From the NCBI GenBank assembly GCA_903839035.1, contig CAIMAQ010000024.1, positions 1-64,000 on the forward strand: a stretch of DNA of 64,000 bases. The letters run 5' to 3'. Both the position numbers and the translations under genes were made by a program. Position 1 is the stretch's first letter. Every line of letters starts with the position of its first letter. The notes under the pieces were generated by a model. That model had not been told where the DNA came from, did not search any database, and saw only the letters and a list, made by a program, of their open reading frames with translations. Shown here one piece after another: positions 1-64,000 of this stretch. The DNA is from an uncultured Opitutia bacterium (GTDB taxonomy: Bacteria; Verrucomicrobiota; Verrucomicrobiia; Opitutales; Opitutaceae).

Positions 1-44
1 CGAAACCCGAGGCCGTGAAACCCCGCAAGATCGCGGTGGCGTAA
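1..44 (+). CDS. C-terminal end of an unidentified gene (partial)
   Basis: An open frame entering from the left edge ends with TAA at 42-44. Only about 13 residues are visible (KPEAVKPRKIAVA), a basic tail that cannot be assigned to a family. A strong hairpin followed by a T-run lies 43 bp downstream, as expected after the end of a transcribed gene. Function unknown. Confidence 0.5.
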   Translation, partial: KPEAVKPRKIAVA

Positions 45-86
45 TGCCTGCGTGCAAACCGCACGGAGCAATCAAAGTCTGATCCC

Positions 87-124
87 GGCCGGGCCTCGCA
101 AGGGGCCCGGCCCATTCATTTTTC
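87..124 (+). terminator. Rho-independent terminator
   Basis: A perfect 9-bp GC stem (GGCCGGGCC at 87-95, GGCCCGGCC at 104-112) with an 8-nt loop is followed by a T-rich tract (CATTCATTTTT). It sits after the left-edge gene and before the converging eutC end, so it most likely terminates the plus-strand gene. Confidence 0.7.
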
Positions 125-174
125 AGTGACCGCGCTTTGCCATGGCGTGCGGCGCGTGGCGCGGGTCCGCCCAC

Positions 175-927
175 TCAAGCCAGCGCCGGGCCGGAGTCGT
201 CCTTCAGCGTCACACCGCTCAGCTGTGCGCGGCGGGCGGCGGTGAGCAGGGAAAAGATCTGCTCGGCGGCGGCGGCGGGCGGCAGGCCCTCGGTCCGAAT
301 GTTGGAAACGCAGTTGCGGTCGGCATTGGTGCGGCCAGGTCCGGGCGCGAATGCAAGATACGCCCCGAGGCTGTCGGCGGTGCCGAGTCCCGGGCGTTCC
401 CCGAGCAGGATGAGTGCTAACTGGGCATGCAGCGCGGCGCCCACTTCGTCCATCAGCGCCACGCGGGCGTGGCGCACGACGCAGACCGGGCCGACCCGCC
501 AGCCGGCGGCGGCCAGTTTCGGCTGGAGAATCGCGACCAGCGGCGGTGCCTGGCGCTCGGCGGCGAGGGCGGAGAGGCCATCGGAAACAAGCAGCACCAG
601 ATCGCACGTCCCGTGGACCCGGGCCGCCAGACATTCCCGCGAGGCATCGGATAATTTCCGCCCGAGATCCGGCCGGCGGAGATAGGTGGCGCGGTCGGGC
701 GCGGCGCTGGCGAGTTCGATCACGTCGCCGCCGACGGCGCGGAATGCGTCGGCGAGTTTCGCGCCGTCGAACGGGGCGTGAACGGCGTCGCGGGCCAGGG
801 CGTGATCGTGGGCAAAGGCGAGCAGCTCGCGCGTCGGCAGGCTGCCGCCGGTGCGGCCGAGGGCGATACGCGCGGTGGTGAACCGGCGGAGCCCGTGCCA
901 TGGGTCCTGGGCGATGAAGGAGGACAT
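175..927 (-). CDS. eutC: Ethanolamine ammonia-lyase, small subunit
   Basis: This is the small subunit of the adenosylcobalamin-dependent lyase that converts ethanolamine to acetaldehyde and ammonia in the cytoplasm. The 250-residue product has the EutC layout: an N-terminal segment with FTTARIALGRTGGSLPTREL, a central LVLLVSDGLSA stretch and a C-terminal LLGERPGLGTADSLGAYLAF motif typical of the family. The ATG at 927 is chosen because it lies 1 bp after the eutB stop and gives the usual N-terminus; a longer frame to 993 would run into eutB. It is the downstream gene of a two-gene operon and should form the complex with EutB. Confidence 0.93.
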   Translation of the reverse strand: MSSFIAQDPWHGLRRFTTARIALGRTGGSLPTRELLAFAHDHALARDAVHAPFDGAKLADAFRAVGGDVIELASAAPDRATYLRRPDLGRKLSDASRECLAARVHGTCDLVLLVSDGLSALAAERQAPPLVAILQPKLAAAGWRVGPVCVVRHARVALMDEVGAALHAQLALILLGERPGLGTADSLGAYLAFAPGPGRTNADRNCVSNIRTEGLPPAAAAEQIFSLLTAARRAQLSGVTLKDDSGPALA

Positions 928-928
928 G

Positions 929-2338
929 TCAGGGGCTGACGGGCGGCATTTCTGCGCCGAGACCGCGGTCGGCAAGCAGCGGGTGGCTGCCACTCACCGG
1001 CAGCAGCCGCCGGTCGGGGCCGGCAATCTTCATGTGCTCGAGCCAGTGTTCGAATTCCGGCGCAGCGCGCAGGCCGAGGACCTGCCGCAGGTAGTGGACA
1101 TCGTGGAAACTAGTGGACTGGTAGCCCAGCATGATGTCATCGGCACCCGGGACTCCCATGATGTAGTTGACCCCGGCCGCGCCGAGGAGCGTGAGCAGCG
1201 TGTCCATGTCGTCCTGGTCGGCCTCGGCGTGGTTCGTGTAGCAGACGTCCACGCCCATCGGCAGGCCCAGCAGCTTGCCGCAGCAATGGTCCTCGAGCCC
1301 GGCGCGGATGATCTGCTTGCCGTCGTAGAGATATTCGGGGCCGATGAAGCCGACCACGGTGTTGACGAGCAACGGGGCAAACGCGCGGGCGACGCCGTAG
1401 GCCCGGCACTCCAGGGTCTGCTGGTCCACGCCGTGGTGCGCGTCGGCGGAGAGGCACGAGCCCTGGCCGGTCTCGAAGTACATGACGTTGTCGCCGAGGG
1501 TGCCGCGGCGCAGCGACAGGGCGGCGTCGCGGGCCTCGCGCAGCAGCGCCAGGTTGAGGCCGAAGCTGGTGTTGGCGGCCTCCGTGCCGGCCACGCTCTG
1601 GAACACCAGGTCCACGGGCGCGCCACGCTCCAGCGCGCGCAACTGGGTCGTCACATGCGCGAGGACGCAGGATTGCGTGGGAATGCGGTAGGTCTGGATG
1701 AGCTCGTCGATCAGCTGCAACAACACGGTCACGCGCTCGACGGAATCGGTGGCGGGATTGAGGCCGATGACGGCGTCGCCGCAGCCGTAGAGCAGGCCTT
1801 CAAGGATGGACGCGGCGATCCCGTGCGGGTCGTCGGTCGGGTGGTTGGGCTGGAGCCGGACGGCGAGGCGGCCGGGGAGGCCGAGGGTGTTGCGGAAGCG
1901 GGTGACGACGCTGCACTTGTGCGCGACCAGTACGAGGTCCTGGTTGCGCATGAGCTTGGACACGGCGGCAACCATCTCGGGCGTCAGTCCGGGCGCGAGC
2001 GCGGTCAGCGCGGCGGTGTCGGTCTCATAGCGCAGCAGCCAGTCGCGAAACTGGCCGACGCTGAGATCACGCACCGGCGCGAAGGCGGCGCCGTCATGCG
2101 TAGCGAGGATCAGGCGCGTCACCTCGTCAGTTTCCGCGGGCACGAGCGGCTCGGCCAGGAACCGGGCGAGCGGAACCTCGGCCAGGGCGTAGCGGGCGGC
2201 GGCGCGTTCGGCCGCATCGCGGGCGGCCACGCCGGCGAGTTCGTCCCCCGAGCGCAACGGCGAGGCCTTGGCCATGACCTCGCGCAAGTCGGCGAAGACG
2301 TAGGTGGTGCCGCGGAGCGTGACGCGATGGGCGGGCAT
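929..2338 (-). CDS. eutB: Ethanolamine ammonia-lyase, large subunit
   Basis: This is the catalytic (TIM-barrel) subunit of ethanolamine ammonia-lyase, 469 residues, near the usual 450-470. Family segments seen are FADLREVMAKASPLRSGDEL near the start, VIGLNPATDSVERV in the middle, and ETGQGSCLSADAHHGVDQQT and CYTNHAEADQDDMDTLL in the C-terminal half. It is followed 1 bp later by eutC. No microcompartment shell gene, eutA reactivase or transporter is visible beside it, so this looks like a stand-alone nitrogen-scavenging pair (inference). The ATG at 2338 gives the standard N-terminus. Confidence 0.95.
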   Translation of the reverse strand: MPAHRVTLRGTTYVFADLREVMAKASPLRSGDELAGVAARDAAERAAARYALAEVPLARFLAEPLVPAETDEVTRLILATHDGAAFAPVRDLSVGQFRDWLLRYETDTAALTALAPGLTPEMVAAVSKLMRNQDLVLVAHKCSVVTRFRNTLGLPGRLAVRLQPNHPTDDPHGIAASILEGLLYGCGDAVIGLNPATDSVERVTVLLQLIDELIQTYRIPTQSCVLAHVTTQLRALERGAPVDLVFQSVAGTEAANTSFGLNLALLREARDAALSLRRGTLGDNVMYFETGQGSCLSADAHHGVDQQTLECRAYGVARAFAPLLVNTVVGFIGPEYLYDGKQIIRAGLEDHCCGKLLGLPMGVDVCYTNHAEADQDDMDTLLTLLGAAGVNYIMGVPGADDIMLGYQSTSFHDVHYLRQVLGLRAAPEFEHWLEHMKIAGPDRRLLPVSGSHPLLADRGLGAEMPPVSP

Positions 2339-2455
2339 GGGGGAGGGTTGCGAGCCAGCAGGAGGCGGGCCGGGAAAAGCGCAAGACATTGGCCGCGCGA
2401 ACCGGCTCCGTTTTTTGCTTTTGCGGTGGGGCGCTGGAGGGGTGACATTGCGGTC

Positions 2456-3118
2456 ATGAGTCCTGCCCTGATTCCCCTCCTGATGATCGGCTTTTTCCTG
2501 GCCGTCGCGGGACTTGTCGTCTGGGCGGCCGCGAGGCAGAGCCGGCACGGGATGGAAAATATGCGCCAGACAGCCGGGGCCCTCGGGCTGCAATTCATCG
2601 AGAAACCGCCCACGGCGGGCATCTTTTACACCGACTTGCGGGCTACCGGGCAGGTGCGCGGCAAGCAAGTGGAGCTTTTCCCCTTCGCCACCGGGTCGGG
2701 TAAATCCCGCATCCAATGGAGCGCGGTATCGGCCGCGGTGCCGGTCGCCGTCGGCCTGACGTTTCACCTGCGGCGTCAGGGCTTCGGCACGAAGTTCATG
2801 GAATTGTTCGGGGCGAAGGAAATCACGGTGGGCGACGCGGAGTTTGACCGGGACTGGTTTATCCAGACCAACCGGCCGGAGTTTTTCCGCGAGGCCCTGC
2901 TGCCGGAGCTGCGGGGCAAAATCACCACGCTCGTGCGCGAGCTCGGCACGCAGGCCCGCGGCGTGGAGTTCAAGCTGGAACAAAACGTCGTGCGCTACGC
3001 GGAGATCGGCGGCTTTACCAGTGGCGACACCTGCAAGCGCTGCGAGTGGGCGGCGGACATCGTTTGCGACCTCGCCGATGTGGCCGCGGTGTTTGCAGAG
3101 CAGCAGGCCGGCCGGTAA
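2456..3118 (+). CDS. Membrane-anchored hypothetical protein
   Basis: A 220-residue protein I do not recognise. One hydrophobic segment at about residues 4-24 (ALIPLLMIGFFLAVAGLVVW) should anchor it in the inner membrane, leaving a soluble domain of about 195 residues. Near the C-terminus is a CxxC pair (GDTCKRCEWAAD) that could bind metal or form a disulfide. The ATG at 2456 was chosen because it places the membrane segment at the N-terminus. The gene diverges from eutB (117 bp between starts), and the DCC-type redox gene follows after 10 bp, so the two are probably co-transcribed. Confidence 0.75.
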   Translation: MSPALIPLLMIGFFLAVAGLVVWAAARQSRHGMENMRQTAGALGLQFIEKPPTAGIFYTDLRATGQVRGKQVELFPFATGSGKSRIQWSAVSAAVPVAVGLTFHLRRQGFGTKFMELFGAKEITVGDAEFDRDWFIQTNRPEFFREALLPELRGKITTLVRELGTQARGVEFKLEQNVVRYAEIGGFTSGDTCKRCEWAADIVCDLADVAAVFAEQQAGR

Positions 3119-3128
3119 GCTTTCGCCC

Positions 3129-3554
3129 ATGACCACCACTCCCACTACCGGTCCGGTCCTGCTGTACGACGGCGAATGCGGACTGTGCAACCGCGTCGTC
3201 CGCCGGCTGCTCGCGCTGGATCGCGCGGGCCAGCTGCGGTTCGCGCCACTGCAGGGTCCCGCGGCCCAGGCCTACCTGCGCGCGCGCGGCCTGCCGACGG
3301 CGGACTTCAGCACGCTGGTGCTGGTGCCGGACTGGCCGGCCAACGTCGCGGTCCCGCTTTTGCGCACCGACGGCGTCATTGCCGCGCTGCGGGCGGTGGG
3401 CCGCCCCGGCTGGGCTTCCCTGCTGGCGGTTTTCCCGCGTTTCATACGCGACGCGGGCTACAAATTTGTGGCGCGAGTCCGGTATGCCCTCTTCGGTCCG
3501 TGGCGGACGTGTCCGCTGCCGCGGCCGGAGTGGGCGGCGAGGTTTATCGACTGA
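3129..3554 (+). CDS. DCC-family (DUF393) thiol-disulfide oxidoreductase
   Basis: A small cytosolic protein of 141 residues. The N-terminal motif VLLYDGECGLCNRVVRRLL contains the DGxCxxC signature that names the DCC family (DUF393). The middle (RTDGVIAALRAVG) and the Arg/Trp-rich C-terminus match the thioredoxin-like fold described for it. The substrate is unknown; members are predicted redox proteins. It follows the membrane-anchored CxxC protein by 10 bp. Confidence 0.85.
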   Translation: MTTTPTTGPVLLYDGECGLCNRVVRRLLALDRAGQLRFAPLQGPAAQAYLRARGLPTADFSTLVLVPDWPANVAVPLLRTDGVIAALRAVGRPGWASLLAVFPRFIRDAGYKFVARVRYALFGPWRTCPLPRPEWAARFID

Positions 3555-3599
3555 CGGCGCGAGCCGGCGTCAGCGGACCTGATGCCGGGCCGCCCCGTA

Positions 3600-3743
3600 T
3601 TACGCCGTGTACTCGGCGTGGAGCTTGAGCCCTGCGCCCTCCATCAGCGGGTCGAGTATTTGGCCGTCCTTGACGAGCCCGGCGCTGAACGGATGGAGGT
3701 CCTTGGCCACGAAATTGCGGACCAGCTCCAGAGTCCGGCGCAT
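3600..3743 (-). pseudogene. Short coding-like remnant or small ORF
   Basis: Minus-strand frame of 47 codons from ATG 3743 to TAA 3600, with strongly GC-biased third positions like real genes here (ending LKLHAEYTA). The same frame stays protein-like upstream of the ATG (DDPACTAEDRKS) until an in-frame TAG at 3780-3782, so it may be the 3' end of a decayed gene rather than an intact small gene. I do not recognise the family. It lies between a DCC gene and the terC-like gene. Confidence 0.3.
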
Positions 3744-3840
3744 GGACTTGCGGTCCTCCGCGGTGCAGGCCGGGTCATCCTAAAGCGGGCCGGGGCTGGC
3801 GGCCGGACTGGAGGAGACGTGCCAGAACGGAGCGGTCTGT

Positions 3841-4797
3841 TCAGGGCACCTTCTCGGCGCCGGGCTCCTTGATCAGGAGGGACATGAGCACGGACGTCGC
3901 AAGCACGCCGCCGATGACGCCGAGCGAGGTCGCGGTGGAGATGTCCACCCAGTGCTCGATGAGCATCTTCACGCCGATGAAGACAAGGATGACGGCGAGG
4001 CCGACCTTGAGGAAGCGGAAAAGCTGCATCACGCCGTTGAGCGCGAAGTAGAGCGAGCGCAGCCCGAGGATGGCGAAGATGTTCGAGGTGAGCGCGACGA
4101 AGCTGTCCTTGGTGATGGCGAGCACGGCGGGCAGCGAGTCGAGGGCGAAGACGAGGTCGGTCGTCTCGATCACGAGCAGCACGATGAACAGCCGGGTGGC
4201 GACGCGGCGGCCGTTTTCCCGGACGAAGAAGGTTTCCGGCTCGGCCTGCGCCGAGACGGTGAAGAACCGGCGGAAGAGCCGCACGGTGATGTTCTGGTCG
4301 GGATGGATCTCCTCATCCTTTTTCGGCAGGGCCATCTTGATGCCGGTGTAGACGAGAAACGCGCCGAAGAGATAAAGCACCCAGTGGAACCGCGAGATGA
4401 CGCTGACGCCCACGATGATAAACACCGCGCGCATGATCACCGCGCCGATGATGCCCCAGAACAGCACGCGGTGCTGGTAACGTGGCGCGACCTTGAAGTA
4501 GGCGAAGACGAGGATGAAGATGAAGACGTTGTCGACGCTGAGGCAGAGTTCGACGAGGTAGGCGGCGAGGAACTGCTGCGCGAGCTCCGGGCCGCGCCAG
4601 TGGAGCAGCAGGGCGTTGAAGCCGAGGGCGAGGGCGACCCAGACGACGCACCAGGCGAGCGCCTCCTTCATGGACATCGCATGCGGGTTGCGCTGCAGCA
4701 CGCCGAGATCGAGGGCGAGCATCGCCGAGATAAAGGCGAAAAAGGCGCCCCAGGCCCAGAGCGGCATGGAGTCAAAGAGGGCGAACGGCAGCGTCAT
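3841..4797 (-). CDS. TerC/Alx-family integral membrane protein
   Basis: A 318-residue polytopic membrane protein with about eight hydrophobic segments. It carries both TerC hallmarks: VELCLSVDNVFIFILVF (about residues 81-97) and the second acidic motif VIETTDLVFALDSLPA (about 210-225), thought to bind metal in the membrane. Family members are linked to tellurite resistance, alkaline pH response and Mn2+ export. I see no yybP-ykoY-like leader in the short upstream region, which holds only the divergent start of the MscS gene. Confidence 0.9.
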   Translation of the reverse strand: MTLPFALFDSMPLWAWGAFFAFISAMLALDLGVLQRNPHAMSMKEALAWCVVWVALALGFNALLLHWRGPELAQQFLAAYLVELCLSVDNVFIFILVFAYFKVAPRYQHRVLFWGIIGAVIMRAVFIIVGVSVISRFHWVLYLFGAFLVYTGIKMALPKKDEEIHPDQNITVRLFRRFFTVSAQAEPETFFVRENGRRVATRLFIVLLVIETTDLVFALDSLPAVLAITKDSFVALTSNIFAILGLRSLYFALNGVMQLFRFLKVGLAVILVFIGVKMLIEHWVDISTATSLGVIGGVLATSVLMSLLIKEPGAEKVP

Positions 4798-4936
4798 CGC
4801 CCGGAAGCATGGGCGGGCCGGCGCGCGGCGGGCAAGCGGGGAGTAGGCCGGTGGAAAGGCGGCGGGGCATTCCAGCCGGGTGGGGTGGAATTACTTTTTG
4901 ACTTCCGGCGGCCCCGGCGTTGGAAACGCCGCCCGC

Positions 4937-6181
4937 ATGCATCTCTTCCCCCGCCTCCTGCCCAGCCTTGCCCTGCTCCCCGCGATGGCCGCGGCGGCGG
5001 AAACCGCGTCCACCCCGGCGGCCCTGCCCGCGGCCACCCCCCCGGCAGCGGAGACCGCGGCGAACGACATCCTCGAGCACTTCGTGGACTGGCTGCAGCT
5101 GCGCTTCTTCCCCGACGGCTCGCACGGTGAGCTGGTGCACGGCATCGCGTTCGGCGTGCTGCTGCTCGCGGCGATCCTGCTCCGCCGGTTCATCACCAAC
5201 ATCATTTTCAGCTGGCTGAAGCGGCTGGCGGCCAAGACGGAGACGACGCTCGACGACAAGCTGTTCCCGGCGCTCGAGGGCCCCGCCGCCACGCTGGTGA
5301 TGGTGTGCGGCATCTTCGCCGCGCTCACGGTGCTCAAGCTCTCGGCCACGGTGGACCACCTGATCGCCAACGGCGCCAAGGTGTCGCTGCTTTCCGTGTT
5401 CTTCTGGGGCCTGCTGCGCGCCGGCGGCGCGGTCCTCGATCACTTCGAGGAGATCGGCCACGAGCGGAAGATGAACATCGCGCACTTCATGCCGCTGATC
5501 AAACGGACGCTCGCGGTGTTCGTGATCATCTTCGGCGTGCTGATGGTGGTGAAAAGCCTCGGGGTGGACGTGGGCGCGGTGCTCGCCGGCCTCGGCATCG
5601 GCGGCCTGGCGTTTGCCTTCGCGGCGCAGGACACGATTGCGAACCTCTTCGGCTCGTTCGTGGTCGTGATGGACCAGCCGTTCAAGGTCGGCGAGGCCGT
5701 GAAAATCGGCGCGCAGACCGGCACGGTGGAGGACATCGGCCTGCGTTCCACCCGCATCCGCCTGCTCGACCGCTCGCTGGTGGTCATGCCCAACAAGATG
5801 GTCGCCTCCGAGGCGGTGATCAACCTGTCGAAGTTCACGTCGCGCCGCGTGGAGCAGACGCTCGGCCTCACTTACGACACGAAGCCCGAGCAGATGGAGG
5901 CCATCCTCGGCGACCTGCGGCAGCTGATCCTGTACGAAAAGGAAGTCGATCCGGCCTCGGTGGTGGTTTTCTTCACCGCGATCGGGGTTTCGTCACTCGA
6001 AATCCTCGTGGCCTACATGGCGACCAGCCCGGACAACCTCGCGCACCTGCAGCTCCGGGAGCGGCTGAACCTCGCCTTCCTGCGCGCGGTGACGGCGCGC
6101 GGGCTCGCGTTCGCCTTCCCCACGCGGACGGTGCAGCTCGAGGGCCCGGTGGCAAAGGCCCTGGCCGAGAAAAAGGCGTAG
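4937..6181 (+). CDS. MscS-family mechanosensitive ion channel
   Basis: A 414-residue inner-membrane channel that would release solutes on hypo-osmotic shock. The ATG at 4937 starts a signal peptide (MHLFPRLLPSLALLPAMAAAA), then an Ala/Pro-rich linker and about four hydrophobic segments. The pore-lining helix is VGAVLAGLGIGGLAFAFAAQ, followed by DTIANLFGSFVVVMDQPFKV, both diagnostic for MscS, and the cytoplasmic beta domain (GTVEDIGLRSTRIRLLDRS). It stands between divergent terC and the converging ABC operon, apparently as a single gene. Confidence 0.9.
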   Translation: MHLFPRLLPSLALLPAMAAAAETASTPAALPAATPPAAETAANDILEHFVDWLQLRFFPDGSHGELVHGIAFGVLLLAAILLRRFITNIIFSWLKRLAAKTETTLDDKLFPALEGPAATLVMVCGIFAALTVLKLSATVDHLIANGAKVSLLSVFFWGLLRAGGAVLDHFEEIGHERKMNIAHFMPLIKRTLAVFVIIFGVLMVVKSLGVDVGAVLAGLGIGGLAFAFAAQDTIANLFGSFVVVMDQPFKVGEAVKIGAQTGTVEDIGLRSTRIRLLDRSLVVMPNKMVASEAVINLSKFTSRRVEQTLGLTYDTKPEQMEAILGDLRQLILYEKEVDPASVVVFFTAIGVSSLEILVAYMATSPDNLAHLQLRERLNLAFLRAVTARGLAFAFPTRTVQLEGPVAKALAEKKA

Positions 6182-6187
6182 GCCGGC

Positions 6188-7336
6188 TCAGTCCAGGGTC
6201 TGCCGGTAGCGTTTCACGCCAACGGTCATGGCCACGGCGAGGAAGAGCAGCAGCGGCCAGATCTCAGGCGCAATCTCGGCGAGGCCGTTGCCCTTGAGCA
6301 GGATGCCGCGGACGATGCGCAGGAAATGGGTGTTGGGCAGGCAGGAGCCGACCCACTGCGCCCACTGCGGCATGCCGCGGAAGGGAAACATGAAGCCGGA
6401 GAGCAGGATGGACGGCAGGAAGAAGAAGAACGCCATCTGCACCGCCTGCAGCTGGTTCTGCGCGAGGGTCGAGAAGGTGATGCCCATCGAGAGGTTCGCC
6501 GCGATGAAGATCAGGGACACGCCGTAGAGCAGCGCGAGGTTGCCGATCATGGGCACGCCGAAGATGAACCGCGCCGCCAGCAGGATGAGCGTGACCTGGA
6601 TGTAGCCGACCGCGATGTAGGGCAGGATCTTCCCGACCATCACCTCGATCGGGCGCACCGGCGTGGCGAGCAGGTTCTCCATCGTGCCGCGTTCGCGTTC
6701 GCGCGTGATGGCGAGCGCCGTGATGACCACCATCGTCATCGTGAGCACGACGCCCATGAGCCCGGGCACGACGTTGTACTGCGTGATGTTCTCGGGGTTG
6801 TAGTGCGCGTGGATCTGGAAATCGATCGGACCGGCGCGCGCGCGCAGGCGGGCCAGCGGGCCGGTCAGGTCCCGGTTGAGCACGGTATCCGCGATCGCCC
6901 GCACGGCGGAAATCGCCGGCCCGGTGGCGGCGGGGTCGGTGGCGTCGGCCTCGATCAGCACGGTCGGCTGCTCGCCGCGGAGGAGTTTCCGCGAGAAATC
7001 CTCGGGGAGGTTGATGACAAACTGCACGTCGCCGAGCTGGAGCAGCCGCGCGGCTTCCGCCTCGGTCGCGGGTTCCCGGGTGAGGGCGAAATAATCGCTG
7101 TGTCGCAGCGCCGCCACCAGTGTGCGGGCAAACGGGCCCTGGTCCGCCGCGAGGATCGCCGTCGGCAGATGCTTCGGGTCGGAGTTGATCGCGAAGCCGA
7201 ACAGCATCAGCTGCATCAGCGGGATGCCGACCATCATGGCGAAGGTCACGCGGTCGCGCCGCATCTGGATGAACTCCTTCCGCACGATCGCCCAGAGGCG
7301 GTAGAAGCTGAGGCGATGCAGGGCCGCGGCGCTCAT
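6188..7336 (-). CDS. ABC-2 type transporter permease
   Basis: A 382-residue membrane permease of the ABC-2 type (YbhS/YbhR-like). It has an N-terminal hydrophobic helix (FAMMVGIPLMQLMLFGFAIN), a large extracytoplasmic domain, then five hydrophobic segments with the typical ERERGTMENLLATPVRPIEV loop. Start ATG 7336 overlaps the stop of the ATPase gene by 4 bp (ATGA), indicating translational coupling. Escherichia coli ybhGFSR has two permeases; here there is one, so the transporter is presumably a homodimer. The substrate is unknown; multidrug or toxic-compound efflux is likely from context. Confidence 0.9.
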   Translation of the reverse strand: MSAAALHRLSFYRLWAIVRKEFIQMRRDRVTFAMMVGIPLMQLMLFGFAINSDPKHLPTAILAADQGPFARTLVAALRHSDYFALTREPATEAEAARLLQLGDVQFVINLPEDFSRKLLRGEQPTVLIEADATDPAATGPAISAVRAIADTVLNRDLTGPLARLRARAGPIDFQIHAHYNPENITQYNVVPGLMGVVLTMTMVVITALAITRERERGTMENLLATPVRPIEVMVGKILPYIAVGYIQVTLILLAARFIFGVPMIGNLALLYGVSLIFIAANLSMGITFSTLAQNQLQAVQMAFFFFLPSILLSGFMFPFRGMPQWAQWVGSCLPNTHFLRIVRGILLKGNGLAEIAPEIWPLLLFLAVAMTVGVKRYRQTLD

Positions 7337-8259
7337 GCAAAATTGTCCTTGGCCTCGTCCATCAGACTGATGAACACGTCCTCGAGACCCGAGCGCACGC
7401 GGGTCCATTCATGGCGCGGATCGCGGACGGCGTTGATTGCGGCGTCGAGTTTCGCGGCGTCGCGCCCGCTTACGTGCAGGGTGTTGCCAAACGCGACGAC
7501 CTGCTCGACGCCCGGACGGCCGCGCAGGCCCGCGGCGAGTTCGAGCAACCCGGGGCCGGTGACGCGCCAGGTGTTCAGCCGGGCGCCGGCGAGCACCTCG
7601 GCGAGCGTGCCGCGCGCGAGCAGCTTGCCGTAGGCGAGGTAGGCGAGGCGGTGGCAGCGCTCGGCCTCGTCCATGTAATGCGTGGTGATGAGGACGGTGA
7701 GGCCGGCGGCGGCGAGTTGGTGGATCTCGTCCCAGAACTCGCGCCGGGCCTTCGGGTCCACGCCGGCGGTCGGCTCATCGAGCAGCAGGAGCTGGGGATT
7801 GTGAATGAGGCACGCGGCGAGCGCGAGGCGCTGCTTCCAGCCGCCGGAGAGCTGGCCGGCGAGCTGGGCGCTGCGGTTTTGCAGGCCGAGCCGCTCGAGG
7901 CTGTGCTGCACGGCGGCGGCGCGGTCGGACACGTCGTAGATGCGCGCGATGAAATCCAGGTTTTCGCGGATGCTGAGATCCTCGTAGTAGCTGAACCGCT
8001 GCGTCATGTAGCCGACGTGGCGCTTGATCTCCGCCTGCTGCGTGAGGACGTCGTAGCCGAGGCAGGTGCCCTGGCCGGCGTCGGGGGTGAGCAGGCCGCA
8101 GAGCATGCGGATGAACGTGGTCTTGCCGGAGCCGTTGGGCCCGAGGAAGCCGTAGATCTCGCCGCGGCGGACCGACAGGTCGATGGCGTCGACGACGGTC
8201 TTGCCGTCGAATTTTTTCGTCACGCCGGTGACGTCAATCGCGAGATCCGTCGGACTCAT
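7333..8259 (-). CDS. ABC transporter ATP-binding protein (YbhF-like)
   Basis: A 308-residue ATPase with one complete nucleotide-binding domain: Walker A GFLGPNGSGKTTFIRML, Q-loop around YMTQRFSYYEDL, signature LSGGWKQRLALAACL, Walker B LLLLDEPTAGVDPKARREF and the H-loop in TTHYMDEAE. The C-terminal ~80 residues form the DrrA-type extension. E. coli YbhF carries two such domains, this protein only one. It is the third gene of a TetR-HlyD-ATPase-permease operon and is coupled to the permease by an ATGA overlap. Confidence 0.93.
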   Translation of the reverse strand: MSPTDLAIDVTGVTKKFDGKTVVDAIDLSVRRGEIYGFLGPNGSGKTTFIRMLCGLLTPDAGQGTCLGYDVLTQQAEIKRHVGYMTQRFSYYEDLSIRENLDFIARIYDVSDRAAAVQHSLERLGLQNRSAQLAGQLSGGWKQRLALAACLIHNPQLLLLDEPTAGVDPKARREFWDEIHQLAAAGLTVLITTHYMDEAERCHRLAYLAYGKLLARGTLAEVLAGARLNTWRVTGPGLLELAAGLRGRPGVEQVVAFGNTLHVSGRDAAKLDAAINAVRDPRHEWTRVRSGLEDVFISLMDEAKDNFA

Positions 8260-8265
8260 GCGGGC

Positions 8266-9231
8266 CTAGGGGACGAGCGTCACATCCACCGGCTGGCCGG
8301 GATGGAGGTCGCGTGCGGCGGAGTCGAAGACGGCCTCGACCATGAAGACGAGCTTGGCGCGGTTTTCCCGGTTGTAGAGGACGGGCGGGGTGAATTCGGG
8401 CTGCGGCGAGAGGTAGCTGATATGCGCGGACAGCGGGGCGGGGAGGCCGGTGATGGCGACCCGCACGGCGGCCCCGGCCCGGAGGACGGCGAACTCCGCC
8501 TCGGGGACAAAGAAGCGCACCTTCAGGTTTTCCGGCGGCAGCAGTGCGACCACGGGATTGCCCAAGGCGACGAACTCGCCCTGGCGGTAAAGTGTGTCGT
8601 AGACCAGCGCGGCCGTGGGCGCGGCCTGGGACTTCTGGTCCACGCTCCAGTCGGCGTGAGCTTTGGCGGCCTCGGCGGCGCTGGCGTCAGCCTCGGCGGC
8701 GGCGATGGTGTCGCTGCGGGCGCCCAGCGACGCGGTGGCCAGGGAGGCGGAGAGCTCGTCCTCGGCGTGGAGGTTCCGTTCGTGGGAGAGTCGAGCGCGA
8801 TCAAAATCGCTGGCGGGAATGACCCTCGTGTTGAAGAGGTTTTGCTGGCGGGCGAGCTCGAGGGCGGACAGCTCGGCGGCGGCGCGGGCCTGGTCGAGCC
8901 GCGCCTGCAAGGTGGCGAGTTCGCTGGGCCGCGCGCCCTTTTTCAGGTCCTCGAGCCGGGCCGTGACCGCGCGCAGCTGGTCGGCGGCCTGGCGCTGCAA
9001 GGCGAGCTCGGCGCTGCGCTCGAGGGTGAAGAGCGGCGCGCCGGCGTTGACGCGAGCGCCTTTTTGCACGGCGAGGGTTTCGAGCCGGCCGGCGAGTGGG
9101 GAGGCGACATAGACAAATTCGCCCTCGAGGTAACCCTGATAGCCGTGGGCGGCGGGCCGAGCGCAGCCGGCCAGGGTCAGGATAGCGAGCGCCAGCAGGG
9201 TGGGGAGATTAGCGGGGGAAAAGTTTTTCAT
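8266..9231 (-). CDS. HlyD-family efflux adaptor lipoprotein
   Basis: A 321-residue membrane-fusion protein linking the ABC pump to the outer envelope. The N-terminus has a lipobox (LALAILTLAGC), so it is probably a lipoprotein. Next come the half-lipoyl segment (VASPLAGRLETLAVQKGARV), a long Ala/Leu-rich coiled-coil hairpin (about residues 75-200) and the second lipoyl/beta-barrel part (VYDTLYRQGEFVALGNPVVA). Start ATG 9231 overlaps the tetR 3' end by 23 bp; an alternative start 15 bp upstream would spoil the signal. It resembles YbhG. Confidence 0.9.
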   Translation of the reverse strand: MKNFSPANLPTLLALAILTLAGCARPAAHGYQGYLEGEFVYVASPLAGRLETLAVQKGARVNAGAPLFTLERSAELALQRQAADQLRAVTARLEDLKKGARPSELATLQARLDQARAAAELSALELARQQNLFNTRVIPASDFDRARLSHERNLHAEDELSASLATASLGARSDTIAAAEADASAAEAAKAHADWSVDQKSQAAPTAALVYDTLYRQGEFVALGNPVVALLPPENLKVRFFVPEAEFAVLRAGAAVRVAITGLPAPLSAHISYLSPQPEFTPPVLYNRENRAKLVFMVEAVFDSAARDLHPGQPVDVTLVP

Positions 9232-9853
9232 AGTCGTTGCGGCCACCGGGGGTCAGCAGGCCGCCGGTGAAGAGTTCGAGGGCTTTCTCCAGCGTTTGCC
9301 GGGGAGTAAGGTGGGTGGTGGCGAGGGTGTCGGGATGGGTGAGACCCCGCATGGCCTGCAGCCAGAATTGTGCGGCGAAATCCGGGTCGAGATCCGCCCG
9401 CACCGCGCCCTCGGCGATGCCGGCGCGAAACAACCGGCCGAAGACGTAGGGGATGTTCTTCTGGCGCAGCTCGTCGATTTTCTGGTGGATGCGCGGCGCG
9501 TAGCGCTGGAGTTCACGCAGCATGGCCGGGCTGGTCTGGGCGAGGCGGGGCGCCACCACGTCGACGATGCCGCGGAGTTTCTGGGCGAAATTAAGTCCCG
9601 GGTCGTTCAGCACGGCCTCCATCTCGCCGCGGATCGTGCGGCCGATGCCCTCGATGATGAGGCTGATGATGGCGTCCTTGCCCGGAAAGTGCAGGTAGAG
9701 CGTCTTTTTGCTGATCCCCAGTTCGTGCGCCAGGTCGTCCATCGTCAGGGCGTTGTAGCCGTAGGTGAAAAGCTGGCGCCGTGCGGTCTCGAGGATCCGG
9801 GTGTTGGGCGAGTCCGCGGCGGACACCGGCGGCGTTGGGGCGGAGGCAGGCAT
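9209..9853 (-). CDS. TetR-family repressor (CecR-like)
   Basis: A 214-residue one-component regulator. The helix-turn-helix is at about residues 36-65 (LTMDDLAHELGISKKTLYLH), followed by an all-helical ligand-binding domain. It is the first gene of the efflux operon, the same arrangement as E. coli cecR-ybhGFSR, so it most likely represses its own operon until a pump substrate binds. A palindrome over the predicted promoter 12 bp upstream of the ATG is the probable operator (listed separately). Confidence 0.92.
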   Translation of the reverse strand: MPASAPTPPVSAADSPNTRILETARRQLFTYGYNALTMDDLAHELGISKKTLYLHFPGKDAIISLIIEGIGRTIRGEMEAVLNDPGLNFAQKLRGIVDVVAPRLAQTSPAMLRELQRYAPRIHQKIDELRQKNIPYVFGRLFRAGIAEGAVRADLDPDFAAQFWLQAMRGLTHPDTLATTHLTPRQTLEKALELFTGGLLTPGGRNDYEKLFPR

Positions 9854-9864
9854 GGGGAATCTTA

Positions 9865-9905
9865 GGAAACTATTGTAGTATCTAAAGTTTCCACGGCAAG
9901 GAAAA
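9865..9905 (-). promoter_or_regulatory. Promoter with palindromic operator for the TetR efflux operon
   Basis: On the minus strand a -35-like TTGCCG (9894-9899) and a -10-like TACAAT are separated by 16 bp. The inverted repeat GGAAACT ... AGTTTCC (9865-9871 and 9886-9892) overlaps the -10 and spacer. This geometry fits autorepression by the TetR protein that starts at 9853. The promoter elements are read by eye and not proven. Confidence 0.6.
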
Positions 9906-10001
9906 TCCCCGGGCCCCGGGGAAAACCAGCCCCCGGGTCCGGCGCCTCTTTTTCACCGGCCGGGGGTTGAAACGGCTGTGCCAACGTGTCTGCCTCGGGC
10001 C

Positions 10002-11387
10002 ATGCCCGCCCAAGCCAACGTCCCCGCCGAGGTCTCCGCGCTGATCGCCCGTAAGGATCTCGGGGCGTTGAAGAGATACCTCGAACCCTGGCTGCCGGCC
10101 GACATTGCCCCGATCATCGCCGACCTGCCGGTCGAGGAACTGGCGGCGCTGTTCCGCGTGAGCTCGCGCGAGCTGGCGGCGACGACCTTCACCTATGTGC
10201 CGCTGGAGGCGCAGAAGAAGCTGCTCAAGCTGCTCAACCAGGAGCAGGCCGCGGCGCTGCTCAACGCCCTCCCGCCCGACGACCGCACCGCTTTCCTGAA
10301 CGAACTGCCGCTGGACGTCGCGATGCAACTGCTCTCGATGCTCACGCCGGATGAGCGGCAGGTCGCGCAATCGCTCCTCGCGTACCCGGAGCACAGCGTC
10401 GGCCGGATGATGACGCTCGACTACGTGGCGGTGCGCCCCGAGTGGTCCGTCCGCGAGTCGCTCGATTACATCCGCGAGCACGGCTACGACCGCGAGACGC
10501 TCAATGTCGTCTTCGTGGTGGATGAGCGCGGGCACCTGGTGGATGACATCCGGGTGCGGCGCTTCCTGCTTTCGCCCCTCGACCGGCCGGTGCGCGAACT
10601 GCTCGACGGCAACTACACCATGCTGTCGCCAACTGATGACCGGGAAAAGGCGCTTGGGCTGTTCAAGCAGTTCGACCGCGTGGCGCTGCCGGTGGTGGAC
10701 GAGAACCGGAAGCTGATCGGCATCGTGACGGTGGACGACATGCTCGACGTCGCGGAAGAGGAGGCGACGGAGGACATCCAGAAGATGGGCGGCACCGAGG
10801 CCCTCGACGAGCCCTACACCACGATCTCGCTCGCCCGCATGGTGAAGAAGCGCGCGAGCTGGCTGGTGATCCTGTTTCTCGGTGAAATGCTGACCGCGAC
10901 CGCGCTAAAGTATTACGAGGGCGAACTGGCGAAGGCTATCGTGCTCTCGCTCTTCCTGCCGCTGGTCGTGAGCTCGGGCGGCAACGCCGGCTCGCAGGCC
11001 GCGACGCTGGTCATCCGCGCGCTGGCCCTGGGCGAATTCAAGCTGCGCGACTGGTGGCGCATCATGCGCCGCGAGCTGGTGGCCGGTTTCTCCCTCGGCG
11101 TCATCCTCGGGGCCATCGGCTTCGTGCGCATTTCCGTCTGGTCGCTCCTCTTTCCCAACACGTACGGCGAGCACTGGATCCTGGTCGCGGCCACGGTCAG
11201 CACCGCGCTGGTGGGCATCGTGATGTGGGGCTCGCTCATGGGCTCGATGCTGCCGCTGGTGATCAAGCGCGCGGGCTTCGACCCCGCGACGTCGAGCGCG
11301 CCGTTCATCGCCACGCTGGTGGACGTGACCGGACTCATCATCTATTTCAGCGTGGCCTTCCTGATCATGCGCGGGACGATGCTCTGA
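10002..11387 (+). CDS. mgtE: MgtE-family magnesium transporter
   Basis: A 461-residue Mg2+ channel/transporter. Domains in order: the MgtE N-domain (superhelical, residues ~20-130, LADLPVEELAALF-type repeats such as LNALPPDDRTAFLNELP), two CBS domains (~140-260; SVGRMMTLDYVAVRP and VDENRKLIGIVTVDDMLDV) and a five-helix membrane domain with the family motif PLVVSSGGNAGSQAATLVIRAL. All parts of the family are present. ATG 10002 is chosen because it gives the standard N-terminus; the frame opens 24 bp earlier. Confidence 0.95.
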   Translation: MPAQANVPAEVSALIARKDLGALKRYLEPWLPADIAPIIADLPVEELAALFRVSSRELAATTFTYVPLEAQKKLLKLLNQEQAAALLNALPPDDRTAFLNELPLDVAMQLLSMLTPDERQVAQSLLAYPEHSVGRMMTLDYVAVRPEWSVRESLDYIREHGYDRETLNVVFVVDERGHLVDDIRVRRFLLSPLDRPVRELLDGNYTMLSPTDDREKALGLFKQFDRVALPVVDENRKLIGIVTVDDMLDVAEEEATEDIQKMGGTEALDEPYTTISLARMVKKRASWLVILFLGEMLTATALKYYEGELAKAIVLSLFLPLVVSSGGNAGSQAATLVIRALALGEFKLRDWWRIMRRELVAGFSLGVILGAIGFVRISVWSLLFPNTYGEHWILVAATVSTALVGIVMWGSLMGSMLPLVIKRAGFDPATSSAPFIATLVDVTGLIIYFSVAFLIMRGTML

Positions 11388-11435
11388 ACCGCGCGTAACC
11401 TGCCGCTGCCCTAAGCCGTCCTACCCGCCGACCCC

Positions 11436-11960
11436 ATGACCAAATCCATCCACCACCTCGGCTTGCTCGCCAGCCTCCTGCTGGGGCTGGCAGCACGCGC
11501 GGACACCACGCTGGCGCCGAGTTCGCCCTTTGCGCCGGCGTCCGGATCGGCAGTGGCGGCGGAGAACCAGCCGCTGGAGTTGCGCGGCATCATGATGGAT
11601 GGAGCCGGCTACCGGTTCAGCGTTTTTGACCCGGTCAAGAAGGCCGGCCAGTGGGTGCGGCTCAACGAGCCGGGCCATGATTTCACGGTCAGGACCCACG
11701 ACGTCGCGCGCGACACCGTCACGCTCGATTTTCAGGGCCGCGTGCTGACGCTGGCCCTGCACACCGCCAAGGTCGTGGCGGTCGCGGTGCCGGAGGTCCC
11801 CGCCGGCCCGCGTCCGACCGGGATGCCGTTGGGGTACGGCCCGGGGTCCAAACCCAGCTCGCCCGAGGAGGCCGCCCGCTTCAACCGGGCCGTGGAGGAA
11901 ATCAACCGGCGCCGCGCCCTGCGGGAGAAGAGCCCGGGCCCCCTGCCGCGGCCGCAATGA
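11436..11960 (+). CDS. Secreted hypothetical protein
   Basis: A 174-residue protein with an N-terminal signal peptide (LGLLASLLLGLAARA). The mature part has a beta-rich segment (LELRGIMMDGAGYRFSVFD, then TVTLDFQGRVLTLAL) and a Pro/Gly-rich, basic C-terminal tail. The segment around LRGIMMDGAGYRF recalls small periplasmic GspC-like beta domains, but the similarity is too weak to name. It is 48 bp after mgtE and 74 bp before the ABC exporter pair; there is no obvious link with either. Confidence 0.75.
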   Translation: MTKSIHHLGLLASLLLGLAARADTTLAPSSPFAPASGSAVAAENQPLELRGIMMDGAGYRFSVFDPVKKAGQWVRLNEPGHDFTVRTHDVARDTVTLDFQGRVLTLALHTAKVVAVAVPEVPAGPRPTGMPLGYGPGSKPSSPEEAARFNRAVEEINRRRALREKSPGPLPRPQ

Positions 11961-12034
11961 AATCCCCGGCCGCCTTCCGCCGGCGGCAAAAAATTTCGTG
12001 TGTTTGCGCGCCGCGGCCCTAGCTTGGTCGCCGT

Positions 12035-13981
12035 ATGCCCGCGCCCTTGCCGCCTTCCGCCACCGCGCCTTCGAATGGCGTGCTGATCTGGCGGTTACTG
12101 GGGCTGACCTGGCGCTACCGGCTCGGTTGCATCAAGGTCCTGAGCATCCAGCTGGTGCTGCTGACCATGGGTCTGGCCGGATTGAGCCTGACGGGTCTCG
12201 GCATCGATTACATCCGAAACCAGGTCGCGCCGGAGCCTCCCGCGGCCATGAGAGTGGTCAAACCCGCCGCGACCGCGGCGTTGATCGCCGCCACGCCCCC
12301 GGCGCCGCCGGCCAAGCCCGGGCACCGGATTGATATCTCGATGCTGCCGAGCGCGTGGAAACCCGTCGAGGTGATCGCGCTGCTGGCCGGCATCATCCTG
12401 CTGCTCGCCCTGGGTCGCGCGCTGCTCAACTACGCCTATCTCATCTCGATCAACATCCTGCTGCAGCAGCAGCTGGTGGTGGATCTGCGCGCGATCATCT
12501 ACGACAAGCTCCAGCAGCTGAGCTTCCGGTTCTTCGACGCCAACTCCACCGGCTCGATCATCACGCGCGTCACCGGCGACGTGCAGTCGGTGCGCATGTT
12601 CCTCGACCAGGTGCTGTTCCAAAGCGTCATCATGGCCGTCTCGCTCACGGTCTACATCATCTACATGGCGAGCCTGAGCCCCGGGCTGACGCTGGCCTGC
12701 CTCGCGACCACGCCGCTGCTCGCGATCATGTCGCTGTGGTTCTCCAAGAAGATCCAGCCGGCCTACGCCGAGAGCCGCACCCTGGCGGAAAAGCTGGTGC
12801 AGTATCTCGCCGAGAGCATCCAGGGCATCGCGGTGACCAAGGGCTTTGGCCGCGAGGCCGAGAACCGCGCGCAGTTCGCCGCGTCCAACCGCGCCGTCTA
12901 CGACCAGCAGCTCGGCATCTTCTGGCGCGTGAGCCTGTTCTCGCCGGCGGTGGGCATCCTGCAGCGCGGGAACATGATCGTGCTGCTGAGCTACGGCGGC
13001 TGGCTCGTGATCCAAGGGCAGCTGCCGCTGGGCACGGGCCTGGTTGTGTTCGCCGGGCTGCTCGAGCAGTTTTCCGGGCAGGTGAACAACATCGCCGGCG
13101 TCGTGAACTCCGTGCAGCAGTCGCTCATTGGCGCGCGCCGCGTGTTTGAGGTGATGGACGCGCCCGTCGAGGTGAAGAGCGCGCCGGACGCGATGCCCTG
13201 CCCGAAGCTGAAGGGGGCCGTGCGGTTCGAGAAAGTGGAGTTTTCCTACAGCGGCATCGATCCCGTGTTGCGCGGCCTCAACCTCAACGTCGAGCCCGGC
13301 CAGTGCGTGGCCATCCTCGGGGCGACGGGCGCGGGCAAGAGCGTGCTGATGAGCCTCATCCCGCGCTTCTACGACGTCACGGCGGGCCGGCTGCTGGTGG
13401 ACGGCATCGATGTGCGGCACCTCGTCCTCGACGACCTGCGCCGCAACATCGGGCTCGTGTTCCAGGAGAGCTTCCTTTTTTCCAACACCATCGCGGCCAA
13501 TATCGCCTTCGGCCATCCCGGGGCCACGCCCGCGCAGATTGAGAAGGCCGCGCGGGTCGCGGCGGCCCACGATTTCATCCTGCAGCTGCCGAAGGGCTAC
13601 GACACCATCCTCGGCGAGAGCGGCAACACGCTGTCCGGCGGCCAGCGCCAGCGGCTGGCCATCGCGCGCGCGGTGCTGCTCGAGCCGGCGATCCTGCTGC
13701 TCGACGACCCGACCGCGGCCATCGACAGCGAGACGGAGCACGAGATCTTCGAGGCGCTCGATCGCGCCATCGCGGGCCGCACGACCTTCATCGTGGCGCA
13801 CCGGCTGAGCACGCTGCGCCGCGCGGACTTCATCATCGTGATGGAAAAGGGCCGCATCGTGCAGCAAGGCGTGCATGAGGAGCTCATGCGCGTGCCCGGC
13901 CCCTACCGCCATGTCGCCAGCCTGCAGCTGGTGGACGGCAGCGAGTTGGAGCAGCTGGTGCCGAAGGGTGGCGCGCCATGA
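12035..13981 (+). CDS. Heterodimeric ABC exporter, subunit 1 (degenerate ATPase site)
   Basis: A 648-residue membrane-NBD exporter half: a six-helix transmembrane domain (to ~370) followed by an NBD with Walker A GATGAGKSVLM, signature LSGGQRQRLAIARA and H-loop AHRLS. Walker B reads LLLDDPTAAID, with Asp in place of the catalytic Glu, marking the degenerate site typical of heterodimeric exporters. An unusual Pro/Ala-rich insertion (about residues 65-105) lies in the first extracytoplasmic loop. It overlaps subunit 2 by 4 bp (ATGA), so the two are co-translated. The substrate is unknown. Confidence 0.92.
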   Translation: MPAPLPPSATAPSNGVLIWRLLGLTWRYRLGCIKVLSIQLVLLTMGLAGLSLTGLGIDYIRNQVAPEPPAAMRVVKPAATAALIAATPPAPPAKPGHRIDISMLPSAWKPVEVIALLAGIILLLALGRALLNYAYLISINILLQQQLVVDLRAIIYDKLQQLSFRFFDANSTGSIITRVTGDVQSVRMFLDQVLFQSVIMAVSLTVYIIYMASLSPGLTLACLATTPLLAIMSLWFSKKIQPAYAESRTLAEKLVQYLAESIQGIAVTKGFGREAENRAQFAASNRAVYDQQLGIFWRVSLFSPAVGILQRGNMIVLLSYGGWLVIQGQLPLGTGLVVFAGLLEQFSGQVNNIAGVVNSVQQSLIGARRVFEVMDAPVEVKSAPDAMPCPKLKGAVRFEKVEFSYSGIDPVLRGLNLNVEPGQCVAILGATGAGKSVLMSLIPRFYDVTAGRLLVDGIDVRHLVLDDLRRNIGLVFQESFLFSNTIAANIAFGHPGATPAQIEKAARVAAAHDFILQLPKGYDTILGESGNTLSGGQRQRLAIARAVLLEPAILLLDDPTAAIDSETEHEIFEALDRAIAGRTTFIVAHRLSTLRRADFIIVMEKGRIVQQGVHEELMRVPGPYRHVASLQLVDGSELEQLVPKGGAP

Positions 13982-15816
13982 GAAGGAAACTGCCCCCGAA
14001 GGTCCGCCCGCTCGGGCTCACCTGGCGCGAGTCGGACGACGACGAGGACGAGGAACAGTTCAAGCCGCTCGAGTGGGGCCTGATCCGCCGGCTGTTCACG
14101 TACACGCGGCCCTTCGCGGCCAAGCGCAACACGCTGATCGGGCTGACGCTGATCCGGGCGATGCAGATCCCGGCGATCACGTGGGCGATGGGCCGCATCA
14201 TCGCCGGTCCGATTGCGCGGCACGAGCTGGAGATCCTGCCCTGGGCGGTGCTCGGCTACGGCGTGCTGGCGATCGTGACGGACGGAATGTTCCACTTCCG
14301 GCAGCGGTATGCGCTGGAGCTCGGCGAGGAGGTCGTCACCGCGCTGCGCCTGGCGATCTTCGACCGCATGCAGGGCATGCCGATGAGTTTCTTTCACCGC
14401 ACGAAGCTCGGCCGGATCATCGGCCGCGTGACGACGGATGTGGAAACCGTGCGCGCGGGCATCCAAGACGTGCTGTTTGTCGGCATCATCCAGTTCGGCC
14501 AGATGCTGTTTGCCGCCGTCGTGATGGCGTGGTGCGACTGGGTGCTGTTCCTCGTGGTCGCCGCGATGGCGCCGGTGCTCTGGCTGGTGAACAACCATTT
14601 CCGGATGCGGCTGAGCCAGCTTAACCGCGCCGCGCAGGAAAGCTTCAGCCGGGTGACGTCCACGCTGGCGGAATCGGTCAACGGCATGCGCGTCACGCAG
14701 GGCTTTGTGCGGCAGGAGACGAATCTCGGGCTCTTCCGCACGCTGCTGGCCGACCACTCGCGCTACAACATCGAGCAGGCGCGCACCTCGGCGATCCTCA
14801 CGCCGCTGCTCGAGCTGAACAGCCAGTTCTTCATTGCCGTGCTGCTGCTGCTGGGCGGCTGGCGGACCTTCCACGGCGAGATGACGGTGGGCGACCTCAT
14901 CCAGTTCTTCTTCCTCGCCAACCTGTTCTTCTCGCCCATCGCGACCATCGGCAACCAGTACAACCAGGCGCTGACCGCGATGGCGGGCGCGGAGCGCGTC
15001 TTCCGGCTGATCGACGCGCAGCCCGACTGGGAGGATGATCCCGCAGCGACGGAGCTGCCGGCCGAGCCGGGCACCGGCCTGCGCGTGGAGTTCCGGGGCA
15101 TCACCTTCGGCTACGATCCCGCGCGGCCGGTGCTGCACGATGTGGATTTTGCCGTCGCGCCCGGCCAGACGGTCGCGCTCGTCGGCCACACCGGCAGCGG
15201 CAAGAGCTCCATCATCAACCTTGTCTCGAAATTCTACCTCCCGACCGGCGGGGAATTATTGGTGGACGGCCGCGAGATCCGCACGGTCACGAGCCACTCG
15301 CTGCACCGGCAGATGGGCATGGTGCAGCAGCAGAATTTCCTCTTCACCGGCACGGTGATGGCGAACATCCGGCTGAGCAAACCCGATGCCACCGAGGCGG
15401 AAGTACGCGACGCCGCGCGCCGGCTCGACTGCCTGGATATCCTTGAGGGTCTGCCGCACGGCTTTGCGACGGAGATCGGCGAGCGCGGTGCCGGGCTGTC
15501 CGTCGGCCAGCGCCAGCTCGTGTGCTTCACGCGCGCGCTGCTCGCGGACCCGCGGATCGTCATCCTCGACGAGGCGACGAGTGCGATCGACGCGCTCACC
15601 GAGGCGCGGCTGCAGAAGGCGCTGGTCGCGCTGCTGCGCGGGCGCACGAGCTTCGTCGTGGCGCACCGCCTGAGCACGATCCGCCACGCGGACATCGTGC
15701 TCGTGCTCGACCAGGGCCGCATCATCGAGCGCGGCACGCACCCGGAATTGCTCGCGCAGGGCGGGCGTTATGCGGCGTTGTACGAGCAGTTCGTGCAGGT
15801 GGACGAGCCGGCCTGA
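13978..15816 (+). CDS. Heterodimeric ABC exporter, subunit 2 (catalytic)
   Basis: A 612-residue partner of the preceding gene. An acidic N-terminal stretch (ESDDDEDEEQFKP) precedes a six-helix transmembrane domain and an NBD with Walker A GHTGSGKSSII, signature LSVGQRQLVCFTRALL, complete Walker B IVILDEATSAID and H-loop AHRLS. With subunit 1 lacking the catalytic Glu, this chain should supply the ATP-hydrolysing site, as in known heterodimeric exporters (lipid or drug type). It starts within the last codons of subunit 1. Confidence 0.93.
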   Translation: MRRKLPPKVRPLGLTWRESDDDEDEEQFKPLEWGLIRRLFTYTRPFAAKRNTLIGLTLIRAMQIPAITWAMGRIIAGPIARHELEILPWAVLGYGVLAIVTDGMFHFRQRYALELGEEVVTALRLAIFDRMQGMPMSFFHRTKLGRIIGRVTTDVETVRAGIQDVLFVGIIQFGQMLFAAVVMAWCDWVLFLVVAAMAPVLWLVNNHFRMRLSQLNRAAQESFSRVTSTLAESVNGMRVTQGFVRQETNLGLFRTLLADHSRYNIEQARTSAILTPLLELNSQFFIAVLLLLGGWRTFHGEMTVGDLIQFFFLANLFFSPIATIGNQYNQALTAMAGAERVFRLIDAQPDWEDDPAATELPAEPGTGLRVEFRGITFGYDPARPVLHDVDFAVAPGQTVALVGHTGSGKSSIINLVSKFYLPTGGELLVDGREIRTVTSHSLHRQMGMVQQQNFLFTGTVMANIRLSKPDATEAEVRDAARRLDCLDILEGLPHGFATEIGERGAGLSVGQRQLVCFTRALLADPRIVILDEATSAIDALTEARLQKALVALLRGRTSFVVAHRLSTIRHADIVLVLDQGRIIERGTHPELLAQGGRYAALYEQFVQVDEPA

Positions 15817-15922
15817 GCGGCGGCGCGCGGGAGATTTTTAAAAATTCTACTGGGCAAACCACCGATTCTCCCTCTAGAAAGGCGTTGCTATCACAGTAAA
15901 GCACCCTAAACCCACAATCACT

Positions 15923-16192
15923 ATGGCTAAAAAATCCGCTCGTAAACCGAACGCCGCGTTCATGAAACCGGTCACACCCGACGCCAAGCTTGCTGCCGTC
16001 GTTGGCTCGACCCCGTTGCCCCGCACGGAGCTCACCAAGAAGCTCTGGGCCTACATCAAGAAGAACGGTCTGCAGGACAAGAAGGTCCGCACGCAGATCA
16101 ACGCTGACGACGCCCTCAAGGCCGTCTTCGGTGGCAAGACCAAGGTCAGCATGTTCGAGATGACCAAGCTCGTCTCGGGCCACGTCTCGTAA
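15923..16192 (+). CDS. SWIB/MDM2-domain protein
   Basis: An 89-residue protein consisting of a basic N-terminus (MAKKSARKPNAAFMKPV) and one SWIB domain (about residues 20-88: LPRTELTKKLWAYIKKNGLQ, then VRTQINADDALKAVFGGKTK and VSMFEMTKLVSGHV). SWIB domains are known from eukaryotic chromatin remodellers and, as small free proteins, from Chlamydiae and Verrucomicrobia; in bacteria they are presumed DNA-associated. It is monocistronic, with its own leader and a strong terminator, which suggests high expression. Confidence 0.92.
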   Translation: MAKKSARKPNAAFMKPVTPDAKLAAVVGSTPLPRTELTKKLWAYIKKNGLQDKKVRTQINADDALKAVFGGKTKVSMFEMTKLVSGHVS

Positions 16193-16210
16193 GGGACCCG
16201 AAGTTTTACA

Positions 16211-16240
16211 GCCGCCGCCCCCACGGGCGGCGGCTTTTTT
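16211..16240 (+). terminator. Rho-independent terminator of the SWIB gene
   Basis: A perfect 10-bp stem GCCGCCGCCC / GGGCGGCGGC with a 4-nt loop (CCAC) is followed directly by six T residues. It lies 19 bp after the SWIB stop codon. Confidence 0.92.
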
Positions 16241-16331
16241 GTGCCCGGACCCCGGGAAATGCCGGGCGGCGGCAGCCGTTCTTCGCGGTTGCGCGCCTTT
16301 CGCCGGGACGGTTTAATCGCCGCTGCGTCGC

Positions 16332-18419
16332 ATGGGATCCCGCCTGAAAAACCACCACGTCATCCTGCTGGCCGGGGTCATCCTCGTGGCCGGGCTGCTG
16401 GCGCGCCGCTGGCTGGGGCCGATCTGGCTCGGGGGCGGGTTGCCTCTCGCGGTCTTATTTCTCTACCGCCGGCAAAACCGGCTGAACGAGACCATCCTCC
16501 ATCTCGCCGGCGCCGTGGAGCAAAGCCGGCCCGCGGTCATCATTTTCAATCCCGCGGGGATCATCGAGTATGTGAACCAGGCCGGCTGCGAGCTGACCGG
16601 CTTCGGGCGCCGCGAGTTGATCGGGCGCAACTGGCGCGATCTCCAGCTGACCGAGCCGGGCGTGCCGCCGGCGCTGGCCGCGGAGCTGGCGGCCACGATC
16701 CGCGCCGGCCACGGCTGGCGTGGCGACTGGATCCGGCGCCGCGCGGACGGCACCCTGTACCCGCTGCGCGGGACGTTTGCGCCGGTGCGGGGGAGTGATG
16801 GCCAGCCCGCGTGTTTTGTCGCCTCGTTCGAGGACCTGAGCGAGAGCCGGAAAATGAGCGCCCTGCTGGTGGACGCGCAGGAACGCGCCGATTCAGGGGC
16901 GGAGGCGAAGAAGCAGTTCCTGGCGACGATGAGCCACGAGGTGCGCACGCCACTCAACGGCATCCTCGGTTTCACCAGCCTGCTGCGCGAAACGCCGCTC
17001 ACGCCGGACCAGGCTGAGTATGTTGAGACCATCCAGCTGAGCGGCGAGGCGTTGATCCAGTTGACGGATGGCATCCTGGATTTTGCCCGCATGGAATCCG
17101 GCAAGTTCGAGCTCGATCCACTGCCGTGCGCGCCACGGGAAATCGTGGAGGACGCGCTGGACCTGGTCGCCGCCAAGGCCGCGGCCAAGAACGTGGAATT
17201 GCTGCACTGGGTGGATGACACCGTGCCGGCCGTCATCCTTGCCGACGGCAACCGCCTCCGGCAGGTGCTGGTCAACCTGCTGAACAACGCCGTGATTTTC
17301 ACCGCGCAGGGCGAGGTGGAGGTGCGCGTGAGTGTGGAGCCCGGCCCCGAGCCGCGCGACCGCGCACAACTGGTGTTTTATGTCCGCGACACCGGCATCG
17401 GCATCGCCCCGGACCAGCATTCGCAGCTGTTTCAGCCCTTCAGCCAGATTGACCACGCGCTGACGCGCCGCCACGGCGGCACCGGGCTCGGCCTCGCGAT
17501 CTGCAAGAACATCGTGGAACTCATGGGGGGGAAGATTCAGCTCAAGAGCGCGCTCGGGGTGGGTTCGACATTTTCCTTCACCCTCCCGCTGGAGCCGCTC
17601 GAAGTGGGCGGTGAGCCCCAGTTTGTCCCGCCGCTCGAGTCCCTCAGCCTCGCGATCGCGGCGCCCCCCGGTTCGCTGCGCGCGGAGCTGATGCGCCTCG
17701 GCAAACGGTTTGGCTCGAAGCTGGTGCCCACCTCCCCGGAGTTGCTAGGCCAGACGACGGGCTGGGATGTCGCGCTGATGGACGTGAGCCCGGCGTACGC
17801 CACCGAACTGGCGGCGTTGTCCGAGCCCCGGCCCGGGCTGCCGCCGGAGCGGATTTTCGGCCTCGTGCCCCTGTCGCTGCCGAGTGCACAGCGCGCGGCG
17901 CTGCGCACGCATTTCCGGCTGCTGATCAACAAACCCGTCCACCAGGACGCCCTCCGCGGGCTGCTGCCGGCGCTGCGCGACGCGTCGACGCTGAAGGACC
18001 AGCAGCAGGACCCGATCGAACTGAACGTGCTGCTCATCGACGATGATCCGGTGAACCAGATGCTGATGCAGAAGCAGCTCAGCAGCCTGGGCTGCCACTG
18101 GACGAAGGCGGAGAACAGCCGGGTGGGGTTGGAGGAACTCGCCCGCGGGAAGTACGATTTTGTGCTGATGGACCTCCACATGCCCGAGGTGGATGGCGTG
18201 ACCGCCATCAAGCAGATCCGCGCCGGGCTGGCCGGCGGGGCGATGAAGAACGTCTGGATCGCCGCCCTGACCGCCGACGCGCGCACCACGTTGCGGGAGC
18301 AGGTGCTTGCCCTCGGGGCCAACGATTACCTGATCAAGCCGGTGACCATGCCCGAGCTGCGCATCGCGCTGGGCAAGTTCACGATGGCGCGCCGGGGCCA
18401 GGATACCCGTCCAGTGTGA
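16332..18419 (+). CDS. Hybrid sensor histidine kinase with PAS and receiver domains
   Basis: 695 residues. Two N-terminal hydrophobic helices (HVILLAGVILVAGLLA and GGGLPLAVLFLY) form a minimal membrane anchor, followed by a PAS domain (~55-170; SRPAVIIFNPAGIIEYVNQA). The HisKA domain carries H202 in FLATMSHEVRTPLNGILGF, and the ATPase domain has an N-box LVNLLNNAV, DTGIGI and GGTGLGLAICK. A degenerate receiver-like segment (~440-550, no clear phospho-acceptor) precedes an intact receiver (VLLIDDDPVNQ ... VLMDLHMPEVDG). The signal and target are unknown. It appears monocistronic. Confidence 0.92.
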   Translation: MGSRLKNHHVILLAGVILVAGLLARRWLGPIWLGGGLPLAVLFLYRRQNRLNETILHLAGAVEQSRPAVIIFNPAGIIEYVNQAGCELTGFGRRELIGRNWRDLQLTEPGVPPALAAELAATIRAGHGWRGDWIRRRADGTLYPLRGTFAPVRGSDGQPACFVASFEDLSESRKMSALLVDAQERADSGAEAKKQFLATMSHEVRTPLNGILGFTSLLRETPLTPDQAEYVETIQLSGEALIQLTDGILDFARMESGKFELDPLPCAPREIVEDALDLVAAKAAAKNVELLHWVDDTVPAVILADGNRLRQVLVNLLNNAVIFTAQGEVEVRVSVEPGPEPRDRAQLVFYVRDTGIGIAPDQHSQLFQPFSQIDHALTRRHGGTGLGLAICKNIVELMGGKIQLKSALGVGSTFSFTLPLEPLEVGGEPQFVPPLESLSLAIAAPPGSLRAELMRLGKRFGSKLVPTSPELLGQTTGWDVALMDVSPAYATELAALSEPRPGLPPERIFGLVPLSLPSAQRAALRTHFRLLINKPVHQDALRGLLPALRDASTLKDQQQDPIELNVLLIDDDPVNQMLMQKQLSSLGCHWTKAENSRVGLEELARGKYDFVLMDLHMPEVDGVTAIKQIRAGLAGGAMKNVWIAALTADARTTLREQVLALGANDYLIKPVTMPELRIALGKFTMARRGQDTRPV

Positions 18420-18511
18420 TTGGGTTTCGGGTTTTTACCCGCGAAGGGACGCGAAATTAGCGAATCCGGAAAAGACGCCGGTCGTTTTGACCACGGATTG
18501 AGGCGGGTAAA

Positions 18512-18580
18512 TTTTAACAGGAGGAAACAGAGGCAACGGAGATCGATTACTCTGTCCTCCGTGTAATCCGTGGTAAAAAG
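18512..18580. repeat. Intergenic inverted-repeat element, family 1, copy a
   Basis: The element contains GGAGGAAACAGAG ... CTCTGTCCTCCGTG arms. The same layout (ATTTTAACAGGARGAAAC at the left, CTCTGT and CTCCGT at the right) recurs at 53273-53360. The GC content is visibly lower than in flanking genes. The rest of the 18420-18652 gap shows nothing else I can name. Confidence 0.5.
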
Positions 18581-18652
18581 GGCGCGGTGTTTCGGGCTCG
18601 CGCCAATTCGCTTGGCGGCGGCGGGTGGGTTGCCCACGCTGCGCGGTTTTCC

Positions 18653-19630
18653 ATGACCACCCCCCCTCCCGCGCAACACCACCAGGCCATCTGGATGCTG
18701 CTGCTCGGCAATTTGCTGTGGGGGGTGAGCTTTCCGCTGATCAAGTCGTTGGTGCTCCTGCAGGAGCGGCTCGTGCCCGGCGGCAGCTCCTGGTTCATCA
18801 CGGCCTCGACGATGCTGCCGCGGTTCACCCTCGGGGCGATCGTGCTCGGGCTGATCTGCTTCCGGGCTGTGCGCACGCTAACGCGCAGCGAACTTCGGCA
18901 GGGCCTCGGGCTCGGGCTGTCCGCGCTGGCGGGGATGATTTTCCAGAACGACGGGCTGCAGTTCACCTCGGCCTCCACGTCGGCGTTCCTCACGCAGTTC
19001 TATGCGATCATGATCCCGGCCTGGCTGGCGCTGCGTACGCGGCGGAGTCCGTCGTGGGTCGTGTGGCTGTGCGGGGCGCTCGCGCTGGCGGGCATGGCGG
19101 TGCTGGCGCGGCTCGACTGGCACGATTTGAAACTCGGGCGCGGCGAATGGGAGACCCTGATCAGCTCGGTGTTCTACATGGGCCAGATCCTGTGGCTGGG
19201 GCGGCCGGAGTTTGCGGCCAACCGCGCGCTGCCGGTGACGACGCTGATGTTTGTCGTCCTGGCCACCGGGTCGGGCGTGATGTCGGTCGCGCTGGCGCCG
19301 GCCGGTGCGCCCATGCTGGCGCTGTGGACGGACCCGACCTGGCTGGGCTACACGCTGATCCTGACGGCGGCCTGCACGCTGGCCGCGTTCACGATCATGA
19401 ACAAGTGGCAGCCGTTCATCAGCACGACGGAGGCGGGCCTGCTGTACTGCTCCGAGCCGGTTTTCACGGCACTGTTGGCGCTGTTCCTGCCGGCGTGGTT
19501 TTCTCTCTGGGGCGGGCTGAATTACCGGAATGAAATCCTCGGGGTGAACCTGCTGGTCGGCGGCGGGCTCATCACGCTGGCGAACGTGCTGATCCAGCTG
19601 AAGCCGCGGAACGTGGCGGCTTCCGCATGA
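18653..19630 (+). CDS. EamA/DMT-family transporter
   Basis: A 325-residue inner-membrane protein with ten predicted helices in two EamA repeats (first helix IWMLLLGNLLWGVSFPLIKS; second-repeat ACTLAAFTIMNKWQPFISTT). The motif TSASTSAFLTQFYAIMIP and the terminal STTEAGLLYCSEPVFTALLA are typical DMT sequences. The substrate is not predictable; such proteins export metabolites or amino acids. ATG 18653 is chosen because it starts just before helix 1. It overlaps the next DMT gene by 4 bp. Confidence 0.9.
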   Translation: MTTPPPAQHHQAIWMLLLGNLLWGVSFPLIKSLVLLQERLVPGGSSWFITASTMLPRFTLGAIVLGLICFRAVRTLTRSELRQGLGLGLSALAGMIFQNDGLQFTSASTSAFLTQFYAIMIPAWLALRTRRSPSWVVWLCGALALAGMAVLARLDWHDLKLGRGEWETLISSVFYMGQILWLGRPEFAANRALPVTTLMFVVLATGSGVMSVALAPAGAPMLALWTDPTWLGYTLILTAACTLAAFTIMNKWQPFISTTEAGLLYCSEPVFTALLALFLPAWFSLWGGLNYRNEILGVNLLVGGGLITLANVLIQLKPRNVAASA

Positions 19631-20589
19631 GTGCTTCGTCGCAGCACACCCGCGCGCTGGCTGTGCTGGCCGGGGTCACCGTGATCACGGGGATGAGCTT
19701 TGTGCTCTTCAAAGCGTCGGTGCTGACGCAGCTGCCAGTCAACCCAGGGGAGAGCTCGTGGTTTGTCGCCGCGAGCAATCTCGCGCCACGGTTTATCTTC
19801 GGGGTCCTGTGCCTGGTGGGGTTGTTTCGCGGCCGCGTGCTGCGGCTGACGCGGACGGAGTGGGCGCAGGCGGGGTTCATGGCGGTGACGTCGTTCTGCG
19901 GCTGCATGCTGCAAACGGACGGGCTGCAGCGCACGTCGGCGGCGACCACGGCGTTCCTCACGCAGTTTTATGTGATCCTGATCCCGCTCTGGTGGGCGCT
20001 CGTGCACCGAAAGCGTCCGACGGTGACCGTGCTGCTCGCCGCCCTGCTGGTGCTGGCGGGCGTGGCGGTGCTGGCGCGGGTGGACTGGCAGACATTCCGC
20101 GTGGGCCGCGGCGAGGCGGAAGTGTTGATGTCCACGCTGTTCTTCTCGCTGCTACTCTGCTCGCTGAATTGGCCGGCCTTTGCCAAGAACCGTGCCGAGT
20201 GCAGCACGATGGGCATGTTCTTGATCGAGGGCGTGCTGTTTGCGGTGGTGAGCGGGGCCACCGTGCGCGAGCCGGGACATTTACTGACCCCCTATGCCTC
20301 GCCAGCGTGGCTGGTGCTCATGGTGCTGGCGGCGGTGTTGGGGTCGGCCGGGCCGTTCCTGCTGATGAATTACTGGCAGCGCTTCATCACGACGACGGAG
20401 GCGGGACTGCTCTACAGTTTCAGCCCGGTGCTGGCGGCGGTCACGGAGACCTTCCTGCCCGCACCGCTCTCGCACTGGATCGGCATCGACTACGCGAACC
20501 AGCCGCTGACGGTCTCGCTGATTGCGGGCGGGGCTTTGATCCTGGGTGCGAACGTGGTCATTCAGCTCTGGCCGCAGGAGAAAACGTAA
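19627..20589 (+). CDS. EamA/DMT-family transporter (tandem paralogue)
   Basis: A 320-residue ten-helix protein clearly related to the preceding one (shared TSAATTAFLTQFYVILIP and ITTTEAGLLYSFSPVLAAVT). The ATGA overlap suggests co-translation, and the pair may work as a hetero-oligomer or have arisen by tandem duplication (inference). The substrate is unknown. Confidence 0.9.
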   Translation: MSASSQHTRALAVLAGVTVITGMSFVLFKASVLTQLPVNPGESSWFVAASNLAPRFIFGVLCLVGLFRGRVLRLTRTEWAQAGFMAVTSFCGCMLQTDGLQRTSAATTAFLTQFYVILIPLWWALVHRKRPTVTVLLAALLVLAGVAVLARVDWQTFRVGRGEAEVLMSTLFFSLLLCSLNWPAFAKNRAECSTMGMFLIEGVLFAVVSGATVREPGHLLTPYASPAWLVLMVLAAVLGSAGPFLLMNYWQRFITTTEAGLLYSFSPVLAAVTETFLPAPLSHWIGIDYANQPLTVSLIAGGALILGANVVIQLWPQEKT

Positions 20590-20594
20590 CGGTC

Positions 20595-20685
20595 TGTCAT
20601 TCTGAGCTCAGCAAAGAATCCAGTCCGGGTCCGCCAAGGGCTTCGGCGTAGTCCAATTGGATTCTTCGCTACGCTCAGCATGACA
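20595..20685. repeat. Long imperfect inverted repeat (intergenic hairpin)
   Basis: The left arm begins TGTCATTCTGAGCTCAGC and the right arm (20658-20685) ends CGCTCAGCATGACA. The arms pair over about 28 bp, with AAAGAATCCA against TGGATTCTTC. It lies between a DMT gene and a converging gene and resembles dispersed REP/MITE-like elements. A perfect palindrome GTAACCCATTGGGTTAC follows at 20700-20716. Confidence 0.7.
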
Positions 20686-20724
20686 ATCTTGGGCGGAATG
20701 TAACCCATTGGGTTACACTCTCGA

Positions 20725-20786
20725 CGTGGGTCGGGGTTTATCCCGGACAGATTTTCCCGGATGTCGGGCGTAAAGCCCGACCTACG
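20725..20786. repeat. Intergenic hairpin repeat, family 2, copy a
   Basis: The arms GTCGGGGTTTATCCC and GGGCGTAAAGCCCGACCTAC are nearly the same as those of the element at 22032-22086. The right end overlaps the stop codon of the converging EamA gene. Two copies flank the EamA-DUF1272 gene pair. Confidence 0.75.
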
Positions 20787-21654
20787 ACGATCGTGTCTCC
20801 GCGATCGGAGACGGTGAACGCGGCGTCCGGATTGCCGCGATGGCGCGGAACATGACGGCGCCGAGCACGAGGGTGCCGCCGATGAGTGCGAGCCGGCCGG
20901 GGCGCTCGCCGAAGCACAGCAGGACCCAGAGGGGATTCAGGATGGGCTCAACCACGGGGATGATCACGGCTTCGAGGGCGGTCACGTGTTTGGTGGCTTG
21001 GGCGTAAAAACGATAGGAGAGGCCGAGCTGCACGATACCGAGGAGCAGCAGCAGGAGCCACCCCGACGCCGGCAAAGCGGGGGCGGTGACGATGGCCGGG
21101 AGGCCGATGGCGAACGCGAGGAGGTTGCCGAGGATGATGGATTCGACGGCGGACCCGTCCTTCTGCTTGCGGAGGAGCATCACGCACACGGCGAAACTGA
21201 TGCCGCTGAAGGTGCCGACGAGGTTGCCGAGGACACTGATCCACCGGAGCTCGTTGGCGAAAAACAAGCTCATGCCGCCCAGCGCGACGACGATCGCCCA
21301 CTTGTCGGCGCGCGTCGGACGCTCGTGGAGCAGCCACGCGCCGAGCAGCGCGACCCAGATGGGCGCGGTGTACTGGAGCAGGATGGCGTTGGCGGCGGTG
21401 GTGAGCTTGTTGGCGATGACGAACGTGACCGTGCACGACGCGTAGGCGAGGGCGGCGCCCACCTGCACGCGCGACCAGGTGAATTTCAGGCGGCGGGAGG
21501 TGGCGACCAGGAAGACGGCGGCGATGATCCCGCGCCCGCCCGAGACGGCGAGCGCCGGCCATTCGAGCCCCTTGAGCAGCACGCCGGCAAGACTCCACAG
21601 CAGCGCCGCGATGAGCAACTGGCCGACAGCCCGCGTGTGATCGGGGTTTTTCAC
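20782..21654 (-). CDS. EamA/DMT-family transporter (third)
   Basis: A 290-residue membrane protein with ten helices and two EamA repeats (LLIAALLWSLAGVLLKGLEW; TTAANAILLQYTAPIWVALL; ATKHVTALEAVIIPVVEPIL). It is not a close copy of the two DMT genes upstream. No ATG fits. I chose GTG 21654, which puts helix 1 about ten residues in; a TTG at 21732 preceded by a GGGGTG sequence is the alternative and would overlap the DUF1272 gene by 16 bp. Its last codons lie in a hairpin repeat. Confidence 0.85.
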   Translation of the reverse strand: MKNPDHTRAVGQLLIAALLWSLAGVLLKGLEWPALAVSGGRGIIAAVFLVATSRRLKFTWSRVQVGAALAYASCTVTFVIANKLTTAANAILLQYTAPIWVALLGAWLLHERPTRADKWAIVVALGGMSLFFANELRWISVLGNLVGTFSGISFAVCVMLLRKQKDGSAVESIILGNLLAFAIGLPAIVTAPALPASGWLLLLLLGIVQLGLSYRFYAQATKHVTALEAVIIPVVEPILNPLWVLLCFGERPGRLALIGGTLVLGAVMFRAIAAIRTPRSPSPIAETRSS

Positions 21655-21716
21655 GCCGTAAGCGGATGGCCGGAACCGGTCACGGGCGCACGCTGAAAAT
21701 AGCAAGGCCGAGCGCG

Positions 21717-21965
21717 TTAACGCGTCGGACAAGGTTCACCCCGGACAACGCGCACCTTTGATGCCGGATTCTTCACCAATTTGGCGGCCGGGCGGACCGG
21801 CCGACGGACAAGCTCACCGCCGCAATTGGGACAGACAAAGCGAAGCTTCTGCGAGGCGCATTCGAGGCAGAAGGTGCACTCGAAGGTGCAGATGTAGGCT
21901 TCCGTCGAAGCCGGGGAAATATCCCGGTCGCAGCACTCGCAGTTGGGGCGGAGTTCCAAGGCCAT
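21717..21965 (-). CDS. DUF1272 small zinc-ribbon-like protein
   Basis: An 82-residue cytosolic protein. The Cys-rich segment CECCDRDISP ... CTFECTFCLECA ... FVCPNCGGELVRRP matches DUF1272 and offers at least four CxxC-type pairs for metal binding, followed by a basic tail. Function unknown. It precedes the third DMT gene and may share its transcript. Confidence 0.88.
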   Translation of the reverse strand: MALELRPNCECCDRDISPASTEAYICTFECTFCLECASQKLRFVCPNCGGELVRRPVRPAAKLVKNPASKVRVVRGEPCPTR

Positions 21966-22031
21966 GGGGTTTGAAGCGGTGGCAAGTGTGAGCCAGCCGG
22001 GTGAAAAAACGCGAGTGGCATTCCGGTCGGC

Positions 22032-22086
22032 GTAGGTCGGGGTTTATCCCCGATATTCGGAATATCGGGCATAAAGCCCGACCTAC
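22032..22086. repeat. Intergenic hairpin repeat, family 2, copy b
   Basis: GTAGGTCGGGGTTTATCCC pairs with GGGCATAAAGCCCGACCTAC around a CCGATATT / AATATCGG inner stem, giving a long, nearly perfect hairpin. The first copy is at 20725-20786. It sits between the DUF1272 start and the dsbD stop. Confidence 0.8.
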
Positions 22087-22155
22087 AACGGACATGAGCG
22101 GCAAGACCGTTCTCACAGTTCAACCAAATCGCCACGTGCAGAGCGCACGGCCCGC

Positions 22156-24309
22156 CTATTTCAACGCGTTCAGGACGGTGCCCGGCGTGAGGAGCTCGGG
22201 GAGGATCGTGGGCGCGTCCTGGCCGGGCTTCCAGATGAGGTTGAAGGGGACAGCGCTGCGCTGGTACTTCGCGAGCTCGGCGGTGATCAGCGGGTCCTGG
22301 TTCGTCCAGTCGCCGCGGAGGGTGACGATGTTCAGGGCCTTGAACCGCTTCAGGACCTCGTCGTTGTGGAACACGAGTTTCTTGTTCGCCTGGCAGGTCG
22401 CGCACCAGCGGGCGGTGAAGTCCACGTAGACGATCCGGTTCTCGGCGCGCAGCTTCGCGACGGTCTCGAGGCTCCATTTTTCCCAGACGACCTCGGGCGC
22501 ACCGGAGGCGGACGCGGCGGCGCTTTTGGCGGCGGCGTTCTGCGGCCAGCCGAGCCAGCTGCCCGCGGCGAGCAGCATGAGCAGGCCGATCACGCCGAAA
22601 CGGGCACGTCCGGCGGAGGCGCCGGGGGCATTCCACCGGCCGTAGACCCACACGCCCATCGCGATGAGCACGAGGCCGAACAAAACGTTTTGGAACGTCT
22701 CATCCCCGGTCTGACCGGCGAGCACCCAGATCAGGTAGCCGACCGTGGCGTAGAGCGGGAAGGCCATGAACTGCTTGAACGTTTCCATCCACGCGCCGGG
22801 ACGCGGCAGCACCCGCACGGCGGCCGGGAAAATCGAGAGCAACAGGTAGGGCAGCGACAATCCGACCGCGATGGCAGTGAAGATGGCGAAGGACTCCAGC
22901 GTGGAGAGTGCCAGTGCCGCACCGAGGGCGGGGGCGAGGAAGGGGGCCGAGCAGGGCGTCGCGACGACGGTGGCGAGCACGCCGGTGAAGAACGAGCCGG
23001 CGAGGCCGGACTTGGTCTGGAGTTCGCCGCCGACGGAGGTGGCGCTGAGGCCGATTTCAAACACGCCGCTCATGTTCATGCCGAACACGAGCATCGCGGC
23101 GGCGAGGACGAACACGAAGGCGGGCGACTGCAGCTGGAAGCCCCAGCCGAGATGGCTGCCGCCGGCGCGGAGGATGGCGAGGACGCCCGCGAGGGTCCAA
23201 AACGAGAGCAGCACGCCGAGGGCGAACATCAGGCCGTGCGCGATGACCTTGCTGCGCTCGTGGCCCGACTGGTTGACGAAGCCGAGGATCTTGATGCCGA
23301 GCACCGGGAAGACGCAGGGCATCAGGTTCAGGATCATGCCGCCGACGAGGGCGAGGAGCAGGGTGCCACCGAGGCCGCTGGCCGGCGGAGGGGTCGTGGG
23401 TGACCCGCCCACGTCAGGCACCGGCGAGGCAAGTGGGTTGACGGTGACGGCAGCGGCGCTGGCAGTGAGGGGCGCTTCGACGCGGAGGCCGCGGAGGGAA
23501 CCGTCGGCGAGCCAGCCGGATTCGGAGGTGAGGACGCCGAGGAGTTTCGTCGCGTTCTTCGGCGCGTCGGTCGTGAGGGGGATGGTGACGGTGTAGTGAC
23601 CGCGACCGTCGTCGGTGGCGGTTTGGGCCTGGTCGTAGGCGGTGAGGTTGTCGGCCGAGAAGAAATAAACGTTCTTGGGCAGGTGGACGCGATGCTCCGC
23701 GAAGCCGGGTGACACCGTGATCGTGACGTTTTTGGCATCGCGCGTGGCGGTGACATTCCAGCCGGCCTCGGCGCGGGGCAGGCTGGCAACGTTGGCGCGA
23801 ATCTTTTCGCCCCAGGTGGCGTCGGGCGCGGGTGCAGCGGCGGAGACGGGGAGGGAGAGTTTAACGGTTGCCTCACCGGGGACGCAGAGTTCGTCGCACA
23901 TCAGCCAGTTGGCGTCGGCGGAGAGCTCGACGATGGTGCCGGACTTGAGGTCGGCGGGCGGGGTGATCGTGACCGGGAGGAACAGTTCCGCCTCGTAGCC
24001 GTTGCCGATGATGCCGCCGGAGTTGTCCTTCAGGAGATGGGGAGCGGGCCACTGGATTTCACCGGCGGAGAACCCCGGGGGCAGGTGCCAGGCCAGTGAG
24101 GTGGGCAGGCCGGTGCCGGGGTTGGACCAATAGGTGTGCCAGTGCGGGTCGTGCTCGAAGCGCAGGGCGACCGTGAAGGGCTTGCCGGGCTGAATGGAGG
24201 CGTCAGCGGCGACCAGCGAGGCTTTGACGTGGGACTCCGCGGCCCGGGAGAGCGGGAGCAGCGAGGCAAGGCCGAGGATGCAGAGGCTGAACAGACGGGG
24301 CAATTTCAT
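22156..24309 (-). CDS. dsbD: Thiol:disulfide interchange protein DsbD (ScsB-like)
   Basis: 717 residues carrying electrons from cytosolic thioredoxin to periplasmic thiols. In order: signal peptide (LFSLCILGLASLLPLSRA); periplasmic alpha domain with LMCDELCVPGEATVKL; an eight-helix membrane domain with the redox cysteines in LNLMPCVFPVLGIKIL and VATPCSAPFLAPALG; and a C-terminal thioredoxin-like gamma domain with CATC (VDFTARWCATCQANKKLVF). All three domains are intact. ATG 24309 is chosen because it begins the signal peptide. It would support cytochrome c and copper-protein maturation, useful for the CuA and NirK proteins downstream (inference). Confidence 0.94.
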   Translation of the reverse strand: MKLPRLFSLCILGLASLLPLSRAAESHVKASLVAADASIQPGKPFTVALRFEHDPHWHTYWSNPGTGLPTSLAWHLPPGFSAGEIQWPAPHLLKDNSGGIIGNGYEAELFLPVTITPPADLKSGTIVELSADANWLMCDELCVPGEATVKLSLPVSAAAPAPDATWGEKIRANVASLPRAEAGWNVTATRDAKNVTITVSPGFAEHRVHLPKNVYFFSADNLTAYDQAQTATDDGRGHYTVTIPLTTDAPKNATKLLGVLTSESGWLADGSLRGLRVEAPLTASAAAVTVNPLASPVPDVGGSPTTPPPASGLGGTLLLALVGGMILNLMPCVFPVLGIKILGFVNQSGHERSKVIAHGLMFALGVLLSFWTLAGVLAILRAGGSHLGWGFQLQSPAFVFVLAAAMLVFGMNMSGVFEIGLSATSVGGELQTKSGLAGSFFTGVLATVVATPCSAPFLAPALGAALALSTLESFAIFTAIAVGLSLPYLLLSIFPAAVRVLPRPGAWMETFKQFMAFPLYATVGYLIWVLAGQTGDETFQNVLFGLVLIAMGVWVYGRWNAPGASAGRARFGVIGLLMLLAAGSWLGWPQNAAAKSAAASASGAPEVVWEKWSLETVAKLRAENRIVYVDFTARWCATCQANKKLVFHNDEVLKRFKALNIVTLRGDWTNQDPLITAELAKYQRSAVPFNLIWKPGQDAPTILPELLTPGTVLNALK

Positions 24310-24536
24310 GATGGCGAAGGTTGGAGAGAAGCGGGGGTTAACGCAAAGATTCCCGGCAAAGTCATGCAAGCAGCCAATTGTAAGAGGAAAGTAAGAAGCA
24401 GGGGCTTCCAACCGGGTGATTTTATCCGCGAATGCACGCGAACCTCAGTCGGCGAGTTGGTCATTCTGGGCTTCGCCCGGAATGACCATCCGGGTTCGTG
24501 CTGGTTCGCCACATTGCGCGGTAGAAAAATTACCCT

Positions 24537-25232
24537 TCACGCCCGCCGGGTGATATGCGCGATGAGCAGCGTGTAGAACACGAGCACAAGATCGAAAAGC
24601 GGGAGCTGCAAGGACAGCGGCAGAGCGTAGATCAGGCAGGTGAGCGGCACCCAGAGTCCGAGGTTGGCCAGCAGAGAGGGCAGGATGTGCCGTCGGTACC
24701 ATTGCCCGGCGCGAAAATCCGCCCGCAGCGGCGCCCAGCGGAAACCCGCCGCATGCCAGGCATAGGCCAAGACCGTGACGACCACGGCCCAGATGGGGCA
24801 ATAGACGACCTGGTCGAGGAACACCTTGAGGGCGATCGTCCGCACCTGGGTATCGTTGCCCACGCTCCAGGCAAGAAACCGGTACCAGTAGTCCAGTTCG
24901 AATCCCTTGGCGGCCCAGAACAGGGTGAAGAACACAAAACTTTTCCATGTGTAACCGGCGCGCGTCGCCGGGTTGAGGCGGAGGTAGACGAACGGAAGGA
25001 CCCCGCCGCAGAGGGCAGTTGCGAGGACCGGGAACAACAGACCGGTTCGTCCGCGCAGCGCGGTCAGTTGCTCGAATACTGCGCGGGTCGGCGGGTGCCC
25101 GTAGTACGCCAGCACCAGCGCCAGGGCGACTGACTGCAAGATGATGCCGGGAACGAGATTGGCACGCGCCGCCCGCAGCCCGGCGCGCCCCGGGGCCTCA
25201 TGAGGAGTCAAAGCAGGCGAATTTTCAGACAT
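24537..25232 (-). CDS. Mpv17/PMP22-like membrane protein
   Basis: A 231-residue membrane protein with about five hydrophobic segments. Residues around YWYRFLAWSVG and KVFLDQVVYCPIWAV match the WYxxL ... K-x-x-x-DQ-x-x-x-x-P signature of the Mpv17/PMP22 family known mainly from mitochondria and peroxisomes. The C-terminal region has the NLGLWVP-type segment expected after it. I assign it by motif only; a search is needed. ATG 25232 was chosen over a frame opening at 25310 because the latter adds only a non-hydrophobic tail. Confidence 0.65.
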   Translation of the reverse strand: MSENSPALTPHEAPGRAGLRAARANLVPGIILQSVALALVLAYYGHPPTRAVFEQLTALRGRTGLLFPVLATALCGGVLPFVYLRLNPATRAGYTWKSFVFFTLFWAAKGFELDYWYRFLAWSVGNDTQVRTIALKVFLDQVVYCPIWAVVVTVLAYAWHAAGFRWAPLRADFRAGQWYRRHILPSLLANLGLWVPLTCLIYALPLSLQLPLFDLVLVFYTLLIAHITRRA

Positions 25233-25428
25233 GAACTGGTCAGGATGAGGAAAGCTGGCGGGGCACGCCAGAGTGTTTTGCCCGCGATCCCCGGTGGCAC
25301 CCCCCGCCACCTCCGTACGCTTTGGACTTTGTAAGGCAATACGTTCCCCTCAGGCCGTGGGTCGGTTCCGCTGGGCCCGTGGCAATCTCATTGCCGGCCG
25401 TGGGTCGGCGCGCCAAGGCTCCGCGGTC

Positions 25429-26226
25429 ATGAACACCCACCTGAACACGCAGCAGATCGAGCATTACCGCCGCGAAGGTTTTGCGGTGCACGAGAACCTG
25501 CTGACAAAGGCCGAGCTCACGGAATTGCGGGCGGCGGTGGATGAAGCGGTGGCGACGCTCGGCAAGAAGAAGGTCGCAGGCGGCGAGCACACGGGCGAGG
25601 ACGGCGACGGTTATTACGACCGCGTTTTCACGCAGAAGCTCAATCTCTGGAAAATCAGCCCCGTCATCAAACGCTTCATGCTCGGGCCGGAGGTCGGCCG
25701 CATGGTGTGCGAGCTGTCGGGGGTGCCGGCGATGCGGCTGTGGCACGACCAGGCGCTAATCAAGGAGCCGTTTGGCAATCCCACGGGCTGGCATCTCGAC
25801 AACCCGTACTGGTCCTTCTCGTCGCACGACGCCATCAGCATCTGGATCGCGCTCGACGACGCCACGCTGGAGAACGGCTGCCTCTATTATGTGCCGGGCT
25901 CGCAGCAGATCGCGGACTTCCGCAATGCCGGCATCGGCGAGAACATCGCCGACCTCTTCAATGTTTACCCGCAGTTCAAGGCGATGGGCACGGTGGCGAC
26001 GCCGGTGGCGGCGGGGGGCTGCGTGTTCCACAACGGCCTGACGGCGCACGGGGCCGGCGCGAACATGACCAACGGCCGCCGCCGGGCGATGACCGCCGGC
26101 TACATGCCGGACGGCAGCACGTTCAACGGCCAGCAGAACATCATGCCCGACCGCCTGTTCAAGGCCGCGAAGCTCGGCGACATCCTCAACAACGACGCCG
26201 AGAACCCCCGCGTCTGGCCGGTTTAA
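25429..26226 (+). CDS. Phytanoyl-CoA dioxygenase (PhyH) family protein
   Basis: A 265-residue Fe(II)/2-oxoglutarate-dependent oxygenase. The iron triad is visible as the HxD in GWHLDNPYWSF and the distal His in FHNGLTAHGAGANM; a downstream Arg (NGRRRAMT) would hold 2-oxoglutarate. The N-terminal helix IEHYRREGFAVHENLLT is typical. The substrate is unknown; family members hydroxylate lipids and small metabolites. The upstream frame from 25273 is non-family sequence, so ATG 25429 is used. Its end overlaps the converging globin gene by 4 bp. Confidence 0.9.
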   Translation: MNTHLNTQQIEHYRREGFAVHENLLTKAELTELRAAVDEAVATLGKKKVAGGEHTGEDGDGYYDRVFTQKLNLWKISPVIKRFMLGPEVGRMVCELSGVPAMRLWHDQALIKEPFGNPTGWHLDNPYWSFSSHDAISIWIALDDATLENGCLYYVPGSQQIADFRNAGIGENIADLFNVYPQFKAMGTVATPVAAGGCVFHNGLTAHGAGANMTNGRRRAMTAGYMPDGSTFNGQQNIMPDRLFKAAKLGDILNNDAENPRVWPV

Positions 26227-26642
26227 GGGACGTCCGGTCGAATCGGGCGGTGGGTCGCATCGAGGGCGATCATCTGGCGCAGGCGCTGGCCGATGGTTTC
26301 GGCGACGGTGATCATTTCGGCCGCTTCGGCCGGCGCGAGGTGGGCGCGGCAATGCCGCGCCCACAGGCCCAGCCACGCAGCAAAGTGCCGTTCCTCCAGC
26401 CCGAGGGGAAAATGCTTCATGGGCATCCCGCCGCCGTACCGGGCCGGACCGCCGGTGACGCCCGACCAGAAGTCGGCGATTTTTTCCAAATGAGCCGGCC
26501 AGTCCGAGATGTGCGCGGTGAAGATCGGCCCGATCTCGGTCTGCTGGCGCACATCGGCATAAAAATACCGCAGCAGCTCCAGGAGCGGCCGCCGGCCGCC
26601 AATGCGGTCAAACAGCGAGGCCGCAGGAGGGAAATTGGTCAT
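26223..26642 (-). CDS. Truncated hemoglobin (group III-like)
   Basis: A 139-residue truncated globin. The start LFDRIGGRRPLLELLRYFY, the central FWSGVTGGPARYGGG and the MKHFPLGLEERHFAAWLGLW block with candidate heme His residues fit the two-over-two globins, most like group III. Such proteins bind O2 or NO and often accompany denitrification or NO-stress genes, which agrees with the Crp/Fnr and ric genes next to it. I see no NO-regulator box in its 78-bp upstream gap. Confidence 0.88.
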   Translation of the reverse strand: MTNFPPAASLFDRIGGRRPLLELLRYFYADVRQQTEIGPIFTAHISDWPAHLEKIADFWSGVTGGPARYGGGMPMKHFPLGLEERHFAAWLGLWARHCRAHLAPAEAAEMITVAETIGQRLRQMIALDATHRPIRPDVP

Positions 26643-26720
26643 GAAAGGAGAATACGGTCAGGTCACGTAAGCCGGCATGCGGTATTCAGCGGGGAACGCG
26701 AATCCCGGCCAGGTATCGGC

Positions 26721-27440
26721 TCAGTTTTCGCCCAGGTTGCGGCGGAGCATGGCCTGCACCGCGGCGAGATTGTGGATGGTGATCTTCTTGCCGGAAACGG
26801 AGATGAGGCGCTGGTCGCGCAGGCGTCCGAGGGTGCGGGACAATGTCTCGCTGCTCGTGCCGAGTTCGGCGGCGAGGACCCGCTTCGTGCCGGGCAGCTG
26901 GATGGCGCCGCCCCGTGCGGCGTGGCTGTGCTTCACCAGCCAGTTGAGCAGGCGGGTTTCCACGTCCTTGAGGGTGAGGTCGTCGAGCATGCCGACCAGC
27001 ACGCGGAGGTGCCCGCTCATCGACCCGAGCATGCGCAGCGCGAGGTCGGGCCGGTGGCCGATGAGATCGAGCAGCGGGGCCTTGGGAAGGATGAGCACGG
27101 TGCTTGGCTCGACGGCGCGGGCGTTGGCAGGATAGCCGGTGGGGGTGGCGAGCGCCGCCTCGGCGAACGACTCGCCGGAGCGGAAAACGTGGATGACCTG
27201 TTCCTTGCCGGCGGCGCTGACGCGGTGGACGTTGACCGCCCCGCTTTGCACCAGGTAGCAGCCGCGCGCCGGTTCGCCCTCGTGGAACAGGTAGTCGTCC
27301 TTGGCCAGCTTTTGCATGACGGTGAAGCCTGCGATGACGGCGAGGTCCTCGGCCGACAGCCCGGAGAACAGCTGGCAGCAGCGCAGCGTGCCAATGAGCC
27401 CGGTGAGCTTAACGTCGGCGGGGCGGGGGGACGCAGGCAT
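26721..27440 (-). CDS. Crp/Fnr-family regulator (DNR/NNR-like)
   Basis: 239 residues: a cyclic-nucleotide-binding-type beta barrel (~15-130; DYLFHEGEPARGCYLVQSGA), a dimer helix and a winged helix with the recognition helix in ELGTSSETLSRTLGRLRDQR. The E-x-x-S-R recognition pattern is that of FNR/DNR proteins binding TTGA-type half sites. No FNR-type N-terminal Fe-S cysteine cluster is seen, so an NO-sensing DNR/NNR role fits better than O2-sensing FNR (inference). It is divergent from ric across a perfect TTGAC-N4-GTCAA box. ATG 27440 is chosen from the domain start. Confidence 0.9.
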   Translation of the reverse strand: MPASPRPADVKLTGLIGTLRCCQLFSGLSAEDLAVIAGFTVMQKLAKDDYLFHEGEPARGCYLVQSGAVNVHRVSAAGKEQVIHVFRSGESFAEAALATPTGYPANARAVEPSTVLILPKAPLLDLIGHRPDLALRMLGSMSGHLRVLVGMLDDLTLKDVETRLLNWLVKHSHAARGGAIQLPGTKRVLAAELGTSSETLSRTLGRLRDQRLISVSGKKITIHNLAAVQAMLRRNLGEN

Positions 27441-27520
27441 GACCGGCAGAGTGATACGAGGCGGGTCGGGGAGTCCCGCCCAAAATTCCGGCGGCCGGCT
27501 TTCACCGGGGCGCGGGTTGC

Positions 27521-27534
27521 TTGACACAGGTCAA
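27521..27534. promoter_or_regulatory. Crp/Fnr-type box upstream of ric
   Basis: TTGACACAGGTCAA is a perfect TTGAC-N4-GTCAA palindrome, 47 bp before the ric ATG and 80 bp before the divergent regulator gene. The same sequence form recurs before ctaB, the oxidase operon, nirK and the ywiC-like gene. Confidence 0.8.
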
Positions 27535-27581
27535 GGCCCGACCCGCCGCGATCGGGTAAGGTAGTGGCGAACCCATTCATC

Positions 27582-28304
27582 ATGACCACTGCCACCGCCT
27601 CCGATTTAACTCCTGAAACCAAGCTCGGCGACATCGTCGCCGCCCGGCCCGCCCTGGCCCGCGTCTTCGAGCGCCTCGGCCTCGACTACTGCTGCGGGGG
27701 CCAGCAGACTCTCGCGGCGGCCTGCGGGCGAAAGAAACTCGATCCGTCGACCGTGACCGCGATGCTGGAAGCCGCGGCCGCGGCCATCGAGGCCGGGCCT
27801 GCCGAGGTGGATGCCGCGGGCCTGACGCTCACGCAGCTCACCGACCATATCGAGCAGACGCACCACACCTATCTGAAGGCGGAGCTGCCCCGGCTCGTCG
27901 AAATGGCCGGACGCGTCGCCGGCAAGCATGCCTGGCGCGACGCGCGGCTGCCGGAGGTCCACGAGTGCGTGGTGGCGCTGGCGGAGGAAATGCTCAGCCA
28001 CATGCAGAAGGAGGAGGAGATACTTTTCCCGTTGGTGCGGCAGATCGATGCCGGGACGCTGGGTGATTTTCATTGTGGCTCCATTGCGAACCCCATCCGC
28101 CAGATGGAAGCCGAGCATGAATCCGCCGGCCGGGTGACGGCGCGGCTGCGGGAACTGACCGACGGATTCACGCCCACCCCGGAGTCGTGCAACACGCACC
28201 GGGCGCTGCTCGCGGGGCTAGCGGAGTTCGAGTCTGACCTGCACCGCCACGTGCACAAGGAGAACAACATCCTGTTTCCCCGCACGATTGCCCGCGCCGG
28301 CTGA
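27582..28304 (+). CDS. ric: Iron-sulfur cluster repair di-iron protein Ric (ScdA/YtfE family)
   Basis: 240 residues. The N-terminal ScdA domain has the motif LGLDYCCGGQQTL; the C-terminal hemerythrin-like domain supplies di-iron ligands in HIEQTHHTYL, EEMLSHMQKEEEILFPLV, MEAEHESAGR and HRHVHKENNILFPR. Ric repairs Fe-S clusters damaged by NO and peroxide. Its place beside a Crp/Fnr gene and downstream of an NO-type box supports induction by NO. ATG 27582 was chosen over a start 18 bp upstream by the family N-terminus. Confidence 0.95.
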   Translation: MTTATASDLTPETKLGDIVAARPALARVFERLGLDYCCGGQQTLAAACGRKKLDPSTVTAMLEAAAAAIEAGPAEVDAAGLTLTQLTDHIEQTHHTYLKAELPRLVEMAGRVAGKHAWRDARLPEVHECVVALAEEMLSHMQKEEEILFPLVRQIDAGTLGDFHCGSIANPIRQMEAEHESAGRVTARLRELTDGFTPTPESCNTHRALLAGLAEFESDLHRHVHKENNILFPRTIARAG

Positions 28305-28320
28305 AGCCGGCCACCGGGGC

Positions 28321-29244
28321 TCAGATTGCGACGAGCCGGTCCACGGCGAGCGCGGCCAGCACCAGCGGAAGAAAGAAAATCGACGCGAGGAAAAGGCGGC
28401 GCGCCGCCGGATCGCGGTCCGGCGTTGCCGCCGCAAACTGCCAGGCGCACAGGAGGAAGGCGCCGCCGGCCAGCGCCACCGTCACGCCATAGATTGCGCC
28501 GAGGTATCCGAGCGCCCACGGCGCCAGCGAGACGGGCAGCAGCAGCGCCGAGTAGAGCAGGGACCAGCGCGCGGTTTGCCGCCCGGTGGCATCGACCGCG
28601 GGCAGCAGCCTGAAGCCAGCGTTGCGATAGTCGGCGCGGTGCCGCCAGCCGATCGCAAAGAAATGCGGCATCTGCCAAAACAACAGGAAGCCGGCGAGGG
28701 CGACGCCCGGCGCGGCCCACAGGTCGCCCGCGGCGGCGTTGCCCAGCAGTGGCGGCAGTGCCCCCGACACCGCGCCGAGTTCGGTCGCCCAGCGCGTGCG
28801 GCGTTTGAGCGGCGTATAGACAAGCCCGTAGGCTAGGATAGTGAGGGTGGCGACCGCAGCGGCTGGGAGGTTGACCCGCACCGCCAGCACGCCGACACCG
28901 GCGCCGGAAAGGGTGAGGCTCCAGGCAAGGGCGGCGCCTGGGTGCAAGCGCCCCTGAGGGAGCGGCCGGCTGCGGGTACGGCGCATCTGCGCGTCGGCGC
29001 GACGCTCCCACCATTGGTTGAGGGAAAGCGCGCCGGCGGCCGCCAGCGAGGTGCCGGCAAAGGTGACCAGCGCACCGGCGGCCCCGGCCGTGGGCCGCGC
29101 GGCGCCGTAGGCCACCATGGAGGTGATCACCGACATCAGGGCCAGCTGCGGCTTCGTCAGCGCGATCAGCGCGCCGACGGTCGCGAGCCAGGCCGGCCGG
29201 GACTGGGCGGCCCGCAGCGGCTGGGTGATGGGGAGGCTCGTCAC
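28321..29244 (-). CDS. ctaB: Heme O synthase (protoheme IX farnesyltransferase)
   Basis: A 307-residue polytopic UbiA-family prenyltransferase that farnesylates heme B. The two polyprenyl-binding Asp-rich motifs appear as NQWWERRADAQMRRTRSRPL (first, DxxxD type) and WRHRADYRNAGFRLLPAVD (second). YTPLKRRTRWATELGAVSGA is characteristic of CtaB/CyoE. The start is GTG 29244; the only longer in-frame option is blocked by a stop. It is divergent from the heme-copper oxidase operon and has its own TTGAC-N4-ATCAA box, so heme O (or A) is probably made for that enzyme. Confidence 0.92.
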   Translation of the reverse strand: MTSLPITQPLRAAQSRPAWLATVGALIALTKPQLALMSVITSMVAYGAARPTAGAAGALVTFAGTSLAAAGALSLNQWWERRADAQMRRTRSRPLPQGRLHPGAALAWSLTLSGAGVGVLAVRVNLPAAAVATLTILAYGLVYTPLKRRTRWATELGAVSGALPPLLGNAAAGDLWAAPGVALAGFLLFWQMPHFFAIGWRHRADYRNAGFRLLPAVDATGRQTARWSLLYSALLLPVSLAPWALGYLGAIYGVTVALAGGAFLLCAWQFAAATPDRDPAARRLFLASIFFLPLVLAALAVDRLVAI

Positions 29245-29283
29245 GGCGAGGCGAGATCATGGCCGAAGCCCGGGCCGTCGGCC

Positions 29284-29297
29284 TTGACTGGAATCAA
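29284..29297. promoter_or_regulatory. Crp/Fnr-type box upstream of ctaB
   Basis: TTGACTGGAATCAA, one mismatch from the TTGAC-N4-GTCAA form, lies 39 bp before the ctaB GTG. A second, perfect box in the same divergent region faces the oxidase operon. Confidence 0.7.
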
Positions 29298-29329
29298 GGA
29301 ATCGCACTGCGGGCCTCTCCGCGAAAACG

Positions 29330-29343
29330 TTGACCTGGGTCAA
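29330..29343. promoter_or_regulatory. Crp/Fnr-type box upstream of the oxidase operon
   Basis: TTGACCTGGGTCAA is a perfect TTGAC-N4-GTCAA palindrome, 34 bp before the first gene of the heme-copper oxidase operon, the spacing expected for an activator site next to a promoter. Confidence 0.8.
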
Positions 29344-29377
29344 GGCCGCCGGCCCGGGTTTGGTGTAGAAACATGCC

Positions 29378-30817
29378 ATGCCTCCTCCCGCGGCGTCACT
29401 GCCCCGACATTCCGTGCTTGAAACATCGCGGCCGTGCGCCGGGTTGACGGACGCGGCGGTGGATGGCAACGCGCCGGCCCGGGGCTGGTTTTTGCTGGCG
29501 GTTGGCAGCCTGGTGCTGGCGGGTCTGCTCTCGCTGACGCTGGTCGTCGGCCGGCTGCCGTTCCTTGGCTGGCTGTTTACGGACCCGCTGTTTTTCAAGC
29601 GGGCGCTGGTCGTGCACGTGGACCTGGCGATCGTGGTGTGGTTTCAGGCCGGCACGCTTGCCTTCCTTGGGCTGGCGCTCGGCCCGCGGCTGCACCGCGG
29701 GGTGACGGCGGCCGCGCTGGCGCTGGCGGCCATGGGCGTCGCCGGGATGCTCACGGGTGCGTGCATGCCGGGCGCGCTGCCCGTCCTCTCCAACTATGTG
29801 CCGGTGATCGACCATCCGGTTTTCTTTGGTGGGCTGGTTTGCTGGTTTGCCGGCGCCGGGCTGTTTTTCAGCCTGGCGCTGGCAACGTCGGCCCGCACCG
29901 ATGCCAAGGCGCTGACGCCCGACGCTGTAGTCGCACTGCGCGCCTCGGCCGTGGCCAACCTGCTCGCACTGGCGACCTTTGCGGGGGCCAGCCTGACGAC
30001 GCCGGCCTCGGCGCCGGCGGTGCATTACGAACTGGTGTTCTGGGGTGGCGGCCACGTGCTGCAGGCGGCCAATGTGGCGGCGATGCTGGCGCTGTGGCTG
30101 CACCTGCTGCACCGCTGGACCGGCCGGGCCGTGCTGACGCCGGCCGCGGCCACTGCGCTGGTCGCGGCGCTCGTGCTGCCGCAGCTCGTGCTGCCGCCGC
30201 TGGCGTTCGCCGGCACGACGGCCACGAACTATTTTTCAATGGCGACGCACCTGATGCGTTGGACAATCTTCCCGGTGGTGACTGTCGTGCTGGCCGCGGC
30301 CGCGGCCCATGTGTGGCGGCACCGCGCGGGGTTGAGCTGGCGCGACTATCGCTTCGCCGGCCTCGCCGGCAGCGCGACGCTGACGGTACTGGGCTTCATC
30401 CTCGGGTCGCTGATCCGGAGTTCGAGCACGCTGGTGCCGGGCCATTACCACTGCGCCATCGGCGCCGTGACGATCGCGTTGATGACGGCAGCGTATGAAT
30501 TCTCCGGGACGGTCGCGCCGGTGGCGGCCCCGGCTCCGGCCCCGCGCCACGCGCGCCTCCAGCTGCTGCTCTTCGGCGGCGGGCAGGCGGTCTTTGGCCT
30601 CGGGTTCGCGCTGGCCGGCGCCTATGGCCTCGGCCGCAAGCAATACGGCAGCGAGCAGCACGTGCGCTCTCTCGGCGAATATCTCGGGCTCAGCGTCATG
30701 GGCCTCGGCGGTCTGGTCGCCGTGGCCAGCGGGATCCTTTTTCTGGCGGTGATACTGCGCGGTCTGGGCGCGTGGCGCCGCCGGCCCATTCCAGTTGCCT
30801 CATTCCAACATGAATAA
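29378..30817 (+). CDS. Heme-copper oxidase subunit I homologue lacking CuB ligands
   Basis: A 479-residue membrane protein with about 12 hydrophobic segments. It aligns by eye with the oxidase subunit at 31537: H80 in ALVVHVDLAIVVWF (helix II), H226 in FWGGGHVLQAANVAAM (helix VI) and H356/H358 in LVPGHYHCAIGAVTIALM (helix X) are kept. The His-His pair of helix VII is absent; the region reads FSMATHLMRW. Two hemes could still bind, but CuB should not, so it is more likely an electron-transfer or structural subunit than a reductase. It is the first gene of the operon and overlaps the next small gene by 8 bp. Confidence 0.82.
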   Translation: MPPPAASLPRHSVLETSRPCAGLTDAAVDGNAPARGWFLLAVGSLVLAGLLSLTLVVGRLPFLGWLFTDPLFFKRALVVHVDLAIVVWFQAGTLAFLGLALGPRLHRGVTAAALALAAMGVAGMLTGACMPGALPVLSNYVPVIDHPVFFGGLVCWFAGAGLFFSLALATSARTDAKALTPDAVVALRASAVANLLALATFAGASLTTPASAPAVHYELVFWGGGHVLQAANVAAMLALWLHLLHRWTGRAVLTPAAATALVAALVLPQLVLPPLAFAGTTATNYFSMATHLMRWTIFPVVTVVLAAAAAHVWRHRAGLSWRDYRFAGLAGSATLTVLGFILGSLIRSSSTLVPGHYHCAIGAVTIALMTAAYEFSGTVAPVAAPAPAPRHARLQLLLFGGGQAVFGLGFALAGAYGLGRKQYGSEQHVRSLGEYLGLSVMGLGGLVAVASGILFLAVILRGLGAWRRRPIPVASFQHE

Positions 30818-30959
30818 CGAATCCAAGAAACACCCGTGGCAGAAGGTGCTCGATAACCCCTGGCTGCTCCTCGTCCTCGGCGTCCTCATCCCGGTCCTCT
30901 CCTACACGGTGTGGGGCTGGATTGAGCTGCTGCTCACCAAACCCGCCCTGCTGCCCTGA
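30810..30959 (+). CDS. Small single-span membrane subunit
   Basis: A 49-residue protein (MNNESKKHPWQKVLDNPW, then one hydrophobic helix LLLVLGVLIPVLSYTVWGWIE). The gene starts inside the last codons of the preceding subunit and ends 13 bp before the CuA gene, so it is part of the operon. It resembles the tiny accessory subunits of heme-copper oxidases in size and topology; there is no sequence family I can name. Confidence 0.75.
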   Translation: MNNESKKHPWQKVLDNPWLLLVLGVLIPVLSYTVWGWIELLLTKPALLP

Positions 30960-30972
30960 CCCCCATTGACCC

Positions 30973-31524
30973 ATGAGCCTGCGTCCCCTCACCACCCCTT
31001 GGTTCCACGGCCCGGCCGGCCACGAAAAAATCTGGCTCGGTTGCGCCATCCTCTGGTGCTTCGTGATGTCGCTGATGATGCCGTACTGGCATTTCCGCGG
31101 CAAACAGAACAGCACCGGCGAGGCCTACACGGTCAAGCCCGCCGATTTTTTCGCCCGCACGGAAAAATTTGTCGCGTCCAACCGGGTCGGCACCTTCAAG
31201 AATCCGATCGCGAACGCGCTGATGACGGAGCTGCCGATCGTCGAGCCCCCGGCCGGCGGCGACGCCTACCTGATGGGCCGCATGTGGCAGTGGTATCCCG
31301 CGCTGCGGCTGCGCAAGGGCGAGACCTACCGGCTGCACCTCTCGTCGCTCGACCTGCAGCACGGTTTCTCGCTGCAGCCCCTGAACATGAACTTCCAGGT
31401 GCTGCCCGGCTACGACCACGTGTTGACCATCACGCCGACTTCCACCGGCGAGTTCACCATCGTCTGCAACGAGTTTTGTGGCGCCGGCCACCACGCCATG
31501 ACCGGCAAGATCTTCGTCGAATAA
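30973..31524 (+). CDS. Cytochrome oxidase / NO reductase subunit II with CuA site
   Basis: 183 residues: one N-terminal membrane helix (IWLGCAILWCFVMSLMMPYW) and a cupredoxin domain. All CuA ligands are present: H130 (DLQHGFSLQP), C165, C169, H173 and M176 in CNEFCGAGHHAM. It should accept electrons from a soluble carrier and pass them to the catalytic subunit encoded 12 bp downstream. It has one membrane helix, unlike the usual two of aa3 oxidases. Confidence 0.92.
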   Translation: MSLRPLTTPWFHGPAGHEKIWLGCAILWCFVMSLMMPYWHFRGKQNSTGEAYTVKPADFFARTEKFVASNRVGTFKNPIANALMTELPIVEPPAGGDAYLMGRMWQWYPALRLRKGETYRLHLSSLDLQHGFSLQPLNMNFQVLPGYDHVLTITPTSTGEFTIVCNEFCGAGHHAMTGKIFVE

Positions 31525-31536
31525 CCGCACCCCGCC

Positions 31537-33240
31537 ATGTCCAATCCCTCCCATTCCCTCTCCGCTCCCGGCGCTCCCGGGCGCGTGTGCGGCACCACCG
31601 GCCTGAGCGTCTGTTTCGCCGCCCAGCGCTTCATCAAGCTCAATGCCGTCAGCGGCATTGTCTTCCTGCTGCTCGGCGGCATTGCCGCGCTGTTGCTGGC
31701 GCTCACGCGCTGGCAGACGGTGCATCTCCTGCCGGTCGACTGGTTCTACCGCATCCTGACGTTCCACGGCATCAACATGCTGATCCTGTGGATCCTGTTC
31801 TTTGAGGTCGCGATCCTCTACTTCGCCTGCACGACCCCGCTGAACTGCCGGCTCTTCTCGCGCAAGATCGCCTGGGCCTCGTTCGGGATGATGCTCACCG
31901 GCGCCGTCATGGTGGACTACATCATCCTCGCCGGCCGGGCCGACGTGATGATGACGTCCTACCTGCCGCTGCTGGCGCACCCGCTCTTCTACCTCGGCAT
32001 TATCCTCGTGGCGGTGGGCACGCTGACCGGGGTGTTCAATTTCTTCGCCACGCTCTACGTGGCCAAGCGGGACGGCGCCTACACCGGCTCGATGCCGATC
32101 GTGACCTTCGGCGCGCTCGCCGCCGCCATCATCGCGGTCGTCACGCTGCTGCATGGCGCGGTGGTGATGATCCCGACCTTCACCTACTCGATGGGCTGGA
32201 CCGCCCAGCCCGATCCGGCGTGGTACCGGCTGATCTGGTGGGGCCTGGGTCACCAGTCGCAACAGGTCAATGTCTGCGCGATGGTCGCCGTCTGGTATTT
32301 GCTCTCACACATCACCGTCGGGGCCCGCCCGATCAACGAGGCCGTGTGCCGGACGGCGTTCGTGCTCTACATCCTGTTCATCAATCTCGCCTCGGCGCAT
32401 CACTTGCTGGTGGACCCGGGCGTCGGCGCCACCTGGAAGATCTGGAACACATCCTACGCCATGTACCTCGCGGTGCTCGCTTCGATGATCCACGGCTTCA
32501 CTGTGCCGGCGGGGGTCGAGCTCGCCATGCGCGAGAAAGGCTACACCAACGGCATCTTCGGCTGGGTCACGGCGCTGCCGTGGAGAAACCCGGCGTTCTC
32601 CGGCACCGCGCTATCGCTGGTAATCTTCGGTTTCCTCGGCGGCATCACCGGGGTCACCCTCGGCACGCAGCAGATCAACATCATCGCGCACAACACGCTG
32701 CGCATCCCCGGGCACTTTCACGTGACCGTCGTCGGCGGCACCACGCTGGCCTTCATGGCCCTCGCGTATTACGTGATCCCGCTGATTTTCCAGCGGGACT
32801 TCATTTTCCGCGGCGTGGCGCGGGTGCAGCCTTGGCTGTTCGGCATTGGCATCACCATGGTCGCGTTCGGCATGTCGTTCGCCGGCTCGATGGGGGTGCC
32901 TCGCCGCAGCTGGGACATTGACGCGCAGGGGGTCTACGGCCCCGCGGCGCACCTCTGGCTCGGCGTGCTGGGCATGGGCGGGATCCTCGCCTTCACCGGT
33001 CTGCTGATCTTTGCGCTGCTCTGCGTCGGCACGCTCTTCTTCGGTGCGAAGATCGAGGGCCGCGCGATGGCCGACTGGGGCACGCCGCCGGCGCTCGCCG
33101 GCAGCCAGCCGGGCTCGCTCGCCCACGACCACTACGCCACAAAGGGCACGATCGTCCTCACACTCGCCTTCCTCGCGTGCTTTGCGGTCTATTACTTCGC
33201 GAACTGGAAAGCGTTGGCCGACGTCTGGCCCGTGCGCTGA
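31537..33240 (+). CDS. Heme-copper oxidase catalytic subunit, probable NO reductase type
   Basis: A 567-residue 12-14-helix catalytic subunit. The six metal-binding His are seen: H77 (LTFHGINMLILWI), H239 (WWGLGHQSQQVNV), H288-H289 (LASAHHLLVDPG) and H393/H395 (IPGHFHVTVVGG). After the helix VI His the O2-reductase HPEVY motif is replaced by HQSQQ, so the cross-linked Tyr is missing. This feature is known from NO-reducing members of the superfamily (eNOR/bNOR/sNOR types). With nirK, ric and NO-type boxes nearby, NO reduction to N2O is the best guess; oxygen reduction by an unusual oxidase is not excluded. Confidence 0.85.
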   Translation: MSNPSHSLSAPGAPGRVCGTTGLSVCFAAQRFIKLNAVSGIVFLLLGGIAALLLALTRWQTVHLLPVDWFYRILTFHGINMLILWILFFEVAILYFACTTPLNCRLFSRKIAWASFGMMLTGAVMVDYIILAGRADVMMTSYLPLLAHPLFYLGIILVAVGTLTGVFNFFATLYVAKRDGAYTGSMPIVTFGALAAAIIAVVTLLHGAVVMIPTFTYSMGWTAQPDPAWYRLIWWGLGHQSQQVNVCAMVAVWYLLSHITVGARPINEAVCRTAFVLYILFINLASAHHLLVDPGVGATWKIWNTSYAMYLAVLASMIHGFTVPAGVELAMREKGYTNGIFGWVTALPWRNPAFSGTALSLVIFGFLGGITGVTLGTQQINIIAHNTLRIPGHFHVTVVGGTTLAFMALAYYVIPLIFQRDFIFRGVARVQPWLFGIGITMVAFGMSFAGSMGVPRRSWDIDAQGVYGPAAHLWLGVLGMGGILAFTGLLIFALLCVGTLFFGAKIEGRAMADWGTPPALAGSQPGSLAHDHYATKGTIVLTLAFLACFAVYYFANWKALADVWPVR

Positions 33241-33261
33241 GCCGGGGTCCTCGCTCTAGCC

Positions 33262-34254
33262 ATGTCCCACTCGCTCAGCTTGGCCTCCCCCGCACCGCCG
33301 GCGCGGTCGGACTCCGCGGGGGAGCGCTTCCTGACCGGGCCCGGCCTGCTGGTGTTTCTGTTCACCGCACTTGCCGCGTACCAGGCCTTTCTGCTGGTTA
33401 CGATCTTCGGGCCGACGCAGGGCGGCCCGCTGGGCGACTTCGTGCGCGATTTCCAGCTCTGGTGTTACCGGGGCGACCCGCGCACCGGCGGGATTTCGTG
33501 GCTGGCGGTCTCGGTGATGATGCTTGAGCCGGTCTTCATCGTCGCCGTGGCGGCGCTGCTGTGGCGGGAGATTTTTGTGCAGTTGATCCACGTCCGCACC
33601 TGGCTGACGCATGCGCGGGCGGCGGGCGCGGGTCTGGGCGTGATCGCGGTTTGCGTCGCCGGGCTGGTGTCCTACGCCCGCGCCGATGCGGCCCGGGCGC
33701 AGGTGCTGCCGCCGTTTCCCGGTGAAAGCATCCGGCTCCGGCTCGACCTGCCCGCGGGACCGTTCGTGGATCAGAAAGGCGCCGTCTTCCGCTTTGCCGA
33801 CCTGCGCGGACGGGTGGTGCTCGTCACCGGGGTCTATGCGGCCTGCACCACCGCCTGCCCGGAGATTTTCCTCGAGGTGAAAAAGATTCTCGGGGAACTG
33901 CCCGCCGCCGACCGGGCCGGCCTGAGCGTGGTGGCGCTCTCGCTCAACCCGGAATACGAGACGTCGGAGCTGATGAACCTCGTGGCCGAGGGGCGCGGAC
34001 TGTCGCACCCGGAGTTCCGCTACGTCAACGGCCGGAACCCCGCCGCGATGCACGAGGTGCTGACGCGGATGCAGTTCTCCGCCACGCGTAACCCGCAGAC
34101 GGGCGTCGTTGACCACGCCAATTTGTTCCTGCTCGTCGACCGCTCCGGTCACATCGCCTACCGTCTTACGCTGGATCCGCGCCATCGCGCCTGGCTCCGC
34201 GCGGGCCTGCGCGCCCTGCTGCGCGAGCCTTATGCCGCCGGACCTGCATCCTGA
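33262..34254 (+). CDS. SCO1/SenC copper chaperone with N-terminal membrane domain
   Basis: 330 residues. The N-terminal ~145 residues contain three hydrophobic helices (LLVFLFTALAAYQAFLLVTI; WLAVSVMMLEPVFIVAVAAL; AGLGVIAVCVAGLVSYA). The C-terminal thioredoxin-fold SCO domain has the CxxxC copper site (VYAACTTACPEIF) and the distal His (DHANLFLLVD). It should load copper into the CuA subunit. The extra helices are unusual for SCO proteins, which normally have one. It overlaps the next gene by 23 bp. Confidence 0.88.
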   Translation: MSHSLSLASPAPPARSDSAGERFLTGPGLLVFLFTALAAYQAFLLVTIFGPTQGGPLGDFVRDFQLWCYRGDPRTGGISWLAVSVMMLEPVFIVAVAALLWREIFVQLIHVRTWLTHARAAGAGLGVIAVCVAGLVSYARADAARAQVLPPFPGESIRLRLDLPAGPFVDQKGAVFRFADLRGRVVLVTGVYAACTTACPEIFLEVKKILGELPAADRAGLSVVALSLNPEYETSELMNLVAEGRGLSHPEFRYVNGRNPAAMHEVLTRMQFSATRNPQTGVVDHANLFLLVDRSGHIAYRLTLDPRHRAWLRAGLRALLREPYAAGPAS

Positions 34255-36361
34255 CGTGGATTGCGAGGTGCTGGCCGAGTCGCTGGGGCCGTCTCCCAAC
34301 CCGCCCGGCAGCCAGCCGCCGCCGCCGCCCACCCGCGCCGCCCGGCTCCTGGCTGCGGGCGACGGGCTCGGCACGCGGCTGGACGCGCTGCTGGAGCGGT
34401 GGCTGCCGCGCGAGGTGAACCCGCTCGCCCAGCTCGGGCCCGCGGCCAACGCCATGCTGCTGCTGGCGACGCTGTCCGGTGTGCTGATGCTCCTGTGGTA
34501 TTCGGCGAGCGTGCAGTCGGCGTGGCGCTCGCTGGCCGACCTGGGCCCGCGCTCCCCTGGCGGGATCGTGCGCAGCGTGCACCGCTACTCGTCGGACCTG
34601 CTGATGCTGCTGGTGCTGGCGCATGCGCTGCGGACCTTTTTCGCGCGGAAGTTCGCGGATGCCCGCTGGCTGGCGTGGGTGAGCGGCATCGCGCTGCTCG
34701 GCCTGGTGTGGTTCATCGGCTGGACCGGCTATTGGCTGGTGTGGGATGTGCGCGCCCAGCTGCTCGCCCTCGACACGATGAAGGCGGTGGATGTGCTGCC
34801 CGTGTTTGGCGAGCCGATGCTGCGCCTGTTCGCCTCGGACCGCACGGTGCCGTCGCTCCTGTTCTTCGTGGTGTTCTTCCTGCACATGGTGCTGCCGCTG
34901 GGCATTGCCGGCGGGCTGTGCCTGCACCTGGCGCGGCTGAGCCGGTCGCAACTGCTGCCGGACTGGCGGCTGAGCGCGTGGCTGACCGGGGCCGTCGTGG
35001 CGGCGGCCCTGGCGTATCCCGCGGTCAACGCCACGATCGCGCAGATGGCGGTGAAACCCGGCCGGCTCACGATGGACTGGTGGTTCCTCTGGCCGCTGAT
35101 CATCACGGCGCGCCTGTCGGGTGGCGGCCTCTGGCTGGCGACCTTTCTCGCCGCGGCCGGCCTGCTGACCGTGCCGTGGTGGCTGGCCCGCCGCCGGCCG
35201 CGCGCCGTCTACCAGGCCACGATCAACATTTCGCGCTGCTTTGCCTGCACGCTCTGCTCACACGACTGCCCGTTCGGCGCGATCACGATGGTGCCGCGCA
35301 CCGATGGCCGGCCGTTTCCCTCGCAGGCGCAGATCGATCCCAACCGCTGCATCGGCTGCGGGGTGTGCGCTGGCGCGTGCGATACGCAAGGCATCGGCCT
35401 CGCCTGGTTCGACGCCCAGCAGGTCACGCGCGAGCTTGAAGCCTTTGTCCTTGCGGAGGTCGCCAAGGGTGCGCCGCCCGCGCTCGCGCTGGTCTGCGTG
35501 CAGTCGGACGGCGGCTGGGAGCTGTTTGCCGCCGGGGCATGGCAGACGCGGCTGCCGGGTTACGTCGTGCGGCCGATTCCGTGCGTGGGTTGGGTGGAGC
35601 CGAAGCTGGTGGAGCGCCTCGTCAGCAGGGGAGCGGCGGCGGTGCTGATCGTGGGCTGTGGCTCGAGCGAGGCGTTCTGCAAGGAGGGCAACCGCTGGCT
35701 GCCGGAGCGGCTGAGCGGCGCGCGGGAACCTGCGTTTCGTCCCAATCGCGCGGATCCGCGCCGGGTCGCACACGTGATTTTTGACCCGCTTCAGCCTGCG
35801 CTTCTGGCCGCGGCCACTGAAAATCTCCGGGCGCTGCAACCGGTGCCGGTGGCTCCCCGCCGGGGCTGGTTCGGGCAGTTGACCGCCGGGCTGCTCCTGA
35901 CCGCCATCGGCCTCGCCGCGCTCCTGCTGGCCAGCGATGCCCCCTTCCACAATCCCGCGCCACCGGAGGCGGAGTTCGTTTTCACGTTCCGGGCGTATGG
36001 TGAATGGATTTCCGGCGCGGTGGCGGCCCTGCCGGATCCGGCCCATGACACGCGCCCGGTGCACATGCGCACCGCGCAGCCGGCTCAACGCACCCGCTCG
36101 CCGGTCGTCGTGCAGGTTGTGGTGGATGGACGGGGGGAGGAGCGCGTTTTTCACCCCAAGGGCTTCAAGTCCGATGGCTTCTCGGTCGGCGAGGTGCGGG
36201 CGGTGCTCACGCCGGGCTTGCACCAGGTCTCGGTCAGCGTCGCCACGCACGCGGGGCCGAATGCCCCCCGTCAGACGTGGTCGGCCGGGATCAACGCCCG
36301 GCCCGGGCGGCTGACGGTGCTCACCCTCGAGGCCAACCGCGGGTTCCAGTTGGAGCCTTGA
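34232..36361 (+). CDS. Cytochrome b / di-cluster ferredoxin / MvhD-like fusion protein
   Basis: A 709-residue multidomain membrane protein. Residues ~65-320 form a cytochrome b domain with both bis-His heme pairs, H117/H131 and H218/H232, each 14 apart. Residues ~330-390 form a ferredoxin with two [4Fe-4S] motifs (CFACTLCSHDCP, CIGCGVCAGACD). Residues ~415-530 resemble the MvhD/HdrA-associated delta subunit (IPCVGWVEPKLVERL, LIVGCGSSEAFCKEGNRW), then a C-terminal helix (GLLLTAIGLAALLLA) and an extracytoplasmic beta domain. It probably feeds electrons from quinol or ferredoxin to the oxidase. I know of no described enzyme with this order. Confidence 0.85.
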   Translation: MPPDLHPDVDCEVLAESLGPSPNPPGSQPPPPPTRAARLLAAGDGLGTRLDALLERWLPREVNPLAQLGPAANAMLLLATLSGVLMLLWYSASVQSAWRSLADLGPRSPGGIVRSVHRYSSDLLMLLVLAHALRTFFARKFADARWLAWVSGIALLGLVWFIGWTGYWLVWDVRAQLLALDTMKAVDVLPVFGEPMLRLFASDRTVPSLLFFVVFFLHMVLPLGIAGGLCLHLARLSRSQLLPDWRLSAWLTGAVVAAALAYPAVNATIAQMAVKPGRLTMDWWFLWPLIITARLSGGGLWLATFLAAAGLLTVPWWLARRRPRAVYQATINISRCFACTLCSHDCPFGAITMVPRTDGRPFPSQAQIDPNRCIGCGVCAGACDTQGIGLAWFDAQQVTRELEAFVLAEVAKGAPPALALVCVQSDGGWELFAAGAWQTRLPGYVVRPIPCVGWVEPKLVERLVSRGAAAVLIVGCGSSEAFCKEGNRWLPERLSGAREPAFRPNRADPRRVAHVIFDPLQPALLAAATENLRALQPVPVAPRRGWFGQLTAGLLLTAIGLAALLLASDAPFHNPAPPEAEFVFTFRAYGEWISGAVAALPDPAHDTRPVHMRTAQPAQRTRSPVVVQVVVDGRGEERVFHPKGFKSDGFSVGEVRAVLTPGLHQVSVSVATHAGPNAPRQTWSAGINARPGRLTVLTLEANRGFQLEP

Positions 36362-36366
36362 AGCGC

Positions 36367-36579
36367 ATGAGTTTTTCCTGCCCGCATTTCGTCGTCGACC
36401 GGGACGCCTGCCTGAGGCTCAAGACCGATTGCGTGCCCGGCCGGCAGGGATGCGTGCTGGAGGGGTCGGGGTTTGCCGTGCCGGTGGCGCAGCGCCTGCG
36501 CGAGCGCGAGGAGGAGAATCAGCGACGTCCGCGGCCCGGAAAAAACGACTCCAGGGTCAACCCGCCACCGGCGAAATAA
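36367..36579 (+). CDS. Small Cys-containing protein
   Basis: 70 residues, starting 5 bp after the cytochrome b fusion gene and thus the last gene of the operon. Four cysteines (5, 14, 21, 28) lie in the N-terminal half (SCPHFVVDRDACLRL, DCVPGRQGCVLEG), followed by a charged tail. They could hold a metal or a cluster. I do not recognise the family. Confidence 0.6.
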   Translation: MSFSCPHFVVDRDACLRLKTDCVPGRQGCVLEGSGFAVPVAQRLREREEENQRRPRPGKNDSRVNPPPAK

Positions 36580-36689
36580 TTGAGGCGAGCGGGAAACCGA
36601 CATCCGGCTGACGGGTGAATTTCTTCATGGATTTGCCCTCCCTTTGATTCCGATTGCGCAGTTAGGGGCGTTGTCCCCGTTCGCGCAGG

Positions 36690-37358
36690 TCAACCCTGTC
36701 GCCGGGGCAGGCCGCGTGCGGAGGCCATCCAGGCGGCGCGCCGGGCGCACGCGGCCGCATCAATCCGGTCCATGCCGCCGTTCTCGACCGCCTGGATGCC
36801 GGCCTCGGTGACGACGAAATCCATCGGAATGTCATGGGGCTGCGCGTGGATCGTGGGGATCCGGGACAGTTCATGCGCGAGGCAGATCTTGAGCGGCTGT
36901 GGCGACAGGGTCGCGAGGGTGCGGTCGAAATATCCGCCACCATAACCCAACCGCCAGCCCTGCGCGCTGAAGCCAACGGCCGGGACCAGCACGGCGTCGG
37001 GCCGCAGCACGGGGGTGCCCTCGGGCACGGGAATACCCAGCGATCCCGCTTTCATCGGGGCGCCGGGCCACCATTCGCGAAACTCCAGCGGCTGACCCTT
37101 GGCGATGACCGCGGGCAGCACCACGCGGGTGCCGTGCGCGCGCAACTGGTGAATCAGTGGCCGCGGATCCACCTCGCCTTTGTAGGGCCAGCAGAAGCCG
37201 ACGACCAGGTCGCGCAGCAGCGGGAACCCGGTCTCAAGCCAAGCGGTGATCGCGTCGTTCCAGGTTGCGCGCTCCGCGGGAGTGCTCGCCTGGCGGCGGG
37301 CCAGCAGCGCCGCCCGCTGGTCCTGGCGCCATTGTTTCAGGTCGGCGGGGTTTTCCAT
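36690..37358 (-). CDS. 5-formyltetrahydrofolate cyclo-ligase
   Basis: A 222-residue enzyme that converts 5-formyl-THF to 5,10-methenyl-THF with ATP. Family features: the N-terminal RAALLARRQA basic helix, a central FREWWPGAPMKAGSLGIPVP, and the C-terminal signature VPAVGFSAQGWRLGYGGGYFDRTLA, which binds nucleotide and substrate. It is the last gene of the minus-strand nirK operon (24 bp after the cupin), which is probably only a shared transcript. Confidence 0.93.
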   Translation of the reverse strand: MENPADLKQWRQDQRAALLARRQASTPAERATWNDAITAWLETGFPLLRDLVVGFCWPYKGEVDPRPLIHQLRAHGTRVVLPAVIAKGQPLEFREWWPGAPMKAGSLGIPVPEGTPVLRPDAVLVPAVGFSAQGWRLGYGGGYFDRTLATLSPQPLKICLAHELSRIPTIHAQPHDIPMDFVVTEAGIQAVENGGMDRIDAAACARRAAWMASARGLPRRQG

Positions 37359-37381
37359 GCAGCTTGAGTCACGCCGGTTGA

Positions 37382-37732
37382 TTAGCCTGCCGCCAACTCG
37401 GTCACCTGCGTCAGCAGCATGGAAAACGGCTCGGCCGCCGTGAGGGAGTGCGGTGCGCCCGGGGGCAGATGGAGCAGGTCGCCGGGTCGCAGGGTGTGCC
37501 GGTCCGCGCCCACCGTGAACTGGCAGGTGCCGCTCAGCACCTGCACGAGCGCGCGCGCCTTGCTGGTATGCTCGGACAGTTCCTGACCTGCGGCGAAATG
37601 GAACAGGGTCAATCGCAGCGCCGGCGTGGTGAGCACGGCCCGGCTGACGATGCCGTGGGCGACGTTTTCCACGGGCGCAAGCAGGGAGCAGAGGCCGGAG
37701 GCCGCAGGGGAAAGCAGGGTGTTGGGTTTCAT
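37382..37732 (-). CDS. Cupin-domain protein
   Basis: A 116-residue single cupin. The conserved core is visible in FHFAAGQELSEHTSKARALVQVLSG (motif 1, H-x-x-K-x-x-x-L) and LRPGDLLHLPPGAPHSLTA (motif 2). Small cupins of this sort sit in many denitrification operons, but their role is not known. ATG 37732 is the natural start, 13 bp after the DUF2249 gene. Confidence 0.88.
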   Translation of the reverse strand: MKPNTLLSPAASGLCSLLAPVENVAHGIVSRAVLTTPALRLTLFHFAAGQELSEHTSKARALVQVLSGTCQFTVGADRHTLRPGDLLHLPPGAPHSLTAAEPFSMLLTQVTELAAG

Positions 37733-37745
37733 GATGGGTGGCGGG

Positions 37746-37979
37746 TCATTCCCGCCAAAAATTGACGGACCAGCTGCCATCCGTGCAGCGTTCCATGGTG
37801 GACTGAAATCCCTCGCTTTTGAGCAGCTCGATCAGCGGGGCGGGCAGGAACGGCGCGATGACCGTCAGGCCCTGGCCGGGCATGAGGGCGTTGGCGCGGG
37901 CGCGAATGAGCGCGATGGGCTCATTGCCCTGGGCGAGTAGCGGGCGGACATCGAGGGTCTTAAACTTGGGGGCGCTCAT
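37746..37979 (-). CDS. DUF2249 domain protein
   Basis: A 77-residue protein. The pattern LDVRPLLAQGNEPIALI ... FQSTMERCTDGSWSVNFWRE matches DUF2249, a TusA-like fold found beside nir/nor genes and hemerythrin-like proteins. Function unknown. It is the fifth gene of the nirK operon, 9 bp after the porin gene. Confidence 0.88.
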   Translation of the reverse strand: MSAPKFKTLDVRPLLAQGNEPIALIRARANALMPGQGLTVIAPFLPAPLIELLKSEGFQSTMERCTDGSWSVNFWRE

Positions 37980-37988
37980 GGCGGGATT

Positions 37989-39188
37989 TTAGTAGGCATA
38001 TTCAACTGAGGCCCAGAACTTCCGGACGTTGGGCTGGGCGAGACTGACACGGCGAAAGTCGGCAAACTTCACCAGGACGGTCACACTTTGCCCGAACTTG
38101 TGCGTCAGTTGGAGATCAAACTCATGTCCGAAATCAATGCGGCCGGCCGCGGAGTCGAACTGGTGGTAGAAGGCCACCAGCGGGCCGGCCCACGGGAGGT
38201 TGGCGGTGACCTTGGCGTAGGTGTCGCGGAGCCCGGCGGCGGGCGTGGTGAGAAACAGATCCGCCCAGCCGTTGAAGGCGTGGAGCGTGGCGAGCGGAGT
38301 CTTGAAGCCGACATTGTGATCCGAGCCCAGCACCTCGTACCCGAGCGTGAAACCGGCCGGTTTCCACCCAAGGCCGGCCTCGATCACGGTGTAGTGCGCG
38401 GAGTAGTTGAGCGTGCTGGCGGCGTAGTCGGACTGCGTGGCGGCCTCGAGGCGGTAGACGAAACTCAGGCCGGCCGAGAGGTGGGTGGTGCCGGCAAAGC
38501 TCGCGCCGTACGTGGCGCAGGAGTTGGCGGGCGCATTCGAAAAATCCAGCAGGTATGCATAACCGGTGAGTGTGCCGGCGGAAAAGCCGGCGTAGCTGGC
38601 GTTGAACAAATTGGAAGAGGACGCCCATTTGCCCTGGGGATGATCGGGGCCGAAGACGCGGTTGATCTGCTGGAGGTAGGCGTAGGTGAGCGTGGTTTTT
38701 CCCAGGGTCTTGTCCTGCAGGACGAAGGCGTCGAACGTCTGCATGTTCTGGCGCCAGCCGGAGTCTCCGATGAAGCGGGCGTTGTCGAGAACGAGCCGCT
38801 GGCGTCCGAGCGTGGCGGTGTCCGACGTGGTCTTGTAGACGAGCCAGGCCTGGTTGATCTCGGTCATCACGGGATCGGCGACGACGGCGTGGCCGGCCCC
38901 ACCGGAATTGATCCCGGCCTGGCTGTAACTGTCGCCGTTGGCGGCGGTGATGTTTTCCGCCTCGATCATGGCGGTCCAGCCCTGCCAGGGCGCGGTGATG
39001 AAGCCGAGCCGCGTGCGCAGCGTCAGGGCCTCGCCGTCCAGCAAGCCGGTCTGCTGCACCTCCTCGTAGCGGAGGCGTAAATTAAGCGAGACCTTGCTGC
39101 CCGCAACGGCATCGAACGGACTGGCGGCGTCGGCCGCGAAGCTCGGGCCGGCGGTGCAGATGAAGAGAAGGGTGATCCAAAATTTCAT
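37989..39188 (-). CDS. Outer-membrane porin-like protein
   Basis: 399 residues with a signal peptide (MKFWITLLFICTAGPSFA) and repeated amphipathic beta strands ending in aromatic residues (for example VSLNLRLRYEEV, FTLGYEVLGSD), closing with a C-terminal Tyr (VRKFWASVEYAY), the outer-membrane barrel signature. It resembles alginate-export or OprB-like barrels of 16-18 strands. Within the nirK operon it may admit nitrite or another small ion (inference). ATG 39188 is chosen by the signal peptide. Confidence 0.85.
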   Translation of the reverse strand: MKFWITLLFICTAGPSFAADAASPFDAVAGSKVSLNLRLRYEEVQQTGLLDGEALTLRTRLGFITAPWQGWTAMIEAENITAANGDSYSQAGINSGGAGHAVVADPVMTEINQAWLVYKTTSDTATLGRQRLVLDNARFIGDSGWRQNMQTFDAFVLQDKTLGKTTLTYAYLQQINRVFGPDHPQGKWASSSNLFNASYAGFSAGTLTGYAYLLDFSNAPANSCATYGASFAGTTHLSAGLSFVYRLEAATQSDYAASTLNYSAHYTVIEAGLGWKPAGFTLGYEVLGSDHNVGFKTPLATLHAFNGWADLFLTTPAAGLRDTYAKVTANLPWAGPLVAFYHQFDSAAGRIDFGHEFDLQLTHKFGQSVTVLVKFADFRRVSLAQPNVRKFWASVEYAY

Positions 39189-39211
39189 CGGAAATAAAGC
39201 GGTGGCCGCGA

Positions 39212-39844
39212 TTACCTGGCGGCCGCGGCGAGAGCGGCGGCCGCTTCGTCGAGTCCGCCCTTGAGCCCGATGCGCTGATGGACGATTTCGCCCTGCGGGT
39301 TCAGCAGGGTGAGGACATTGGAATGGGAAAACATGCCGTCGGCCTCCTGCTTGTATTTCACGCCGAGGAGCGCGGCGAGTTCGCGGACGGCATCGTCGGT
39401 GCCGTGGAGCAGGGTCCACTGGCCGTCGAGCGAGCGTTGCGCGCGATACTGGGCGAGGACGGCGGACGTGTCGTGGACGACATCAAAGGACACGAGCACG
39501 AAGGTGGTGCGTTCGCGGACGCCGGCGGGGAGTTGGGCGCGGAGGGCCTGCATGTCGGTGACCTGAAGCGGGCAGGCGTAGCCGCAGGAGGCGAAAAACA
39601 TCGTCAGCACCACGGGGCGGCCGCGGAGTTCGCCGAGGGTGAAGGCGTGGCCGGAGTCGTCGGTGAACCGGGCGTCGAGTTGATAGATTGATTCCTTGGA
39701 GAACGCGGCGCCCGTCTTGGCCGCGGGCGCCGTTGTCTCCTGGCAGTGCGGACAGGCCGCCGCGGCGGTGGGTTGGGCGGCCGCCCCCGCCCCGAGGGCG
39801 AAGGAGGCGGTGAGCAGGAATAAGGGGGCGAGTCTGGTGATCAT
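39212..39844 (-). CDS. SCO1/SenC family copper-insertion protein
   Basis: 210 residues: signal peptide (APLFLLTASFALGAGAAA), a CPHCQE segment, then a SCO domain with CxxxC (FFASCGYACPLQVTDM) and the copper-binding His in GMFSHSNVLTLLN. It is the third gene of the nirK operon, so copper delivery to NirK is likely. It is a separate type from the membrane-extended SCO protein at 33262. Confidence 0.92.
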   Translation of the reverse strand: MITRLAPLFLLTASFALGAGAAAQPTAAAACPHCQETTAPAAKTGAAFSKESIYQLDARFTDDSGHAFTLGELRGRPVVLTMFFASCGYACPLQVTDMQALRAQLPAGVRERTTFVLVSFDVVHDTSAVLAQYRAQRSLDGQWTLLHGTDDAVRELAALLGVKYKQEADGMFSHSNVLTLLNPQGEIVHQRIGLKGGLDEAAAALAAAAR

Positions 39845-39857
39845 GGCGGCAAAGGGT

Positions 39858-40703
39858 TTAAGGAGTGGGGTCCTTCGCGCAGCGGAAGCCGAGCGCGGTG
39901 GTGGTGTTGTTGGCCTTGAGGGAGGAGCGCAAAGCGAGGCGCATGAAGGCGGCGAAGTCGGTGGTGTCCTTGGCGCCGACGGAACCGGCGCCGCAGAACA
40001 GGTCGCGCTCGAGTCCGGAGTCGCCGCGGGATTCGCCGGTGACCATCGCGCTGTTGAAGTCGTCGACCCACTCCCATACCAGGCCGTGCAGATCATGGAC
40101 GCCGTAGAAATTCGGCCGGCCGCGGGCGACGGCGGGCTGGATGTCGGGCACCGGGCGCGCGAGCCAGGCATAGAGGTCGTGATTGAGCTGCTCGTCATTC
40201 CGGCCGTCGGGCCGGGTGTAGCCGGCGCCGGCGGCGAGTTCCCACTCGGCGGTGGACGGCAGGCGCTTGCTGACCCAGCGGGCGTAGGCCCGCGCCGCAA
40301 ACCACGAGACGCGGACGACCGGCGAGTTGAGCGGTGCCTGGACGCCGGGCTCACGGTCGCCGGCCCAGTTTTCCAGATAGGACGAATCGGCGAAAAGCCG
40401 GCTCACCATCGAGCGCTGCCAGTGGGGCTGTGCCGTGACGAAGGCGAGAAACTCGGCGTTGGTCACCGGCCGCTCGTCGAGCAGGTACGAAGCGACGTGG
40501 ACCTGGGCGGGATCCTTGGGCGTGCGCAGGAGCGGGACGTAGACGCCCGCGGGGATGCGCCTCATGGCCACCGGGGCCGGGTCGGCGGCGGGTCGCGCCG
40601 GGGACGGAGCTGTTGCCGTGGCACCCGCCGCCCCGCCGGCCAGCAGGCCGGCCAGGACGAGCCCGGTCGGCAGCAGCCGGCGGAGGCGGGAAAACGAGGT
40701 CAC
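39858..40703 (-). CDS. SUMF1/formylglycine-generating-enzyme-like periplasmic protein
   Basis: 281 residues: a signal peptide (LLPTGLVLAGLLAGGAAGA) and an FGE-sulfatase domain (RRIPAGVYVPLLRT; VTNAEFLAFVTAQPHWQRS; VSWFAARAYARWVSKRLPS; HDLHGLVWEWVDDF; ALGFRCAKD). Proteins of this type commonly accompany nirK and are thought to help copper-site assembly rather than act on sulfatases. The catalytic Cys pair of true FGE is not obvious. The start is GTG 40703, 13 bp after nirK; a later ATG would remove the signal. Confidence 0.88.
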   Translation of the reverse strand: MTSFSRLRRLLPTGLVLAGLLAGGAAGATATAPSPARPAADPAPVAMRRIPAGVYVPLLRTPKDPAQVHVASYLLDERPVTNAEFLAFVTAQPHWQRSMVSRLFADSSYLENWAGDREPGVQAPLNSPVVRVSWFAARAYARWVSKRLPSTAEWELAAGAGYTRPDGRNDEQLNHDLYAWLARPVPDIQPAVARGRPNFYGVHDLHGLVWEWVDDFNSAMVTGESRGDSGLERDLFCGAGSVGAKDTTDFAAFMRLALRSSLKANNTTTALGFRCAKDPTP

Positions 40704-40716
40704 GGTGAAGACCGGC

Positions 40717-42231
40717 TCAGTGGTTTTCGTTGCGGATGGCCTTCACCTGCGCGGTCGAGAGCGCGTCGCCCTTGTTGCCCCAGGAGTTGAGGACAAACGT
40801 GAGCACATCGGCGATCTGCGCGTCGGTCAGGACGGCTTCCTGGGGTGGCATGGCGCTGTTGAAGGTCTGGCCGTTGACGGTGACCGGGCCGGTGAGGCCC
40901 TTGAGAATGATGCGCACGGCGCGCTCGTGGTCGGCCTGCAGGAAATCGGAGAGCGCGAGCGGGGGAAACGCGCCCGGCAGGCCCTTGCCGTCCGGCTGGT
41001 GACAGGCGAAGCACAGGCCCATGTAGACCTGTTGGCCCTTCTCGATCTGCATTTCCTTGGTGAGGCCGGCGATGGTGGGGTTGGATTTGATCTCGGCGGC
41101 AATGCGGGTCTTCAGCGCGGCCTCGCGCTTGGCGGACTCGGAGCCGGCGTCGGCCTGGGCGCCGAGGTAGACGGCGTCGATTTCCTTGCCGGAGTAAACG
41201 ATGCGGTTTTCGGGGCCGGTGACCTTGAGCATGCCGAGCGCGCCCTTGTTGAACGCGCGGGTCAGCGAGTGATCGACGAGGATGAACGTGCCCGGGACAT
41301 CGACCTTGAACTCGACGGCGACGGCACCGCCCGAGGGGACGAGGGTGGTTTGCACGTTGCGGTTGGGCAGGCTGAGTCCGCCCTCGGGGTACACCGTGTC
41401 AAAGATCTCGCCGATGATGTGGAAAGACGAGGTGACGTTGGGTCCGCCCACGCCGAAGTAGATGCGGACCCGCTGGCCGACGCTGGCGGTGAGGGCCTTG
41501 TCGCCCACGAGCGAGCCGACGGCGCCGTTGAAGACGATATAGGGCGGGCGCTCGTCGATGGCCTTGCCCATGTCGAAGGACTGCAGGCCCTCCTCGCCGT
41601 ATTTGCCGGTGGTGTAGAACTCACCCTGCATGACGTAGTATTCTTGGTCGACGGGCGGGAGGCCGTCTTTGGGCTCGACGAGGATGAGCCCATACATGCC
41701 GCTACCGATGTGCATGGGTACGGGGGCGGTGGCGCAGTGGTAGACGAAGAGGCCGGGATTCAGTGCCTGGAAAGTGAACTGCGAGCTGTGGCCCGGGGCG
41801 GTGAACGTCGAGGCGGCGCCGCCACCCGGGCCGGTGACCGCGTGCAGGTCGATATTGTGGGGCAGCTTGGAGGACGGGTGGTTGTTGAGGTGGAACTCGA
41901 CGACATCACCCTCGCGGATGCGGATGAATGAGCCGGGCACGCTGCCGCCATAGGTCCAGAAGGTGTACTCGACGCCGTCGGCAAGCCGCTTGACGACCTC
42001 CCGCACCTCCAGGTTGACGATGACGCGGGCGGCGTACTTGCGCTTGAGCGGCGGCGGCACATTCGGGGCCGGGGTGAGAACGGCCTGCTCCACCGGCATA
42101 TCGAGAACGGTGACCGGGAGCGGCACGAGTCCCTTGGTTTGAGCCGTGCCTTCCTGGGCGGTGAGGGACGGATTCAAGAGGCCCAGCAAGGACAGTAACG
42201 CTGTGGCCGGGAATAGGCGGGAGGTTTTCAT
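40717..42231 (-). CDS. nirK: Copper-containing nitrite reductase with C-terminal cytochrome c domain
   Basis: A 504-residue periplasmic enzyme reducing nitrite to NO. After a signal peptide come two cupredoxin domains. Type-1 Cu ligands are H125, C166, H174 and M179 ([15 protein letters not shown]); type-2 Cu ligands are H130, H165 and H321. The catalytic Asp (D128 in HNIDLH) and His (H271 in SSFHIIG) are present. A fused c-type heme domain follows (CFACHQ, C407-H411, Met ligand near 461). The fusion should let small donors feed the type-1 site directly. It is the first gene of a six- to seven-gene operon under a TTGAC-N4-GTCAA box. Confidence 0.96.
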
Positions 42232-42284
42232 GGGATGGAAGGAAGCGATGGGGGCTAGACTACGGCAGCTCGGGCGGGTCTGCC

Positions 42285-42298
42285 TTGACGCAGGTCAA
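42285..42298. promoter_or_regulatory. Crp/Fnr-type box upstream of nirK
   Basis: TTGACGCAGGTCAA is a perfect TTGAC-N4-GTCAA palindrome, 53 bp before the nirK ATG. It overlaps the stop codon of the upstream ywiC-like gene. Confidence 0.8.
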
Positions 42299-43104
42299 TT
42301 TATCGCGCCGTTCTGATTTAGCGACTGGTGATAGGCAAAAGTGAGAACCCCGAGAAGTACCCCACCAAGGACGGCCTCCAGGATACCCACGCGGCGGGCG
42401 GACCAGCCGGGGTGAAAAGCCGAGAGCAGCCACGCCGTTCGCAGCCAGAGCACGGTGCCCGCCGCCACGGCGAGCGGCGGGATCCAGCCCCGCAGGGCGA
42501 GGAGGGTCAATCCGGCCCATGCCACGCTCGCTGCGACCACGGCAGAAGTGGCGCTGAAGGGCTGATCCTTGCTCCGGCGCAAATACGATCGGACGGTGAG
42601 GACGGTGGGCACGCTGCGTGCGAGGGCGACGGCGGCCAGGGCCAGGGCGGCGGGAGCGGGCCAGCCGGCGAGGGTGGCTCCGGCGGCGGGCAACAGTGCG
42701 AACGCGGCGCTGCCGGCGAGTTCTGCCTCGGTTTCACGCATGGCGTTGCGGAGGTCGAACCAAAGGAAGAGCCCGCCCAGGGGCGCGGCCAGCAGCAAGG
42801 GCCAGAGCAAGCGGATTGACCCGAGGAAGGCCGTGGCGGTCAGGGCCCCGATGGCGAGTAGCGCGACAACCACCGCGACGGTGCGGGCAGGCATTCGGCG
42901 CGGATCCGACGAAGGGAGGGTCAGGGCAAGTTTGAGCGGCCGGCGGGTGAAAAAACCGGCGCCGGCGGCCAGCGCGAGCGCGATTCCAGCTGCTGACGGG
43001 GCGACCAGGAGAAACAACCCGACGGGCTCAAACGCGAGCGACCAACTGCCATGTTCCTTGGGCAGGATGAGGGCGCGGAAGCTGGAGACGCGGGTCGCGG
43101 TCAT
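42295..43104 (-). CDS. YwiC-like family membrane protein
   Basis: A 269-residue membrane protein with about eight hydrophobic helices. The N-terminal PKEHGSWSLAFEPVGLFLL is the YwiC signature (PKEHGAWAM type). Function is unknown; in Bacillus ywiC lies near fnr and narK, and many homologues lie beside nitrogen-oxide genes. It has its own Crp/Fnr-type box 35 bp upstream and precedes nirK by 63 bp. Confidence 0.88.
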   Translation of the reverse strand: MTATRVSSFRALILPKEHGSWSLAFEPVGLFLLVAPSAAGIALALAAGAGFFTRRPLKLALTLPSSDPRRMPARTVAVVVALLAIGALTATAFLGSIRLLWPLLLAAPLGGLFLWFDLRNAMRETEAELAGSAAFALLPAAGATLAGWPAPAALALAAVALARSVPTVLTVRSYLRRSKDQPFSATSAVVAASVAWAGLTLLALRGWIPPLAVAAGTVLWLRTAWLLSAFHPGWSARRVGILEAVLGGVLLGVLTFAYHQSLNQNGAIN

Positions 43105-43139
43105 GCGGGCGAGGATGCCAGAACGACCGCCAGGGCGGC

Positions 43140-43153
43140 TTGATGCAGGTCAA
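43140..43153. promoter_or_regulatory. Crp/Fnr-type box upstream of the ywiC-like gene
   Basis: TTGATGCAGGTCAA, one mismatch from the TTGAC-N4-GTCAA form, lies 35 bp before the ywiC-like ATG. Confidence 0.7.
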
Positions 43154-43199
43154 CGAAACCGCGGATAGTCGCGGTCGGGACCAGACCAACGCCCAACCA

Positions 43200-44441
43200 C
43201 TATTCCGGCAGGGTCCGGCCCTTGGTCTCGGGGGCGAGCCAGATGAGCCCGAGGCCGATCACGTACACGAGGGTGATGACGGCGCCGGCGCGCGCGTAGC
43301 TGCCGTTGAACTGGTGCATCAGCGCGCCCATCTGCAGCGCGCCCGCCGCCGCGAGCACGCGCCCGGCGTTGTAGGCGAGGCCCTGCGCGGTGGCGCGCAC
43401 GCGGGTGGGAAAAAGCTCCGGCAGGTACAGCGGCAGCCAGCCGAAGAACGACGCCGTCATCGCGCCGACCAGGAACGTCAGGGCGAGGAAACCCGGCCCA
43501 TAGCCCAGCCCGCCACGAAACAGCAGCGCGCAGCTCCCGAACGAGCCGAGGCACATGCCGAAATAGGTGATGCGCCGGCCAAAGCGGCCGCCCGCCCACG
43601 CGCCAGCGAGACAGCCGCAGATGGCACCGAGCCCGGCGACCAGGCCAGTCCAGGCTTTCGCCTGCGGCTGGATGCCGCCGGTGAGCTGGTCGGCCCACAA
43701 CGGGATCCATTGCACGGTGCCCCACGTGCCAATGAGCACGATCGCGGTGAGCCCCGTGGCGAGCAGCGTCACGCGGCGCAGCCCCGGGGAGAAGATTTCC
43801 CGCACAGGCCGCGCAGGCGCGGTGGCGGCGGCGTGTTTCCATTTCTCCGACTCGGGCACGAACTGGCGGATGAGCAGCGTCAGGAAAGCCGGCAGCGCGC
43901 CGACGAGCACGACCCAGCGCCACGAGTGCACGGTCACGGAGAAAAACAGGCCGACAATGGCAATGAGGGCGAAACCGACGTTGGCCGCCGCGCCGATGAT
44001 GCCGGCGAGCATCGGGCGGGCTTTTTCCGGCCACACTTCCATCACCAGGGCGACGCCGAGCGACCACTCGCCACCCATGCCGAGGGCGGCGCAGAAACGC
44101 GTGATGGCGAGATACTCCGGCGACGACGCAAAATAGGCCAGGCCCGTGAACACGGAATAGGTCAGCACGCTCAGGCTCAGCGCGCGCACGCGGCCCACGC
44201 GGTCGCCCAGCCAGCCGAAGGCCAGCCCGCCCGCCGCCGCGCCGAGCAGGAACGACGCGGTGATGATGCCCATCCAGTGACCGACAAACGCGTCGTTGAC
44301 CGCGCCGCCCTGCATTTGGAGCAGGGCGGGCCGCGCCACGAGTGGGAAAAGCCCCATCTCCAGGCCGTCAAACATCCAGCCAAGAAACGCGGCGGCAAGG
44401 GTCAGGCGGAGCGTGCGGGGCGAGATGACAGGGGCGGACAT
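43200..44441 (-). CDS. MFS transporter (sugar/aromatic-acid symporter-like)
   Basis: A 413-residue 12-helix major facilitator. The MFS motif between helices 2 and 3 (GWLGDRVGRVRALSL) and its second-half counterpart (WAGGRFGRRITYFG) are seen, plus FLGWMFDGLEMGLFPLV in helix 1 and LPELFPTRVRATAQGLAYN, which place it near the aromatic acid/sialic acid:H+ symporters. The substrate is not fixed. ATG 44441 is preferred over GTG 44471, which would run into a conserved 42-bp element shared with the gene at 45813. Confidence 0.88.
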   Translation of the reverse strand: MSAPVISPRTLRLTLAAAFLGWMFDGLEMGLFPLVARPALLQMQGGAVNDAFVGHWMGIITASFLLGAAAGGLAFGWLGDRVGRVRALSLSVLTYSVFTGLAYFASSPEYLAITRFCAALGMGGEWSLGVALVMEVWPEKARPMLAGIIGAAANVGFALIAIVGLFFSVTVHSWRWVVLVGALPAFLTLLIRQFVPESEKWKHAAATAPARPVREIFSPGLRRVTLLATGLTAIVLIGTWGTVQWIPLWADQLTGGIQPQAKAWTGLVAGLGAICGCLAGAWAGGRFGRRITYFGMCLGSFGSCALLFRGGLGYGPGFLALTFLVGAMTASFFGWLPLYLPELFPTRVRATAQGLAYNAGRVLAAAGALQMGALMHQFNGSYARAGAVITLVYVIGLGLIWLAPETKGRTLPE

Positions 44442-44483
44442 CGGGGCGCCCGAAGTAGCCAGAGTGCTCACTTCCGCGCAAGC
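44442..44483 (-). promoter_or_regulatory. Conserved 42-bp upstream element, copy A
   Basis: This block ends at the base before the MFS start codon and is 37/42 identical, without gaps, to 46597-46638 upstream of the DUF347-repeat gene. In transcript orientation it ends with the palindrome GGGCGCCC. It could be a structured leader RNA or a protein-binding site; I match it to no known riboswitch. Confidence 0.5.
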
Positions 44484-44758
44484 CCGGTCAAGACCGGCTC
44501 ACGATGAGCCGCTGGCGCTGGCACCAGGCTCAGAGGGTCGGTGGCACTCCCGGGCACGCGATCAACGTCAACTCCGGGCCGAGATCCGGTTGCTGCTGCG
44601 GACTGCCGGGTTGCGCATTTGCTAAGTGAAAACGACCCTGTTGCGAAATTGTAACCCCGGGTGGCGGCCCCGGGCCTTTTAAGGATGTGCAATGTCAGCA
44701 GACCGACGATACGATTGGCGGTGCTAAGACGTCTCACCCTGCCAGTCCGAATCCTTTC

Positions 44759-45784
44759 ATGAAAAACACCCGGTCGATTCGCCGCCTTATCCTCGGTCTT
44801 TGCCTCCTGAGCCTTGTCCCCATGGCGTTGGCCAAGGGGCACTATCAATTCCTCAGGGAAATCCCGGTCGGGAGTGATGGCGGCTGGGATTGTCTCACCG
44901 TTGATGCCGCCGCCCACCGGCTTTACGTCACGCACGCCACCGAGGTCGTCGTGATCGACACGACGACCGACATGGTCGTCGGTGAAATTGGCGGTCTGGC
45001 CGGGGCGCATGATTTTGCCATCGCGGAAAAAACCGGCCGCGGCTTTGCCAGCAATGGTCGGGAAAACACGGTAAGCGTGGTGGATCTTGGCAGCCGGAAG
45101 ACGCTGGCGCGGATCGCGACCGGCCAGAATCCCGACATCTTGCTGTACGAGCCCACCCGGGCGGAAATCTATGCTTTCAATGGCAAAAGCCAGTCCGCCA
45201 CCGTGATCGATGCCGGCACCGGCGTGGTGGCCGCGACCATTCCGCTGGGCGGCAAACCCGAGTTCGCCCAGGCCGACGGCGCGCGCGTGTTCGTGAACCT
45301 TGAGGACAAGAATGAGGTCGCCGTGATCGACGTGCCGGCCCGGGCAGTGACTCAGCGCTGGCCGATCGCGCCGGGCGCGGAAGCCACGGGGATGGGCATC
45401 GACCGGGAACATCACCGGCTCTTCCTCGGCTGCGACAATGCCAGGATGGTCGTGCTCGACAGCCGGGATGGCCACGTGGTGGCTACGCTCCCGGTGGGGA
45501 AGGGGATCGATGGCGCTGCCTTCGACGCCGGCACACAGCTGGCCTTCACGTCCAACGGCGCCGACGGCACCGTGACGGTGGTGCATGAGGATACCCCGGA
45601 CAAATTCACCGTGGTGCAAACGCTCACCACCGAGCGCAGCGCCCGCACGATGGCGGTGGATCTGTCATCCCATAAAATCTACCTGCCCTCGGCAGTCTTC
45701 GAAGCAAAGCAGCCGGGCGACACCAAGCGCCCCAAGATTGTCCCCGGCACGTTCAAGGTGCTGGTTTACGAACTGAAAGGCTGA
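44759..45784 (+). CDS. YncE-like beta-propeller protein, secreted
   Basis: A 341-residue protein with a signal peptide (LILGLCLLSLVPMALA). Seven-bladed propeller repeats are visible (LYVTHATEVVVIDTTTDMVV; TVSVVDLGSRKTLARIATGQ; VFVNLEDKNEVAVIDVPARA). YncE/PQQ-type propellers bind metabolites or proteins in the periplasm; the role here is unknown. ATG 44759 begins the signal peptide. The 44484-44758 stretch between it and the divergent MFS gene shows no gene-like signal. Confidence 0.88.
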   Translation: MKNTRSIRRLILGLCLLSLVPMALAKGHYQFLREIPVGSDGGWDCLTVDAAAHRLYVTHATEVVVIDTTTDMVVGEIGGLAGAHDFAIAEKTGRGFASNGRENTVSVVDLGSRKTLARIATGQNPDILLYEPTRAEIYAFNGKSQSATVIDAGTGVVAATIPLGGKPEFAQADGARVFVNLEDKNEVAVIDVPARAVTQRWPIAPGAEATGMGIDREHHRLFLGCDNARMVVLDSRDGHVVATLPVGKGIDGAAFDAGTQLAFTSNGADGTVTVVHEDTPDKFTVVQTLTTERSARTMAVDLSSHKIYLPSAVFEAKQPGDTKRPKIVPGTFKVLVYELKG

Positions 45785-45812
45785 CCGGGCCGGCCCGGGT
45801 CCGGTCGGATGA

Positions 45813-46574
45813 TCAGTAGGCCGGGCCCTTGGCCGGCCGTTGCGGAAAAATCAGGAGGCAGGCGACGATAAATCCCAGCAGCGCGGCCGACGCCGAGTAG
45901 CGGCTTAGCGCGAGGCCGCCGTCCGGCACGGGTTTGTCGAGGAAATCACCGACCACGGCGCCGAGCGGGCGGGTCAGGATGAATGCCATCCAGAAAAGCG
46001 CGGGGCGGGGGAGCTTGGTCCAAAAGTACGCCGCGACCACCAGGGCCAGCAGCGAGCCAAAGATGATTGCGGCCCCGGTGTAGCCCAGGCCGGCCGTGTC
46101 TGCGGTCCAGTCACCCAGCGCGGTGCCGAGCGTCTGGGAAAACATGATCGTGACCCAGTAGAAGATTTCCGTCTTGGGCGTGTTGATGGTGTCGGCGGAG
46201 ACCGAGCCCATCGTCCGGTACCAGACCGCAAGGGAGGCGACGAGCAGCCCGAGCAGCAGCGAGGAACCGCCGGTGTAGCCGATCCCCAGCGAACGGTCGG
46301 CATAATCCGCGAGGGTCGTGCCCACCATCGTCGTGGCGATGATTGTCAGCCAGTACAGGAAGGGATGAAAGCGCTGCGCCCGGACCTGGAACACCACGGC
46401 GCCGATAAATAATGCCGCGAAGATCAACGTGCCGACCAGGTAGCCTAGGTCCATTGACATGGAGACGGCGTCGCCGCCCGTTTCCCCGAGGGTGGTGGCG
46501 GCAGTCTTGATGATCCAGAAGAGCAGCGTGACCTCGGGAACTTTGCTGGGCTTGGAGGCGGTGGTTTGGGTCAT
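45813..46574 (-). CDS. DUF347-repeat (COG4705) membrane protein
   Basis: A 253-residue membrane protein with four internal repeats, each a hydrophobic helix plus a T-x-G-x-x-x-x-D/G signature: KTAATTLGETGGDAVSM, IIATTMVGTTLADYADR, MFSQTLGTALGDWTADT and ILTRPLGAVVGDFLDK. Function is unknown; it is a predicted transporter. ATG 46574 is used, and an in-frame ATG 15 bp upstream is possible. The 42-bp conserved element lies just upstream. Confidence 0.85.
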   Translation of the reverse strand: MTQTTASKPSKVPEVTLLFWIIKTAATTLGETGGDAVSMSMDLGYLVGTLIFAALFIGAVVFQVRAQRFHPFLYWLTIIATTMVGTTLADYADRSLGIGYTGGSSLLLGLLVASLAVWYRTMGSVSADTINTPKTEIFYWVTIMFSQTLGTALGDWTADTAGLGYTGAAIIFGSLLALVVAAYFWTKLPRPALFWMAFILTRPLGAVVGDFLDKPVPDGGLALSRYSASAALLGFIVACLLIFPQRPAKGPAY

Positions 46575-46596
46575 CGTGCAGCGCCGCATCCGGCCG

Positions 46597-46638
46597 CGGG
46601 GCGCCCGAAGAAGCCAGAGGGGTCAGCTCCGCGCAAGC
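46597..46638 (-). promoter_or_regulatory. Conserved 42-bp upstream element, copy B
   Basis: This block is the partner of the element at 44442-44483 (37/42 identities counted by eye). It lies 22 bp before the DUF347-gene ATG. The two downstream genes encode unrelated transporters, which suggests shared control. Confidence 0.5.
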
Positions 46639-46667
46639 TTGGGCGGGCGGCGCCGGGCGACTCCGTC

Positions 46668-47477
46668 CTACAACAACCCGTGAGACTTCGCCCAGCGGAC
46701 GAACTCCGACTCGAGGCGGTCAAACGAGTCCACGACCCAGAGCACGTCCTGGAAATGCCAGATGTCGTAGGGCTGGAGCGCGGTTTTTTCCGGGACGAAG
46801 GGGCGTTGCTCGACGCGGTCGGTGAGCGAGTGGAGGGTTTCGCCCGCGCTGGAGATGATGCCGTTGCCGTAGATGCGCAGGCCGCCGGGATTCCGCACGA
46901 GGCCGAACTCCACGGTGAACCAGTAGAGGCGCGTGAGCTGCTCCTCGAGCGCCGGGTCCCGGCACGCGAGCGCGGCCTGGCCGATCCGCTGGTAGAAATC
47001 GGCGAAGCGCGGGTGCATGATCATCGGCGTGTGGCCGAAGATGTCATGGAAACAGTCCGGCGCGGGCGTGTAGTCGAGCTCGTGGCGGCCGCGGATGTAG
47101 TCGGTGCACGGAAAAATCCGCCGCGCAAGGTACCCGAAGAAATCGTGGGCATCGAGCAGGCCGGGCGTGCGCGCGATCTGCCAGCCCGTGGCGTGGTGCA
47201 GCTGCCGGGACACCGCCGCGAGCGAGGGGATCTTTTCGCGGTCGAGGTCGAGGGCGGTCAGGCCGGTGAGGAATTCATCCGCTGCGCGGCCGGGCAGCAG
47301 CTCCGCCATCCGCGCGTAAAGGGTGCGCCAGACGTCGTGCTCCTCCGGGGAGTAGCGGGGATAGACACAGGCTTCGCCGACCGGCAGCGGTTGCGTCAGC
47401 TTGTGGGGAATACAGCGGGGATCATGGCCATCCGGCGGGGGGATCGCCGGGGGCGCCGCGGTGGGGGTGGAAGGCAT
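46668..47477 (-). CDS. phhA: Phenylalanine 4-monooxygenase
   Basis: A 269-residue tetrahydropterin-dependent enzyme converting phenylalanine to tyrosine. Non-heme Fe ligands H144, H149 (PDCFHDIFGHTP) and E190 (LYWFTVEFGL) are present, as are the pterin/substrate loops (LLDAHDFFGYLARRIFPCTD). It is the short bacterial form without a regulatory domain. It opens a Phe/Tyr catabolic region with HPPD and HmgA further downstream on the other strand. Confidence 0.95.
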   Translation of the reverse strand: MPSTPTAAPPAIPPPDGHDPRCIPHKLTQPLPVGEACVYPRYSPEEHDVWRTLYARMAELLPGRAADEFLTGLTALDLDREKIPSLAAVSRQLHHATGWQIARTPGLLDAHDFFGYLARRIFPCTDYIRGRHELDYTPAPDCFHDIFGHTPMIMHPRFADFYQRIGQAALACRDPALEEQLTRLYWFTVEFGLVRNPGGLRIYGNGIISSAGETLHSLTDRVEQRPFVPEKTALQPYDIWHFQDVLWVVDSFDRLESEFVRWAKSHGLL

Positions 47478-47600
47478 GGGGCGGACGGGGCGTCGCGCGA
47501 GCGGATGAGCGCCGCGGACTCAATGACGCATCGTAACAGCCCCGGCTCCCGCCGGCCATACTCCAAACGGCTTAAACTGCCTGTGGCCCGGCTATAGGAC

Positions 47601-48014
47601 CTAGGCGCCCGGGGCCGGACTGGCGGGGGTTTCACCCGTGGACGGCGGCAGGGTGGCGAGAATCTCGTCGATCGCCGCCTTGAGCTGCTGGAGCGTGAAG
47701 GGCTTGGTCAGGGTGATCCGCGCGCCGAGCCGGCGCGTGAGGTCGAGGTACAGCGGCGAGCCGTCCAGACCGCCCGACATGGCGATCACGGGGAGATTGG
47801 GAAAATCGCGGTGCAGGATCTTGATGGTTTCCATGCCCTCCTGCTCCGGCATCACGAGATCCGTGACGACCAAGTCGGTGGGACTGGCCTTGAACTGGGC
47901 GACGCCCTTGCGGCCGTTGTTCGCCTGGGTGACCGTGTGGCCGGCGTGGGTGAGGCTCTTGGCGATGATCCCGCGGAGCGTGTCGTCGTCGTCGATAATC
48001 AGGATTCGGGCCAT
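47601..48014 (-). CDS. Single-domain response regulator
   Basis: A 137-residue CheY-like receiver with no output domain. Acidic pocket ILIIDDDDTLRG, phospho-acceptor Asp in DLVVTDLVMPEQEGME, the Ser/Thr of VIAMSGG and the Lys of TLTKPFTLQQLK are all present. The C-terminal tail is Pro/Ala-rich. ATG 48014 is chosen because it starts the first beta strand. It follows the LuxR gene at 48081 by 66 bp on the same strand. Confidence 0.9.
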   Translation of the reverse strand: MARILIIDDDDTLRGIIAKSLTHAGHTVTQANNGRKGVAQFKASPTDLVVTDLVMPEQEGMETIKILHRDFPNLPVIAMSGGLDGSPLYLDLTRRLGARITLTKPFTLQQLKAAIDEILATLPPSTGETPASPAPGA

Positions 48015-48080
48015 GTTCGGGATACGATTTGGAGGAAGGAAAACAGGGAACCGGAGCCGAAGCAACCCTAGGCCGGTTGG

Positions 48081-48689
48081 CTAACGGCTGAGGAGGGCGG
48101 CGACACGGGTGCGGCCGCGCACGTCGAGTTTGGCGAAAATCGCTGCGAGCTGGGTCTTGATGGTGAGCGGGCTGCGGCGCAGCTCGGCCGCAATTTCGGT
48201 GGTGCGCAGGCCCTCGCGCACGCGCATGGCGACCTCGCGTTCGCGCTCGGACAGCCGGGCCAGCAGGGCGACGGCGCCGGGGGACAGCGGCCGGTGGCGG
48301 TCGCCGCGCGGGCGGCGGTAGTCCAGTTGCAGGTGAAAGGCTGGCGGCAGGCCCGCGCCGGGGGTGTGCAGCCGGATGCGGGCATGCAGGCCGCGGGCAT
48401 GGTCGCTCACCACGGCGGGCTGGGTGGAGGCGCCATTCACCAGCAGGGCGTGGCAGGCGTCGAGCAGCGGGCCGGGCACGCGGAAGGCGCTGCGCACGCG
48501 CAGGGCGGCGGCGCGGCGTTCGCCGTGGTTCCACACGGCGCAGGCGCGGGCGGCCTCGTTGTTGAACCACAGCGGCCGCAGCTCCGCGTCCAGCAGCAGC
48601 AGGCCGACCGGCACTTCCTCCAGCATGGCCGTGGTGTGCGCGAGCAGGGCGGGCCCGTTTGGCGGCGGGGTGGGTGGGCGGCGGGCCAT
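48081..48689 (-). CDS. LuxR-family regulator with PAS-like domain
   Basis: 202 residues. The N-terminal half has a PAS-like start (EEVPVGLLLLDAELRPLWFN); the C-terminal helix-turn-helix is the LuxR type (LSEREREVAMRVREGLRTTE, then IAAELRRSPLTIKTQLAAIF). No receiver domain is present, so the signal is probably a small ligand. It is followed by the single receiver gene; the target is unknown, possibly the aromatic pathway beside it. ATG 48689 is chosen by the domain layout. Confidence 0.88.
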   Translation of the reverse strand: MARRPPTPPPNGPALLAHTTAMLEEVPVGLLLLDAELRPLWFNNEAARACAVWNHGERRAAALRVRSAFRVPGPLLDACHALLVNGASTQPAVVSDHARGLHARIRLHTPGAGLPPAFHLQLDYRRPRGDRHRPLSPGAVALLARLSEREREVAMRVREGLRTTEIAAELRRSPLTIKTQLAAIFAKLDVRGRTRVAALLSR

Positions 48690-48727
48690 GGCGGGAGAGT
48701 GGAAGTGGCGTGTGAGCGGTGCAAGCA

Positions 48728-48782
48728 GGAGAACGGACCTCCCGGTCCGTTGATCGAAAACAGACCGGGAGGTCCGTTCTCC
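48728..48782. repeat. Perfect 20-bp inverted repeat (hairpin)
   Basis: The arm GGAGAACGGACCTCCCGGTC (48728-48747) and its exact complement (48763-48782) flank a 15-nt loop. It lies between divergent genes (luxR-like and HPPD), so it is not an ordinary terminator; it may be an operator, an RNA structure or a mobile repeat. Confidence 0.8.
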
Positions 48783-48892
48783 GGGAAGCGCGCGGCGTGG
48801 CGGTTTACTCCATTTGGCCGATAGACCCGGGGAAGGGCCGGGAGTAGATTGCCACCACCCCAACGCCCGCCGCCCCGCGGGCCCTTTTCCCC

Positions 48893-50011
48893 ATGAGCAC
48901 GACTTTCTTCGAAAAACCGGCAGGCCAGAAAACCGCGTTCAATCCCCTTGGCGTCAAGGGCATCGACCACATCGAGTTCATCGTCGACCACGCCGACCAG
49001 TGGCGGGATTTCTTCGTGCAGAAATACGGCATGGCCGGCCGGTTTTATGCGGATGAGGGCACGGGGGTCCGCGGCCGCCGGGCGCATGTCGTCGGCCAGG
49101 GGCGGATCAACTTCATCGTGGCGGAACCGCAGGGGCGGGGTCCCGAGGCGGACTTTATGCGCTGGCACCTCGACCGGCATGGCTGTGGCGTGCGGGACGT
49201 GGCGTTTCGCGTGAAGGATGCGGCCCACGCACTGGCCGAGGCGGCACGGCGCGGGGCGAAGGTCGTGCGGCCGCTGGATGAGCACGAGGTGTTCATCGGC
49301 GGGACGATCGCGGCGTACGGCGACACGGTGCACACCTTCATCGAGCGCAAGCCGCACACGAATTTCGCACCGGGCTACCAGCCGGTGCCGGGCGGGGTGG
49401 AGGACGGGGACATCAACTTCGCGATGATTGACCACGTCGTCGCCAACGTGGAGCACATGGAGCCGTGGGTGAAGTATTACGCGGACATCTTCGGCTTCGA
49501 CCTCTTCATGCACTTCGACATCAACACCGGGCGCAGCGCGCTGATGTCGAAGGTCGTCAGCTCGACCGACGGCTGGGTGAAGATGCCGATCAACGAGCCC
49601 TCGTCAGCCAACTCACAGATCCAGGAATTTCTGGACCGCTACAACGGACCCGGCGTCCAGCACATCGCGCTGCTGACGCCCGACATCGTCACGACCGTGG
49701 GGGAGATGCGGCGGATGGGCCAGGATTTCCTCGATGTGCCTGAGACGTACTACGACGCTGCGTTCGACGCGCGCGTCGGGGACATCCAGGAGGACAAGGA
49801 ACGGCTGAAGGAGCTGCGCATCCTCGTGGACCGCGAGCCGGACGACGACGGCTACCTGCTGCAGCTGTTCACCAAGTGCGTGTTTGCGCGTCCGACCCTG
49901 TTTTTCGAGGTCATCCAGCGCCGCGGCGGCGCGCGGGGCTTTGGCGAGGGCAACTTCCGCGCCCTCTTCGAAGCCATTGAGCGCGAGCAGGCGAAACGCG
50001 GCACGCTGTGA
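48893..50011 (+). CDS. hppD: 4-hydroxyphenylpyruvate dioxygenase
   Basis: A 372-residue Fe(II) enzyme converting 4-hydroxyphenylpyruvate to homogentisate. The iron triad is H181 (MIDHVVANV), H257 (GVQHIALLT) and E339 (LFFEVIQRRGG). The two vicinal-oxygen-chelate halves and the conserved C-terminal GFGEGNFRALFEAIE are intact. It begins a plus-strand aromatic-degradation series and should act on the transamination product of tyrosine made by PhhA. Confidence 0.95.
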   Translation: MSTTFFEKPAGQKTAFNPLGVKGIDHIEFIVDHADQWRDFFVQKYGMAGRFYADEGTGVRGRRAHVVGQGRINFIVAEPQGRGPEADFMRWHLDRHGCGVRDVAFRVKDAAHALAEAARRGAKVVRPLDEHEVFIGGTIAAYGDTVHTFIERKPHTNFAPGYQPVPGGVEDGDINFAMIDHVVANVEHMEPWVKYYADIFGFDLFMHFDINTGRSALMSKVVSSTDGWVKMPINEPSSANSQIQEFLDRYNGPGVQHIALLTPDIVTTVGEMRRMGQDFLDVPETYYDAAFDARVGDIQEDKERLKELRILVDREPDDDGYLLQLFTKCVFARPTLFFEVIQRRGGARGFGEGNFRALFEAIEREQAKRGTL

Positions 50012-50165
50012 TTTTCGAATTTCGATTTTCAAATTTCGAATGCAGAGTAGGCGTTGCACAGACTGTGGCCCCGGCGAAATCGAGGCTGCTATTCCAATAA
50101 TTCCAAATTTCTGCTGATCGCCGCCGGCTCCCAATCGAAAATCGCCAATCGAAATTCGAAAATCC
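50010..50165. repeat. AT-rich inverted repeat between HPPD and HmgA genes
   Basis: GATTTTCGAATTTCGATTTT at 50010 onward is mirrored by CGAAAATCGCCAATCGAAATT near 50136-50158. The region is far more AT-rich than its neighbours and may form a long imperfect hairpin or be a remnant of an element. Confidence 0.55.
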
Positions 50166-50167
50166 CC

Positions 50168-51352
50168 ATGCCCCACTACCTCAAACTCGGGGAAACGCCC
50201 CGCAAGCATCACCTGAAGTTTCCCCGGGCCGCCGCGGCGAGCTTCAAGGGCGAGGGCTTGCACTACGAACACGTCATCACGACCGAGGGCTTCGACCGGG
50301 CGTACTCGATGCTGTATCACCAGAAGCCGCCGACCCGCGTGAAGCGCGTGGAGTTGGTGCGTGAGTTCGCCCCCGCGCCGGCGGCGCCGCTGCCGCTGCG
50401 GCACCACCACCTGAAATCGTTCCAGCTGCCGCGCCGCGGGGATCCCTACACGGGCCGGGTGCCGCTGATGTTCAACGCGGACCTGACCTGTTCGCGCTGC
50501 CGGCCGGCGACGGCGATGGCCGCGGGTTATGATTTCTACCGCAACGGGCAGAGCGACGACATCATCTTCGTGTGGGGCGGCGGCGGCTGGCTGGAGACGA
50601 ACTTCGGGCGGCTGCGCTACCGGCAGGACGATTACATCGTCATCCCGCGCGGCACGATTTACCGGCTGGTGCCGGACGATATTGCGCAGGAGGACTACCT
50701 GATCCTCGAGTCGGCGCACCCGGTGCGGATTCCCGCGCGCTACCTGCACCCCGAGGGCCAGATCCGGATGGGTGCGCCGTACAGCGAGCGCGATTTCCAC
50801 GGGCCGACCGAACTCGTGCCGAACGAGCAGGAGGGGGACTTCGCCATCCTGCTCAAGGATCGCGCGCGGCTGACGAAGGTGGTGATGGCGAGCCACCCGT
50901 TCGACGTCGTGGGCTGGGACGGCTACCTTTATCCGTTCACGTTCAACGCGAATGATTTTGAGCCCATCACCGGCACGGTGCACCTGCCGCCGCCGATTCA
51001 CCAGACGTTCGAGATCCGCGGCTACGTGGTGTGCACCTTTGCGCCGCGCTGGCTGGACCACCACCCGGAGGCGGTGAAGGTGCCGTGGGCGCATGACAAC
51101 ACGGAGGCGGACGAGGTGCTGTTTTACGTGCGCGGGCAGTTTGGCTCGCGGAAAGGCGTGGAGCCGGGGTCGTTCACGCTGCACCCGCAGGGCATCCCGC
51201 ACGGGCCGCACCCGGGCACGACGCTCAAGAGCTTCGACGCGCAGCGCACGGAGGAACTCGCGGTGATGTTCGACACGCAGTATCCGCTGCAGCTGACGCC
51301 GGAGGCGCTGGCGATGGACGACCCGGACTACCCGCTGAGCTGGCTGGGCTGA
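50168..51352 (+). CDS. hmgA: Homogentisate 1,2-dioxygenase (short form)
   Basis: A 394-residue bicupin that opens the homogentisate ring to maleylacetoacetate. Iron-site motifs are visible in VPWAHDNTEADEVLFYVRG (H309, E316) and TLHPQGIPHGPHPGTT (His near 339-348). The C-terminal EELAVMFDTQYPL fits the family. It is shorter than the human type (~445) and matches the compact bacterial type. ATG 50168 follows an AT-rich leader. Confidence 0.9.
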   Translation: MPHYLKLGETPRKHHLKFPRAAAASFKGEGLHYEHVITTEGFDRAYSMLYHQKPPTRVKRVELVREFAPAPAAPLPLRHHHLKSFQLPRRGDPYTGRVPLMFNADLTCSRCRPATAMAAGYDFYRNGQSDDIIFVWGGGGWLETNFGRLRYRQDDYIVIPRGTIYRLVPDDIAQEDYLILESAHPVRIPARYLHPEGQIRMGAPYSERDFHGPTELVPNEQEGDFAILLKDRARLTKVVMASHPFDVVGWDGYLYPFTFNANDFEPITGTVHLPPPIHQTFEIRGYVVCTFAPRWLDHHPEAVKVPWAHDNTEADEVLFYVRGQFGSRKGVEPGSFTLHPQGIPHGPHPGTTLKSFDAQRTEELAVMFDTQYPLQLTPEALAMDDPDYPLSWLG

Positions 51353-51356
51353 TTTT

Positions 51357-51965
51357 ATGCGACTCGATTTTACCACGCTCGCCGCGCGCGAGGCCTACCA
51401 ATGGATGGTCACCACCATCATGCCGCGTCCCATCGCCTGGGCCTCGACGATCTCCGCGGAGGGTAAAACCAACCTGGCGCCCTTCAGTTTTTTTCAGGGG
51501 GTGTGCGCGAATCCGCCGACGCTGATGTTCTGCCCGGTCAACAACCGGCAGGGCGGGAAGAAGGACACGGTGCGCAACATCGAGGCCGTGCCGGAGTTCG
51601 TCATCAACCTGGTGTCCCACCGCCTCGCGGAGCAGATGAACGCCTGCGCGGCTCTGCTGCCGTACGGGGAGAGCGAGTTCGAAAAATTTGGCATCGTGTC
51701 CGTGCCGTCCGACCTCGTCCGCCCGCCGCGGGTGGCGGCGGCGCCGGTGGCGTTCGAGTGCCGGCTCGACCGGATCGTGAACATCGGCGAGGGGCCGCTG
51801 GCGGCGCACGTGATCTTCGGCCGCATCCTCGCCGCGCACATTTCCGACGACGTGCTCGGTGCGGACGGACGGCCTGACGCACACAAGCTCGACCTCGTCG
51901 GCCGGCTGGGCGGAGATGATTACACCACCACCCGCGACACGTTCTCCCTCGAGCGTCCGGATTAA
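51357..51965 (+). CDS. Flavin reductase-like domain protein
   Basis: A 202-residue FMN-binding split-barrel protein. The flavin site is seen in MPRPIAWASTISAEGKTNLA and FSFFQGVCANPPTLMFCPVN. Such proteins supply reduced flavin to oxygenases or act as small oxidoreductases. It begins 4 bp after hmgA, so they are co-transcribed; a role in homogentisate breakdown is likely but not shown. A 14-bp CGCGAAG-type inverted repeat follows it. Confidence 0.9.
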   Translation: MRLDFTTLAAREAYQWMVTTIMPRPIAWASTISAEGKTNLAPFSFFQGVCANPPTLMFCPVNNRQGGKKDTVRNIEAVPEFVINLVSHRLAEQMNACAALLPYGESEFEKFGIVSVPSDLVRPPRVAAAPVAFECRLDRIVNIGEGPLAAHVIFGRILAAHISDDVLGADGRPDAHKLDLVGRLGGDDYTTTRDTFSLERPD

Positions 51966-51975
51966 GCCTGATTTC

Positions 51976-52033
51976 ACCGCGAAGAACGCCAAGCTCGCCA
52001 AGGTTAGAATCCAAACTTCGCGTCCTTCGCGGT
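51976..52033. repeat. Inverted repeat before the thiolase gene
   Basis: ACCGCGAAGAACGC (51976-51989) pairs with GCGTCCTTCGCGGT (52020-52033), 13 of 14 bases. A TTCGCGGTTAA motif follows just before the start codon, as it also does before the gene at 53375. Confidence 0.55.
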
Positions 52034-52045
52034 TAACAATTGCCC

Positions 52046-53230
52046 ATGTCTTACCCCGAGATCGTCATCCTTTCCGCCACGCGCACCCCGCTCGGCTCGT
52101 TCCAAGGCGCCCTCGCCGACGTGCCCGCGTCCCGGCTGGGCGCCGCGGCGATCAAGGGCGCGCTCGCGCAGGCCGGCGTCGCGCCGGCGGAGGTGAGCGA
52201 CGTCTTGATGGGCAACGTGCTCCAAGCCGGGCAGGGCCAGGCCCCGGCGCGGCAGGCGGCGTTGGCGGCGGGGCTCCCGCCCTCGGCACGTGCGGTGACG
52301 ATTCACAAGGTCTGCGGCTCCGGCCTGCAGGCGATCATGCAGGGCGCCCACGCCCTCGCGCTGGATGCGGCCACGCTGGTGGTTGCGGGCGGCATGGAGA
52401 ACATGAGCGCCGCGCCGTACCTGCTGCCGAAGGCACGCGACGGTTACCGGCTCGGCCACCAGCAGGTTATTGACTCGCTCATCCGCGATGGGCTCTGGGA
52501 CCCGTATAACAACCTCCACATGGGCAGCTGCGCGGAAAAGTGCGCGGCGAAGTACAGCTTCACCCGCGAGCAGCAGGACGCCTACGCCATCGCGTCGTTC
52601 CAACGCGCCAACGCCGCGCAGAAGGACGGTCGTTTCGCGGCGGAAATCACCCCGGTTGAAATTACCGACGCGAGGGGTGGCGTCACCAAGGTCGAGCAGG
52701 ACGAGGGCCCGGCGAAGGTGAAATACGACAAGGTGCCCACGCTGAAGCCCGTCTTCGATAAAGCCGGCACGATCACCCCGGCCAACGCGTCCACGATCAA
52801 CGACGGCGCGGCCGCGCTGGTGCTGGCGACGGCGGACACGGCCAAGGCAAAGAAGCTCAAGCCCCTCGCGCGGATCGTGGCGTTTGGCGGCCACGCCCAG
52901 GACCCGCTCTGGTTCACGACTGCGCCCGTGGTCGCCACGCAAACCGCGCTGGCACGGGCGGGCTGGAAGGTCGGCGACGTCGATCTTTGGGAGGTCAACG
53001 AGGCCTTTGCGGTGGTGCCGATGGCGTTCATGCAGGAACTCGGCGTGCCACACGAAAAAATCAATGTGCGCGGCGGGGCGATTTCGCTGGGCCATCCCAT
53101 TGGCGCGAGCGGCGCGCGGATCGTGGTCACTTTGCTGGCGGCGCTGAAGGAGCGCGGACTCAAGCGCGGCGTCGCGGCGATCTGCATCGGCGGCGGCGAG
53201 GGCCTGGCGGTGTGCGTGGAGCTGGTTTGA
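52046..53230 (+). CDS. Acetyl-CoA C-acetyltransferase (thiolase)
   Basis: A 394-residue thiolase that cleaves acetoacetyl-CoA to two acetyl-CoA. The active-site Cys is in IHKVCGSGLQAIMQG, the His in SLGHPIGASGARIVV and the second Cys in AICIGGGEGLAV. The signature NEAFAVVPMAFMQEL is intact. With the acyl-CoA synthetase downstream it would finish acetoacetate use from the homogentisate pathway (inference). ATG 52046 is used; a TTG start 6 bp upstream is possible. Confidence 0.94.
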   Translation: MSYPEIVILSATRTPLGSFQGALADVPASRLGAAAIKGALAQAGVAPAEVSDVLMGNVLQAGQGQAPARQAALAAGLPPSARAVTIHKVCGSGLQAIMQGAHALALDAATLVVAGGMENMSAAPYLLPKARDGYRLGHQQVIDSLIRDGLWDPYNNLHMGSCAEKCAAKYSFTREQQDAYAIASFQRANAAQKDGRFAAEITPVEITDARGGVTKVEQDEGPAKVKYDKVPTLKPVFDKAGTITPANASTINDGAAALVLATADTAKAKKLKPLARIVAFGGHAQDPLWFTTAPVVATQTALARAGWKVGDVDLWEVNEAFAVVPMAFMQELGVPHEKINVRGGAISLGHPIGASGARIVVTLLAALKERGLKRGVAAICIGGGEGLAVCVELV

Positions 53231-53272
53231 TTTTCTGATCACGGATCGGAATCCCGATCCAAGCACCCAGCC

Positions 53273-53360
53273 ATTTTACAGGAAGAAACGGAGAGAACGA
53301 AGCGGTTAAATTCCCGCCTGATTTCGCTCTGTTTCCTCCGTTACCTCCGGTAAATATTTC
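53273..53360. repeat. Intergenic inverted-repeat element, family 1, copy b
   Basis: ATTTTACAGGAAGAAACGG at the left and CGCTCTGTTTCCTCCGTTAC at the right match the layout of the element at 18512-18580. It ends just upstream of the acyl-CoA synthetase start, preceded by a TTCGCGGTTAAA motif at 53359-53370. Confidence 0.55.
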
Positions 53361-53374
53361 GCGGTTAAATTCGT

Positions 53375-55291
53375 ATGAGTCCCCCTTTCATCTGGCACCC
53401 CAAGGATCATTTCTGGACCCGCGACTCGCATGTGGCGCGGTTCATGAAACAGCATGGTCACGCGACCTTGGCCGAGCTGCACGCGGCCTCGGTGCGCGAC
53501 ACGGCTTGGTTCTGGGACGCAGCGCTGAAGGATTGCGGCGTCGAGTGGGCGCGGCCCTACGGGACGGTGAAGGACGAGTCGCGCGGGTTTCCGTGGACGC
53601 GCTGGTTTCTTGGCGGGCAGGTCAACGTCGCGCACAACTGCGTGGACCGCCACGTGCGCGACGGCCACGGCGGGGAGACGGCGCTGTTTTATGAATCCGA
53701 TTCCGGCCGGGAGGAGGAGTCGCGCCGGGTCACGTTTGCCGAGCTCTCCGGGCTGGTGAACCGCTGTGCGGGTGCGCTGCGGGCGGCGGGGGTGAAGGCC
53801 GGCGACAGCGTCGGGCTCTACGCGCCGATGCAGGTGCCGACGGTGGTGGTGCTGTTTGCGACGATGAAGCTCGGCGCGCGGTTCGTCCCGATTTTCTGCG
53901 GTTACGGCGAGGACGCACTGCGCGAGCGGCTGGCGTCGTGTGAGGCAAAAATTCTGTTCGCGTGCGGCACACTCACGCGCCGGGGCAAGGCCACGGACAC
54001 TGCGACGATCGCGCGGGCGGCGGCCGCCAAGGTGCCGTCGCTCACGCGCACCGTGTGGGTGGATATGGCGGACTGGGAGGCGTTTCTGGGCACGGGCACG
54101 CCGCTGGCGGCCTGCGAGCCCACCGCGGCGGAGGATCCGTGTCTGATCATTTACACCAGCGGCACGACCGGCCGGCCGAAGGGCACGGTCCACACGCAGG
54201 CGGGGTGCCTCGCGCAGATGGGCAAGGAGCTGCGCTATGCGTTCAACGTGCAGCCGGGCGAGCCGTTCTTCTGGGTCACGGACATCGGCTGGATGATGGG
54301 TCCGTGGGAAATCATCGGGTGCCTGCTGTATCGCACGCCGATCGTGCTCTTCGACGGCGCGCCGAATTATCCGACGGGCGACCGCATCTGGGAAATCTGC
54401 GCGAAGCTCGGCGTCGTCACGCTCGGCTGTTCGCCCACGCTCATCCGGCTGCTCATGCGCGGGACGGACGGACGCGGCCCGGCAGGTTACGACCGGTCAA
54501 GATTGCGCGTGCTCGGCTCGACGGGCGAGGTCTGGGACGAGGCGAGCTATCTCTGGTATTTCGAAAACGTCGGGCAGAAGCGGTGCCCGGTGATCAACAT
54601 TTCCGGCGGGACGGAGATCGTGGGCTGCCATCTTTCGCCGACCCCGTTGACGCCGCTGAAACCCTGCTCGGTCGGCGGACCCAGCCTCGGCATGGATGTT
54701 GCGGCCTATACCGACGAAGGCCAGCCGGCGCCGCGTGGGACGATGGGGCACCTGGTCTGCCGCCAGCCGGCGCCGTCGATGACGAAAAGTTTCCTGCACG
54801 ATGACGCGCGGTATCTGGAGACGTATTTCCAGAAATTTCCCGGCGTGTGGTATCACGGCGACTGGGCGAAGGTGGATGAGGACGGGCAGTGGTTTCTCTT
54901 TGGCCGCACCGACGACACCATGAAGGTCGCCGGGAAGCGGGTGGGCCCGGGCGAGGTGGAAGGCGCGCTCACGACGCATCCCGCGGTGAGCGAAGCGGCG
55001 GTGATCGGTGTGCCCGACGAGCTCAAGGGGACGGCGTTGGTGTGTTTCGTGGTGTTAAAGCCGGGACAAACCGCGACCGAGAAGGAGCTGGTGGCGCAGG
55101 TCGCCAAGCAACTCGGCAAGCCGCTTGCGCCGAAGAACGTCTTTGTGATCCCTGCGTTGCCCAAGACCCGCAGCGGGAAGATCGTGCGGGCCGCGATGCT
55201 CCGGGTGTTTCTCGGTCAGCCGGCGGGCGACATCACAAGCATTGATAATCCGGGGGCGTTCGAGGCGATTGCGGCGCTGGGCGGGGTTTGA
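53375..55291 (+). CDS. AMP-forming acyl-/acetoacetyl-CoA synthetase
   Basis: A 638-residue AMP-binding ligase of the acetyl-CoA-synthetase type. Seen: an N-terminal ACS domain (FIWHPKDHFWTRDSHVARFM), the P-loop-like LIIYTSGTTGRPKGTVH, the WYHGDWAKVDEDG motif, DTMKVAGKRVGPGEVE and the terminal Lys in LPKTRSGKIVRAAM. The length and the thiolase next to it suggest acetoacetyl-CoA synthetase activity; plain acetate or propionate is also possible. Confidence 0.88.
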   Translation: MSPPFIWHPKDHFWTRDSHVARFMKQHGHATLAELHAASVRDTAWFWDAALKDCGVEWARPYGTVKDESRGFPWTRWFLGGQVNVAHNCVDRHVRDGHGGETALFYESDSGREEESRRVTFAELSGLVNRCAGALRAAGVKAGDSVGLYAPMQVPTVVVLFATMKLGARFVPIFCGYGEDALRERLASCEAKILFACGTLTRRGKATDTATIARAAAAKVPSLTRTVWVDMADWEAFLGTGTPLAACEPTAAEDPCLIIYTSGTTGRPKGTVHTQAGCLAQMGKELRYAFNVQPGEPFFWVTDIGWMMGPWEIIGCLLYRTPIVLFDGAPNYPTGDRIWEICAKLGVVTLGCSPTLIRLLMRGTDGRGPAGYDRSRLRVLGSTGEVWDEASYLWYFENVGQKRCPVINISGGTEIVGCHLSPTPLTPLKPCSVGGPSLGMDVAAYTDEGQPAPRGTMGHLVCRQPAPSMTKSFLHDDARYLETYFQKFPGVWYHGDWAKVDEDGQWFLFGRTDDTMKVAGKRVGPGEVEGALTTHPAVSEAAVIGVPDELKGTALVCFVVLKPGQTATEKELVAQVAKQLGKPLAPKNVFVIPALPKTRSGKIVRAAMLRVFLGQPAGDITSIDNPGAFEAIAALGGV

Positions 55292-55339
55292 CATCGCGGG
55301 AGGCGGCTGGGTGACTGCCGGGCCGGTTACCTCCGTCCC

Positions 55340-56359
55340 ATGAAAAGCCACGCCGTAGTTTTTATCGCCCCCAACCAAGTCGCGTATCGCGAGATCGAGT
55401 GCCCGGAGCCGGGGCCGGAGGACGTGGTGGTGGAGGTGCATCACTCGTGGATCAGCAACGGCACCGAGGGATCGTTTCTGCGGGGCGAGCGGCTGTCCGG
55501 GGACGTGGCGTGGCAACCGGGCGACCCCGCGCCGTTCCCCATGGTGGCGGGTTACCAGAAGGTGGGCCGGGTGCGCTCGGTGGGCTCCGCCGTGACGCGG
55601 TTTGCGCCGGGTGACTGGGTGTTTGCCTCGGTGAGCCGGGTCAGCGGGATGTTTGAAAACAAGTATGCCGGCCACGTTTCGCCCTCGGTGTGCGAACAAC
55701 GGTCCCTGATGCCCCTGCCGTCGGGACGCGATCCCGTGGCTTACTCCGGGCTGGTGCTCACGCAGGTCGGCTACAATTGCGGGTCGCGTTCACCCGTGCA
55801 GCCGGGTGAAACCGCGATCGTGATGGGCGACGGCCTGGTGGGACAGTGGGCCGGGCAGACGCTGGCGAACCGCGGGGCGAAAGTGGTCATGATTGGCCGC
55901 CACGCGGACCGGCTGGCGCGGTTTCGGAAATATGGGCAGGTGATTTTGGCCGGGACGGACAACGGCGTGGCGGCGACGCAGGCGCTGGGCCTCGGGCCGG
56001 TGCAGGTTTTGGTGGAGACGGCGGGGAGCCAGCGCGCGCTCTCGGACTGGCTGCCGCAGATGAAACGCAACGGGCACATGGTGATTGCTGGATTTTATCC
56101 GCGGGCCGGGGAAACGAACCTGCTGCAGGCGCTCCAGCAGTTCCGCAATCATGAGATCTCCTTCGATCTGGTGTCGGGTTGGACGCAGCCGCGGCTGGAC
56201 GAGACGATGCGCTGGATCGCGGAAGGCCGGCTGGAGACGCTGGGTTGCATCTCCCACCGCCTGCCGGTGGAGCGGGCCGCGGAGGCGTGGGCGCTGATTG
56301 AAACGAAACGCGAGCCGGTGCTCGGCGTCGTGCTGGACTGGCCGGCGTCACGGACCTGA
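55340..56359 (+). CDS. Medium-chain (zinc-binding) dehydrogenase
   Basis: A 339-residue MDR-superfamily protein. An N-terminal GroES-like domain (residues ~1-140) is followed by a Rossmann domain with VMGDGLVGQWAGQTLANRG. The usual catalytic Cys-His zinc pair is replaced (HHSWISNGTEG), and the Asn-Gly-Thr-Glu region recalls BchC-like and related members. Substrate unknown. It is adjacent to a second MDR gene 10 bp downstream, so the two are probably co-transcribed. Confidence 0.85.
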   Translation: MKSHAVVFIAPNQVAYREIECPEPGPEDVVVEVHHSWISNGTEGSFLRGERLSGDVAWQPGDPAPFPMVAGYQKVGRVRSVGSAVTRFAPGDWVFASVSRVSGMFENKYAGHVSPSVCEQRSLMPLPSGRDPVAYSGLVLTQVGYNCGSRSPVQPGETAIVMGDGLVGQWAGQTLANRGAKVVMIGRHADRLARFRKYGQVILAGTDNGVAATQALGLGPVQVLVETAGSQRALSDWLPQMKRNGHMVIAGFYPRAGETNLLQALQQFRNHEISFDLVSGWTQPRLDETMRWIAEGRLETLGCISHRLPVERAAEAWALIETKREPVLGVVLDWPASRT

Positions 56360-56369
56360 GGAATTTACC

Positions 56370-57356
56370 ATGCACCCGACCATGAAAACGCTCGTGATTA
56401 ATAAACCCGGGGTGGCGTCCTGGGTGGACGCACCGATCCCCAGGCCCGCGGCCGGCGAGGTGCTGGTGAAGGTGCTCGGGGTCACGACGTGTCCGCACTG
56501 GGACATGCACATCCTCGGCGGGCAACCGATGTTCCCGGGCATGAAGCTCACGTATCCGTACACCCCCGGGGCACCGGGCCATGAGGCGATGGGTGAAGTC
56601 GTGGCCGTGGGCCGCGGGGTGAAGGCCCTCAAGGTCGGCATGCGGGTGGCGGCGTGGCAGGATACGGGCGAGTCCCGGCCGGGATTTTACGCGCAGTACA
56701 ACGCGTTTCCCGAACGGGCGCTGCTGAAGGTTCCCGCGAACCTGGCGCCCGCGCAGATTGCGTCGTTGGAGCTGGCGATGTGCGTGGAGGTTTCCTTTCA
56801 ACGGCTTGCCCAGCTTGGGGGCGTGGCCGGGCGGCGCGTGGGCGTCGCCGGGCTCGGGCCGGCGGGCCTGCTCGCCGTGCAAATGGCCCGGGCGCACGGC
56901 GCGCGCGAAGTGGTGGGCATTGACATGGTGCCGGAACGCCGGGCACTTGCGCGCCAGCTGGGTGCGGACCGCACCTGTGCCCCGGATGCGCGGACGTGGA
57001 AGGCCGACCGGAAGGGCCCGCGGGCGCTCGACGATGCGATTGACTGCACGGGTCTGCCACCGGCGATCAGTTTTCTCCTGGACCGCACGCGCCGCTGCGT
57101 GACGAATTTCGGCGTGATGCGTGAGCCCGTGGCGTACGAACCGCGCCACATGTGGGGACCGGGCGTGACCCTGATGGGTTACGGCGACCACAACCGGGCG
57201 GCGGCGGAAACCGCGCTGCGTTTCATCCGGGCGGGAAAACTGGATCTCTCACCTCTTGTTTCCTGCACGCTGCCGTTCACGCGCTACGTGGAGGGGGTGG
57301 AGCGGTTGAAAAACAAAACCGCGATCAAGGTGCTGTTCGATCCCTGGGCGGAGTGA
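56370..57356 (+). CDS. Alcohol dehydrogenase-like MDR protein
   Basis: A 328-residue MDR enzyme. Candidate catalytic zinc ligands lie in VTTCPHWDMH and the His of APGHEAMGEVVAVG. The Rossmann motif is VGVAGLGPAGLLAVQMARA, and a Cys near IDCTGLPPA is also seen. Redox partner NAD(P)H is expected. ATG 56370 was chosen because it begins the first beta strand. Substrate unknown; an aldehyde or alcohol from amino-acid catabolism would fit the setting. Confidence 0.87.
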   Translation: MHPTMKTLVINKPGVASWVDAPIPRPAAGEVLVKVLGVTTCPHWDMHILGGQPMFPGMKLTYPYTPGAPGHEAMGEVVAVGRGVKALKVGMRVAAWQDTGESRPGFYAQYNAFPERALLKVPANLAPAQIASLELAMCVEVSFQRLAQLGGVAGRRVGVAGLGPAGLLAVQMARAHGAREVVGIDMVPERRALARQLGADRTCAPDARTWKADRKGPRALDDAIDCTGLPPAISFLLDRTRRCVTNFGVMREPVAYEPRHMWGPGVTLMGYGDHNRAAAETALRFIRAGKLDLSPLVSCTLPFTRYVEGVERLKNKTAIKVLFDPWAE

Positions 57357-57546
57357 TTCCGGCCGCGTCCGGCGCGGTCTCGGCGGCGGCGGCAGCCACG
57401 GTGAATGGGCTGGCTGCGGCCATACGCCATCTGGAGTAAATGCCGGGCCCAAGTCCTGCGCACTCTCCGCCAAGCCATGCGCAGTTCAGCGCCCGGGTTC
57501 GGCTATCATGGCGTGAGTCCAACCCCACCAGGCCCGGCCCCCCGCC

Positions 57547-58953
57547 ATGTCCGCCCTCCTCCGCCCCAAACCCTTTCTCGAGCCGCAGTATTGCAAGGGC
57601 TGCCTGCGTTGCATCGAGGCCTGCCCGCGCCACTGCATTACGCCGGGCACCACCCTCAATTCCGCCACCGGCCTCGTGCCGGTCGAGCTGCACTTGGAAA
57701 ACTGCAACGGCTGTTCGCTCTGCCTGCAGGCCTGTCCCGAGCCCTATGGCCTGCGCCTCGAGACCGACCGGCCGGGCCCCGAGGGCGACTTTGTGCTGGA
57801 GGATCCCGCCAAGCTGTTTGGCGAGAAATGCGTGCCCAACCACTCCGAGGGCGACCTGCCCGACGACCGCATCCCCCTTCCGGCCTGCGAGCCGATGGTG
57901 CTCAAGGGCACCTATGCCGCCGCGATCGGCGCGCTGCTGGCCGGCTGCCGCCACGTCTTTGGCTATCCCATCACGCCGAGCACCGAGGGCGCCGAGCTGA
58001 TGGCCCGGATTCTGCCCAAGCTCAACGGCTCCTTTGTCCAGGCGGTGAGCGAGGTCGCCGCGGTCAACATGATGTACGGTGCGGGCGGCGCGGGGCTGCC
58101 CTGCATGACCTTCACCAGCAGTCCCGGCTTCAGTCTGATGCTGGAGGGCATCAGCTACATGATCGGTGCCGAGGTCCCGGGAGTCTTCGTCAACATCATG
58201 CGCGGCGGTCCGGGGCTCGGCAACATCGCCCCCGAGCAGGCCGACATCAAGCTGGCCTGCCGCGGCCTCGGCCACGGCAACACCCGCGCCATCATCCTCG
58301 CGCCGAGCACGCCGCAGGAGATGCTCGACCTCACGGCCGAGGCGTTTGCGCTGTCCTTCCGCTACCGCAACCCCGTCGTGATCCTCGGTGACGGCTACCT
58401 GGGCCAGATGACCGGCACGGTGCGGCTACCCGCGGTCATGGTGCGGCCCGGCCTGCCGGCCTGGGCGGTCTGGGGCGACCGGGCGCACCAGCATAATCTC
58501 ATCAGCTCCATCGCCCTCGAGGAGAACGACCTCGAGGCGCACAACGAGCACCTCAACCGCAAGTACGCCGCCATCGCCGCCTGCGAGCAGCGCGTGGACA
58601 GCCACCTCTGCCGCGACGCCGAGGTGCTGGTCATCGCCTGCAACACCCCCGCCCGCATGGCGAAGGGCGCGGTTCAGGCCGCGCGCGAACGGGGCGTGAA
58701 GGCCGGGCTCTTCCGACCGATCACGTTGTGGCCGTTCCCCATCGACGCCCTCGTGGAATTCATGTCCGGGGTGAGCCGGATTGTCGTCGTCGAGGCCGGC
58801 CCCGGCCAGTTGGAGGACGAGCTCCGGCTCGCGCTCAGCCATGCAGGCATCGCGCCGCCACCCCTCACCCACGTGCGGCGCTGCGGCGGCAACCTGCCGC
58901 AGCAGTCCGAGATCCTCGCGGGAATTCTGGGAACCAAGGAGGTGCGGTCATGA
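57547..58953 (+). CDS. vorB: 2-oxoacid:ferredoxin oxidoreductase, ferredoxin-alpha fusion (VorB-like)
   Basis: A 468-residue subunit of a 2-oxoacid:ferredoxin oxidoreductase. The N-terminal ~110 residues are a two-cluster ferredoxin (CKGCLRCIEACP and CNGCSLCLQACP), the delta subunit; the rest is the alpha subunit with FGYPITPSTEGAELM, AVSEVAAVNMMYGAGGA and VNIMRGGPGLGNIAPEQAD, most like VorB of 2-oxoisovalerate:ferredoxin oxidoreductases. Acyl-CoA and reduced ferredoxin would be produced from branched-chain or related 2-oxoacids. Its stop overlaps the next gene's start (ATGA). Confidence 0.92.
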   Translation: MSALLRPKPFLEPQYCKGCLRCIEACPRHCITPGTTLNSATGLVPVELHLENCNGCSLCLQACPEPYGLRLETDRPGPEGDFVLEDPAKLFGEKCVPNHSEGDLPDDRIPLPACEPMVLKGTYAAAIGALLAGCRHVFGYPITPSTEGAELMARILPKLNGSFVQAVSEVAAVNMMYGAGGAGLPCMTFTSSPGFSLMLEGISYMIGAEVPGVFVNIMRGGPGLGNIAPEQADIKLACRGLGHGNTRAIILAPSTPQEMLDLTAEAFALSFRYRNPVVILGDGYLGQMTGTVRLPAVMVRPGLPAWAVWGDRAHQHNLISSIALEENDLEAHNEHLNRKYAAIAACEQRVDSHLCRDAEVLVIACNTPARMAKGAVQAARERGVKAGLFRPITLWPFPIDALVEFMSGVSRIVVVEAGPGQLEDELRLALSHAGIAPPPLTHVRRCGGNLPQQSEILAGILGTKEVRS

Positions 58954-60383
58954 GCGCGTTCTACGACCATTTCAGCCGCCACAGCCACGGCGAGGGCCTG
59001 AAGGCCCACAGCACCCACTACTGCCCCGGCTGCGGCCACGGCGTGGCGCACCGCGACCTGGCCGCCGCGATTGACGAACTCGGCATCCAGGACCGCACCG
59101 TGCTTATCAGCCCCGTCGGCTGCGCGGTGTTCGCGCATTACTACTTTGATGTCGGCAACTCGCAGGCCGCGCACGGGCGCGCCCCCGCGGTCGCGCTCGG
59201 CCACAAGCTCGCGCATCCCGAGGCCATCGTCATCAGCTACCAGGGGGACGGCGACCTCGCGTCCATCGGTCTCGCTGAGACCATCTCCATCGCGCAGATG
59301 GGCCTGCCCCTGACGGTTATTTTCATCAACAACGCCGTTTACGGGATGACCGGCGGCCAGCTCGCGCCCACGTCGCTGATGGGCCAGCGGACCACCACGA
59401 GCCCCACGGGCCGCACCGCGGCCATGGGGCAGCCGCTGCGGATGGCCGAGCTTATCGCCCAGCTGGACGGTCCGGTCTACGTCGAGCGCGTCGCGCTGTT
59501 CAGCGCCCGCGAACGCGTCAAGGCCCGCAAGGCGATCAAGCAGGCGATCACCCATCAGATCGAGGGTCGCGGATATTCCTTTGTCGAAATCATCGCGGAG
59601 TGCCCGACGCACCTGAAGATGACGCCGCAGGAGGCTGAGCAGTGGGTGAAAACCGCGATGGAGCCGGTGTATCCGCTGGGCGTGAAGAAAGACCTCACGG
59701 TTGAGCCGTGGTTCAAGCCGGGTGCGCCCATCTTCGATCCCGAAGCGGTGCTGGGACTCAGCGGGGCCGAACCCCGCCGCGACGACGAGGCGCATGACGT
59801 TCCGCCCTGGCCCGCCCATCTGCCCGCCCGCGACATCGCCATCAAGCTGGCCGGTTCCGGCGGCGATGGCGCCCAGACCGCCGCGCTGCTCCTCACCCGT
59901 GCCGCCATCGCCGAAGGGTACGATGCCACCAACATCCCGAGCTACGGCCCCGAGAGTCGCGGCGGCACCTCCTACGCCGACGTGCACATCGCCGAGCGCG
60001 AGGTGCTCAACCCCGCCGCGTCCGAGCCGTATGTACTCATCGCCTTCAACGCCCCGAGCCTGGCCAAATTCGGCGGCACCGTGCCGGCGGGCGGTCTGAT
60101 CCTCTACGACAGCACCGTCATCACGACGCCGCCCGCACTGCCGAAAAACCGCCGGGTCATCCCGGTGCCCTTCACCCGCATCGCAACCGATCTTGGCCGG
60201 CCGATGGTCAAGAATGTCGTCGCGCTCGGCGCGCTGCAGGCCGCGCTCAACCTCCTGCCCGAGGGCAGTGTCCCCGCTACGCTGCATCACGTGCTGAAGG
60301 ACAAGCCGGCCCTCCTGCCGTTGAACGAAGCGGCCTTCGCCGCCGGCCGCGCGGCGGTGGAGGCAACCTTGGTTTCAGCATGA
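58950..60383 (+). CDS. vorA: 2-oxoacid:ferredoxin oxidoreductase, beta-gamma fusion (VorA/VorC-like)
   Basis: A 477-residue partner of the alpha fusion. Residues ~1-280 form the thiamine-diphosphate beta subunit: YCPGCGHGVAHRDLAAAIDE, the GDGD motif in SYQGDGDLASIGLAE, and NNAVYGMTGGQLAPTSLMG. Residues ~300-477 form the gamma subunit (IKLAGSGGDGAQTAALLLTR; SYGPESRGGTSYADV). Beta and gamma are usually separate genes. It is coupled by ATGA on both sides: to the alpha gene and to the acyl-CoA synthetase. Confidence 0.92.
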   Translation: MSAFYDHFSRHSHGEGLKAHSTHYCPGCGHGVAHRDLAAAIDELGIQDRTVLISPVGCAVFAHYYFDVGNSQAAHGRAPAVALGHKLAHPEAIVISYQGDGDLASIGLAETISIAQMGLPLTVIFINNAVYGMTGGQLAPTSLMGQRTTTSPTGRTAAMGQPLRMAELIAQLDGPVYVERVALFSARERVKARKAIKQAITHQIEGRGYSFVEIIAECPTHLKMTPQEAEQWVKTAMEPVYPLGVKKDLTVEPWFKPGAPIFDPEAVLGLSGAEPRRDDEAHDVPPWPAHLPARDIAIKLAGSGGDGAQTAALLLTRAAIAEGYDATNIPSYGPESRGGTSYADVHIAEREVLNPAASEPYVLIAFNAPSLAKFGGTVPAGGLILYDSTVITTPPALPKNRRVIPVPFTRIATDLGRPMVKNVVALGALQAALNLLPEGSVPATLHHVLKDKPALLPLNEAAFAAGRAAVEATLVSA

Positions 60384-62533
60384 ACGCCCAGCCCGAAACC
60401 GGATCCGCGCCGCGGGCCGGCACCGGCTTCGTGGGCGAGGCCGAGGCTTATGCGCTGCTGACCCGCGCCGGGCTGTGTCCGCCGCCGCACGGCTTCGTGG
60501 GCGAACCGCTGCCCTTTGTCGCCGGCGAACCGGTCGTGCTCAAGGGCCTCGGTGAGGAGCTCTGGCACAAGTCGGAGCTCGGAGCCGTCAAGTTCCTGCC
60601 GTTCGACGTCGCCGCGGTGGCCACCGAGTCGGCGGCGATGCGTCTTCGCGTCGAAGCCGCCGGACACCGTTGGCTGGGCGGCCTGGTCTGCGCCCGCATT
60701 CCCATCGCGCGCGCCGGGGGTCTGCCCTCCGAAGGTTTCTTTTCCCTGACCTATGGCGAGGCGGGCTGGGTCGTGCTGGGCGGTTTCGGCGGCTTGCAGG
60801 CGGACGCGCTGGCGACGCTGGCACCACCGCTGCGCTGGCCGCTGGCGCTGACTACACCGCAGATGGCGCTGGCCGAGCTCAAAGCGCACCTGCTGGGCCA
60901 GATCTGGCTCGGACAACTCCGCGGCACCGCGCCCCTGACGGCGGAGCACCAACTCGGTGCGTTTCTCGATGCGCTCTGGCGCCTCGCCCCGCTGGCCGGG
61001 AACGCCGGCGTGACGTTGCTGGAACTGAACCCCGTTGTGCTCGACGAGACCGGCCGCCTGCGGCCGCTCGACGCCGTGGGCCGCCGCGCCCCGCCGGCCC
61101 CGCTGCGCGTGCCGCCGCCGCGTGGTTTCCTGAATGCCCTGCGCGCCCCGCGCCGCGTGGCGCTGGCGGGCGTCTCCGAGAAGGAGGGCGGGGTGGGGCG
61201 GACCATTCTTGAGAACCTCCGCCGCTGCCCGGAACTGGCGAACGGCATCACCCTCATCAAACCCGGCCGGACGGAGCTGCTCGGTCTCCCGTGTGTGCCG
61301 GACGTCGCGGCCTTGTGCGCGGCGCCTGTGGACCTGTTGCTGCTCGCTTTGCCGGCCCCGGTTGCGGCGCAGACCTTGATTGCGCTCATCGCCCAGGGTG
61401 GCGGCGCGACGGTGGTCGGGCTTGTAGCCGGCGGCATCGGCGATGGTGCCGACACGACGGGACTCGGTCGCGATCTCACCCGGCGGCTGCACGAGACTCG
61501 CACCGCGGGCCGGTGGACCCCCACCGTGCTCGGGCCAAATTTTCTCGGCCACTGGGTTCCAGCCACGCAACTCGACACCTCCTTTATTCCCGCGGAGAAG
61601 CTCACTCCGCCCGGCCCGGCGGGCGGCGGGCTGGCGCTGCTCAGCCAAAGCGGCGCGTTCCTGCTCTGCCGCCGCTCCCGCGCCCCGCAGCTGCGGTTCG
61701 GCCTGGGCGTCGCGCTCGGCAACCAGATGGACGCGGCGCTGCCGGATTTTCTCCACGCATTGAAAGACGATCCCGCATGTCGGGCGGTGGCCGCCTACGT
61801 CGAGGGGTTCGGTCCCGGCCACCTGCTGGAGACGGCGCAGGCCGCCGACCGACTGCACCGCCGGGGTGTGACGCTGCTGATGCACCGGGCCGGGCAGACC
61901 TCGGCCGGGCAGAGCGCCGCCGCGAGTCACACGGGTGCGATGGCTGGGGACTGTGAACTGGAGCGGGCGCTGCTGGAGCGTGCCGGCGTGAAATTCTCCG
62001 CCTCGATCGTCGCGTTTGACGCCGCGTTGGAATGGCTCGGGGCGTGGCCAACGCCGCGGCCTGGCCCGGTGGCGCTGCTGACCAACGCCGGGTTTGAGAG
62101 CGTGAACGGCAGCGACCTGCTCACGGGACCGCTGCGCGCCGCCGTGCTCGAACCGGCTGCGCGCGCGGCGCTGGCCGCCGTGCTGGCCCGGCATGAACTG
62201 GCCGGGCTCGTGGCGCCCAAGCTGCCGCTTGACCTCACACCCATGGCGGGCGAGGACGCTTTTCTCGCGGCTGCGGAAATTTTGATGGACGCGGCCGGCG
62301 TGCTGGTCGTCGGAGTTGTTCCCTTCACCCGCCGGCTCGGCACCGAAGCGGCGAGGGCGGCGCGGTTCGCCGCGGCCCTGGCGAAACTGCGCGACGCGCA
62401 TGACAAACCGGTCGCGGTGGCGGTGGACGCCGGCGTGGACTACGACGGCTACCGGCGCGCCTTTCGCGAGGCCGGCCTGCCGGTCTTCGACCGGATTGAG
62501 ACGGCGCTCCTCGGCTTGCGCACGCTGGCCTAG
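60380..62533 (+). CDS. ADP-forming acyl-CoA synthetase (beta-alpha order)
   Basis: A 717-residue enzyme converting acyl-CoA + ADP + Pi to acid + CoA + ATP. Residues ~15-230 are the ATP-grasp (beta) domain (LKGLGEELWHKSELGAVKFL; LLELNPVVLDETGRLRPLD). Residues ~255-480 are the CoA-binding part (VALAGVSEKEGGVGRTILEN), and then come the ligase domains with the phospho-His motif AASHTGAMAGD. The ATP-grasp domain is first, the reverse of the common alpha-beta fusions. It is coupled to the VOR genes, so it should recover ATP from the acyl-CoA they make. Confidence 0.9.
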   Translation: MNAQPETGSAPRAGTGFVGEAEAYALLTRAGLCPPPHGFVGEPLPFVAGEPVVLKGLGEELWHKSELGAVKFLPFDVAAVATESAAMRLRVEAAGHRWLGGLVCARIPIARAGGLPSEGFFSLTYGEAGWVVLGGFGGLQADALATLAPPLRWPLALTTPQMALAELKAHLLGQIWLGQLRGTAPLTAEHQLGAFLDALWRLAPLAGNAGVTLLELNPVVLDETGRLRPLDAVGRRAPPAPLRVPPPRGFLNALRAPRRVALAGVSEKEGGVGRTILENLRRCPELANGITLIKPGRTELLGLPCVPDVAALCAAPVDLLLLALPAPVAAQTLIALIAQGGGATVVGLVAGGIGDGADTTGLGRDLTRRLHETRTAGRWTPTVLGPNFLGHWVPATQLDTSFIPAEKLTPPGPAGGGLALLSQSGAFLLCRRSRAPQLRFGLGVALGNQMDAALPDFLHALKDDPACRAVAAYVEGFGPGHLLETAQAADRLHRRGVTLLMHRAGQTSAGQSAAASHTGAMAGDCELERALLERAGVKFSASIVAFDAALEWLGAWPTPRPGPVALLTNAGFESVNGSDLLTGPLRAAVLEPAARAALAAVLARHELAGLVAPKLPLDLTPMAGEDAFLAAAEILMDAAGVLVVGVVPFTRRLGTEAARAARFAAALAKLRDAHDKPVAVAVDAGVDYDGYRRAFREAGLPVFDRIETALLGLRTLA

Positions 62534-62911
62534 AACGGGTCGGATGGAGTTGGACGAACCACGCCAGGGCGAGCGGTGGAGATTCGCCGTTGTGGATGTG
62601 CACGAGCAACTCGCGCGGCGGAGCGGTGCAGTTCAGCGGCAGCGCGGGCCGGCGCGCGCGACACGGGAGAGCGACCCGGAGCCGACGGGGCGTTCCCCCG
62701 GGACGGCGTCGCGTACTTCGCGCCCGGTGACCGTGACGCGTGAACAGCGGAAGCCGTTCCACGGAGGCAAGGCCGGCGGCCGGGGGGAGATGCTCCATGG
62801 ATAACCCGTGGCCCTTTCCGGAAAGGGATAACTTCCGCCACCAAATCCACTCGACTCGGTGCTGATCGTGGCAGATTCCAAGACGCGTCCGCCTCCGGTT
62901 CCGGCCCAAGC
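62534..62911. other. 378-bp gap with no convincing gene
   Basis: No start with a supporting ribosome site or family match is seen on either strand. The only structure is a small hairpin CCCTTTCCGGAAAGGG near 62812. It probably holds the promoter of the sigma-factor gene. Confidence 0.6.
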
Positions 62912-63433
62912 ATGCCCCCCACCAATCACACCCGCTGGTTCGCCGAGGAAGTGCAAGTGCACGAGTTGGTGCTCCGCTCCTGGTTGCACAGCCGGTTTCC
63001 GGCCCTGACGGATATCGACGACCTGGTCCAGGAAGCGATGACCCGCGTTTGGCAGGCCCACACGGTCCGGCCGGTCACGGCGGCAAAGGCGTTTCTTTTC
63101 ACCACGGCCCACAATCTCGCGATCGACGAAATGCGCCGCCGCCAAATCGTCACCTTCGAGAACGTAGCGGAAATGGGCGAGTTGCCCGTCTATGAGGACG
63201 GACCCTCCGCGGCTGAGGCTGCGGCCAAAAACCAGGAACTCGAACTCTTGACCAAAGCCATCCAGTCATTGCCCGACCGCTGCCGCCAGGTGCTGACCCT
63301 GCGGAAGATCTACGGCCTTTCCCAGCGTGAGATCGCGGCGCAGCTCGGACTTTCCGAACACACGGTCGAAGCCCAGGTCGGCAACGGGATGCGCCGCTGC
63401 GCCGAGTTTCTCGCCCGCCACGGACTGCCCTGA
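62912..63433 (+). CDS. ECF-type RNA polymerase sigma factor (FecI-like)
   Basis: 173 residues. Region 2 is DIDDLVQEAMTRVWQAHTVR, with FLFTTAHNLAIDEMRRRQ following; region 4 is LPDRCRQVLTLRKIYGLSQR, REIAAQLGLSEHTVEAQV. It is followed 5 bp later by a FecR-like gene, so it is most likely the sigma factor of a TonB-dependent uptake system. The signal is unknown. Confidence 0.92.
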   Translation: MPPTNHTRWFAEEVQVHELVLRSWLHSRFPALTDIDDLVQEAMTRVWQAHTVRPVTAAKAFLFTTAHNLAIDEMRRRQIVTFENVAEMGELPVYEDGPSAAEAAAKNQELELLTKAIQSLPDRCRQVLTLRKIYGLSQREIAAQLGLSEHTVEAQVGNGMRRCAEFLARHGLP

Positions 63434-63438
63434 ACCCC

Positions 63439-64000
63439 ATGAATCTCGACCACCAACCCAACGCGGCGGATCCTCTCGCAGTGGCGGCCGGCCAATGGCT
63501 CGCCCGCCGGGATCGCGGGCTGACTCCCGCGGAGCAGGATGAATACCTGCAATGGTTGCGGCAGAATCCGCGCCACGGGCAGGCGTTGAGCCACCTCGAA
63601 AAGACCTGGGGGGCCCTGGATGCACTCACCCGGTGGAGACCCGCCCATAGCACGATACCCAATCCCGACCTGTTAGCGCCCCGCCAACCCCCGCGCCTTT
63701 ACTGGCTTGCCACGGCGTTCGCAGCAGCGGCGGCCCTCGCCATGACTGGCTATTTTTGGATTTCTGGTCCCGCGCGCAATCAACCGGCCGCGCCGCGCCG
63801 CGAGGCGATCATCCACCCCCGTCCGGAGAGACAGGAACTCGCGGACGGATCGGTGGTTGAACTGAACCAGGGCGCTAGAATCGAGGTTCATTTCACACCC
63901 GCCGAACGCCGCGTGCGGCTGGTGGCCGGGGAGGCGCATTTTTCCGTGGCCAAGAACCCGGACCGGCCGTTCTTCGTGGACACCGACAAAGTGACGGTGC
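63439..64000 (+). CDS. FecR-like anti-sigma factor (partial, cut by window edge)
   Basis: 187 residues are visible before the edge. They show a DUF4880-type N-terminal domain (AAGQWLARRDRGLTPAEQDEY), one membrane helix (WLATAFAAAAALAMTGYFW) and the start of the periplasmic FecR domain (ELADGSVVELNQGARIEVHF, RRVRLVAGEAHFSVAKNPDR). It would hold the upstream sigma factor at the membrane until a TonB-dependent receptor signals. The gene continues to the right. Confidence 0.93.
   Translation, partial: MNLDHQPNAADPLAVAAGQWLARRDRGLTPAEQDEYLQWLRQNPRHGQALSHLEKTWGALDALTRWRPAHSTIPNPDLLAPRQPPRLYWLATAFAAAAALAMTGYFWISGPARNQPAAPRREAIIHPRPERQELADGSVVELNQGARIEVHFTPAERRVRLVAGEAHFSVAKNPDRPFFVDTDKVTV

Follow-up and report, generated by a model that had tools for sequence, protein, structure and literature searches.

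A CuB-deficient subunit-I paralogue encoded in an eNOR-type operon of an uncultured Opitutaceae bacterium

INTRODUCTION

What does a second haem-copper subunit-I homologue, one that lacks a complete CuB site, do in the operon of a nitric oxide (NO) reductase? This question is raised by a stretch of 64,000 nucleotides from an uncultured Opitutia bacterium of the Opitutaceae (assembly GCA_903839035.1, contig CAIMAQ010000024.1, positions 1 to 64,000, forward strand), hereafter the window. An earlier note, made from the letters of this DNA, had proposed that one operon holds a catalytic subunit I, an apparently CuB-free homologue of it, a CuA subunit and a 49-residue membrane subunit, and that these form a heterodimeric oxidoreductase core not described before. 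Here, we found the open reading frames at the coordinates of that note and the operon composed as it had claimed. We refer to the CuB-deficient homologue, encoded by the first gene of the operon, as alpha.

RESULTS

Operon, neighbouring genes and regulatory boxes

The features of the locus are as follows:

26721..27527, minus strand: regulator of the Crp/Fnr family that probably controls the cluster (cNMP_binding 5e-22, HTH_Crp_2 5e-16)
27521..27534, unstranded: Crp/Fnr-type box TTGACACAGGTCAA, 5' of ric
27564..28304, plus strand: RIC/ScdA di-iron iron-sulfur repair protein (ric), a nitrosative-stress gene (TIGR03652 above cut-off)
28321..29244, minus strand: haem O synthase CtaB, divergent from alpha (TIGR01473 above cut-off)
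29284..29297, unstranded: Crp/Fnr-type box 1, 5' of alpha
29330..29343, unstranded: Crp/Fnr-type box 2, TTGACCTGGGTCAA, 5' of alpha
29378..30817, plus strand: alpha, CuB-deficient subunit-I paralogue, two haems predicted
30810..30959, plus strand: 49-residue single-helix membrane subunit, overlapping the 3' end of alpha
30973..31524, plus strand: subunit II with CuA domain (COX2/CoxB matches, CuA ligands invariant)
31537..33240, plus strand: B-family catalytic subunit I of eNOR, carrying HQSQQ
33262..34254, plus strand: SCO1/SenC copper chaperone, N-terminally extended (SCO1-SenC 9e-12)
34232..36361, plus strand: fusion of b6-type cytochrome b, 4Fe-4S and FlpD-like parts (start inferred as the first ATG)
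40717..42231, minus strand: NirK copper nitrite reductase with C-terminal cytochrome c (TIGR02376, 356 bits, above cut-off; Pfam)
42285..42298, unstranded: Crp/Fnr-type box, 5' of nirK
42295..43104, minus strand: YwiC-like membrane protein (PF14256 3e-16)
43140..43153, unstranded: Crp/Fnr-type box, 5' of the YwiC-like gene

A TTGAC-N4-GTCAA box separates ric from the divergently oriented regulator gene. The entire 3.39-Mb assembly has no TTGAYN4GTCAA other than one each 5' of ric, nirK and the YwiC-like gene and two 5' of alpha, and of 44 Verrucomicrobiota loci, 42 have a box of this type 5' of alpha. The placement of ctaB next to alpha has its equivalent across many Verrucomicrobiota loci, and the cytochrome b/4Fe-4S/FlpD-like gene that follows the SCO gene is conserved within the eNOR branch containing the 31537 protein. 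The eNOR of a Thermus plasmid likewise has a YwiC-like gene nearby. The genome encodes NirK; neither NirS nor NosZ was found above cut-off, and its four COX1-family proteins include no other NOR. An Opitutales isolate with eNorAB as its sole NOR sustains its growth by reducing nitrite to N2O (PMC13274419).

The catalytic subunits group with eNOR

The 31537 protein matches Pfam COX1 (6e-63), and its closest solved relatives are the T. thermophilus ba3 chains (4e-45). The alignment with its homologues bears out what the earlier note had read from the sequence: all six metal His are present (H77, H239, H288/H289, H393 and H395), and the position of the active-site Tyr is Gln (HQSQQ) in 62 of 62 proteins. 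In the tree, the 31537 protein lies not inside a known O2-reductase clade but beside other B-family enzymes, with those of Thermus, Thermomicrobium and Defluviimonas. It also groups with Gln-bearing, eNOR-like enzymes of Rhodothermia, one genome of which we take to be Rhodothermus marinus DSM 4252. The CuA ligands of the 30973 protein are invariant across 64 homologues, and the same small gene as here precedes subunit II in the eNOR operons of Thermus, Defluviimonas and Thermomicrobium.

The change from Tyr to Gln is the defining mark of eNOR (PMC8756737 Table A4; PMC8879329). Because of the Gln at this position and the placement in the tree, we assign the 31537 protein to eNOR. Judged by sequence, the 31537, 30973 and 30810 proteins together represent this known family (ba3-a1, B family) and not an undescribed NOR. 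An identity as sNOR, considered for the CuA/SenC arrangement, was ruled out by the same position, which is Gln and not Asn in all 62. The proposal of a CuA-type, Tyr-less, NO-reductase-like enzyme was thus sound, but its catalytic, CuA and small subunits are the usual parts of eNOR; the proposal was also right on the CuB-deficient subunit-I homologue in the operon.

Alpha keeps its haem ligands and has lost most of the CuB site

Pfam and NCBIfam profile searches gave no match of alpha's own. The full-length homology to the 31537 protein that had been claimed for it was recovered directly (30% identity, E=4e-15) and from profile to profile between the two families (E=2e-34, 419 columns); the alpha family profile can also be aligned over its entire length with T. 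thermophilus ba3 (E=5e-13). The AlphaFold model of alpha (mean pLDDT 92) has the complete 12-helix fold of a haem-copper subunit I (Z 33). Phylogenetically, alpha is placed as a full-length subunit-I paralogue that forms a sister clade to all eNORs.

In the ba3 profile alignment, H80 of helix II corresponds to the low-spin haem His, H226 of helix VI to the first CuB His, H356 to the proximal His of haem a3 and H358 of helix X to the second low-spin His. All four are invariant in 75 of 75 alpha homologues. Alpha retains the bis-His pair of the low-spin haem (H80, H358) and the proximal haem His (H356), and two haems are most likely still bound, as predicted from these ligands. The helix-VII His-His pair of ba3 has no His opposite it in alpha, and a His-His pair is found at the CuB place in none of the 75 homologues, as the earlier note had anticipated for alpha itself. 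At aligned column 269, 27 homologues have His and 24 have Gln, the residue of the alpha studied here. The sole HH of that span, in homologue L074, lies well upstream of the CuB column and was rejected as a hidden His pair. The three-His CuB site is incomplete, with H226 the only ligand left. Alpha has also lost Q243, the K-channel Y254, H385 and N386 along with both helix-VII His, and keeps R420/K421; the Tyr/Gln active-site column is A230 and shows no family consensus. Purifying selection maintains the protein, its dN/dS being 0.13-0.19.

Distribution of alpha with and without eNOR

Is alpha a regular component of eNOR loci? The alpha family is present in at least 7 bacterial phyla. The same-strand order alpha-CuA-I occurs in 60 of 62 loci, from Verrucomicrobiota, Planctomycetota, Myxococcota, Spirochaetota and others, and the order alpha/TM/CuA/I is found again in several phyla. 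Among Opitutaceae, 32 of 33 eNOR loci have an adjacent alpha, and at the remaining one, interrupted by a contig end, an alpha fragment is still visible. Over the 62 loci, distances between alpha proteins follow those of cox1 (r 0.90, compared with 0.95 for cox1 and cox2), with a mean identity of 48% for alpha against 73% for cox1.

The eNOR loci of Thermus, Thermomicrobium, Defluviimonas and the presumed R. marinus group lack alpha, and four further Rhodothermia genomes with eNOR have none; alpha is therefore dispensable for eNOR chemistry. In some Planctomycetota and Acidobacteriota, alpha is located apart from eNOR (5 of 11 such genomes gave no eNOR match), and Gracilimonas and some Planctomycetota carry stand-alone copies. 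Searches of plasmids, phages and viral contigs gave no match to alpha.

Rickettsiales commonly carry alpha-family proteins without eNOR, near ctaA, SURF1 or aa3 genes. At 18 Rickettsiales loci, ctaA/Cox15 adjoins alpha in 7, SURF1 is near it in 6, and in 1 alpha lies directly 5' of coxBA-ctaB-ctaG-coxC. The loci with ctaA/Cox15 usually have a second conserved gene, an aminotransferase of class I/II that we take to be ALA synthase. Most of these neighbours are divergent or convergent, an arrangement that does not suggest co-transcription. Since alpha occurs there without eNOR, two roles come into question for it: that of a partner subunit without catalysis of its own and that of a factor in the biogenesis of haem-copper enzymes.

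DISCUSSION

We propose, with a probability of just under one half, that the locus is an eNOR-type NO reductase operon in which alpha is a non-catalytic, CuB-deficient, haem-keeping membrane partner of eNOR. NO produced by the nearby NirK would be reduced to N2O by the CuA-containing eNOR, and a Crp/Fnr-type regulator responding to NO or low oxygen would govern the operon. Alpha would be a dedicated partner with two haems still bound; keeping the fold and the haem pair, it may pass or hold electrons or tune eNOR, and it would not itself reduce NO. A heterodimer of alpha and eNOR is plausible, and we count the overlap of the alpha and small-subunit genes in favour of partnership. The sequences themselves show the family assignment, the ligands lost and retained, the operon, the common boxes, the conservation and the purifying selection, whereas that alpha is filled with haem, that it binds eNOR, that NO is reduced in this organism and what alpha does in detail are inferences.

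Because several eNOR lineages lack alpha and Rickettsiales carry alpha-family proteins without eNOR, the heterodimeric core has to be set against a role in biogenesis or one independent of eNOR. Alpha could be a subunit-I mimic that retains or delivers haem o/a, or acts as an assembly template, for eNOR in most phyla and for the aa3 oxidase in Rickettsiales. The Rickettsiales neighbours speak for such a role, and so do the divergent ctaB of many Verrucomicrobiota, the haem ligands retained without catalytic site and proton path, and the eNORs that do without alpha; however, alpha here overlaps structural genes of the operon, and its Rickettsiales neighbours are mostly divergent or convergent. 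We hold this to be possible, if less probable than partnership. Alternatively, alpha could share the regulon as a haem protein in its own right (such as an NO- or O2-binding sensor, a scavenger or a quinol-linked electron carrier) with no lasting eNOR contact. This appears unlikely: that Rickettsiales, Gracilimonas and some Planctomycetota have alpha on its own, and that alpha-less eNOR functions elsewhere, would agree with it, but not the gene overlap, the conserved position inside the operon or the presence of alpha at 33 of 33 Opitutaceae eNOR loci.

The remaining alternatives touch on the enzyme and on the gene itself. Descent from the B family and the presence of all six metal His might suggest that the 31537 enzyme is chiefly an O2 reductase despite the missing Tyr. 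We consider this very improbable, as no member has the Tyr, nirK and ric stand in the regulon and genome context, the Opitutales relative lives by nitrite reduction (PMC13274419), and PMC11388526 cites a report of NO reduction by eNOR. Alpha evolves faster than cox1, as a decaying pseudogene would, yet its reading frame is open in dozens of genomes, and decay or an assembly artefact is refuted by the invariant ligands and a dN/dS below 0.2, leaving a negligible chance.

Beyond this operon, we give an even chance to the broader view that the alpha proteins make up a branch of the haem-copper superfamily not recognised before, one deficient in copper and with two haems, which split from eNOR at its base and acts as pseudo-enzyme partner or haem-handling chaperone of haem-copper enzymes across many phyla, including the obligate intracellular Rickettsiales. 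Among the papers searched, we found no description of a conserved subunit-I homologue with haem sites retained and most of the CuB site lost, and nothing relevant on CuB-lacking homologues or the Rickettsiales gene, which does not prove that the literature has none. If real and functional, the family would offer a natural pseudo-enzyme with which to ask what CuB does in the superfamily, would add a component to a widely distributed N2O-producing enzyme, and would point to a protein of Rickettsiales as a candidate for oxidase biogenesis or as a candidate haem protein. Rhodothermia hold both alpha-bearing and alpha-lacking eNORs, so that the role of alpha is directly testable within one class.

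How does this operon compare with known systems? With eNOR (ba3-a1) it shares the Gln at the Tyr position, the HxxQQxN motif of helix VI, the CuA subunit II, the one-helix subunit and the gene order, and it adds the CuB-deficient paralogue, SCO and the cytochrome b/FeS/FlpD gene, none of which is found in the presumed R. marinus operon. T. thermophilus ba3 subunit I, by sequence the closest solved relative of both alpha and the 31537 protein, is alike in fold and haem ligands but has the Tyr, a complete CuB site and no paralogue. A CuA/cupredoxin subunit II and a Tyr-less, B-family-like subunit I also occur in sNOR (NorSY-SenC), gNOR and bNOR, which differ in having N, D and N, respectively, where Gln is found here (PMC8756737 Table A4). 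The sNOR cluster includes SenC, like the SCO1/SenC gene of this operon. In the unrelated superfamily of cytochrome bd, the catalytic subunit CydA is joined by CydB, a homologue without the active site; to this arrangement eNOR subunit I and alpha, a plausible pair, bear a resemblance by analogy only.

The catalytic enzyme is an eNOR

The operon includes four genes:

29378-30817, +: alpha, a subunit-I paralogue with a deficient CuB site
30810-30959, +: small gene for a 49-residue single-helix membrane subunit
30973-31524, +: cox2, CuA subunit II
31537-33240, +: cox1, catalytic subunit I of eNOR, a B-family haem-copper NO reductase

The open reading frames described in an earlier note were recovered at these positions. 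The cox1 product is a COX1-family protein, whose nearest solved relatives are the subunit I chains of T. thermophilus ba3. Across 62 sequences of its family (61 other loci and the window), helix VI invariably reads H-x-S-Q-Q, helix VII carries His-His and the H393 position is His, while at H395 61 sequences have His and a single one has Lys. The proposal that this protein keeps its metal His, has HQSQQ where O2-reducing oxidases have HPEVY and so lacks the Tyr holds, with Gln in all 62. All CuA ligands of subunit II are kept across 64 sequences. In eNOR subunit I of two Thermus thermophilus plasmids (L109, L110) and a Cyclobacteriaceae locus (L106), GHFK replaces GHFH, and the second low-spin haem His is exchanged for Lys.

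In the literature, eNOR is recognised by a Gln that takes the place of the Tyr (PMC8756737); others called the enzyme ba3-a1 and reported that it reduces NO (PMC8879329). Gln-bearing relatives at 44-50% identity are plasmid-encoded in Defluviimonas, Thermomicrobium roseum and Thermus thermophilus, with nirS adjoining eNOR in one Thermus plasmid; all these operons run small gene, subunit II, subunit I, and alpha is absent from them. Phylogenetic trees nest the window enzyme in the Gln-bearing eNOR group, away from Tyr-bearing B-family enzymes, and the identity of the catalytic part as an eNOR is close to certain. Among 19 Rhodothermia genomes with eNOR, eight form a separate eNOR branch without alpha, including one that we take to be R. 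marinus DSM 4252; the remaining 11 have alpha adjoining eNOR in seven cases and lack it in four.

Alpha is very likely a haem-keeping paralogue

Family-profile searches of 29378-30817 gave no family match of its own. Relatives of alpha match COX1 (down to 2e-14), its alignment profile matches ba3 over the full length and the cox1 family at E=2e-34 (hhalign), and its confidently predicted structure superposes on whole haem-copper subunits.

Residue functions (haem and CuB ligands, K-channel Tyr, propionate Arg) are named after ba3. Compared with eNOR column by column, alpha retains the two axial His ligands of the low-spin haem and the proximal His of the other haem, together with W222 and the first of the CuB His; an R/K pair stands at the position of the propionate-binding Arg pair. 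H80, H226, H356 and H358 are invariant in 75 homologues. Invariant residues specific to alpha are N139, E218 and Y357. Missing are the Gln/Tyr, the K-channel Tyr (Y254), the H385-N386 pair and the first helix-VII His, where 98% of rows are gapped. The second helix-VII His column holds Gln in the window protein and His in 27/75 homologues; thus, for the window protein the earlier description as CuB-free stands firm, but some relatives have two of three ligands. Against four relatives, dN/dS is 0.13 to 0.19. Alpha is very likely a functional, non-catalytic, haem-keeping paralogue, which would bind both haems. In the same genome, the CcoN-like C-family protein L004 (G000:C113:7174-8400), with no recognisable His set, is another degenerate haem-copper homologue.

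In trees, alpha forms a single clade, sister to all eNORs, alpha-less ones included. Since Q229 and W88 are common to alpha and eNOR, in contrast to other B-family enzymes, alpha looks, from sequence, as though it had arisen by an ancient duplication on the eNOR stem, with an exact root made uncertain by fast evolution.

Is alpha a partner of eNOR?

Scanning some 85,000 species yielded 77 alpha loci, spread over Verrucomicrobiota, Planctomycetota, Myxococcota, Spirochaetota, Bacteroidota, Balneolota, Acidobacteriota and others. All four genes occur in 62 loci and share order and strand in 60 of these, a linkage count from a sample biased by being found through alpha; SCO and a cytochrome b/FeS/FlpD fusion usually follow. 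The unbiased count comes from Opitutaceae, where 45/200 genomes have eNOR: 32 of 33 inspected eNOR loci have an adjoining alpha and one an alpha fragment at a contig end. Among 11 genomes whose alpha stands away from eNOR, six encode eNOR elsewhere. A stand-alone alpha in Gracilimonas (L095:6821-9398) directly follows a cytochrome P450 gene.

We favour alpha as a dedicated partner of eNOR over the alternatives that it assists assembly or acts as a haem protein on its own. An explanation in which it is no subunit keeps about one third of our confidence, chiefly for the gene context in Rickettsiales, where alpha-family proteins without nearby eNOR are common (L243-L260). The alpha profile matches 58/80 genomes of this order, mostly full-length, with E-values somewhat inflated because the profile included one Anaplasma sequence; the Anaplasma genome has no eNOR match besides alpha itself. 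These alphas, a sister clade of the eNOR-linked ones, keep H80, H226, Q229, R420 and K421 in 18/18 examined and H356 and H358 in 17/18. Nearby lie ctaA/Cox15 (7/18 loci), SURF1 (6/18) and an aa3 operon (1/18), a context that suggests a part in haem-copper biogenesis or some accessory role.

Regulation and the nitrite pathway

Upstream of the operon lie ric, a gene of nitrosative stress, and the gene of a Crp/Fnr-family regulator (26721). The box TTGAYN4GTCAA has only five sites in the whole assembly, upstream of ric, alpha (two), nirK and a YwiC-like gene, and the 26721 protein may be its binder. It precedes alpha in 42/44 Verrucomicrobiota loci, many closely related, and in none of 28 others. 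NirK (40717-42231), part of this box-defined regulon, carries a fused C-terminal cytochrome c. The b6-type cytochrome b/4Fe-4S domain/FlpD-like domain fusion at 34232-36361, kept after SCO in the window's eNOR branch, is a possible electron donor module.

The genome encodes NirK; NirS was not found, NosZ gave no match over the cut-off, and its COX1-family proteins include no further NOR. Judged from these genes, the organism's route is likely nitrite to NO to N2O. In the same order, Verruconatronum alginivorum, which has NirK and no NOR other than eNorAB, respires nitrite to N2O (PMC13274419).

Follow-up and report, generated by a model that had tools for sequence, protein, structure and literature searches.

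A cytochrome b-ferredoxin-FlpD membrane protein encoded beside the NO reductase eNOR in Verrucomicrobiota

eNOR belongs to the NO-reductase families that are overlooked in standard surveys. This family of heme-copper NO reductases was reportedly described by Hemp and Gennis in 2008 and by Murali et al. in 2024. Its hallmark is a Gln at the position of the active-site Tyr of oxygen reductases (PMC8756737). A verrucomicrobial isolate that has eNOR makes N2O from nitrite (PMC13274419). In RME88945.1, an entry in Table A3 of PMC8756737, a single ORF combines a cytochrome b6, an Fe-S, an FlpD, and a heme-c domain. The cupric reductase CcoG combines two [4Fe-4S] clusters with an Ig-like C-terminal domain in the periplasm, and its gene is found immediately after those of heme-copper oxidases (PMC7558416).

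The window (the whole stretch of DNA analysed, 64,000 nucleotides from an uncultured Opitutia bacterium) contains an operon with genes for a second heme-copper subunit-I-like protein (HCO2), a small protein of 49 aa, subunit II, subunit I, an SCO protein, and a multidomain membrane protein denoted here as P0001 (Table 1). This gene order is conserved. Like the eNOR family, the locus has Gln for Tyr in subunit I, three CuB His, a cupredoxin subunit II, and nirK. H(Q/M/N)SQQ (H-x3-Q) is found in every subunit I homologue that spans the site. In the subunit I alignment (A2), H77, H239, H288, H289, and H393 are invariant and H395 is nearly invariant; these are the CuB and heme His. Subunit II is encoded upstream of subunit I, and its CuA motif is kept in 47 of 48, the remaining one being a fragment. 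The original prediction placed P0001 after an NO-reductase-like oxidase, and the neighbouring HQSQQ oxidase has the sequence traits of eNOR, a known family.

Table 1. Features of the eNOR operon, its surrounding island, and the domains of P0001
Feature	Position	Strand	Remarks
Crp/Fnr-family regulator	26721..27527	-	
FNR/NNR-type box TTGACACAGGTCAA	27521..27534		between regulator and RIC
RIC/YtfE/ScdA iron-sulfur cluster repair di-iron protein	27564..28304	+	
Heme O synthase (CyoE/CtaB)	28321..29244	-	divergent from eNOR operon
FNR/NNR-type box TTGACTGGAATCAA	29284..29297		eNOR operon promoter
FNR/NNR-type box TTGACCTGGGTCAA	29330..29343		~49 nt before the first start codon of the operon; same place in most relatives
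Second heme-copper subunit-I-like protein	29378..30817	+	CuB HH pair lost; His80, 226, 356, 358 kept
49-aa single-TM protein (DNPWLLLVLGVLIPVLSYTVWGWIEL)	30810..30959	+	conserved within operon
eNOR subunit II, cupredoxin with CuA motif CNEFCGAGHHAM	30973..31524	+	
eNOR subunit I (heme-copper)	31537..33240	+	HQSQQ with Gln at Tyr position, HH, HFH
SCO1/SenC copper chaperone with N-terminal TMs	33262..34254	+	
P0001, cytochrome b - 2[4Fe-4S] ferredoxin - degenerate FlpD/MvhD - TM - periplasmic beta-domain protein	34232..36361	+	709 aa
P0001 cytochrome b/b6 domain	34400..34942	+	His117, 131, 218, 232
P0001 di-[4Fe-4S] ferredoxin domain	35216..35404	+	eight Cys, 36/36 homologues
P0001 FlpD/MvhD-like domain	35465..35836	+	cluster cysteines kept in part only
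P0001 TM helix and C-terminal periplasmic beta domain	35867..36358	+	
Second SCO1/SenC-family protein	39212..40354	-	adjoins nirK
NirK copper nitrite reductase with C-terminal cytochrome c domain	40717..42231	-	
FNR/NNR-type box	42285..42298		before nirK
YwiC-like protein	42295..43104	-	adjoins nirK
FNR/NNR-type box	43140..43153		before ywiC

The SCO1/SenC gene runs 23 nt into the P0001 gene, and the CxxxC of its product is kept in 61 of 61 homologues. In at least 41 loci the subunit-I-like gene comes first in the operon, and the CuB HH pair is gone from its product in all homologues aligned. Such a pairing of a catalytic with a non-catalytic subunit I looks unusual. Since small ORFs resembling the 49-aa protein adjoin eNOR in Defluviimonas, Thermomicrobium, and Thermus, this one-TM protein seems to be a core eNOR subunit that went unnoticed. 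The divergences of five operon genes correlate with each other (r 0.89-0.97). The rate of evolution of P0001 is roughly double that of subunit I and similar to that of SCO.

The domain assignment first made for P0001 from its sequence is borne out by Pfam, where all calls were taken above the gathering cut-offs. The cytochrome b/b6 match (Cytochrome_B, PF00033) covers residues 57-237 with 76.8 bits. The ferredoxin part scores 35.3 (Fer4) and 34.4 (Fer4_7), and both complete motifs are present (CFACTLCSHDC at 336 and CIGCGVCAGAC at 373). The MvhD profile match, which had been named as a test, is found at residues 445-499 (FlpD, PF02662; 27.1 bits, with the cut-off at 22.3). C451, C476, and C483 are there as predicted, together with C422. 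In NCBIfam, residues 327-495 correspond to the C-terminal Fer4-plus-MvhD half of HdrA2 (E 3e-20). In the AlphaFold2 model (mean pLDDT 84.6, pTM 0.82), a cytochrome b helix bundle is followed by a part with Fe-S and FlpD domains, a helix spanning residues 546-568, and a beta domain at the C terminus. The additional helix and extracytoplasmic domain that had been predicted thus appear in the model.

The four heme His of the cytochrome b domain are all present, and only their pairing differs from the one first given (117 with 131 and 218 with 232). Their spacing is that of cytochrome b, in which axial pairs run between helices, so the likely pairs are 117 with 218 on the P side and 131 with 232 on the N side. 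We infer this topology and the heme positions from knowledge of the family. The best PDB sequence relatives of this part are cytochrome b6 and the cytochrome b of bc1, and the model has the same fold. Its match to cytochrome b chains extends over about 300 columns and takes in the E/F helix region. Unlike these proteins, P0001 carries ferredoxin, FlpD, and periplasmic domains, and its PEWY and LPW motifs are altered. Two helices follow the cytochrome b domain, with DWWFL (residues 282-286) in place of PEWY; in the family the motif reads DWWF or DAWY. The partners of cytochrome b in bc complexes (Rieske, cytochrome c1/f) are not found in the operon. P0001 is the sole cytochrome b in a genome-wide search, hence no bc1 complex is found. 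NrfD-type (ACIII-like) proteins are present in the genome.

These observations bear on whether P0001 handles quinol. The cytochrome b part could oxidise menaquinol near the periplasmic face and feed eNOR, with the ferredoxin part tuning or regulating this activity. The extent of the fold match, the invariant Asp282 at the PEWY position, the conserved segment GWTGYWL.WD, and the missing bc1 are in line with such a subunit. However, both quinol-site motifs (LPW and PEWY) are altered, and the invariance of eight ferredoxin cysteines would be left unexplained. We regard this role as unlikely. More doubtful by far is a quinol-bifurcating NO reductase without Rieske, in which P0001 and eNOR would split menaquinol electrons between CuA/NO and the cytosolic 4Fe-4S. 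If it were true, NO respiration would yield reduced ferredoxin, the second electron being driven through the hemes b.

The four heme His and the eight ferredoxin Cys are invariant in 36 of 36 homologues, down to 36% identity, which indicates that the architecture of P0001 is not due to chance. The FlpD/MvhD domain has a different fate. C451 and C476 are each kept in 22 of the 36 homologues and C483 in only 8, and in all 36 the first MvhD motif (NWC) lacks its second Cys. According to the tree, two or more lineages have lost MvhD cysteines and yet retain an intact operon. A profile of the P0001 family matches MvhD chains (E 3e-12). As in MvhD and the C-terminal half of HdrA2, the FlpD domain follows a Fer4 dicluster. 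Unlike HdrA2/MvhD, P0001 lacks an FAD domain and an HdrA partner. No other FlpD is found in the genome, and P0001 is the only match to the HdrA search.

The original prediction gave much weight to the MvhD-like domain, which these results do not support. A flavin-based electron bifurcation of the MvhD/HdrA type, linked to the membrane, would agree with the FlpD profile match and the Fer4-FlpD order. It is nevertheless the least probable of the roles considered, close to negligible, and is unsupported because the MvhD cysteines are not conserved, the genome has no HdrA, and P0001 has no flavin domain. For the same reasons a mechanism centred on MvhD was rejected. Given the losses of cysteines and a genome without other FlpD or HdrA, the domain is best read as a relic or a docking domain. 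P0001 itself keeps four Cys here, and by sequence its FlpD domain could bind a cluster.

The C-terminal domain is less easily placed. It has no Pfam match (FixG_C included, E up to 10), and when isolated it has no significant relative in the fold search. A copper site in this domain was considered and rejected: the His of its VHMR (His611) is kept in 34 of 36 homologues and is Asn in the Defluviimonas protein, only M612 is invariant, and a second ligand is not conserved. With no invariant His or Cys, the domain has no obvious redox centre.

These features matter for the comparison with CcoG. Like CcoG, P0001 is membrane-bound, contains two [4Fe-4S] clusters together with a beta domain on the periplasmic side, and is encoded after heme-copper oxidase genes (PMC7558416). 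Unlike CcoG, it has a full cytochrome b domain, and its C-terminal domain has no detectable relationship to FixG_C. P0001 could be an assembly factor of the CcoG kind. Cytosolic electrons, led through its Fe-S clusters and hemes b into the periplasm, would reduce Cu(II) or the SCO disulfide there and so allow CuA and CuB of eNOR to be built. The position of its gene directly after the SCO gene, often overlapping, the SCO-like divergence at twice that of subunit I, and the eNOR loci without P0001 (see below) agree with this role. Against it stand the cytochrome b domain and the C-terminal domain, which shows no Pfam match, significant fold match, or conserved copper ligands. Moreover, periplasmic thiols could already be provided by a DsbD-like protein, a thiol-disulfide transporter encoded upstream of the island (22156-24411, minus strand). 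Copper-site assembly is on balance unlikely, and it is still a serious rival to electron transfer.

Relatives of P0001 were collected from 67 loci, mostly of Verrucomicrobiota, with some of Myxococcota and one assigned to Pseudomonadota. The loci were gathered by similarity to P0001, so that remote relatives with a different gene context could have escaped detection. Where enough upstream sequence is available, eNOR subunit I precedes the P0001 homologue in 55 of 57 loci. The two exceptions are an intact orphan (L040:9947-12064) and a truncated one (L052), and subunit I is not found elsewhere in either draft genome. The intact orphan reflects either loss in assembly or a separate use of the P0001 homologue. 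Another candidate for a locus without eNOR (L061) was rejected, as the assembly has a gap of Ns there and the C-terminal end of subunit I is present. Among 289 Verrucomicrobiota genomes sampled, the same six carry P0001 homologues and eNOR subunit I, and the two are always adjacent. Simple counting gives a chance of about 1e-12 for this coincidence, which is too optimistic because three of the six belong to one genus. It had been asked whether the fusion always sits beside HQSQQ-type oxidase genes, and with these few exceptions it does.

On a Defluviimonas plasmid, a P0001 homologue of 32% identity also lies beside eNOR. Its C-terminal domain is a separate adjacent gene (hhalign probability 98.7), and this domain boundary is also where the frame is interrupted in G275, a complete Opitutaceae genome. 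It is possible that P0001 adjoins eNOR by descent only, serving another pathway and sharing a regulon. The two orphan copies in drafts without subunit I could be explained in this way, but the 55/57 adjacency, the identical carriers among the 289 genomes, and the adjacency that holds even in Defluviimonas make it very improbable.

The association is one-sided. Loci of Thermus, Thermomicrobium, and the haloarchaeon Natrinema have relatives of subunit I and no P0001. The eNOR Gln is confirmed by alignment in the Thermus and Thermomicrobium oxidases, and the Natrinema oxidase is a relative of subunit I. Unlike these loci, the operon described here adds P0001 and the CuB-less second subunit-I-like protein. 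P0001 is therefore a lineage-specific accessory, tied to eNOR and not vice versa.

The operon lies in an island that also contains nirK, the RIC gene, and a Crp/Fnr-family regulator. The pattern TTGAYNNNNRTCAA occurs in five exact copies in the window, where 0.07 would be expected, and all are at promoters of island genes. In relatives, an FNR/NNR-type box is found within 400 bases upstream of the operon in 35 of 39 loci (about 0.02 expected), mostly 49-63 nt before the first gene. These conserved boxes fit an anaerobic or NO-responsive regulon shared with nirK and RIC. A YwiC-like gene is also found near eNOR on a Thermus plasmid (L071:11103-12200), and the gene neighbourhood suggests a link of YwiC with NO metabolism. 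A porin-like gene (37989-39419) is located near nirK and the second SCO gene. Further along the window there is a biopterin-dependent aromatic amino acid hydroxylase of the phenylalanine hydroxylase type (46668-47477, minus strand).

Taken together, P0001 probably moves electrons across the membrane for eNOR or helps to build it. We tentatively prefer the first, that is, P0001 as a dedicated accessory subunit of the nirK-eNOR denitrification system and a transmembrane electron conduit. The two [4Fe-4S] clusters would receive electrons from a cytosolic reductant and deliver them to the heme b on the N side (His131/232), which would pass them on to the heme b on the P side (His117/218). At the periplasmic face they would be handed over to CuA of subunit II, or to quinone beside subunit II, and eNOR would use them to reduce NO to N2O. 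The FlpD domain would be a leftover of an HdrA/MvhD-like ancestor that now serves for docking or as a spacer.

The electron wire is suggested by invariant Fe-S clusters predicted to be cytosolic, two transmembrane hemes, and a CuA partner in the periplasm. CuA needs a periplasmic donor, and its motif is kept in subunit II. The AlphaFold2 model places the helices, the Fe-S part, and the periplasmic domain as the cytochrome b predicts. Gene order, adjacency to eNOR, the identical six carriers, and the correlated divergences also argue for an electron conduit, as does the status of P0001 as the only cytochrome b in a genome where no bc1 was found. The FNR-type boxes are consistent with a regulon common to nirK and RIC. 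RME88945.1 resembles P0001 in having cytochrome b6, Fe-S, and FlpD in one ORF. According to the published domain table, and unlike P0001, it also carries a C1 heme-c domain, as would be expected if electrons exit on the periplasmic side. Several points argue against the conduit. The eNOR loci of Thermus, Thermomicrobium, and Natrinema indicate that P0001 is not needed for eNOR catalysis itself, and the C-terminal domain shows no obvious redox centre. Electron flow from cytosol to periplasm would dissipate membrane potential. The intact orphan in a draft genome without subunit I also counts against it.

P0001 had been put forward as part of an undescribed respiratory module. Part of this stands: the oxidase belongs to a described family, and only the accessory subunit appears to be undescribed. 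No description of a cytochrome b-ferredoxin-FlpD partner of eNOR was found in the literature searched, outside which Murali et al. 2024 falls. For the combination of MvhD/FlpD, cytochrome b, and NO reductase, the only hit in the papers searched was RME88945.1, the entry in the domain table.

The supply of electrons and copper to eNOR is not settled in the literature searched, and P0001 offers a concrete gene and protein for it. This partner is conserved with eNOR across Verrucomicrobiota and Myxococcota, with one example in Pseudomonadota, and it marks an eNOR lineage that has a second, CuB-less subunit-I-like protein. NosZ is not found in the genome. The presence of NirK and eNOR without NosZ points to N2O as an end product of these bacteria.
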